33,648 nt of DNA from NCBI GenBank assembly GCA_000372785.1, contig KB889761.1:1-33648 (forward strand), read 5' to 3'. Made by a program: the position numbers and the translations under genes. Below the pieces are notes generated by a model. The model saw only the letters and a list, made by a program, of their open reading frames with translations, made no database searches and was not told the DNA's origin. Every line of letters starts with the position of its first letter. Within the stretch, counting starts at the first letter, position 1. Positions 1 through 33,648 of this stretch are shown here, one piece after another. The stretch comes from a gamma proteobacterium SCGC AB-629-P17. Lineage in GTDB: Bacteria; Pseudomonadota; Gammaproteobacteria; PS1; Pseudothioglobaceae.

Positions 1-32
1 GTGCTGGCGTGGTCTCGAAGATTACGGAATGA
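1..32 (+). CDS. tuf: Elongation factor Tu, last codons only
   Basis: Reading from base 3 gives A-G-V-V-S-K-I-T-E followed by TGA at 30-32, which is the conserved C-terminus of EF-Tu. Everything upstream lies outside the window. EF-Tu delivers aminoacyl-tRNA to the ribosome. The position directly before rpsJ is the standard end of the str operon (rpsL-rpsG-fusA-tufA). Many gammaproteobacteria carry two near-identical tuf genes, so the window may begin here because an assembly broke at a repeat; that is inference. Confidence 0.85.
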   Translation, partial: AGVVSKITE

Positions 33-51
33 GAGTATTTAGGTAAATAAG

Positions 52-85
52 AACCGTCGAAATATTGTATAATCGACGGTTTTTT
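52..85 (+). terminator. Rho-independent terminator between tuf and rpsJ
   Basis: A 9-bp perfect stem (AACCGTCGA at 52-60 pairing with TCGACGGTT at 73-81) encloses a 12-nt loop and runs into a T tract at 80-85. It lies 19 bases after the tuf stop and 32 bases before the rpsJ start, so it should end the str transcript or attenuate read-through into the S10 operon. Confidence 0.75.
68..73 (+). promoter_or_regulatory. Candidate -10 element for the S10 operon, inside the terminator loop
   Basis: A perfect TATAAT occupies the loop of the tuf terminator hairpin. A start about 7 bases downstream would give a leader of roughly 37 bases before rpsJ. I see no good -35 at 16-18 bp spacing, so this rests on the -10 match and on the need for transcription to begin somewhere between a terminator and a gene only 32 bases later. 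A match in AT-rich DNA could be chance. Confidence 0.3.
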
Positions 86-117
86 CGTTTAAGAAGTCAG
101 AGTAGGTAAATAGGCAA

Positions 118-429
118 ATGAGCAATCAAAATATTAGAATAAAATTGAAGGCATTTGATCATCGATTAATCGATAAATCAGCCGTTGAGATTGTTGAAAC
201 AGCTAAGCGAACTGGCGCTAGTGTAAGGGGTCCAATTCCTTTACCTACAAAGAAAGAACGTTTTACCGTTTTGACTTCACCGCATGTTAATAAGGATGCT
301 AGAGATCAATACGAATTAAAAACTTATTCTAGATTGATGGACGTGATTAGTCCGACAGACAAAACCGTTGATGCATTGATGAAGTTAGATCTTGCTGCAG
401 GTGTTGATGTAAAGATCCAACTTAACTAA
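118..429 (+). CDS. rpsJ: 30S ribosomal protein S10
   Basis: This 103-residue protein is of normal S10 length and has the family sequence throughout (N-terminal [14 protein letters not shown], then [15 protein letters not shown] and the [11 protein letters not shown] region). S10 sits in the head of the small subunit and also serves as NusE in transcription antitermination. It is the first gene of the S10 operon, placed after the tuf terminator. The leader from terminator to start is only 32 bases, too short for the long L4-binding leader known from E. coli, so S10-operon control must differ here. Confidence 0.97.
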
Positions 430-446
430 TAGATAGGATTAAGAAA

Positions 447-1307
447 ATGGCAATTGAATTAGTTGGACAAAAATTAGGAATGACACGCCTCTTGTCAGAT
501 GATGGTTCAGCATCTTCAGTGAGTGTTATTAAGATTGAACCTAATCTTGTAGTACAAACAAAAACTATTGATACCGATGGTTATAACGCCGTGCAAGTAA
601 CTATTGGTAAAAAGATCAATAAAAAAGGTGAAGCGAAAGTAGGTCGTACTAGTAGAGCACTAAAAGGTCATTATGCTAAAGCATCTCAAGAGATAGGCTT
701 GGGGTTATGGGAAATGAGAGTCGATGAAACTGAACTTTCTGATCTATCAAAGATGGATGTTTCCTTTTTTGGTGCCGGCCACTTTGTTAACGTAACGGGT
801 CAATCTAAAGGTAAAGGATTTCAAGGCGGTGTAAAGCGCCACAATTTTAGTATGCAAGATGCAACACATGGTAACTCGCTTTCGCATCGTGCTCTTGGAT
901 CTACTGGACAGTGTCAAACACCTGGACGTGTGTTTAAAGGTAAAAAGATGGCAGGTCAAATGGGTAACATGCAAGTGACTGAAGAATGCCTGGAAGTTTT
1001 AAGGGTTGATAATGAGCGTAATTTATTGTTAGTCAAGGGTGCCATTCCAGGCGCTAAAAATGGTTTTGTTAGGGTGTTTTTATCAGACAAAAAGAACAGT
1101 GTTAATGAGCAAGTTAGTAAGCAACTATCTGAGTTAAAAGATACAGAGGTAATAGAAACCGAAGCAGTTGAGACTGAAGTGGTAGAAACTGAAGCAGTTG
1201 AGACTGAAGTGGTAGAAACTGAAGCTGTTGAGACTGAAGTGGTAGAAACTGAAGCTGTTGAGACTGAAGTGGTAGAAACTGAAGATGAAGAAACTAAAGA
1301 TAAATAA
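447..1307 (+). CDS. rplC: 50S ribosomal protein L3 with acidic repeat tail
   Basis: L3 is an early assembly protein of the large subunit near the peptidyl-transferase centre. Residues 1 to about 213 form the whole L3 fold, including the [13 protein letters not shown] loop and the [27 protein letters not shown] segment that reaches into 23S rRNA. L3 is normally about 205-215 residues; this one has 286. The extra 70 or so residues are a low-complexity acidic tail dominated by E, T and V, with four near-identical 10-residue units, ending in DEETKDK. The frame stays open and the next gene follows normally, so the tail is translated rather than an error. Its role is unknown. Confidence 0.95.
1161..1280 (+). 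repeat. 30-bp tandem repeat, four copies, in rplC
   Basis: Four consecutive 30-bp units (1161, 1191, 1221, 1251) encode [10 protein letters not shown]. They differ only at one synonymous position (GCA in the first two, GCT in the last two). The near identity suggests recent slippage or unequal exchange, and copy number may vary between strains. Confidence 0.95.
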
Positions 1308-1330
1308 AGGATTCAAACAAAGATTTTGAG

Positions 1331-1945
1331 ATGAAAGTAAAAGTATTAAACTTAAAAACAAACAAATCCACTTCCCAAGAAGTATCTGATGGTGTTTTTG
1401 CTCGTAACTACAACGAGTCACTAGTGCATCAAATTACGACTGCTTATATGGCGTCAGGTCGCAGTGGCTCAAAAGCACAAAAGAATCGTGCAGCTGTTAG
1501 AGGTGGCGGTAAAAAACCCTGGAAGCAAAAGGGAACTGGTCGTGCCCGTGCAGGTACATCACGTGGACCTATTTGGAGAAGTGGAGGAGTTACATTTGCT
1601 TCTCAGCCTCGAGACTACACTCAAAAAGTAAACAAAAAAATGTACAAAGGTGCGATTAGCGTAATTCTATCTGAGTTGTTGCGTACTGACCGTTTAAAAG
1701 TTGTTTCAGAATTAGATATTACTGAGCCAAAAACAAAAAATATTACCTCACTCATGAATTCATTGAATATCAAGGATGCGTTATTAATGACCGATGAGTT
1801 GGATGAAAACTTATACCTGTCTTCTCGTAATCTATATCACGTAGGTGTTTGTGACACTCAGAGTATTGACCCTGTAAGTTTAATAGGTTATGACAACGTA
1901 GTGATGACCAAAGCTGCACTTAAAAAAGTGGATGCAATGCTATGA
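1331..1945 (+). CDS. rplD: 50S ribosomal protein L4
   Basis: The 204-residue length fits L4. The long basic loop ([26 protein letters not shown], about residues 60-85) that lines the exit tunnel is intact. L4 binds 23S rRNA domain I and in enterobacteria represses its own operon through the S10 leader; the very short leader here makes that mechanism doubtful. The stop codon overlaps the rplW start (ATGA), so the two are translationally coupled. Confidence 0.97.
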
Positions 1946-2235
1946 ATCAAGAAAAAGTATTAAAAGTATTACTTGGACCAGTTGTTTCTGAAAAAACAAC
2001 CATGGCTGCTTCGACAAGCAATCAGTATATTTTTAAAGTGAGAACTGATAGCAACAAGAGAGAAATTAAAGCGGCTGTAGAGTCGCTGTTTGGTGTCAAA
2101 GTTGAAGGTGTAACTACTTCAAATGTCAAGGGAAAGAAAAAAGTCTTTAAAGGAAAAGTTGGTCAACGCATTAATTGGAAAAAAGCAGTAGTCAAAGTAT
2201 CTGAAGGTCAGATGATTGATGCTAGTGCTTCATAG
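1942..2235 (+). CDS. rplW: 50S ribosomal protein L23
   Basis: A 97-residue L23 with the family's opening ([13 protein letters not shown]), the central [24 protein letters not shown] motif and the C-terminal [13 protein letters not shown] strand. L23 sits at the tunnel exit and is the docking site for trigger factor and SRP. Its start overlaps the L4 stop by four bases. Confidence 0.97.
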
Positions 2236-2245
2236 AGAATTTATT

Positions 2246-3076
2246 ATGGCAACAGTTATAAAAAGAAAACCAACATCACCAGGAAGACGCTTTGTTGTCA
2301 ATGTGGTTGATAAAGATTTGCATAAAGGTAAACCCTTTGCAGCTTTGACTGAAAGCAAAAACAGAATTAGTGGTCGCAACAACCGCGGAAAAATTACTGT
2401 AAGGCATAGAGGTGGTGGTCATAAACAAAGATATCGTGTCATTGATTTCAAGCGCAATAAGGATGATATTGCTGCCACCGTTGAGCGAATTGAATATGAC
2501 CCAAATCGCAGTGCAAACATTGCATTAGTTCTATACGCTGACGGTGAAAGACGCTATATTGTTGCGCCAAAAGGATTAAAGGCAGGCGAAAAGATTATAT
2601 CTGGTAACTCTGCAGCTATTCAAAAAGGCAACACTTTGCCATTGAGCAATATCCCACTTGGTAGTGTAGTGCATTGTGTTGAATTGAAACCAAAAAAAGG
2701 TGCTCAGATAGCAAGAAGCGCTGGCACATCAGTTCAACTAGTTGCTAAAGAAGGTAATTACGTAACGCTTAGATTACGTTCTGGCGAAGTTCGAAAAGTA
2801 TTGTCTGAATGCCGAGCAACTTTAGGTGAAGTTTCTAAATCCGAACATAGTCTAAGAAAACTAGGTAAAGCTGGTGCTAATAGATGGAGAGGTGTAAGAC
2901 CAACAGTTCGAGGTGTTGTAATGAACCCTGTTGACCACCCACATGGAGGTGGTGAAGGAAAAACTAGTGGTGGCAGACATCCGGTCTCACCTTGGGGGAC
3001 ACCAACAAAGGGTTACAAAACTCGTACCAATAAGCGTACAGATAAACTTATCGTACGTCGAAGAAATAAAGGGTAA
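2246..3076 (+). CDS. rplB: 50S ribosomal protein L2
   Basis: L2 is a core 23S rRNA-binding protein needed for subunit joining and peptidyl transfer. The conserved C-terminal segment with [26 protein letters not shown] (about residues 224-250), including the functionally critical histidine, is present. I place the start at the ATG encoding [13 protein letters not shown] at 2246, giving 276 residues. An in-frame ATG at 2216 would add ten residues and overlap rplW, and is not supported by the family. The basic C-terminus ([14 protein letters not shown]) is complete. Confidence 0.97.
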
Positions 3077-3078
3077 TT

Positions 3079-3357
3079 ATGGCTAGATCACTAAGAAAAG
3101 GACCGTTTGTCGATGAGCATTTAATTCAAAAGGTATTAAAGGCTCAAGAAATTAACGATAGAAAACCAATTAAAACTTGGTCTCGTCGTTCGGTTATCGT
3201 ACCAGAAATGATTGGTTTAACGATAGCAGTACACAATGGTCGTGTACACGTTCCAGTCTCAATTAACGAGAACATGATTGGTCATAAATTGGGTGAATTT
3301 GCTGGAACAAGAACATTTAAAGCCCATTCTGGTGATCGAAAAAGTCGTATTGAATAA
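3079..3357 (+). CDS. rpsS: 30S ribosomal protein S19
   Basis: A 92-residue S19 starting [16 protein letters not shown] with the conserved [16 protein letters not shown] and [17 protein letters not shown] segments. It lies in the head of the small subunit, paired with S13 near the A-site finger. Two bases separate it from the rplB stop, typical of tight coupling within the S10 operon. Confidence 0.97.
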
Positions 3358-3363
3358 GGTGTC

Positions 3364-3699
3364 ATGATGAAAGAAGTTAAAGCAATTCATAAATATGCAA
3401 AAATCTCTCCTTTTAAGGTTAGATTGATTGCTGATCAGATTCGCAATAAGCCAGTTGAAGAGGCTATGAATATTTTATCTTTCAGCAATAAAAAAGCAGC
3501 GATATTGGTGAAACAAGTATTAAGTTCTGCAATTTCAAACGCTGAGCACAATGATGGTTTGGATATTGATGAATTAAAAGTAAGTAGTGTTTTCGTTAAT
3601 GAAGGTTCTACGATGAAGAGAATTCGCCCTCGTGCAAAAGGAAGAGCGAATCGAATTTTTAAAAGAACTAGCCACATAAGTGTTGGCGTAAGCGAGTAA
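3364..3699 (+). CDS. rplV: 50S ribosomal protein L22
   Basis: An L22 of 110-111 residues with the conserved [16 protein letters not shown] start and the beta-hairpin region ([24 protein letters not shown]) that forms part of the exit tunnel and hosts macrolide-resistance mutations. Two ATGs lie side by side at 3364 and 3367. The AAGGTG Shine-Dalgarno at 3356-3361 is better spaced for the second, so the true protein may be one residue shorter. Confidence 0.96.
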
Positions 3700-3705
3700 A
3701 GAAAT

Positions 3706-4398
3706 ATGGGCCAAAAAGTAAATCCAGTAGGAATTAGATTAGGGATCGTTAAAGATTGGGATTCGAAGTGGTATGCCAGCAGTAAAGACTATCCTCATTA
3801 TTTATTATCTGATATTGAAGTAAGAGACTTTTTATTTAAAGAGCTGACTTCAGCGTCTGTTAGTCGTATTAGTATTGAGAGATTATCTAACACTGCTAAG
3901 ATTATTATTCATACTGCTCGTCCCGGAATTGTGATTGGAAAAAAAGGTGCTGATATAGAGAGGTTGAAGACTGTAGTGTCAGCCAAAATGGGCGTTCCAG
4001 TTCATATTAGTATTGAAGAAGTCAAACAACCGGAATTAGATGCACGATTAGTTGCTGAAAATATTGCTCAACAACTTGAGAAGCGTGTCATGTATAGGCG
4101 TGCAGTTAAACGTGTTTTAGGTAATGCAACTCGTTTAGGCGCACTAGGTATCAAAGTTATGGTTAGTGGTCGATTGAATGGTGCTGAAATAGCACGATCA
4201 GAGTGGTACCGTGAGGGTCGTGTTCCTCTGCATACTTTTAGAGCAGATGTTGACTATAGTAGTTTTCGTGCAAATACACAGCATGGTGTCATCGGTATTA
4301 AAGTTTGGATTTTCAAAGGTGAAATCCTTGACCATAAAAAAGGCACTCTAGAGGAAGTTTCTAAACGTGGTGCTGGAAAAAAAATAAGTAAGAAGTAA
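3706..4398 (+). CDS. rpsC: 30S ribosomal protein S3
   Basis: A 230-residue S3 starting [14 protein letters not shown]. It has the type-2 KH domain with the GxxG loop ([17 protein letters not shown], about residues 67-83) and the C-terminal S3 domain ([24 protein letters not shown]). S3 lines the mRNA entry channel and contributes to its helicase activity. The C-terminus ends in a short basic tail (GAGKKISKK), normal for the family. Confidence 0.97.
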
Positions 4399-4410
4399 AG
4401 GAATTTAGAG

Positions 4411-4821
4411 ATGTTACAACCTAAACGTACAAAATTTAGAAAAGTCATGAAGAGCCGTAACCGGGGTTTAGCGAATAGTCATAATGTTAGCTTTGGTGAG
4501 ATCGGGTTGCAAGCAATTGGCAGATGTCGTATGACGGCAAGACAGATTGAATCTGCACGTCGCGCAATGACTCGACACGTTAAACGTCAAGGAAAAATTT
4601 GGATTCGTGTTTTTCCTGATAAACCTATCACTAAAAAACCTTTAGAGGTACGTATGGGTAAAGGTAAAGGCAGTGTTGAATATTGGGTTGCACAAATTAA
4701 ACCTGGGCAGATTTTATTTGAAATGCAAGGTGTTGATGAGATAGTTGCAATGGAGGCATTTGAGCTTGCTGCTGCGAAACTCCCTGTTAAGACAAAGATG
4801 ATTAAACGGACAATAATGTAA
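4411..4821 (+). CDS. rplP: 50S ribosomal protein L16
   Basis: A 136-residue L16 ([19 protein letters not shown]). It carries the conserved arginine-rich segment corresponding to the hydroxylated Arg81 region of E. coli L16 ([25 protein letters not shown]). L16 organises the A-site tRNA elbow on the large subunit. The stop overlaps the rpmC start (TAATG), so the two are coupled. Confidence 0.97.
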
Positions 4822-5009
4822 TGGATGTTAAAGAACTAAGAGAGCAAGACTTACCTCAGTTAAATGAAGAGTTGGTGACAATTCTTAAAGAGCATTTCGA
4901 GTTGCGTATGCAACACAGTAGTGGGCAACTAACTGACCTGTCGAAGCTTGGAAAAACAAAAAGATCAATTGCCCAAATTAAAACAATTATTAACGAGAAG
5001 CAATCATGA
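4821..5009 (+). CDS. rpmC: 50S ribosomal protein L29
   Basis: A 62-residue, two-helix protein ([19 protein letters not shown] ... [13 protein letters not shown]) matching L29, which sits beside L23 at the tunnel exit. It overlaps rplP by one base and rpsQ by four bases, both signs of translational coupling. Confidence 0.95.
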
Positions 5010-5275
5010 GCGATTCGAATTCTGTAGAAAGAGTGCTAACTGGTAAGGTAGTTAGTAATAGTCGTGATAAAACAATTGCTGTTTTGATAGAGCGCAAAGT
5101 GCGTCATCCGATTTATAAAAAATATATTAAGCGTAGCACTAAAGTTCATGCACATGATGAAAAAAATGAGTGTGGCTTAGGTGACGTTGTGAGAGTTTCT
5201 GAGTCAAAGCCGTTTTCAAAAACAAAGAATTGGGCTTTGATAGAAGTTATTGAAAAATCAATGAGTATTGAGTAA
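5006..5275 (+). CDS. rpsQ: 30S ribosomal protein S17
   Basis: An 89-residue OB-fold protein with the S17 signature ([42 protein letters not shown]). It binds 16S rRNA helix 11 and is a primary assembly protein. The start overlaps the rpmC stop (ATGA). It is the last gene of the S10 block. The gap to rplN is only 25 bases with no clear terminator, so S10 and spc are probably co-transcribed. Confidence 0.96.
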
Positions 5276-5300
5276 CTAATCGCATTGTAGAGAGAAGAAA

Positions 5301-5669
5301 ATGATTCAGATGCAAACAAAATTACATATTGCTGATAACAGTGGTGGAGTCAGGGCTATGTGTATTAAAGTTTTAGGTGGTTCAAAGCGTCGCTATGCCA
5401 ATATAGGTGATGTTATTAAGGTGAGTATTAAAGAAGCCTCACCTCGTGGCAAAGTAAAAAAAGGCGATGTTTACGATGCAGTTGTAGTTCGTACAGCTCA
5501 AGGTGTTCGTCGTAAAGATGGTTCTAGGATACGCTTTGATAACAATGCAGTGGTATTGTTAAATACTAAGTTAGAGCCAATCGGCACACGTATATTTGGT
5601 CCTGTCACTCGTGAGTTAAGAAGCGCTCAATTTATGAAGATTGTTTCACTCGCGCCAGAGGTATTGTAA
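5301..5669 (+). CDS. rplN: 50S ribosomal protein L14
   Basis: A 122-residue L14 ([33 protein letters not shown]) ending in the conserved [11 protein letters not shown]. It contacts 16S rRNA at an intersubunit bridge and is the target of RsfS silencing. It is the first gene of the spc operon. A purine-rich AGAGAGAAG Shine-Dalgarno lies just upstream. The stop overlaps the rplX start (TAATG). Confidence 0.97.
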
Positions 5670-5980
5670 TGAATAAAATTAAACAAAATGATGAGGTTAT
5701 CGTAATCGCTGGCAAAGACAAAGGATCAGTTGGTACAGTTACAAAAGTAATTGGTTCAAAGCTTATTGTTGAAGGGTTTAATATAGTTAAAAAACATGTT
5801 CGACCGAACCCTCAGGAAGGGATACAGGGTGGCATTGAAGAAAAAGAAATGCCTTTAAATGTATCGAATGTAGCGATTTATAATTCCACCACTCAAAAGG
5901 CAGATCGTGTTGGTATTAGGGTGAATGATCAAGGTGAGAAAGAAAGATTTTTTAAGTCAAACGGTGAAACCGTACTTTGA
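5669..5980 (+). CDS. rplX: 50S ribosomal protein L24
   Basis: A 103-residue L24 with the N-terminal KOW motif ([21 protein letters not shown], about residues 8-28) and the family's [23 protein letters not shown] stretch. It is one of the two assembly-initiator proteins of the 50S subunit. It overlaps the rplN stop by one base. Confidence 0.96.
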
Positions 5981-6002
5981 CATAATAGAAAATAGGTGAG
6001 AA

Positions 6003-6542
6003 GTGTCTAGACTAAAAGTACAATATAAAAATGAGATTATCCCTAAGCTTAAGGAAGAATTAGGCATGGGTAATGCTATGTCAGTCCCTAAAATTGAAAA
6101 AATTACGATCAATATGGGACTGGGTAGCGCCTTAGGGGACAAAAAAGTATTAGAAAGTGCATTGGAAGAGTTGAGCTTAATTTCCTCACAAAAGCCGGTA
6201 ACTTGTCTTGCAAGAAAATCGGTTGCAAGCTTTAAACTCAGAGAAGGCAATGCAATTGGTTGTAAGGTGACGCTCAGAAAAGAAAGAATGTATGAGTTTC
6301 TTGATCGTTTGGTGAATATTGCTATTCCTCGTATCAGAGATTTTCGTGGTCTTAGTGATAAATCATTTGATGGTCGTGGAAACTACAATATGGGTATTAA
6401 TGAGCAAATCGTATTCCCAGAAATTGATTTTGAAAAAGTAACAAAAATGCGTGGTATGGATATAGCAATCACGACCAACGCAAAGAACGATGATGATGCT
6501 AAGAAATTATTGGCGATGTTTAATTTCCCATTTAAAGGATAA
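6003..6542 (+). CDS. rplE: 50S ribosomal protein L5
   Basis: A 179-residue L5 ([20 protein letters not shown] ... [14 protein letters not shown]) with the conserved [22 protein letters not shown]-type segment. L5 binds 5S rRNA together with L18 and contacts S13. The start is GTG at 6003, chosen because an AGGTGAG Shine-Dalgarno lies 3-10 bases before it and no in-frame ATG fits the family N-terminus. Confidence 0.96.
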
Positions 6543-6546
6543 CATA

Positions 6547-6852
6547 ATGGCTAAAAGGTCCATGATACATAGAGACGTCAAGCGAGCAAAATTAGTTGCA
6601 AAATACAAAGAAAGACGCCTTGAGTTAAAGAAAATTATTAAGAGTATTCACACTTCTGATGAAGACCGTTTCCAGGCAATGATTAAATTACAGTCACTGC
6701 CAAGAGATGCTTCACCAGTTCGTCAGCGTAATCGTTGCGGACTCTCTGGTCGTCCACATGGCTTTTATCGTAAATTTGGGTTAGCCAAGTCTCAGCTCAG
6801 AGAACGTGCCATGAATGGTGAAATTCCTGGTTTATCTAAAGCAAGTTGGTAG
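6547..6852 (+). CDS. rpsN: 30S ribosomal protein S14 (zinc-free type)
   Basis: A 101-residue protein beginning [28 protein letters not shown], with C-terminal [40 protein letters not shown]. This is the long S14 form without the CxxC...CxxC zinc knuckle, as in E. coli. An upstream in-frame ATG at 6490 lies inside rplE and would add 19 unrelated residues, so the start is 6547. It lies in the 30S head near S3 and S10. Confidence 0.96.
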
Positions 6853-6861
6853 GAGAGCAGT

Positions 6862-7260
6862 ATGAGTATGTCTGACCCAATAGCTGATATGTTGACCCGA
6901 ATTAGGAATGCACAGGCAGTAAATAAAGCACAAGTAAGTATCCCTGCTTCAAATTTAAAGTCTGCTATTGCAAGTGTTATGCAGGATGAAGGTTACATTA
7001 CGTCTTTTGCAATTGATGGGGATAACGCATCAAATAAAACATTAACAATTAAATTGAAGTACTACGACAACAAACCTGTCATTGAATCATTAGAAAGAAT
7101 TTCTAAGCCTAGTTTAAGACTTTATGCCAAAAAAGATAATATACCAAGTGTACTTAACGGTCTAGGCATTGTTATCGTTTCAACGCCAAAAGGTGTTATG
7201 ACAGGTCAAGCTGCCAAGTCACAAAATATTGGTGGCGAAGTTTTGTGTAGTGTTTCTTAA
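6862..7260 (+). CDS. rpsH: 30S ribosomal protein S8
   Basis: A 132-residue S8 ([33 protein letters not shown]) with the conserved C-terminal [22 protein letters not shown]...GGEVLCSV motif that binds 16S rRNA helix 21. In E. coli S8 represses the spc operon by binding the rplE message; I did not find a clear copy of that structure around 5981-6003. Confidence 0.96.
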
Positions 7261-7275
7261 TAGTGGAGATTTAAG

Positions 7276-7821
7276 ATGTCTAGAGTTGCAAAGTCACCAA
7301 TTATAGTACCAGATGGCGTAGAAGTATCACAGTCTGGGGAAGACTTAACTGTTAAGGGAAAGCTGGGCGAAATGACTATGAATGTCCATTCATCAGTCAC
7401 TATTAAATACACTGATAATGTGTTGACTTTTTTTCCGGTAAAGGATAGTCAGATAGAAGAAAAAAGCGCTTGGGCTCAAGCGGGAACAGCAAGGGCAAAT
7501 ACATTTAATTTAATTAAAGGTGTTACAGAGGGATGGGAGAAAAAATTAACTTTGATTGGTGTCGGTTATCGTGTAGAAGCAAGAGGTAAGGTTTTGAGCT
7601 TAAAATTAGGTTTTTCTGATCCAGTAAATTACAATTTGCCTGAGGGTGTTAGTGTTGAAACACCTTCACAGAAAGAAGTTTTAGTGAAAGGAATCGACAA
7701 ACAAAAAGTAGGTCAGGTGGCTGCTGAAATTAGAGCGTTTCGTCCACCTGAACCATATAAAGGCAAAGGAGTTCGTTACACTGATGAACAAGTTGTCCGT
7801 AAAGACGCTAAAAAGAAATAA
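7276..7821 (+). CDS. rplF: 50S ribosomal protein L6
   Basis: A 181-residue L6 with the two L6 repeats and the C-terminal signature [23 protein letters not shown] (about residues 149-171). It supports the sarcin-ricin loop and the factor-binding site. Slightly longer than E. coli L6 only through a basic end (VVRKDAKKK). Confidence 0.96.
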
Positions 7822-7840
7822 TAGATTGAAAGGTAGTTAG

Positions 7841-8188
7841 ATGAAATTTGAAAAAAAACAAGCCCGTATAAGAAGGGCAACGAAATTTAGAGCAAAGCAC
7901 GCTGCAAGAGGTGTAGAGCGTTTGTGTGTCCACAAATCTTCCCAACATATCTATGCTCAGATAGTTAGTGGTTGTGGCACTAAAACGTTGGCTTCAGCCT
8001 CAAGCGTGTCTGCCAAAATTAAAAATGGTGGAAATATTGAGGCGGCTACTAAAGTAGGAAATTTAATTGCAAAGGCTGCCAAAAAGGCTAAAGTATCAAA
8101 GGTCGCATTTGATCGTTCAGGTTTTAAGTACCATGGTCGAGTCAAGGCGCTTGCAGAAGCTGCAAGAGAAGGCGGTTTAGATTTCTAA
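7841..8188 (+). CDS. rplR: 50S ribosomal protein L18
   Basis: A 115-residue L18 ([16 protein letters not shown], then [16 protein letters not shown] and a C-terminal [26 protein letters not shown]). It binds 5S rRNA alongside L5 in the central protuberance. The basic N-terminal segment that contacts 5S rRNA is intact. Confidence 0.96.
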
Positions 8189-8214
8189 TTAAGAGTTTTT
8201 TAAAGGTTTAAAGA

Positions 8215-8733
8215 ATGGCTGAAAATAAGAGAAAAAATTACACAGAAGAAAGTGAATTCATCGAAAAATTGGTTAATATTCGACGCGTTGTTAAAGTAGT
8301 TAAAGGTGGTCGAATCTTCGGTTTTTCTGCTTTAGTGGTTGTCGGTGATGGTAACGGAAAAGTCGGTTACGGTACTGGTAAAGCACGCGAAGTTCCTATA
8401 GCTATTCAAAAAGCAATGGATAAAGCAAAAAGATCAATGAAATTAGTGCCTTTAGTTAATGGCACACTTCATTATCCAATTACTTCATGTGTCGGTGCAG
8501 CAAAGGTTTATCTGCAGCCTGCCTCTGAAGGTACTGGAGTAATTGCTGGTGGGCCAATGAGAAGTGTTTTAGAAGCAGTGGGTGTTCACAATATTTTGGC
8601 AAAATGTAACGGTACGCGTAACCCAATAAGCGTTGTTAGAGCAACTATTGATGGTTTAACAAAGATGTCATCACCACAGACTGTTGCAGCTAAGAGAGGC
8701 AAAACCGTTGAAGAAATTACTGGGGAAATATAA
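8215..8733 (+). CDS. rpsE: 30S ribosomal protein S5
   Basis: A 172-residue S5 with the double-stranded RNA-binding N-domain ([45 protein letters not shown]) and the C-domain ending TVEEITGEI. It acts in decoding fidelity at the mRNA entry. The [10 protein letters not shown] loop, site of spectinomycin and ram mutations, is wild type. The stop overlaps the rpmD start (TAATG). Confidence 0.97.
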
Positions 8734-9083
8734 TGGCTGAAGAGAAAATAGAAAAAAAAGCAACACAAAAAAAGGCTATTTCTAAAAAATCATCAACCAA
8801 AGCAGTTGCAGCAAAAAAAGCGCCTGCTAAGAAAGTTGCCACTAAAAAAGTATCAACCAAAGCAGTTGCAGCAAAAAAAGCGCCTGCTAAGAAAGTTGCC
8901 ACTAATAAAACAACTCTAAGTGTAACTTTAATTAAAAGTTTTTATGGTCGTCTTCCCTCGCATCGCGCTACTGTAAATGGTCTTGGTTTAAAGCGAATCA
9001 ACCATACAGTGGAGTTGCAGGATACGCCTGAAGTCAGAGGCATGATTAACAAAGTGTCTTACTTATTAAAAATAGAGGGTTAA
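8733..9083 (+). CDS. rpmD: 50S ribosomal protein L30 with basic repeat extension
   Basis: The last 57 or so residues ([53 protein letters not shown]) are a complete L30, which normally has about 58-60 residues in total. Here 116 residues are encoded. The first 58 or so form a Lys/Ala/Pro-rich segment with two 20-residue repeats containing [12 protein letters not shown], like bacterial histone-H1-like tails. The start ATG overlaps the rpsE stop, and no alternative ATG lies close to the L30 core, so the extension is probably translated. It could bind rRNA or DNA non-specifically; its function is not known. Confidence 0.93.
8792..8908 (+). repeat. 60-bp tandem repeat, two copies, in rpmD
   Basis: Two adjacent 60-bp units begin at 8792 and 8852. 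They encode the same 20 residues ([20 protein letters not shown]; the second copy ends TNKT) and are identical at the base level until one change near 8906. This is a recent in-frame duplication inside the basic extension of L30. Confidence 0.93.
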
Positions 9084-9086
9084 GTA

Positions 9087-9521
9087 ATGAATCTTAATAC
9101 ATTGAAGCCTGCATTGGGTGAAAAAACTGGCAGAAAGCGTGTTGGTCGTGGTATGGGTTCTGGTACTGGAAAAACATGCGGCCGAGGTCATAAAGGACAA
9201 AGTTCTCGCTCTGGTGGTTTTACCAAGATTGGATTTGAGGGTGGCCAGATGCCATTACAAAGAAGATTACCAAAGGTTGGTTTTACTTCACGCATCTCAA
9301 GAGTGACCTCACAAGTAACCCTCTCTCAACTTGATAAGCTAACTGAAACTGACATTAATATTGATGTTTTAAAGAAAAACAACCTTGTTACTAAAAACAT
9401 TTTAAGAGTAAAAGTGATGCTTTCAGGTGAAATTACACGTGCGATTAACTTGACTGGTATTAAAGTAAGTAAGGGCGCAAAAAAAGCTATTGAAGCTGCC
9501 AAAGGAACCATAAGCGAGTAA
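9087..9521 (+). CDS. rplO: 50S ribosomal protein L15
   Basis: A 144-residue L15 with the glycine- and arginine-rich N-terminal arm ([30 protein letters not shown], about residues 15-44) and the [16 protein letters not shown] motif. It is a late-assembly 50S protein. The C-terminal L18e/L15 fold ends [14 protein letters not shown], normal for the family. Confidence 0.96.
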
Positions 9522-9525
9522 TAAA

Positions 9526-10827
9526 ATGAGCCAATCACCTCTAGGACTTAGTGAAGATTTAATAAAGCGCATCCTTTATTTGTTGGGAGCGTTAATCGTT
9601 TTTAGATTGGGAACACATATTGTGATTCCATTCATATCGCAGACGGCGCTTGCTTCATTAGTAGAAGACAACAGAGATGGTATTTTGGGTATGTTTAATA
9701 TGTTCTCAGGTGGAGCGTTAGAACGCCTTTCTATTTTCACTCTTGGGATAATGCCTTATATTTCCTCATCAATCATCATGACACTTATGACTTCAGTCGT
9801 ACCTCATTTTGAGCAATTGAAGAAAGAAGGAGAGCGTGGTAGAAGAAAAATTACTCAATACACTCGTATGGGTACTGTGTTTTTAGCAGTCTTTCAATCC
9901 TATGGAATTTCAATAGCATTGCAATCGCAAACAGGGGCTGGAGTTCCTCTGGTGACAAATCCTGGCCTGACATTTAGCTTTGTTACTGTTGTGACGTTAA
10001 CTACTGGAACACTATTCTTAATGTGGTTAGGAGAACAGATTAGTGAAAAAGGTGTTGGTAATGGCATTTCAATGATTATATTTGCTGGTATCGTTGCCGG
10101 TCTACCTGTCTCTTTAGGCAATACGCTTGGTATGGTAAGTACTGGTGAGTTGAGTGTTTTTGCTGTTGTATTAATATTGATTATGGCAGCTGTAGTGATG
10201 GGCTTTGTTGTCTTTATGGAAAGAGCTCAGAGACGAATCACTGTAAATTACGCCAAACGACAGCAAGGACGTAAAATGGTCGGAGGTCAAAGCTCCTATT
10301 TACCCCTTAAGATCAACATGGCGGGTGTTATTCCTCCAATTTTTGCCTCTAGCATTATTCTATTTCCAGCAACATTGGGTGGTTGGTTTTCGCAAACAGA
10401 AGGACTGGGCTGGTTGGCAGATATTACTTCCAGTATATCCCCGGGACAGCCACTATATATCATGTTCTATGCTTCGGCGATTGTGTTTTTTACTTTTTTC
10501 TATACAGCACTTACATTTAATGCTAAGGATACAGCAGACAATCTAAGAAAGTCTGGTGGATTTATTCCAGGAATAAGACCAGGTCAGCACTCAGCGGATT
10601 ATATTGACAGTGTCACCTCAAGGTTAACAGCAGTTGGTGCAATCTATATTACGGCAGTTTGTTTATTGCCAGAGTTTTTAATTTTGTATTGGAATGTGCC
10701 CTTCTATTTTGGTGGCACCAGTCTTCTCATCATTGTTGTCGTGGTGATGGATTTTATCGCACAAGCGCAGTCTCATATGATGTCAAATCAGTACGAAGGT
10801 TTGATGCGCAAAGCGAACTTAAAGTAA
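9526..10827 (+). CDS. secY: Protein translocase channel subunit SecY
   Basis: A 433-residue membrane protein with about ten hydrophobic segments that forms the SecYEG export channel in the inner membrane. Recognisable motifs are the early [11 protein letters not shown] segment, [26 protein letters not shown] (plug and TM2), the [20 protein letters not shown] loop, [17 protein letters not shown] (cytosolic loop C4) and the loop C5 region [12 protein letters not shown]. It lies within spc as usual, five bases after rplO. Confidence 0.97.
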
Positions 10828-10836
10828 GGGTTAGTT

Positions 10837-10950
10837 ATGAAAGTAAGAACATCTGTTAAAAAAATATGTAAAGATTGCAAAATTATTAAGCGACACGGAG
10901 TGATTCGTGTCATTTGTAAAGACCCTCGTCACAAGCAAAGACAAGGGTGA
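10837..10950 (+). CDS. rpmJ: 50S ribosomal protein L36
   Basis: A 37-residue protein, [17 protein letters not shown]...[15 protein letters not shown]. It has the C-x2-C...C-x4-H zinc ribbon of the zinc-binding L36 type, at Cys11, Cys14, Cys27 and His32. It follows secY by nine bases, as in other gammaproteobacteria, and is the last gene of spc. Confidence 0.95.
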
Positions 10951-10955
10951 TGACA

Positions 10956-10984
10956 TTGACAAATATTGATTTACAAAGTAAAAT
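10956..10984 (+). promoter_or_regulatory. Sigma-70 promoter of the alpha operon
   Basis: A perfect TTGACA (10956-10961), a 17-bp spacer and TAAAAT (10979-10984), one mismatch from consensus, lie in the only long gap of the ribosomal array (10951-11064). Transcription would start near 10991, about 74 bases before rpsM. This is the strongest promoter match I see in the window. Confidence 0.75.
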
Positions 10985-11011
10985 TTCACGATTTTTCGAT
11001 TTTAGAATTAT

Positions 11012-11030
11012 GGGTGAAAAAACTTCACCC
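11012..11030 (+). promoter_or_regulatory. Hairpin in the alpha-operon leader
   Basis: GGGTGAA (11012-11018) pairs with TTCACCC (11024-11030) around a five-base loop. It lies in the leader between the promoter and the rpsM start. It is not followed by a T tract, so it is not a terminator. In E. coli this leader folds into a pseudoknot bound by S4. This hairpin could be part of such an element, but I could not derive the full pseudoknot. Confidence 0.35.
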
Positions 11031-11064
11031 GAACGAAATATTTATTGAGGTATAGGTAGAATTT

Positions 11065-11418
11065 ATGGCACGAATTGCAGGAATAAATATTCCAACAGAT
11101 AAGCACATTGTAATTGGTTTGCAGTCAATTTTTGGTATCGGAAAAACCCGATCAAAATTAATTTGTGAAATACTAAAACTAGATCCTAGTACTAAGGTCT
11201 CTGAATTAACTGAAGATGAGTTGGAGTCCATACGTGCAACTGTGTCTAAGTATGAAGTAGAAGGTGATTTAAGACGTGAAGTTGCAATGAACATTAAACG
11301 TCTTAGAGACTTAGGTTGCTATAGAGGTATTCGTCACAGGAAATCACTTCCTTTGCGTGGTCAAAGAACAAAAACTAACGCCAGAACTCGTAAGGGCCCT
11401 CGACGTTTAATTAAATAA
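11065..11418 (+). CDS. rpsM: 30S ribosomal protein S13
   Basis: A 117-residue S13 ([31 protein letters not shown]) with the helix-two-turn-helix region and the basic tail ([20 protein letters not shown]) that touches P-site tRNA. It forms bridges to L5 and 23S rRNA. First gene of the alpha operon, behind its own promoter. Confidence 0.97.
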
Positions 11419-11434
11419 TTAGGGCATACTATTT

Positions 11435-11821
11435 ATGGCAACAGAACAATCAGCTAAAAAGAAGTCTAAGAAAATCGTTTCAGATGGAATTGCACACATT
11501 CATGCAACTTTTAATAATACTATTGTGATGATTACTGATCGTCATGGGAATACTTTATGTTGGGCTACTTCAGGTGGTGCAGGTTTTAGAGGTTCAAGGA
11601 AATCAACCCCTTTTGCTGCACAAGTTGCTGCAGGAAGTTGTGGTGAGAAAGCGCAAGCTATTGGTATGAAGAATCTTGACGTTCGAGTTAAGGGCCCTGG
11701 TCCAGGTAGAGATTCGGCTATTCGTGGCCTCAATGCACAGGGCTTAAAAATCCAATCAATAACTGATGTGACGCCAATTCCGCACAATGGGTGTCGTCCA
11801 TCTAAAAAACGAAGAGTATAA
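11435..11821 (+). CDS. rpsK: 30S ribosomal protein S11
   Basis: A 128-residue S11 with the family core ([46 protein letters not shown]) and the conserved C-terminal [18 protein letters not shown]. It lies on the 30S platform by the E site and the mRNA exit. Confidence 0.97.
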
Positions 11822-11830
11822 GGATAAATT

Positions 11831-12457
11831 ATGGCAAGATATACTGGCCCTACATGCAAATTAGCACGCCGTGAAGGCGCTGACTTAGAGCTTAAGAGCG
11901 GCATTAGATCGATAGACTCAAAGTGTAAATTATCACAGTTACCTGGTATGCATGGTGTAAACGCTCGTCGTCAAAAAGGTAGTGATTACGGCTTACAGTT
12001 GCGTGAAAAGCAGAAAGTTAGACGTATGTATGGCGTGTTAGAGAAACAATTCCGACTGTATTACAAAAAAGCGAGTTCAAAAAAAGGATCGACTGGAGAG
12101 AACTTATTGTCGCTGCTTGAGTGTCGCCTTGATAATGTGGTTTACCGTATGGGGTTCGCTTCAACTCGTTCAGAGGCGAGACAATTGGTTTCTCATAAAT
12201 CAATCGTAGTGAATGGTAAGGTTGTGAACATACCTTCTTATCAGGTAAGTGCAAATGATGAAATCTCTGTTAGAGAGAAATCAAAAAAACAAAACCGAAT
12301 TCAACTAGCCGTTGAGATTTCAGGACAGAATGGATTAGCTGAGTGGGTTGATGTTGATAACAAGTCATTGAAAGGTATATTTAAAAATGTGCCTTCTCGT
12401 GATGAGTTGTCAGCTGATATTTCAGAACATTTAATCGTTGAATTGTATTCTAAATAG
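11831..12457 (+). CDS. rpsD: 30S ribosomal protein S4
   Basis: A 208-residue S4 whose sequence follows the enterobacterial protein closely ([28 protein letters not shown], then an S4 RNA-binding domain [23 protein letters not shown], ending [15 protein letters not shown]). It is a primary assembly protein, and in E. coli the repressor of the alpha operon. It lies directly before rpoA in the classical order. Confidence 0.97.
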
Positions 12458-12466
12458 GAATTAAAT

Positions 12467-13447
12467 ATGCAAGGAAGTGCAAGAGATTTTCTAAAACCAA
12501 AACTAGTCGATTCAGTTGAATTGTCTGCAAACGAGTATCGTGTTGTTCTTGAGCCATTTGAGCGTGGTTTTGGACATACATTGGGAAATTCACTAAGAAG
12601 AACTTTATTGTCTTCTATGGTTGGTTCAGCAATTACTGAAGTTTCGATTGAAGGTGTAATGCATGAATTTTCAACCATTGAAGGTGTCCAAGAAGATGTG
12701 CTTGATATCCTTCTAAACCTCAAGGAAACTTCTGTAGGACTTAATGCGAGTGAAACTGCAACCGTAATCATCGAGAAAGAAGGCCCATCTCAACTAACTG
12801 GCGCAGATATTGAATCCAATGGTACTGATGTATCAGTATTCAACCCTGAGAAGGTTATCGCGACTATAAACGATGGTGGCAAAATTAGAATGACATTAAG
12901 GATTGATACTGGAGTTGGATACGATGTTGCCGTTTCTCGAACTGTTGAATCCGAAACTATTGGTAGTATTCAGTTGGATGCAAGCTTCTCACCAATTAAA
13001 CGTGTCAGTTTTACAGTTGAATCAGCACGTGTTGAACAAAAAGTAAACCTAGATAGACTTAATATTGTTATCGAAACAAACGGTTCGGTTGACGCAGAAG
13101 AAGCAGTTAAGCGTGCAGCAACGATATTGCAAGATCAACTCTCATCATTTGTAGAACTTGAGCCGGTGGTTGAGGAAGAACCGCAGCCGACTTCTGACGA
13201 TTTCCCGCCAATGTATTTGTCGGCTGTTGATGAGCTAGAGTTAACGGTTCGTTCTGCTAACTGTTTAAAGGCAGAGCAAATATACTATATTGGTGATCTG
13301 ATTCAAAAATCAGAACAGGACTTATTAAGGACACCAAACTTGGGTCGTAAGTCGCTTAATGAAATTAAAGAAGTCCTCACTGAAAAAAATCTTGAACTTG
13401 GTACAGAGATAGAAAACTGGCCGCCAGTTGATTTAATGAGTGATTAA
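12467..13447 (+). CDS. rpoA: RNA polymerase alpha subunit
   Basis: The 326-residue alpha subunit with both domains. The N-terminal assembly domain contains [23 protein letters not shown] (about residues 28-50). The C-terminal domain ([52 protein letters not shown], about residues 250-305) includes the arginine and asparagine used for UP-element and activator contact. Length and order are normal for gammaproteobacteria. Confidence 0.98.
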
Positions 13448-13456
13448 GGATAAATA

Positions 13457-13870
13457 ATGAGACACAGAAAGTCAGGTAGACAGCTTAACCGCAATTCATC
13501 GCATAGAAAGGCGATGTTTCAGAATATGGCAAATTCACTATTCTTGCATGAAGCTATTAAAACAACTTTGCCAAAAGCAAAGGAACTTCGTCGTGTAGTT
13601 GAGCCATTAATTACTAAGGCAAAATCAGACAGTGTCGCAAACCGTCGTCACGTATTTTCAAAGTTACGTGATGATGCAATGGTTGCAAAGTTATTTAGCG
13701 AATTAGGTCCATTTTATAAAGACCGTCCTGGGGGTTATGTTCGTATTCTGAAAGCGGGTTTTCGAACAGGTGACAAGGCCCCAATGGCTGTAGTGCAATT
13801 GGTTGATTTTGAAAGTGGTGAAGAAATTATTTCAGAAGATCCAATACAAGAAACACAAGAAGAATCTTAA
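13457..13870 (+). CDS. rplQ: 50S ribosomal protein L17
   Basis: A 137-residue L17 ([29 protein letters not shown] ... [27 protein letters not shown]). It carries a short acidic C-terminal end ([18 protein letters not shown]), modestly longer than usual. It lies near the tunnel exit and normally ends the alpha operon. Here another ribosomal gene follows after 12 bases. Confidence 0.96.
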
Positions 13871-13882
13871 GGGAATTATTAT

Positions 13883-14098
13883 ATGCCAGCAATTAAAGTA
13901 AGAGAGAACGAGCCATTTGATATAGCATTACGTCGTTTCCGACGTTTATGTGATCGAGCGGGTGTTATTACAGATGTAAGAAAAAAAGAGTTTTTTGAAA
14001 AGCCGACTTGGGTCAATAAACGCAAAAAGGCTGCAGCTGTTAAAAGAACACACAAAGAAATGGCAAAAAACCGTATTCATCGCAAACGTATGTACTAA
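13883..14098 (+). CDS. rpsU: 30S ribosomal protein S21
   Basis: A 71-residue basic protein ([28 protein letters not shown] ... [15 protein letters not shown]) of the normal S21 length and sequence. S21 helps the 30S subunit base-pair with mRNA leaders. In most gammaproteobacteria rpsU heads the rpsU-dnaG-rpoD operon. Here it lies 12 bases after rplQ with a GGGAA ribosome-binding site and no terminator in between, so it is probably read with the alpha operon. Confidence 0.95.
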
Positions 14099-14131
14099 GA
14101 GGCCTCTCTTGGCGCAACATAAATACGCAAA

Positions 14132-14578
14132 ATGTCTCAGCTAAAAAAACGCATTACCGACGATATGAAGTCGGCAATGAAAGCGAAAGACAAACAAGCC
14201 CTTAAAGCAGTACGTATGATTCTTGGGGCAATCAAACAAAAAGAAGTTGACGACCGCATCGAGCTAGATGATGCACATGTGATGGCCGTTATTCAAAAAA
14301 TGGTCAAGCAACGCAAAGATTCCATATCTCAGTTCTCTGACGCTGGTCGCAGTGACTTAGTAGAGGTAGAGGAGGCTGAACTAGTTATCATTAATAGCTA
14401 CATGCCAGAGCAACTAAGTGATGAAGAGGTAAAAGCAGCTGTCGTAAGGACAATAACCGATTGTGGTGCAGATTCTATGAAAGACATGGGCAAACTTATG
14501 GGTGTGCTCAAAGGTCAGCTAGACGGTAAAGCTGATATGGGTCTAGTTTCTCGTCTGATCAAAGACAAATTGTCATAA
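14132..14578 (+). CDS. yqeY: GatB/YqeY domain protein
   Basis: A 148-residue protein of the YqeY family (MSQLKKRITDDMKSAMKAKDKQALKAVRMILGAIKQKEVDDR, then QRKDSISQFSDAGR and AELVIINSYMPEQLSDEEV). The fold matches the tRNA-binding tail domain of GatB, the amidotransferase subunit; a role in tRNA handling is assumed but unproven. In many proteobacteria it sits beside rpsU, as here, so the pair has moved together. It ends six bases from the convergent AraC-family gene, and I see no terminator in that gap. Confidence 0.9.
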   Translation: MSQLKKRITDDMKSAMKAKDKQALKAVRMILGAIKQKEVDDRIELDDAHVMAVIQKMVKQRKDSISQFSDAGRSDLVEVEEAELVIINSYMPEQLSDEEVKAAVVRTITDCGADSMKDMGKLMGVLKGQLDGKADMGLVSRLIKDKLS

Positions 14579-14584
14579 ATCAAT

Positions 14585-15580
14585 CTAGTTTTGTAAACCC
14601 TTCTTGAAGGTGGTTGGTGTTATATTTGTTTGACTAATGAACCAGCGGATAAATGAAGAAGGTTCTGAGTAGCCGAGTAAATACGAGATAACTTTAACAG
14701 ACTGCCCCTCGTTTAACATCAGTTTCGCTCTTTTCAGCTTATGTTGGTTAAATGTTTGACGAAAATTCGTTTTATTTTTTGACAACTGATTGCGAAGCGA
14801 ATTAACACTCATACCCAGCTGACCAGATATTTTCTCAATGTTGACATTGTTGTAGTTATTTTCATAATTACATAGTAGGGTTTCCACTCTATCAATCATG
14901 TTGCTCCGGGTTTGCTTCTGTTGTAACTTTTCTTTAGCGATTGATGTTAAAAAAGCAACTAATTTTGAGTTAGAAAGACTATTTTTTTTCATAAAAGTAT
15001 TGTGGCTGATGGTGATAGAGGTTTCAGTGCCATTAAAAATAAGAGGACAATTAAAAACTGATTTTTTGTTAATTGATTGCTTGCTTGGCTGAATTTTGGT
15101 AGTAATATGTTTAATTGCATATCTTTTTGACCTGATAAAGGCGGCAAGCATTGACAAACACAAGTTTTCATATAGACTTGGGTATTCAATTACTGGGTCT
15201 GCAATGAATTGAATTTTGACTATGTCCTGATGTTTGTTGACTAAAACTTTGATACCCTCAAGTTCTATATTAATATATGTTTGAAGTAATTTAAAACTCT
15301 CTTTTAGGTTTCTTGAATACAAAAATATCAAACCTAATAATTCAGCATAGTTCGGTCTTATTTGCGCCAATTTAGAATAATTAATCGAGATCAGATCGTC
15401 ATCAAAAACGGACTCAGCTTGAATAAAAAAATTTAAAAACATCTCAATAGGTAGTGTTAAGTTTTGGTTTAATAATATTTTTTCAGGCAAACCTATTCTG
15501 CTACAAATTTCATCAACCTCTTTGGGATAAATTTGTTGGAATCTTAGAATGGATCTCCAAGCAATGCTATGTATGTTCAT
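14585..15580 (-). CDS. AraC-family transcriptional regulator
   Basis: This 331-residue protein has the two-part layout of the OruR/arabinose-binding-domain subgroup: an effector-binding N-terminal part (about residues 20-200, MNIHSIAWRSILRFQQIYPKEVDEI) and a C-terminal AraC/XylS DNA-binding domain with two helix-turn-helix units (about 235-328; GQLGMSVNSLRNQLSKN and VISYLLGYSEPSSFIRWF). It is divergent from the MttB-family gene across 126 bases, which suggests it controls that gene or the substrate that gene handles. The effector cannot be read from the sequence; a methylated amine such as betaine is a guess from context. Confidence 0.85.
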   Translation of the reverse strand: MNIHSIAWRSILRFQQIYPKEVDEICSRIGLPEKILLNQNLTLPIEMFLNFFIQAESVFDDDLISINYSKLAQIRPNYAELLGLIFLYSRNLKESFKLLQTYINIELEGIKVLVNKHQDIVKIQFIADPVIEYPSLYENLCLSMLAAFIRSKRYAIKHITTKIQPSKQSINKKSVFNCPLIFNGTETSITISHNTFMKKNSLSNSKLVAFLTSIAKEKLQQKQTRSNMIDRVETLLCNYENNYNNVNIEKISGQLGMSVNSLRNQLSKNKTNFRQTFNQHKLKRAKLMLNEGQSVKVISYLLGYSEPSSFIRWFISQTNITPTTFKKGLQN

Positions 15581-15581
15581 G

Positions 15582-15602
15582 CAATTAAAGTTTGGTTAAT
15601 TG
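15582..15602. promoter_or_regulatory. Inverted repeat, possible operator for the AraC-family regulator
   Basis: CAATTAA (15582-15588), a seven-base spacer and TTAATTG (15596-15602) form a perfect inverted repeat directly upstream of the regulator's start. A third CAATTAA occurs at 15635-15641 in the same intergenic region. Such spaced half-sites fit autoregulation by an AraC-type protein. The motif is AT-rich, so chance is possible. Confidence 0.35.
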
Positions 15603-15706
15603 TAATAAAGTGTTAATATTTTATTATATTATGTCAATTAAAATTCTCTTAAATCTGTTGGTCACCGTATTTTTTCACATTCTAATAGATATGATACATA
15701 ATATAG

Positions 15707-16495
15707 ATGTCTAGAAGAAAATCGGCACGAGCCGCTAAACAAGCCCAAAGAGCAAAAGCGCCTGAAATAAATCCGTGCCCTCCGGGACAGATTGGCGGTC
15801 AATATAAGCCACTATCAGACCCTCAAGTCAAGCAAATTTATAATGAAGCTCTGCGTATATTAGAACAGATTGGTATGACTGATGTTCCAAAAGTTCTTGA
15901 AACGCAGGCCTTGGCTCATGGTGCAAAAAAAAATAAACAAGGGAGGCTTTGTTACCCTAGCTCTATGGTAGAAAGCATAATTACTTCTGCTTGTAAACAG
16001 TTTACCTTTTATGGTCGTGACCCTAAGCATGATATTGTAGTTGGCGGTGATAAGGTTTATTTTGGAACAGGTGGAGCAGCAGTTCAAACTCTAGATATAG
16101 ATACTGAAGAGTATCGACCTTCAACCTTGTCTGATTTATATGACTTCACTCGCCTTATTGATCAACTATCTAATGTCAGTTGGTTTACTCGGTGCTGCAT
16201 TGCGACTGATGTTGAAGATAATTTCGAACTGGATGTCAATACTGCATACGCACTATTAAAGGGAACCACAAAGCCAGTAGGTATGAGTTTTCATATTGCT
16301 GAGCATGTTGGTCCAATTATCGATATGTTTGATATTGCATTAGGTGGAAAGGGAAAGTTTTCTGATAAACCATTTTGCAAGGCTCATATTAGTCCAGTTA
16401 TCTCGCCGCTAAAATATGGCGAAGACGGGGTGATGGTGGCAATAGCTTGCATGAAACGCGGATATCCGCAAATTTTTTGTCACTATACTTATTAA
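15707..16495 (+). pseudogene. MttB-family methyltransferase, 5' half, interrupted
   Basis: Residues 1-252 (MSRRKSARAAKQAQRAKAPEINPCPPGQIGGQYKPLSD ... PVISPLKYGEDGVMVAIACMKRG) are the N-terminal half of a trimethylamine methyltransferase (MttB)-family protein. After base 16462 the sequence turns to the fadE upstream region and adds ten foreign residues (YPQIFCHYTY) before a stop. The remaining 250 residues lie at 21582-22334. The family moves a methyl group from a quaternary or tertiary amine to a corrinoid protein. No in-frame TAG appears in either half, so this is the non-pyrrolysine type, whose studied members use glycine betaine or related compounds. No partner corrinoid protein lies in the window. 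There is no clear Shine-Dalgarno before the ATG. Confidence 0.88.
16393..16462 (+). repeat. 70-bp direct repeat, left copy (mttB)
   Basis: Bases 16393-16462 are identical to 21512-21581. In this copy the repeat continues mttB from the left and ends exactly where the sequence leaves mttB. Its first seven bases (TCCAGTT) also occur in fadA, so the mttB-derived part is 63-70 bp. Confidence 0.97.
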
Positions 16496-16553
16496 TCATT
16501 TGTTGAAGAGTGCATCTCGTTTAACCTGAAGTTCTAAATAAGCATCAACTTTT

Positions 16554-19010
16554 ATGTTAGAAAATATATTTCAATATTCATTTTTTTCATTTGTGTTAAT
16601 AAGTTTTTTGCTTTTACTTGTATTGGTAAAAACAAAATTAAAACTTTGGCAGGTATGGTTGTTGGCTACCGCGTTGGCATATCCTGGTGCAGTTATATCT
16701 GGTCATTTAGGTGCGCAGATTATATTCGTTATACTGTTGTTTCTAGGAATATTTCTTGTCCCTAAAATCAGATTATTAATATTTACTAAGCCCCTGTTTA
16801 ATGCCATGCGAAAGGCATTACCTCCAATCGGTTTGACTGAGAGAATTGCACTCGAAGCAGGAAGCGTTTGGTGGGATGCTGAACTGTTTCAAGGGAACCC
16901 AAATTGGAAAGAGTTATCAGAACTGGAGGCAACAGAACTAACAGAAGAGGAACAGAGTTTTATTGACAATGAAGTTAATACGCTCTGTTCTATGATCAAC
17001 TCTTATGAAATAGTGGAAAAGCAAGATCTGACAGAAGAGGTCTGGCGCTATATTTTCGATAATGGTTTTCTTGGCATCATTATTCCCAAAGAGTTCAATG
17101 GTTTAGGATTCTCACACTTTGCACATGCAACAATTGTAGGCAAACTTTCCTCTGCTTCTCAATTTTTAGGTATTGCTGTTATGGTTCCAAATTCATTGGG
17201 TCCTGGAGAGCTACTTCTTAAATATGGTACTGAAAAACAAAAACAACATTACTTACCTCGCTTGGCAAAAGGCCAAGAGATTCCTTGCTTTGGCCTGACG
17301 TCAACTGTTGCCGGTTCTGATGCCGGTTCACTTGAAGACAATGGCATTGTTTGTTATGGAGACCATGAGGGCGAGAAGGTATTAGGGCTCAGGCTCAATT
17401 GGGAAAAGCGCTACATTACACTGGCCCCTATTGCCACAGTAATCGGTTTGGCTTTTAAGGCCTATGATCCAGACAACTTATTGCCCAAAGACCACCCTCT
17501 TTATGGAAAAAATGATTTAGGTATTACCTGTGCGCTGATACCTCGCGAGACTCAGGGCGTCAGCATAGGCACTCGTCATCTTCCAGTTGGAGAGCCTTTT
17601 CAAAATGGCCCTATTTATGGTAAAGATGTCTTCATACCAATGGACTGGATTATTGGTGGTGAAAAGATGATTGGCAATGGCTGGAGAATGTTGATGGAGA
17701 GTTTAAGTGTTGGCAGAGGTATTTCTTTGCCGGTCACCGGTGCATCTGCAACACAAGCAATGCTCCTAACCACAAGTGCCTATTCGCAAACCCGTGAGCA
17801 GTTTGGTATTTCAATAGCAAGTATGGAAGGTATTCAAGAGAAACTCGCAACGCTAGCGACCAACGCATACAGGGCGACCGCTAACATTAACCTGTCGACA
17901 TGGGCTCTTGATGCTGGGCATAGACCTTCAATCATCTCTGCCATTGTTAAATATCGAAATACCCAGTTACTTCAACAGTCCTCGATTGATGCTATGGATG
18001 TTCATGGTGGAAGGGCAGTTATGCAAGGTAAAAGAAACTATGTGGCTAACGTCTATACTGGAGCTCCGGTCGCTATTACTGTTGAGGGGGCGAACATACT
18101 GACTAGAAGTTTAATGATTTTTGGACAAGGCTTAATTCGTTGCCATCAAACGATGCTCGATGAACTAAATGCACTTCATGATAATAACAAAGAATCAATT
18201 CTAAATTTTGACAGAGCGCTCACAAAACATGTCGGAAACTTTATGAGGAATATTGCAAGGGCAATCCTTTTTTCTTGGACTCGTGGGCGTTTGGCAAAAC
18301 CCTATGGCGATTCTACCACTAAGGTGTTTTATCGAAATTTGGCAGTTTTATCGGCCAAGTTTGCATGCCTGAGTGATATTGCTTTATTGCTATTGACGGG
18401 CTCTTTAAAGCGTAAAGAGATGGTTTCGGGCCGTTTTGCCGATGCAATTTGTGCAATGTATGAAATTAGCGCCTGCTTGAAGCTGTATGAGGAAAAATTT
18501 CAAAACGACGACAAGGTAAAAAGCATTTTGAAGTTGTCTATCCTTCAATTAGTTAAAGAAGCAGATACAGCGATGCTAACTAATATAGAAAGCTTGCCAG
18601 TTAATCGAGTTGTAAAATTACTATTGAAGTTTTTATTCTTTCCATTTTCTGTAACGAATGCCAAAGTAGATGACAGGTTAATTGTTTCTAGTTCCAAATC
18701 CATTGCTGATATTAACTGGTTATTTGAAAATTTCTCAAGTTGCTTGTGCTCTAAATTAAAAGATATTCCTGATCATCCATTCTATATTTTATTTCAAGGC
18801 TATGAGGCGGGAATTTTGTTAAAAGCACTCAAACAAAAGGTCAAAAAAGCTGGATACAAATACCAGCCGAGTGTAACCCTAGAGGCCTGGTTGCAGGAGC
18901 TAGTTGATAGTGATGTTTTAGCCAGCGAAGAAAAAAATGACTGGGTACGATTAAATGAAATAGTTCTCGAATCACTTAAGGTTGACGATTTTAAAAAATT
19001 AGAGACATAA
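16554..19010 (+). CDS. fadE: Acyl-CoA dehydrogenase, FadE type
   Basis: At 818 residues this has the length of E. coli FadE and its domain order: two hydrophobic N-terminal segments (about 10-27 and 35-70) that anchor it at the inner membrane, then the FAD-dependent dehydrogenase domain. Signature stretches are YGTEKQKQHYLPRLAKG (224-240), CFGLTSTVAGSDAG (245-258) and REQFGISIASMEGIQEKLA, followed by the long FadE C-terminal region. It makes the trans-2-enoyl bond in the first step of beta-oxidation. The ribosome-binding site is poor. fadB follows after 15 bases. The copy appears intact although it lies inside mttB. Confidence 0.93.
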   Translation: MLENIFQYSFFSFVLISFLLLLVLVKTKLKLWQVWLLATALAYPGAVISGHLGAQIIFVILLFLGIFLVPKIRLLIFTKPLFNAMRKALPPIGLTERIALEAGSVWWDAELFQGNPNWKELSELEATELTEEEQSFIDNEVNTLCSMINSYEIVEKQDLTEEVWRYIFDNGFLGIIIPKEFNGLGFSHFAHATIVGKLSSASQFLGIAVMVPNSLGPGELLLKYGTEKQKQHYLPRLAKGQEIPCFGLTSTVAGSDAGSLEDNGIVCYGDHEGEKVLGLRLNWEKRYITLAPIATVIGLAFKAYDPDNLLPKDHPLYGKNDLGITCALIPRETQGVSIGTRHLPVGEPFQNGPIYGKDVFIPMDWIIGGEKMIGNGWRMLMESLSVGRGISLPVTGASATQAMLLTTSAYSQTREQFGISIASMEGIQEKLATLATNAYRATANINLSTWALDAGHRPSIISAIVKYRNTQLLQQSSIDAMDVHGGRAVMQGKRNYVANVYTGAPVAITVEGANILTRSLMIFGQGLIRCHQTMLDELNALHDNNKESILNFDRALTKHVGNFMRNIARAILFSWTRGRLAKPYGDSTTKVFYRNLAVLSAKFACLSDIALLLLTGSLKRKEMVSGRFADAICAMYEISACLKLYEEKFQNDDKVKSILKLSILQLVKEADTAMLTNIESLPVNRVVKLLLKFLFFPFSVTNAKVDDRLIVSSSKSIADINWLFENFSSCLCSKLKDIPDHPFYILFQGYEAGILLKALKQKVKKAGYKYQPSVTLEAWLQELVDSDVLASEEKNDWVRLNEIVLESLKVDDFKKLET

Positions 19011-19025
19011 ATTAATAGGAAAACC

Positions 19026-21464
19026 ATGAAACAATATTTTGATAAAGCTTTTAGCAAAATTGCCGTACTCGGCTCAGGCACCATGGGTGGTCAAATTGCA
19101 GCACATTTCGCGAATTTAGGCTTCGAGGTTGTTATGTTTGATGTGAGTGAAGAAGTCTTAGCTAAGTCACTTGCAGTTCTAAAAAAACTCAAACCAACAC
19201 CTTTAGCAAGTCAATCGGTGATTGATTTAATTAAAACGTCTACTTACGAGTCGATGGATATTTTAGCGCAGTGTGATTTTATTATTGAATCTGTCGTTGA
19301 AAATCTAGACATCAAAAAACAATTATTTGCCAATATAGCGCCTTATGTTAGCGACAACGCAGTTCTAGTTACAAACACCTCTGGATTGTCTATCCAAAAA
19401 ATTGCTGAACATTCGCCGGAACATTTGAGAAGCCGAATTTTTGGAGTCCATTTCTTCAACCCGCCTAGATACTTACCTCTAGTTGAAATCATTAGAACCT
19501 CTTATAGTGATGAAAAACTACTCAATAAGGCTGAAGGCTTTATCACTTCTGCATTAGGCAAGGAGGTTGTCTATGCAAAAGATAACCCGGCGTTTATTGC
19601 CAATAGGATTGGTGTCTTTTCTTTATTGGCTGTCCTGAAACATGCAGACAATTTCTCTCTTTCCGCGGATACTGTTGACGCCCTGACTGGTAAGAGAGTC
19701 GGTAGGCCTGCTAGTGCAACCTTTAGAACACTAGATGTTGTTGGACTTGATGTGATGTCGAATGTAGTCAAGAATATATATGAGAATGCTAAGGAGGACC
19801 CTTGGATTGACTTATTTAAATTACCGATATGGATTGATGACTTAATTGAAAAAGGTTTTCTTGGAAGTAAAACAAAGAAGGGTGTTTACGAAAAAAAAGG
19901 AAAGGATATTTATGTTTTTGATCCTAAGAAAAATGAATATAGGCTATCAGATAAAACTATCAGCCCTGAAGTCAAAAAAATTCTTAAAGAAAATGGCAGT
20001 ATAGAAAAGGCCTTACTGTCTTTATCCGAATGTGATGATCCTCAGGCTCAGTTTTTATGGTCTGTCTATCGGGATGTTTTTCACTATGCCTGTTATCAGT
20101 TAGAGCATTTGGCTGAAACTGTGAGGTGTGTTGACTTGGCACTGAAATCTGGCTTTGGATGGCAAAGAGGTATATTTGAACAGGCTCAGCTGACTGGTTG
20201 GAGTGAGATGAGAGATAACTTAATAGCCGATATTGATAGTGGCAAGGTACTTTTAGAAGAGCCATTGCCATCTTGGGTCTCAGATAGGTCCTTTGTTTAT
20301 AGCGAAGAAGGTGCCTTTGATCCAAAAAAAGATCAATATATTCCGAGATCTTCTCATCCTGTTTACGATAGGCAACTATTTAAACCTCTACTGCATGGAG
20401 AGAAACAACACCAACAAGAAGTTTTGTTAGAAAGTGATACAACTAAGCTCATTGATATTGGAGATGGTGTTGCTAGTATATCTTTTAAAACGAAAATGAA
20501 TGTTTTAAGTTCAGGTGTCTTGGTTGATATTCCTAATTGTCTTGATTTTCTTGAGGAAAATGGCTTTCATGCTTTGATATTTAGACAAGAAAAAGAACAT
20601 TTTTGTGCTGGCGCAAATCTGTATGAAATTATTTCAGCGATTAAGCTGGGTCTTTTAGAAAAAGATCCAGGGGTGGCTTCAAAAGCTAAGAAGAAGGCCT
20701 TTGAAGTTATGCATCCAGAACTACCAAAACTGGGCAAGCTCTACTCGATTAAAAAAACTGTCTCTATGCTGCAGGAATCACTGATGCGTTTAAAGCATGG
20801 CAGAATACTAACCATAGCAGCAGTTGATGGACTGGCTTTGGGGGGTGGTTGTGAGCTGCTCTTGCATTGCAATAGAGTGGTTGCCTCAATGAACTCTTTT
20901 ATCGGACTGGTTGAAGTGGGTGTTGGAGTTTTTCCTGCAGGCTGTGGTAGCAAGGAGATGGCTTTAAGGGCATATTCCAATAAAGAAACAGACGATATTT
21001 TTCCATTGCTGTCTAAGTACTTTGAGCAAATTGCCATGGCTAAATTTTCAGCAAGCGCTTTAGAGGCCAAAGAAATGGGCTACCTGAAAGCTGACGATAT
21101 TATTATTGCCAATCCAAACGAGTTGCTTTATGTTGCAAAACAGCAAGCACTGTCATTACTTGAATCTGGCTTTAAGCCACCTTTAGATACTACTTTCAAG
21201 GTTGTTGGTAAGGCAGGTTATGCCAACATTATGGCGCAGGTCGCGAATCTTTATGAGGGCCACTTTATGTCGGATCACGATAATGTAATTATTACTCGTC
21301 TAGCTAAAGTAATGACTGCCTCAAAAGTTGAAGAGAATACCGTAGTTAACTCACAAATGATCCTTGACTTGGAAAAAAAGTATTTTATTGAACTCTTAGG
21401 AACGCAAAAAACTCAGGACCGGATTGAATACATGTTAAAGAATAGCAAACCGCTTCGTAATTAA
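19026..21464 (+). CDS. fadB: 3-hydroxyacyl-CoA dehydrogenase / enoyl-CoA hydratase, fused
   Basis: An 812-residue two-domain beta-oxidation enzyme. The N-terminal part is the NAD-dependent dehydrogenase: GSGTMGG (16-22) binds the nucleotide, and His142 in HFFNP plus Glu154 form the catalytic pair. The C-terminal part is a crotonase: FCAGANL (526-532) forms the oxyanion hole, and Glu610 in GGGCEL and Glu630 match the two catalytic glutamates. This order is the reverse of E. coli FadB and resembles Bacillus FadN. It would partner with the FadA thiolase. A second copy of its 3' end is at the right edge of the window. The symbol reflects function, not orthology. Confidence 0.92.
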   Translation: MKQYFDKAFSKIAVLGSGTMGGQIAAHFANLGFEVVMFDVSEEVLAKSLAVLKKLKPTPLASQSVIDLIKTSTYESMDILAQCDFIIESVVENLDIKKQLFANIAPYVSDNAVLVTNTSGLSIQKIAEHSPEHLRSRIFGVHFFNPPRYLPLVEIIRTSYSDEKLLNKAEGFITSALGKEVVYAKDNPAFIANRIGVFSLLAVLKHADNFSLSADTVDALTGKRVGRPASATFRTLDVVGLDVMSNVVKNIYENAKEDPWIDLFKLPIWIDDLIEKGFLGSKTKKGVYEKKGKDIYVFDPKKNEYRLSDKTISPEVKKILKENGSIEKALLSLSECDDPQAQFLWSVYRDVFHYACYQLEHLAETVRCVDLALKSGFGWQRGIFEQAQLTGWSEMRDNLIADIDSGKVLLEEPLPSWVSDRSFVYSEEGAFDPKKDQYIPRSSHPVYDRQLFKPLLHGEKQHQQEVLLESDTTKLIDIGDGVASISFKTKMNVLSSGVLVDIPNCLDFLEENGFHALIFRQEKEHFCAGANLYEIISAIKLGLLEKDPGVASKAKKKAFEVMHPELPKLGKLYSIKKTVSMLQESLMRLKHGRILTIAAVDGLALGGGCELLLHCNRVVASMNSFIGLVEVGVGVFPAGCGSKEMALRAYSNKETDDIFPLLSKYFEQIAMAKFSASALEAKEMGYLKADDIIIANPNELLYVAKQQALSLLESGFKPPLDTTFKVVGKAGYANIMAQVANLYEGHFMSDHDNVIITRLAKVMTASKVEENTVVNSQMILDLEKKYFIELLGTQKTQDRIEYMLKNSKPLRN

Positions 21465-21518
21465 TTGGAGAATAAAATGGGAAAAGCTTATATCGTAGAT
21501 GCAAAAAGAACTCCAGTT
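21424..21518 (+). repeat. 95-bp inverted repeat, left copy (fadB end/fadA start)
   Basis: These bases are the exact reverse complement of 33554-33648, the last 95 bases of the window. They cover the last fadB codons, the fadB-fadA gap and the first fadA codons. The match ends at 21518, where this copy turns into mttB. Its other end is unknown because the window stops. Confidence 0.96.
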
Positions 21519-22334
21519 ATCTCGCCGCTAAAATATGGCGAAGACGGGGTGATGGTGGCAATAGCTTGCATGAAACGCGGAATGCCTATCAACAACATTA
21601 TTGCTGCTATGCCCGGTGCGACAGCACCTGGACCAATAGCAGGATCTCTCTCGCTTACACTAGCTGAGACACTTTCCACCCTTGTAATGACAAATGTTTT
21701 TGAGTTAGGTTATCCGATGATTTTTGGCAACTGGCCTCTTGCTATCGATTTGCGTACTGGTGCATTTAGAGGGGGTAGTGGTGAAATGGCTTTGCTCAAC
21801 GCAGCATCCGCTCAACTCTCGAACTCTCTTGGCCTTCCATCGGGTTGCGCTTGTAGTATGAGTGATTCGAAATCTCCAGATGCACAAATGGGTATGGAAA
21901 AAGCACTCACTGCATTAGCTTGTGGACTAGCGGGAGGAAATATGATCTATGAATCTTCAGGCATGATGGCGAGCTTGCTAGGCGCATCATTTGAAGCATT
22001 CGTGATGGATGATGAAATGCTCTCACTTATTTATCGAATGATTAGAGGCATAGAAGTCAACGAACAAAGTTTAGAGTTCGAATCAATTCAATCTGTCGTC
22101 TCTGATACGGGGCATTTTTTGGGGCAACCTGAAACAATGTTATCGATGGAGAGAGATTATTTCTATCCAAAGTTAGCCGATCGTGAAGAGCCAATTGTAT
22201 GGCAAGAAAAAGGCTCACTCAATCATTTAAGTAGAGCAAAAAGCAGAGCCAAGGAACTACTTAAACATCACCCAAATTATTTAACTAGTGAGATCGATAA
22301 TTCAATTCGGAAGGCTTACCCTATTCTTCTATAA
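21477..22334 (+). pseudogene. Fusion ORF: start of fadA joined in frame to the 3' half of the MttB-family gene
   Basis: The ORF begins with the fadA start (MGKAYIVDAKRTP, ATG at 21477 behind a GGAG Shine-Dalgarno) and passes in frame at 21512-21518 into MttB-family sequence (ISPLKYGEDGVMVAIACMKRG, then MPINNIIAAMPGATAPGPIAGSLSL to the C-terminus IRKAYPILL). The second part contains the conserved PGATAPG and barrel segments and the normal C-terminal end. Alone it is half a methyltransferase barrel and unlikely to be an enzyme. Being in frame, behind an intact ribosome-binding site and at the end of fadE-fadB, it could still be translated. A TTG at 21465 is a less likely start. Confidence 0.85.
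21512..21581 (+). repeat. 70-bp direct repeat, right copy (mttB)
   Basis: Identical to 16393-16462. Here the repeat is entered from fadA (shared TCCAGTT at 21512-21518) and continues into the rest of mttB at 21582. Deleting 16463-21581 rejoins the gene in frame. Confidence 0.97.
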
Positions 22335-22407
22335 TTCAATCATTTAAAGAAACTCTACAATATGAAAACGACGCCCGAAAGCGCCGCTATCATAAAAAGC
22401 TAGATTA

Positions 22408-23565
22408 TTATAAAGTTACTTGACCCAATGAAACCCACTTACCACTCTGAACCTGACTTAAGACAACCACTTGCGTCCCTATATGGTCATCAGCACCATA
22501 GCTCCAGCCTATTCTGCCAAAAGTATCTTGATGCTCGCTAATTGCCTCTAGTCCATCCATTAATGAATCAACAGTTAAGTCAGCACCAGCATTCTCAAGT
22601 CCAGCTACTACTAAATCAGCGGCAGTGTAGCCCAACTGCCCCGAAATACCTGGATCAGTGCCGTGCTGCGCTTTATAGGTATCACAAAATGCTTGAGCGC
22701 TTGCGGGAGCACTATCACAGTAGACAGCCTCACCCACACTTGCAGCGTACAATCCTTCTGTTATGCCGCCTGGGAAACCTGCAACCATGGTGTCAAAGCC
22801 GGCTTGTGTAACCACCACATCCGCGGTAATACCTAGTTTGCGAGCAGTGGCATAGCCTGTAATCGTATCACGAATAATTGTACCGAACACGATCAGGTCG
22901 CAGCCTGCCCCTTTAAAGCCTACCATTGCACCAACGAATTCGGTATCAGTTGGCTTATGCGCAAAACTAGAAACCAAGCTCACTCCACTGTGTTCTGCCA
23001 CTTCATCTGTTACCGCCTCTAGCACTTCAGTGCCATAGGCAGTGTCTTGATACATCACACATGCTGATGTCCTTCCTGTTGCAAGAAAATGACCAACTGC
23101 AAATCTGATTTGATTGTAATAACTTGAGCCGAAGGTGAGCTTAAGGTCGTGCTCAGGCTCCTGAACCGATTTTGCGGTAGTCATTGGGAACAACATAGGC
23201 ACGTTGTTGGCAAACTGGGTTTCGGCTGTCGCTAGATTCATTGGCGTGCCGAGTACGTTGAATGTAGCGAACACTTTGTCAAGGTTCATCAATTTGTTCA
23301 TCGCCTTGACGTGGATTGGAACCTGATATTGGTGATCCTCTAGGACAACACGTATCTGTCTCCCATGTACACCGCCGTCTTCATTTGCCATGTCAAAACG
23401 GATCTGTGCTGCCCGGCTTGCCGCAACACCCCAAAGCGCCGCCGGTCCACTCAGCGCGGTTGACGTTCCAAGAACAACTTCATCGTCGGTTACTCCTTGA
23501 GCCATAACCCCAGCGCTCAAGGCTAGGCAGACCAATCCTGCCGTGATATTATTTAGTTTTTTCAT
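22408..23565 (-). CDS. livK: Periplasmic substrate-binding protein, branched-chain amino acid ABC type
   Basis: A 385-residue protein with a Sec signal peptide (MKKLNNITAGLVCLALSAGVMA, cleavage likely after Ala22) and the type-I periplasmic binding fold of the LivK/Peripla_BP_6 family (DDEVVLGTSTALSGPAALWG ... AAQIRFDMANEDGGVHGRQIRVVLED). It captures the ligand for the LivHMGF importer encoded upstream. It is the last gene of the minus-strand cluster, about 100 bases after the CoA ligase, with a good AAAGGA ribosome-binding site. The ligand is not certain: this subgroup is often found with acyl-CoA ligases and can bind aromatic or aliphatic acids, amides or amino acids. Confidence 0.88.
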   Translation of the reverse strand: MKKLNNITAGLVCLALSAGVMAQGVTDDEVVLGTSTALSGPAALWGVAASRAAQIRFDMANEDGGVHGRQIRVVLEDHQYQVPIHVKAMNKLMNLDKVFATFNVLGTPMNLATAETQFANNVPMLFPMTTAKSVQEPEHDLKLTFGSSYYNQIRFAVGHFLATGRTSACVMYQDTAYGTEVLEAVTDEVAEHSGVSLVSSFAHKPTDTEFVGAMVGFKGAGCDLIVFGTIIRDTITGYATARKLGITADVVVTQAGFDTMVAGFPGGITEGLYAASVGEAVYCDSAPASAQAFCDTYKAQHGTDPGISGQLGYTAADLVVAGLENAGADLTVDSLMDGLEAISEHQDTFGRIGWSYGADDHIGTQVVVLSQVQSGKWVSLGQVTL

Positions 23566-23666
23566 AGTTTTTATCCTTTTATTGATTATTATTAATTACA
23601 CCTTTTTGGTATCAATATACCTGCTTCTTGCTACTTGCACAAATATGCAAAATACTCTGCTCTATA

Positions 23667-25493
23667 TTAAGAGTACATCTGATTAATCAAATCAGCATAC
23701 TTTTCATTGACAATGTTGCGTTTTAACTTCATGCTCGCTGTCAACTCGTCATCTTCAACCGTCAGCTGTTTGTCGATCAGCCTGAATTTTTTCAGAGTTT
23801 CAGCTTGCGCCAAAGATAGATTGATTCGTTCAATTTCACTTTTAACGAGCGACTGTACCTCTGCTGTTTCACATAAACTTTTAAAATCAGAGAACGGGAC
23901 ATTATTTTCTTGGGCAAACTGGCTCACTGTCTCATTGTCGATCATCACCAAACAGGTGAGGTATTTACGCCTATCGCCGATCACCACTGCATCAGTCACA
24001 TAGGGCGAGAATTTCAGCTGGTTTTCAATCTCCGAGGGGCTGATATTCTTGCCACCGGAGGTGATAATAATGTCCTTCTTCCTATCCACAATCTTGACGA
24101 ATCCATCGGCATCGATCTCTGCTATGTCACCGGTGTAAAGCCAGCCATCAACGATTGTCTCAGCGGTTTTAAGCTCTTGCTTGTAATACCCTTTGAACAC
24201 CAAAGACCCCCTAATCATCAGTTCGCCGTCTTCAGCGGTTTTCAGCTCAACGCCTGGAGGCGGCTTGCCAACCGTGCCCAGGCGAACCTGGCCCCGATAG
24301 TTGCCGCATGCAAACGCCACATTTTCAGTTTGACCAAACGCCTCATAAAGTGGTACACCCAAAGCGCGAAACCACTCGATCAAGTCCGGTGATATAGGCG
24401 CAGCGCCAGTCAGACCAATTCTGACTCGGTCCAAACCCAAAAGAACTTTAATGTTGTTAAGAACAAGAAGATCTGCAGCTCTGTGCATCAGGCGGACATG
24501 CGTTGGAACAGGCAAGCCCTTGTCTTCAAAATCAGCAGCTCTGGAGCCGGCGGATATAGCGATTTGCAGAGCTTTTCTACCAAACCATGTTGCGTCTTTC
24601 ATGCGTAATGTAATGGATGAATACATTTTTTCCCAGATTCTGGGCACACCCAGGAAGTAGGTTGGTGAAACTTCGGTAATATTTTCGAATGCAGTATCTT
24701 GACCTTCAATAAAGTTAACTGTTGAACAGCGTGCCAAAGGTAAAAACACCGATAAAAGTCGCTCGGTAATGTGACACAGCGGTAGGTAAACAACCGATTC
24801 ATCTTCTGCCATGATTGGGTAAAACTCATGAAAGGCCTGGGATATGAAAATAAGATTTCTGTTGCTGATCATCGCCCCTTTTGGAGCGCCGGTCGTGCCT
24901 GAGGTATAAACCAAAATCGCTGTATCATTGGGTTCTGCGCTGTCAATTCGCCTATTCCATTCTGACTCAAGATTCTCGACGTCCTCATCGCCTAATCGGT
25001 AGAATTGCTCCAGCATGACTACTTTGGGGTGGTCCAGATCAGCCAGTCCGGTGGAGTCCAGAACAACCACCGTATGGATATTGGGCAGCTGCTCTTCCAC
25101 TGCCAGATACTTGTCAAGCTGCTCTTCGTTTTCAACTATCAGTAGCGTCGTATCGCTGTCTTTACAAATATGAAGAATTTGAGGCGCCGAATCCGTCGCA
25201 TAGATGCCACAGGAAACACAGCCAATACACTGGGCGGCGAGGTCGAAAAACAGCCACTCTTTGCATGGGTCGGCGAGTATGGAGACGGTTTGGCCAGACC
25301 CCAGCCCCAACGTCATCATAGCCTTGCCTATGCGGGTACTATTCGAATAATACTGCTCCCAGGAAAACGTTCGCCAGATGCCAAAATGCTTCTCGCGCAT
25401 GGCGACTTTATTCTTTAGCACTTGTGCCCTAAATCGAAACAATGCTGGAATCGAGATTTGATTGTCAAGGCTGATGATTTCTTCAGTGCTCAT
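23667..25493 (-). CDS. AMP-dependent acyl-CoA synthetase in the ABC importer operon
   Basis: A 608-residue adenylate-forming enzyme of the long-chain acyl-CoA synthetase (FadD15-like) group. It has the P-loop YTSGTTGAPKG (196-206), YEAFGQTE (383-390), the YTGD motif (453-456), DRKKD (470-474) and the GGKNISPSEIE hinge (480-490). It would activate a carboxylic acid with ATP and CoA. Its place between livF and livK, three bases after livF, implies that it traps the imported acid as a CoA ester. The substrate cannot be read from the motifs. It differs from the shorter FadD-type enzyme at 29172-30821. Confidence 0.88.
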   Translation of the reverse strand: MSTEEIISLDNQISIPALFRFRAQVLKNKVAMREKHFGIWRTFSWEQYYSNSTRIGKAMMTLGLGSGQTVSILADPCKEWLFFDLAAQCIGCVSCGIYATDSAPQILHICKDSDTTLLIVENEEQLDKYLAVEEQLPNIHTVVVLDSTGLADLDHPKVVMLEQFYRLGDEDVENLESEWNRRIDSAEPNDTAILVYTSGTTGAPKGAMISNRNLIFISQAFHEFYPIMAEDESVVYLPLCHITERLLSVFLPLARCSTVNFIEGQDTAFENITEVSPTYFLGVPRIWEKMYSSITLRMKDATWFGRKALQIAISAGSRAADFEDKGLPVPTHVRLMHRAADLLVLNNIKVLLGLDRVRIGLTGAAPISPDLIEWFRALGVPLYEAFGQTENVAFACGNYRGQVRLGTVGKPPPGVELKTAEDGELMIRGSLVFKGYYKQELKTAETIVDGWLYTGDIAEIDADGFVKIVDRKKDIIITSGGKNISPSEIENQLKFSPYVTDAVVIGDRRKYLTCLVMIDNETVSQFAQENNVPFSDFKSLCETAEVQSLVKSEIERINLSLAQAETLKKFRLIDKQLTVEDDELTASMKLKRNIVNEKYADLINQMYS

Positions 25494-25496
25494 TCT

Positions 25497-26273
25497 CTAT
25501 CTCCAGGTTTTTCGCATTTTCCAGCGGCGCTTTTCTCGACCTATTGCTTGCTTTTTCCCTAAATAGAACTCCTGAATGTCAGAGCTGTTTAACAGGGTGT
25601 CACGGTCTCCGTCAAAAACAATCCGTCCCACTTCGATCACGTAGCCAGCGTGCGAAACCTTCAAGGCCATGTGTGCATTTTGCTCCACCAGAAGCATGGT
25701 GACGCCTTGTTCGGTGTTGAGGCGGTAGATAATGTTAAAAATTTCACTAACCAGCAATGGTGAGAGGCCAAGAGACGGCTCGTCCAGAAGTAGAATTTCC
25801 GGTCGCATCATTAACGCTCTTCCCATAGCCAACATTTGCTGCTGCCCTCCAGATAGAAGAACGGCCTGTAAATTGATCTTGTTCTTTAAGTCTGGAAAAT
25901 AATGGAAAACCATATCCAAATCGACATCGATCTCATTTTTGTCTTTGCGGCTGTAGGCCCCCATTTCCAGATTTTCCTTGACGGTTAGAAAAGGAAACAC
26001 CTCCCTGCCTTCAGGTACGTGGCCCATACCTTGCTTGGCGGTCTTGTCCGGCTGCCAAGCGGTAATGTCTTGGCCGGAAAAAACCACCGTACCTTTTTGT
26101 GGCTCCAGCGCGCCACAAATAGTTTTCAGGATTGTGGTTTTTCCGGCACCATTTCCTCCCAAAATACTAACGATTTGCCCCTCATAAACATCAAGGCTTA
26201 TCCCACGAATCGCTATTACAGGGCCATAAAACGTTTCTATATTGCGCACTTTCAACAATGGAGATTCGCTCAT
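25497..26273 (-). CDS. livF: ABC importer ATP-binding protein LivF
   Basis: A 258-residue ATPase with Walker A GGNGAGKTT (39-47), signature LSGGQQQMLAMGRAL and Walker B ILLLDEPSLGLSP, followed by the C-terminal FYLGKKQA typical of LivF. A basic end (GREKRRWKMRKTWR) extends beyond the usual C-terminus. It powers transport together with LivG. The start overlaps the livG stop by four bases (ATGA) behind a GGAG site. Confidence 0.92.
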   Translation of the reverse strand: MSESPLLKVRNIETFYGPVIAIRGISLDVYEGQIVSILGGNGAGKTTILKTICGALEPQKGTVVFSGQDITAWQPDKTAKQGMGHVPEGREVFPFLTVKENLEMGAYSRKDKNEIDVDLDMVFHYFPDLKNKINLQAVLLSGGQQQMLAMGRALMMRPEILLLDEPSLGLSPLLVSEIFNIIYRLNTEQGVTMLLVEQNAHMALKVSHAGYVIEVGRIVFDGDRDTLLNSSDIQEFYLGKKQAIGREKRRWKMRKTWR

Positions 26274-27034
26274 TGCACATCTCCCAGATATGCGGAAACG
26301 ACCTCAGGATGGCTCTGTACAAAAGCATGATCTCCTTCAGTGACAACCTTACCATTGACAATTGCCAGAACTCGATCAGAGACCTCCGCCACTAAAGACA
26401 TGTCGTGTTCAATTAAAACAACGGTCATGTTTAAGTCTCGCCTGATATCCTCAATCCAAAATCCCATTTCCTCTGTCTCCTCAGGATTGAGCCCTGATGA
26501 GGGTTCGTCTAGTAACAACAGCTTAGGTTCAATGCAAAGAGCTCTTGCCAACTCAATCTTCTTTCGCACGCCATAGGGCAGACCCGAGATCATTTGGTTT
26601 CGATAATGGGCCAGCTCCAGAAAATCAATCACTTCCTCCACTTTTCTTCGATGTTCCAGTTCCGCCTCTACGACGCTACCAGTGAATAATAATTGACGCC
26701 ACCAGCTTTGAGTGTTGTGCACATGTCTGCCCACCAAGAGATTTTGCAAAACAGAAGCATGTTCGAACAACTCCAGATTTTGAAACGTTCTGGCGATACC
26801 TAGGCGTGCAATGTCTTTGGCCTCAAGCTCCAATAGGTCGTTGCCGGAAAAGTTCAGCTGCCCAGATAGGGGTTCGTAGAAGCGGCTCAATAAATTGAAG
26901 ATGGTAGATTTTCCTGCGCCGTTTGGTCCGATGATTGCATACACCGAACCCTCTTCGACAGCAAAACTCACATCGTCGACCGCTTTGACGCCGCCAAAGG
27001 AGATGGAGAGGTTCTCGATTTCTAGGAAGCTCAT
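26270..27034 (-). CDS. livG: ABC importer ATP-binding protein LivG
   Basis: A 254-residue ATPase with Walker A GPNGAGKST (37-45), a divergent signature LPYGVRKKIELARAL, Walker B LLLLDEPSSGLNP and the LivG C-terminus (VVTEGDHAFVQSHPEVVSAYLG). It pairs with LivF below LivH and LivM. The LPYG form of the signature is common in the subgroup linked to acyl-CoA ligases rather than to leucine uptake; that is recollection, not a search. Overlaps livM by four bases. Confidence 0.92.
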   Translation of the reverse strand: MSFLEIENLSISFGGVKAVDDVSFAVEEGSVYAIIGPNGAGKSTIFNLLSRFYEPLSGQLNFSGNDLLELEAKDIARLGIARTFQNLELFEHASVLQNLLVGRHVHNTQSWWRQLLFTGSVVEAELEHRRKVEEVIDFLELAHYRNQMISGLPYGVRKKIELARALCIEPKLLLLDEPSSGLNPEETEEMGFWIEDIRRDLNMTVVLIEHDMSLVAEVSDRVLAIVNGKVVTEGDHAFVQSHPEVVSAYLGDVQ

Positions 27035-28107
27035 CTTAATCGCTCCGTTTTCAGGTAGACCCTCTGGCGCTTAAAACTCTTGCGTCTATAAATAGGGAAG
27101 AATTCCATATAGCTGCGAATCTTGATCCAACGGCCGTAGATACCGGTTGGCTCGAATACGATCACGCTGATCAGTATGACCCCAAAAACGAACGGCTCTA
27201 TTCCTGGCAAGCCACCAATCGAGGATGGCAGGGTATCTTTCGCAATCGATATGCCAGTTTCTAGTACGCCAATCAATACAGCCCCGAAAAATACGCCATG
27301 GACAGTGCCAAGACCTCCTAATACGATCATCAATAGCAATTGGATGGACAATAAAATTCCGAATATTTGAGGTGTCAGAAACGACATATAGTGTGCCAAA
27401 AAGGCGCCCGCTAGACCAGTTATGGCAGCTGATATGGTAAATGCAAAAACCTTAATTTTCATTGGGTTCACACCCAATGCCTGTGATGAGACTTCGGAGT
27501 CTCTTACCGCAATCATTGCACGTCCCAGTGGAGAGCGCAATATATTCAACACTGCGAGTGTAGCAGCGATCAAGATGGTTAAGACAAGCAGGTACAGTTC
27601 CCAGGGCTCCCATATTTGATAGCCAAACAGTGTTGGAACATCAACCATCATGCCTCGATTTCCGCCAGTGATACTGTTAAGATGGCCAGCAAAGTCCTCT
27701 ACAATAATAGCAAAGGCTAGTGTTGCGATTGCCAAATATATGCCTGACATCCGTGCAGCAGGGATAGCGACTAGTAGACCTCCTATCATGCTCAGCAAGG
27801 CGGCCATTGGCAGCGCTACAAAGGAGGAAAACCCCTGGGCTAGAAACCAGGCATTTGTGTAAGCACCAATCGCCAAAAATGCCGCGTGACCGAGACTGAC
27901 CTGGCCTGTAAAGCCGGTTAGCGCCATTAAACCCAAACCTGCCATGGCATAGATTAGTATCCGCGTTGCCTCACCGATATAATAGCCACCGAGTATTAGT
28001 GGCGCTGCAAATAGAACGAGAATCAGCAAACCATACCAAAAGCGGTGTCCACCATGTTTTGCTAGATTTAAGTCTTGCTTATAATTAGTTTTAAACAGGA
28101 TTCTCAT
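27031..28107 (-). CDS. livM: ABC importer membrane protein LivM
   Basis: A membrane permease of 358 residues with many hydrophobic segments and the family motifs GFTGQVSLGHAAFLAIGAYTNAW, AVRDSEVSSQALGVNPMKIKVFAF and GLGTVHGVFFGAVLIG. I chose the ATG at 28105-28107, just after the livH stop and preceded by AAAGAAG. A TTG start ten codons earlier (28137) would overlap livH by 29 bases. The C-terminus is basic (RRKSFKRQRVYLKTERLR). Confidence 0.9.
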   Translation of the reverse strand: MRILFKTNYKQDLNLAKHGGHRFWYGLLILVLFAAPLILGGYYIGEATRILIYAMAGLGLMALTGFTGQVSLGHAAFLAIGAYTNAWFLAQGFSSFVALPMAALLSMIGGLLVAIPAARMSGIYLAIATLAFAIIVEDFAGHLNSITGGNRGMMVDVPTLFGYQIWEPWELYLLVLTILIAATLAVLNILRSPLGRAMIAVRDSEVSSQALGVNPMKIKVFAFTISAAITGLAGAFLAHYMSFLTPQIFGILLSIQLLLMIVLGGLGTVHGVFFGAVLIGVLETGISIAKDTLPSSIGGLPGIEPFVFGVILISVIVFEPTGIYGRWIKIRSYMEFFPIYRRKSFKRQRVYLKTERLR

Positions 28108-28108
28108 A

Positions 28109-28975
28109 TCAAAGCTTCTTTTTATGAATTTGAGCAAATAATCCCTGTGGTCGTAAGGCCAGCACTATCAACATTACAACGTAGATCAAGCTGCCCTTAA
28201 CTGTGGGAACGTATGCGGCTGCAAAGGGCTCTATAATACCGACAATAAGCCCCCCAAGAATAGCACCGGGCATAGAGCCAAAGCCACCTATTACGGCGGC
28301 GGCAAAAGCCTTGATGCCCAGCAAGCCGTTCATCGGCTCGATCAGTGTGATTGGGGCCAATAGAATACCAGCCAGAGCTGAAATTGCAGCGGCAACGGCC
28401 CAAACAGCGGAGATGATGACTCTCACTGGAATACCAGAATAGTACGCAGCAAGCTGGTTTTGAGACGCAGCCTTCATTGCAATACCCCATTTAGAGTAAC
28501 GAAAATATGCCCATAGAATTGCTATCAATACTGCTGTTACAGCAATAATTACCAGCCGCTCATTACCTATCACAATCCCATAAAAACTGCTAAAGCCTGA
28601 AATGGGGCTATCAATAGTCAGCGGCACCTGTCCCCAGATCATTCCCGCAGCTGCACGAAAGATGATTCCCAGCCCTAGGGTAAGAATGATAACGGCAAAC
28701 TGGGGTTGTCCAATCACTCGACGCACTATGAGAATGTCGACAAGAGCGCCAAATGATGCCATGATAATCAGCGTAGCGGGAACACCGAGCCAGAAAGGCA
28801 TACCCAAATCCATTATTAATGTCCAGGCAACAAAAGAGCCCAGCATCATCATATCGCCCTGAGCAAAATTAATCATTTCGGTGGCCTTGTATATCATCAC
28901 AAAGCCCAATGCCATCAAACCATATATACAGCCTTGACTGATGCCAACTATAAGTAATTGCAAGAACTCATTCAT
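28109..28975 (-). CDS. livH: ABC importer membrane protein LivH
   Basis: A 288-residue permease (MNEFLQLLIVGISQGCIYGLMALGFVMIYKATEMINFAQGDMMMLGSFVAW) with the LivH motifs NFAQGDMMMLG and AFAAAVIGGFGSMPGAILGGLIVGIIE. It forms the membrane channel with LivM. It is the first gene of the cluster; its promoter should lie in the 196-base gap upstream, though I see no convincing match there. Confidence 0.92.
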   Translation of the reverse strand: MNEFLQLLIVGISQGCIYGLMALGFVMIYKATEMINFAQGDMMMLGSFVAWTLIMDLGMPFWLGVPATLIIMASFGALVDILIVRRVIGQPQFAVIILTLGLGIIFRAAAGMIWGQVPLTIDSPISGFSSFYGIVIGNERLVIIAVTAVLIAILWAYFRYSKWGIAMKAASQNQLAAYYSGIPVRVIISAVWAVAAAISALAGILLAPITLIEPMNGLLGIKAFAAAVIGGFGSMPGAILGGLIVGIIEPFAAAYVPTVKGSLIYVVMLIVLALRPQGLFAQIHKKKL

Positions 28976-29171
28976 TGACTTTAGTCATAGCCAATAACTT
29001 AGTTCTTTTAAAGCAAACAATCTCGCTCACTTGCTTTGCAATTGATAGTTTTACTTCCATTATTTATCTCGTTCTGCTATTTTCTGCCTCAAATAATACA
29101 TGGCTTCACTCTCTGACAAGCAACCTTTAGGTTATTTTATTTAGACTTTTAAGGGGCGGAGCAATATAAAG
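28976..29171. other. 196-base gap between the liv operon and the fad operon
   Basis: This separates the end of fadD from livH on the same strand and should hold the liv promoter. The only structures seen are a small palindrome (AACCTTTAGGTT near 29125-29136) and a 30-codon minus-strand ORF (28968-29060, starting MEVKLSIAKQ) whose stop overlaps the livH start codon region. Neither is convincing. Base composition changes here from GC-richer (liv side) to AT-rich (fad side). Confidence 0.5.
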
Positions 29172-30821
29172 TTAAGAGCTAGCTTTGAGCTCCCTTCTTA
29201 AAACCTTACCAACATTCGTTTTTGGAATTTCATCAATAAATTCGACGTGTTTTGGAACCTTGTAGGCAGTTAACTTATCACGACAAAAAGTGATAATATC
29301 ATCTTCTGCAACATTTTGTCCTTCATGCAGAACTATATAAACTTTTACACTTTCTTGAGATTTTTCATCTTCCACGCCAACACAACCACATTCAAGAACA
29401 GCGGAGTGTTCATTGACTACTGCTTCAACTTCGTTAGGATAGACATTAAAACCAGAGACTAGGATCATGTCTTTTTTACGATCAACAATAAAAATATTAC
29501 CAGTTTCATCCATTCTAGCAATATCTCCAGTTTTAAACCAGTTGTTCTCATCTAGCCCAGAGTCTTCAGATTTCCAGTAACCACTCATAACCTGCGGACC
29601 ACGTACACATAACTCTCCAGGTTCATTAAGCTCATTAATTGCCTGATCATTTTCATCACGAATTTCCACTTCAGTATAAGCAGCAGGTAAACCAACGGAA
29701 CCAGTGAACTCTGTTTGTCTGTAATCATTTACACTCACTAGAGGTGAAGTTTCCGTTAGACCGTAGGCTTGCCAAACAATTGAATTTGTCACCTCGTGCC
29801 ATCTTTTTGCGGTTGTATCTAACGCCGCCATTCCTCCACTTAAGGACATAATCAGATTACTAAAATCTAAATCCTTAAAGCCGTCAGTATTTAGTAGCGC
29901 TTCATAAAGCGTGTTGACCCCAGAAATCATATGAAACTTGTGTTTTTTCAGAATCGAGATAAAAGTTTTAAGGTCCCTTGGGTTGGTCACAAGAACACTC
30001 TTACCGCCAATATGAAACAACATGAAGTTGTGCACTGTCAGCGCAAAAATGTGATAAAGCGGTAGCGGACAAATTGCAATTTTTTGCTCATTATCAGAGT
30101 TCTCATACATTTTTGGATCGAGAGTAAAAAAAGCTTGAATAATGTTTGATAGAATATTTCTATGCGTCAGTATTGCTCCTTTAGATACTCCAGTTGTACC
30201 ACCAGTGTATTGTAAAAAGGCGGTGTCATTTATTGACACATCAGCACCATTAAATTCAGCATTTACTCCTTCACTTAATGCATCGAGAAACCCTGAAGCG
30301 CCATTTATATTGAATTTTGGTACTAATTTTTTAACCTTTCTGGCAACAAAATTGATAATCTTTCCTTTAAAGCCTAGAAGGTCGCCAACTGTCGTCAATA
30401 AGACCTTTTCCACACTCGCAAGGTCTGATTTTTCAACAACATGGGCTACCCCTTCCCAGACAAGTAAAACCTTAGCCTCACTGTCTCTTAATACATGCTC
30501 TAATTCTCTTGGGGTGTAGAGTGGATTAATGTTAACAACGACAATGCCAGCCATCAGCGCACCATAAACGATGACTGGGTAAGCCAACATATTTGGCATC
30601 ATAACGGCAATCCTGTCTCCAGGCTTGAAATTTTGACTGAGCCATGAGGCAAAAGAATTTACTTGAACAGAAAGTTCGTCAAAGGATATCTCAACACCAT
30701 AACTTTCAAAAGCTATTTTTTTACTATGCTTATTACAAGAGTTGTTAAAAAAATCTACTAGATTTGCATTCTCTTTAAAAAAGTCAGTCTCTTCGATATT
30801 GCTTGGTATATTGGTTGCCAT
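29172..30821 (-). CDS. fadD: Long-chain fatty-acid-CoA ligase, FadD type
   Basis: A 549-residue adenylate-forming enzyme with YTGGTTGVSKG (205-215), YGLTETSP (353-360), FKTGD (429-433) and VDRKKDMILVSGFNVYPNEVE, the FadD motif being close to the E. coli form. It activates fatty acids with ATP and CoA for beta-oxidation. Behind a clear GGAGAAG ribosome-binding site, it is the last gene of the fadA-nmo-DUF2889-fadD run. It is not close to the ligase at 23667-25493. Confidence 0.92.
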   Translation of the reverse strand: MATNIPSNIEETDFFKENANLVDFFNNSCNKHSKKIAFESYGVEISFDELSVQVNSFASWLSQNFKPGDRIAVMMPNMLAYPVIVYGALMAGIVVVNINPLYTPRELEHVLRDSEAKVLLVWEGVAHVVEKSDLASVEKVLLTTVGDLLGFKGKIINFVARKVKKLVPKFNINGASGFLDALSEGVNAEFNGADVSINDTAFLQYTGGTTGVSKGAILTHRNILSNIIQAFFTLDPKMYENSDNEQKIAICPLPLYHIFALTVHNFMLFHIGGKSVLVTNPRDLKTFISILKKHKFHMISGVNTLYEALLNTDGFKDLDFSNLIMSLSGGMAALDTTAKRWHEVTNSIVWQAYGLTETSPLVSVNDYRQTEFTGSVGLPAAYTEVEIRDENDQAINELNEPGELCVRGPQVMSGYWKSEDSGLDENNWFKTGDIARMDETGNIFIVDRKKDMILVSGFNVYPNEVEAVVNEHSAVLECGCVGVEDEKSQESVKVYIVLHEGQNVAEDDIITFCRDKLTAYKVPKHVEFIDEIPKTNVGKVLRRELKASS

Positions 30822-30839
30822 ATATCTTCTCCGTTGAAA

Positions 30840-31409
30840 TTAACTCTCCTTAACTTTATTTATCAATATTTCTTTATATTGATTATAAACTTCTCCGTCC
30901 TTTTTTAATGCATAACAAGAATTTGCAAATTTTTTCCCAATAGATTGAGCCTCTTCCAAAGAAATTTTCTTCCTATCCTCTGCTGTGTTTTCTTTCCAGA
31001 GTGTTTGATAAGCTATCGTAGCAGCATGGGCTAATAGATCCGTTATATGGCGGCAACCTTTTTCTGAACCTAATATTTTTAAAACCTTTCTATTAAAGCC
31101 TGATACTACAAATTCCCCTTTTAATTTTTCACAATTAATTATCGCTTGAGGACATACATTATAAGGACCTGAGCCAATAACAGCCTCTATATCAATAATC
31201 TTTCTGTCATCATCGAGCGTTAGTCTAATAGCCATATCATGCAACGGCTCTCCTGCACTAATATAACTTCTATGCATATTTTTAAATGAAAAAGTCTTAG
31301 TGTCTAATAGGAATACCTCGATGTCCCATAATCCATCCTCTCTTTTATAACCCTTACCCTTGATTGTTCTATTATGTTTTAAGTCTCTTTTTACTGCCTT
31401 AGTTAACAT
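30840..31409 (-). CDS. DUF2889 family protein
   Basis: A 189-residue soluble protein matching my memory of the DUF2889 family: basic N-terminal segment (RDLKHNRTIKGKGYKREDGLWDIEVFLLDTK), HDMAIRLTLDD and the conserved GCRHITDLLAHAA motif (118-130). No catalytic activity is established for the family. Members often sit beside CoA ligases and other acyl-CoA genes, as here, so a role in handling acyl-CoA intermediates is a contextual inference. It lies 11 bases after the nitronate monooxygenase-like gene. Confidence 0.8.
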   Translation of the reverse strand: MLTKAVKRDLKHNRTIKGKGYKREDGLWDIEVFLLDTKTFSFKNMHRSYISAGEPLHDMAIRLTLDDDRKIIDIEAVIGSGPYNVCPQAIINCEKLKGEFVVSGFNRKVLKILGSEKGCRHITDLLAHAATIAYQTLWKENTAEDRKKISLEEAQSIGKKFANSCYALKKDGEVYNQYKEILINKVKES

Positions 31410-31420
31410 TTTTTTGTCCC

Positions 31421-32401
31421 TTATAAAATACTATTTTTTGACTTTATGTGCTGTTGCTCTAATTCTAACACCAAATCTTTCACACTAGGGATATTAGAAA
31501 TAGAGCCCACACCCTGACCTGCTGAAAAAATGTCACGCCACCTCTTAGCAGTAATTTTGCTAATATCAAAATCAACCTTTAATTTTTGTTTTATCATAGG
31601 CATAGCCATCCTCTTTAAGTCACTCAGAGCGCTCTTAGCACCCCCCTCATTAGTGGCAATGCCTGCGTTATTGAGTGATTGCTCAAGCCAATTTCCGTTA
31701 ACTCCGGTAATCTTGTTAGATTTAATAATTTCCTTGGCAGATGCATTAATAATCATTTCTTTAAATTCATCACTAGCATCACTTTCTTTTGTTGCGATGA
31801 AACGCGTACCCATGTATGCTAAATCCGCTCCCAAAGCTTGAATAGCCAGAATGGACTCGCCTGAGCTAATACTGCCTCCGACAATAATAATGCCGTCAAA
31901 TATTTCTTTGACCTCTGATACAAAGGCAAATGGTGACAAGTCGCCTGTATGCCCTCCAGCACCATTGCAGACCAATATTAAACCGTCAACACCAGCATCG
32001 ATTGCTTTTTGTGAGTGATACAAGTTAATGACGTCTGAAAAAACCAGACCACCGTATTCGTGCACTTTCTCAACAACTTGTTGGGGATTTCCTAAAGAGG
32101 TTATTACAATAGGCGGCCTATATTTCAAGATTAACTCTATGTCATCGCCACTACGGGCATACATCTTACTAACGATAATATTGACTCCCCAAGGTAGTGA
32201 ATCCTTGCCACTACCTAGTGCACTAGTTATTTCCGCAAAGGATTGATCTAGCGCTTCCAAGGTTCTACAATTTGCAGTCGGAAAAGAGCCAACAATGCCA
32301 GCACGAGAAGAGGCAATAACCAGTCTCGCATTAGACACAATAAACATAGGCGCCTGAATAATTGGCAGCCTCAAGTTGTGGATAAAATTTTTATTATCCA
32401 T
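31421..32401 (-). CDS. Nitronate monooxygenase (2-nitropropane dioxygenase) family flavoprotein
   Basis: A 326-residue FMN TIM-barrel protein with LPIIQAPMFIVSNARLVIASSRAGIVGSF at the N-terminus, GAGGHTG with the catalytic-type His151, the phosphate-binding GGSISSGE (174-181) and GADLAYMGTRFIAT. The family includes true nitronate oxidases, the FabK enoyl reductases and the actinobacterial steroid-ring enzyme IpdC. Placed between fadA and DUF2889, with its ATG directly behind the fadA stop, it more likely acts on an acyl-CoA intermediate than on nitroalkanes; that is inference. Confidence 0.85.
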   Translation of the reverse strand: MDNKNFIHNLRLPIIQAPMFIVSNARLVIASSRAGIVGSFPTANCRTLEALDQSFAEITSALGSGKDSLPWGVNIIVSKMYARSGDDIELILKYRPPIVITSLGNPQQVVEKVHEYGGLVFSDVINLYHSQKAIDAGVDGLILVCNGAGGHTGDLSPFAFVSEVKEIFDGIIIVGGSISSGESILAIQALGADLAYMGTRFIATKESDASDEFKEMIINASAKEIIKSNKITGVNGNWLEQSLNNAGIATNEGGAKSALSDLKRMAMPMIKQKLKVDFDISKITAKRWRDIFSAGQGVGSISNIPSVKDLVLELEQQHIKSKNSIL

Positions 32402-33595
32402 TTAGTTTTTTATATTTTTTATAATTCCGGCGGCACCCATACCTGTACCTATGCACATTGTTATCATGCCATAATCAATATTGTCTCTTTTCATCGCCGA
32501 CAAAATTGTAGCTGTCCTAATGGAACCTGTTGCACCTAAAGCATGACCAAGCGCAATCGCTCCACCTAGTGGATTGACTTTTTCTCTATCAAGATCTAAT
32601 TCTTTAATGACGGCCAAAGATTGTGCTGCAAAAGCTTCATTGAGCTCTATCCAGCCGATATCATCAAGACCCAAACCAACCGATGTTAAAACTTTAGGGA
32701 CTGCTTTTACGGGTCCGATGCCCATTATTTCTGCTGGCACCCCAGCAACAGAAAAGCCTAAAAACTCCGCTTTTGGATTTAAGTTATATTTTTTAAGCGC
32801 CTCTTCACTTGCAATTAAAACTGCCGCTGCGCCATCTGACATTTGTGAACTGTTGCCTGCAGTCACCGAACCGTCCTGAGCAAAAACAGTCCTTAATTTT
32901 CCTAAAATCTCGATACTGGTGTCTTCTCTAGGTCCCTCATCCTTGGACACGACATTAGTTGAGGTTGTATATTCCTTAGAATCAAGAGAATAGCCAGTTT
33001 CAACTGTTGTTATCGGGGAAATTTCATTTGTAAATAATCCCTCTTGATTAGCAAAGATTGCTTTTTGATGGCTATTGAAGGCGAACTCGTCTTGCTCATC
33101 CCTGCTGATGCTATATTTCTGTACAACCTTTTCAGCTGTTAAGCCCATACCATAGGCTATGGCTATATTTTCATCTTCTAACACTTTTGGGTTAACAGAA
33201 GGCTTAAAGCCAGTCATTGGAACACTACTCATACTTTCCACACCAGCTGCAATCACAAGTTCTGCTGAGCCAGATTTAACGAGATCTGCTGCGTTGGCGA
33301 CCGATTGTAAACCAGAAGAACAAAATCGGTTTAGGGTATATGCTGGAGTTGAATCTGGAAGTCCTGCTAGCAGTGTTGCTATTCGAGCTATATTGAGACC
33401 CTGGGGTCCCTCAGGCATCGCACAGCCAACAATAATATCATCGATATTATTGTTAATCTCTTGGCTCTTATCAGAGGCTTTCAAGACACTTTGTATTGCA
33501 TGAACCAATAGATCATCTGCTCTGGTTTTAGACAAGCAGCCACGAGCCTTTCCAACTGGAGTTCTTTTTGCATCTACGATATAAGCTTTTCCCAT
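32402..33595 (-). CDS. fadA: Acetyl-CoA acyltransferase (thiolase)
   Basis: A 397-residue thiolase that cleaves 3-ketoacyl-CoA in the last step of beta-oxidation. The acylated cysteine lies in NRFCSSGLQS (Cys92), the catalytic His near 351 in GHALGATG, and the second cysteine near 381 in CIGTGMGAAG. The motif NSSQMSDGAAA is also present. I place the start at the ATG at 33593-33595, preceded by GGAG; a TTG four codons upstream is in frame but less likely. It follows the fadB end at the window edge by 12 bases and directly abuts the next gene. Confidence 0.93.
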   Translation of the reverse strand: MGKAYIVDAKRTPVGKARGCLSKTRADDLLVHAIQSVLKASDKSQEINNNIDDIIVGCAMPEGPQGLNIARIATLLAGLPDSTPAYTLNRFCSSGLQSVANAADLVKSGSAELVIAAGVESMSSVPMTGFKPSVNPKVLEDENIAIAYGMGLTAEKVVQKYSISRDEQDEFAFNSHQKAIFANQEGLFTNEISPITTVETGYSLDSKEYTTSTNVVSKDEGPREDTSIEILGKLRTVFAQDGSVTAGNSSQMSDGAAAVLIASEEALKKYNLNPKAEFLGFSVAGVPAEIMGIGPVKAVPKVLTSVGLGLDDIGWIELNEAFAAQSLAVIKELDLDREKVNPLGGAIALGHALGATGSIRTATILSAMKRDNIDYGMITMCIGTGMGAAGIIKNIKN

Positions 33596-33648
33596 TTTAT
33601 TCTCCAATTAATTACGAAGCGGTTTGCTATTCTTTAACATGTATTCAA
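33554..33648 (-). repeat. 95-bp inverted repeat, right copy, running off the window
   Basis: Exact reverse complement of 21424-21518. Here the sequence continues into a complete fadA, whereas the left copy turns into mttB. The repeat reaches the last base of the window, so the true length of the duplication is unknown. Confidence 0.96.
33608..33648 (-). CDS. fadB: Second copy of fadB, last codons only
   Basis: Reading leftwards from the edge gives E-Y-M-L-K-N-S-K-P-L-R-N and TAA at 33608-33610, identical to the C-terminus of the fadB at 19026-21464. The rest lies outside the window. This is the fadB expected before fadA in an undisturbed fad operon. Confidence 0.85.
   Translation of the reverse strand, partial: EYMLKNSKPLRN

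Follow-up and report, generated by a model that had tools for sequence, protein, structure and literature searches.

The window analysed here (33,648 nucleotides) is the entire contig C5 of G000, a 1.42-Mb draft genome of a SUP05/Thioglobus-like marine sulfur bacterium in 70 contigs that is 77% complete with 5.4% contamination, and whose named relatives are mostly members of the SUP05 cluster, Ca. Thioglobus or unnamed Gammaproteobacteria. It carries an MttB-family gene (mttB) in two pieces: the ORFs at 15707-16495 and 21465-22334 both match Pfam MTTB (PF06253, 500 positions), the first half over profile positions 1-252 and the second over 225-486. An exact 70-nt direct repeat is present in both halves (16393-16462 = 21512-21581, spacing 5119), and joining 15707-16462 to 21582-22334 gives 502 codons with one terminal stop. 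Halves, repeat and join had been described in a first-pass annotation, and all of their coordinates are exact. The ORFs and Pfam also bear out its placement of complete fadE and fadB and the start of fadA between the two halves, as the fadE-type ORF (16554-19010, 818 aa) and the fadB-type ORF (19026-21464, 812 aa) are complete and are followed by the fadA start. The pieces of the window are the following.

1-15640, + strand: segment A, the left part in its native arrangement, with rplQ, a YqeY gene and an AraC-type regulator plus its upstream region at the right end (colinear with relatives; Pfam)
14585-15580, - strand: the AraC-type regulator (Pfam)
15641-15647, + strand: joint J1, AAATTCT, present both between AraC and fadE and at the 3' end of a dehydrogenase-like gene upstream of mttB
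15641-16462, + strand: segment D', ~60 bp from the end of the dehydrogenase-like gene followed by the 5' half of mttB, with contig C2 before it in the native state
16393-16462, + strand: copy 1 of the 70-bp mttB stretch, the proposed overlap of a hop's exit and re-entry points
16463-16473, + strand: joint J2 between mttB and the fadE upstream region, with ~11 nt (TATCCGCAAAT) that match neither of the two
16474-21518, + strand: segment B, the fadE upstream region, fadE, fadB and the first fadA codons, natively directly right of 15640-15650
21512-21518, + strand: joint J3, TCCAGTT, common to fadA and mttB
21512-22334, + strand: segment D'', the 3' part of mttB, beginning 70 bp upstream of the point where the 5' half stops
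22335-33553, - strand: segment C, with genes for a periplasmic binding protein (PBP), an AMP-ligase, a branched-chain ABC transporter, an AMP-ligase, a DUF2889 protein and a nitronate monooxygenase (NMO) family protein, and fadA (Pfam)
33554-33648, - strand: contig end, an exact 95-bp inverted copy of 21424-21518 that represents the native fadB-fadA joint

The far end of the contig shows where segment B belongs. The 95-bp copy at this end runs into an intact fadA (thiolase) gene at 32402-33607 (- strand). This fadA is the proper counterpart of the fadB at 19026-21464 and lies at the opposite end of C5, so that the native fadB-fadA joint is contained in the same assembly. Beyond these 95 bp, neither fadE nor fadB turned up a second time in a whole-genome search of G000, and the proposed duplication of the fad genes is unsupported. 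An equivalent situation is found for mttB. Positions 1-81 of contig C2 are identical to 15641-15721 in inverted orientation and are followed by the dehydrogenase-like gene, the 3' end of which is the sequence found directly before mttB in the window. The native upstream joint of mttB is therefore also in the assembly, with its neighbour gene on C2, and the joint at 15641, where the AraC side meets the mttB side, must be counted as a third foreign joint.

Relatives of the same genus agree with this assignment. In 14 of 18 of them the AraC-region and fadE matches lie within ~320 bp of each other on one contig, too close for a piece of mttB to lie between them, and in G008 and G017 the equivalent of position 15650 directly abuts the equivalent of 16474 in the fadE upstream region. 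Among the other four, G001 has its AraC match ~2.9 kb away with a 45-bp intergenic match nearer, and G005, G015 and G018 miss one or both of the AraC and fadE matches. A search for the same insertion in related genomes, which had been suggested as a check, showed the new AraC joint to be absent in the 14 informative relatives out of 18. The same check for an intact mttB was positive: G001 has a 507-aa orthologue which is 77% identical to the joined mttB in a gap-free alignment, and the protein search (78%) placed it in genomic surroundings that differ from those in the window. No other close orthologue was found in 12 same-genus genomes searched with the protein, where the remaining matches reached at most 41%. 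As an observation apart, contig C34 of G017 contains 83 bp (42994-43076, L076) that are 93% identical to 22258-22340, comprising the mttB 3' end and downstream bases; G017 shows no further DNA match to the mttB of the window, and the stretch could be the remnant of a deleted mttB.

Segment A is colinear with AH-558-A21 (L048) over 8284-15650, with G008 over 13290-15650, with G017 over 13897-15650 and with G012 over 11862-15645, and segment C is reverse-colinear with contig C52 of G012 and with AH-558-A21, that is, inverted with respect to the native order that we propose. Judging from these sequences, this order would be AraC (-), fadE, fadB, fadA, NMO, DUF2889, ligase, ABC transporter, ligase, PBP, mttB (-), dehydrogenase (-) and C2. 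When the pieces are rearranged in this way (A, B, reversed C, reversed mttB, C2), they align to G012 over a single stretch of 20.1 kb, and to AH-558-A21 over two stretches, of 7.4 and 14.9 kb. Furthermore, C2 contains, 9 kb from its start, a ligase-like gene that by eye from its translation may be an acetoacetyl-CoA synthetase; G008 and G012 have a matching gene on the downstream side of the corresponding transporter cluster. In G017, C2-type sequence and the fad cluster share one contig. This one gene order, together with hops between opposite strands, accommodates every piece of the window and leaves none over. With the first 9000 bp of C2 (L066) included, the interval between the PBP and ligase genes, which in G008 and G012 contains a TAXI/TRAP-type transporter, comprises mttB, the dehydrogenase, a hydrolase gene and an ABC transporter of the dipeptide type in G000, an arrangement that by eye looks like a strain-variable uptake island; the names acetoacetyl-CoA synthetase, short-chain dehydrogenase, X-Pro peptidase and TAXI/TRAP used for C2, G008 and G012 were all given by eye from translations.

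All three hops join opposite strands; in the proposed native order they span 17.8, 17.0 and 12.0 kb. The shared stretch at J1 is up to 7 bp, and relatives differ there by 1-2 bases. No template for the filler at J2 was found on either strand of the window or of the first 12 kb of C2; the search yielded only its own site and an 8-nt match at 24550. A perfect 12-bp palindrome, GCGGATATCCGC, is located at 16458-16469 in J2, with half of it inside the filler. The first-pass annotation had explained the locus by a single replication template switch that left mttB at 16462, copied fadE, fadB and the start of fadA, and returned 70 bp upstream through TCCAGTT. This geometry fits two of the three joints; what does not hold is the single switch, as three joints (15641-15647, 16462/16463 and 21512-21518) are required and all are between opposite strands. 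A transposon with a target-site duplication can be ruled out, since the 70 bp are mttB coding sequence and are explained by overlapping exit and entry points.

Taken together, these data make us confident that the split mttB is a chimera formed in vitro when the whole genome was amplified by strand displacement with phi29 (multiple displacement amplification, MDA) and kept by a short-read assembler, and that mttB and the fad operon are each single and intact natively. The growing 3' end would have left the AraC-fadE intergenic region for the opposite strand upstream of mttB (J1), copied ~820 bp of upstream-mttB and mttB sequence, and then hopped back to its point of departure (J2). It would next have copied fadE and fadB into fadA and entered mttB by a hop through TCCAGTT at a point 70 bp short of the earlier exit (J3), and the 70-bp repeat would be the overlap between the copy's exit from and re-entry into mttB. 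We infer the amplification of the G000 DNA with phi29 from the pattern itself, and likewise that the tube and not the cell was where the hops took place, that one molecule carries them all, and in which order they followed. An amplification chimera had already been named as a caveat to the in-cell event, and it is what the joints, the native order and the inverted contig ends support. Several points speak against it, among them the length of the hops and the outcome for the control G008 (see below). The three joints must arise close together, and in G000 the native joints are present for fadB-fadA and upstream-mttB only: searches of this assembly found neither the native AraC-fadE joint nor an mttB unbroken across 16393-16462, so that at these two places the chimeric forms are those that were assembled. 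The assembler would be expected to leave the halves unmerged, as the 70-bp repeat is shorter than the 95-bp overlap usual at contig ends.

In order to look beyond this locus, we took 21 of the 27 contigs (C5 aside) that are at least 10 kb long and compared their 70-bp ends (41 ends) with the whole assembly, scoring the best 40 of 41-68 candidates per comparison. On this basis, at least 21 of the 41 ends recurred elsewhere at 97-100% identity over their full tested length, at least 14 of them in the same contig and at least seven in another contig. All 14 same-contig copies were inverted, an outcome expected about once in 16,000 if orientation were random. Two more ends, of C5 and C15, came to light in other comparisons and so were not chosen blindly; they too have inverted same-contig copies and bring the figure to 16 of 16. 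In all, 43 of the 140 contig ends were compared with the whole assembly or with large pieces of it. Inverted same-contig end copies were observed in C1, C2, C3, C4, C9, C11, C12, C15, C24, C46, C57, C68 and C69. Among the overlaps with surroundings fetched, 12 are exactly 95 bp (11 of 14 for the inverted end copies, C5 included), and most overlaps are 100% identical. The 95 bp might correspond to the k-mer size of the assembler; the portions of PMC10224968 and PMC4549626 available to us name the single-cell mode of SPAdes and give no k of 95. Exceptions in detail are a match of at least 709 bp in C57, a 38-bp partial inverted match at the start of C35 (left uncounted), a C9 start that also matches C10 directly, a C12 end lying inside an array with weaker direct copies (76-89%), and the start of C5, which had no match among the fetched pieces. 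In addition, at least 2862 bp are identical between C9 (L237) and C10 (L238) (C9:1-2862 = C10:139-3000), a duplicate that was left unmerged in the draft.

In four cases two contig ends meet inside a contig: at C15 14250-14256 (L233, 7 shared bp), C2 135895-135903 (L232, 9 shared bp), C68 43648-43657 (L236, 10 shared bp) and C12 4247-4259 (L239, ~13 shared bp). These are likely to be further chimeric joints with microhomology, both native continuations of which were left dangling. Similar mis-stitching appears likely at other places of the same draft genome, and an independent case comes from contig C46, which has an inverted joint near 8348-8358. Both sides of this joint are in native order in four of five relatives and in the assembled order in none, the region being absent from the fifth relative, G008.

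Two genomes from records titled MAG served as controls, with 13 of 20 fetched ends used for each and the best 40 of 41-68 candidates scored. Among the scored candidates, the only inverted same-contig match for the 13 ends of G012 was a 32-bp self-palindrome, and four of these ends matched other contigs over 55-59 bp. In G008, none of 13 ends had a second copy among the scored candidates. The contig name of G008, AG-464-B02, is however presumably a single-cell label, and together with the 0/13 ends this would not fit the chimera pattern unless its ends had been trimmed. Single-cell pipelines of this type probably trim contig ends.

A related structure is present in the deposited record AFHY01000034 (L058) from SCGC AAA007-O20, a label that we take to denote a single cell, SCGC presumably being a single-cell centre. 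There, fadB is left at the equivalent of 20302 for 66 bp inverted from 18559-18624 and ~10 nt, with a return at 20303, and after 36 bp the sequence inverts again into the equivalent of window 3870-1321. The record thus has two inverted joints, in fadB and at the window-equivalent 3870, and is itself a likely chimera. It resembles the window, and in particular J1-J2, in its clade, its fad locus, its inverted stretch with ~10-nt filler and its return at the exit point; it differs in the positions and in the insert, which is 66 bp vs about 820 bp.

The alternative that survives best, although we consider it very unlikely, is a real and recent inverted duplication in the chromosome of one SUP05 cell, A-[D'B]-D''-C(inverted)-[B D' inverted]-C2, in which a 5.9-kb unit (15641-21518) would be present twice, inverted, flanking an inverted 12-kb segment, and would have arisen by microhomology template switching. 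Both mttB copies would then be broken and fadE-fadB doubled. The assembly at the locus is consistent with this, as both branch points are the exact ends of 15641-21518 and the same contig graph would be expected, and the two native joints not found in G000 would be accounted for. Nevertheless, the same inverted-end pattern at 15 other ends of G000 indicates a process that is not special to this locus, the arrangement is not seen in the 14 same-genus relatives in which AraC and fadE adjoin (the other four of 18 being uninformative), and the order at C46 is contradicted by four of five relatives. An error of the assembler or scaffolder alone, with no chimeric molecules among the reads, seems to us still more improbable: the fixed 95-bp overlaps at contig ends are what a k-mer assembler would leave, but the 7 bp or fewer shared at J1 and J3, and none at J2, would be too short for such an assembler to join, and an inverted bias of 14/14 or 16/16 is unexpected for repeat-induced misjoins. 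That the assembly includes a rearranged strain or sub-population has next to no probability: native and rearranged joints do coexist, the contamination estimate is 5.41% and the ends of some small contigs look foreign by eye, but such a mixture would have to hold at many loci together, with same-contig copies always inverted and most overlaps 100% identical, without strain divergence.

An amplification chimera is thus the reading that we retain, and the split mttB is most likely a laboratory artefact of a gene that is intact in the cell. The proposed inactivation of mttB is unsupported, the event having most likely taken place in vitro, and the false claim that the cell inactivated mttB and duplicated its fad genes is removed. 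Moreover, G000, which is a species representative, probably holds many inverted chimeras, and gene orders in this draft are probably not to be trusted at those places. Comparing each contig end with the whole assembly and counting orientations would be a cheap screen for such genomes.

Template switching of the MMBIR/FoSTeS type within cells also produces microhomology joints and a return to the original template, like those in the window. However, it would be a single heritable event, whereas in G000 the signature recurs at many contig ends and two native joints survive. The chimeras described for MDA offer a closer comparison. According to Lasken and Stockwell (2007; PMC1855051), a single amplified E. 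coli cell yielded 475 chimeras that were mapped, 406 of them inverted, with about one joint per 22 kb; 83% of the inversions were under 10 kb, and complementarity of at least 2 bp (range up to 21) was present in 76.8% of joints, falling to only 34.8% of inverted joins over 10 kb. Compared with these data, the window is unusual in its hops of 12-18 kb instead of under 10 kb, which is a tendency and not a requirement, in having three joints in one contig and in the ~11-nt filler of J2. On the other hand, it matches these chimeras in that segments of opposite strands are joined, the defect recurs in the assembly, and two of the three joints share up to 7 bp, within the published 2-21.
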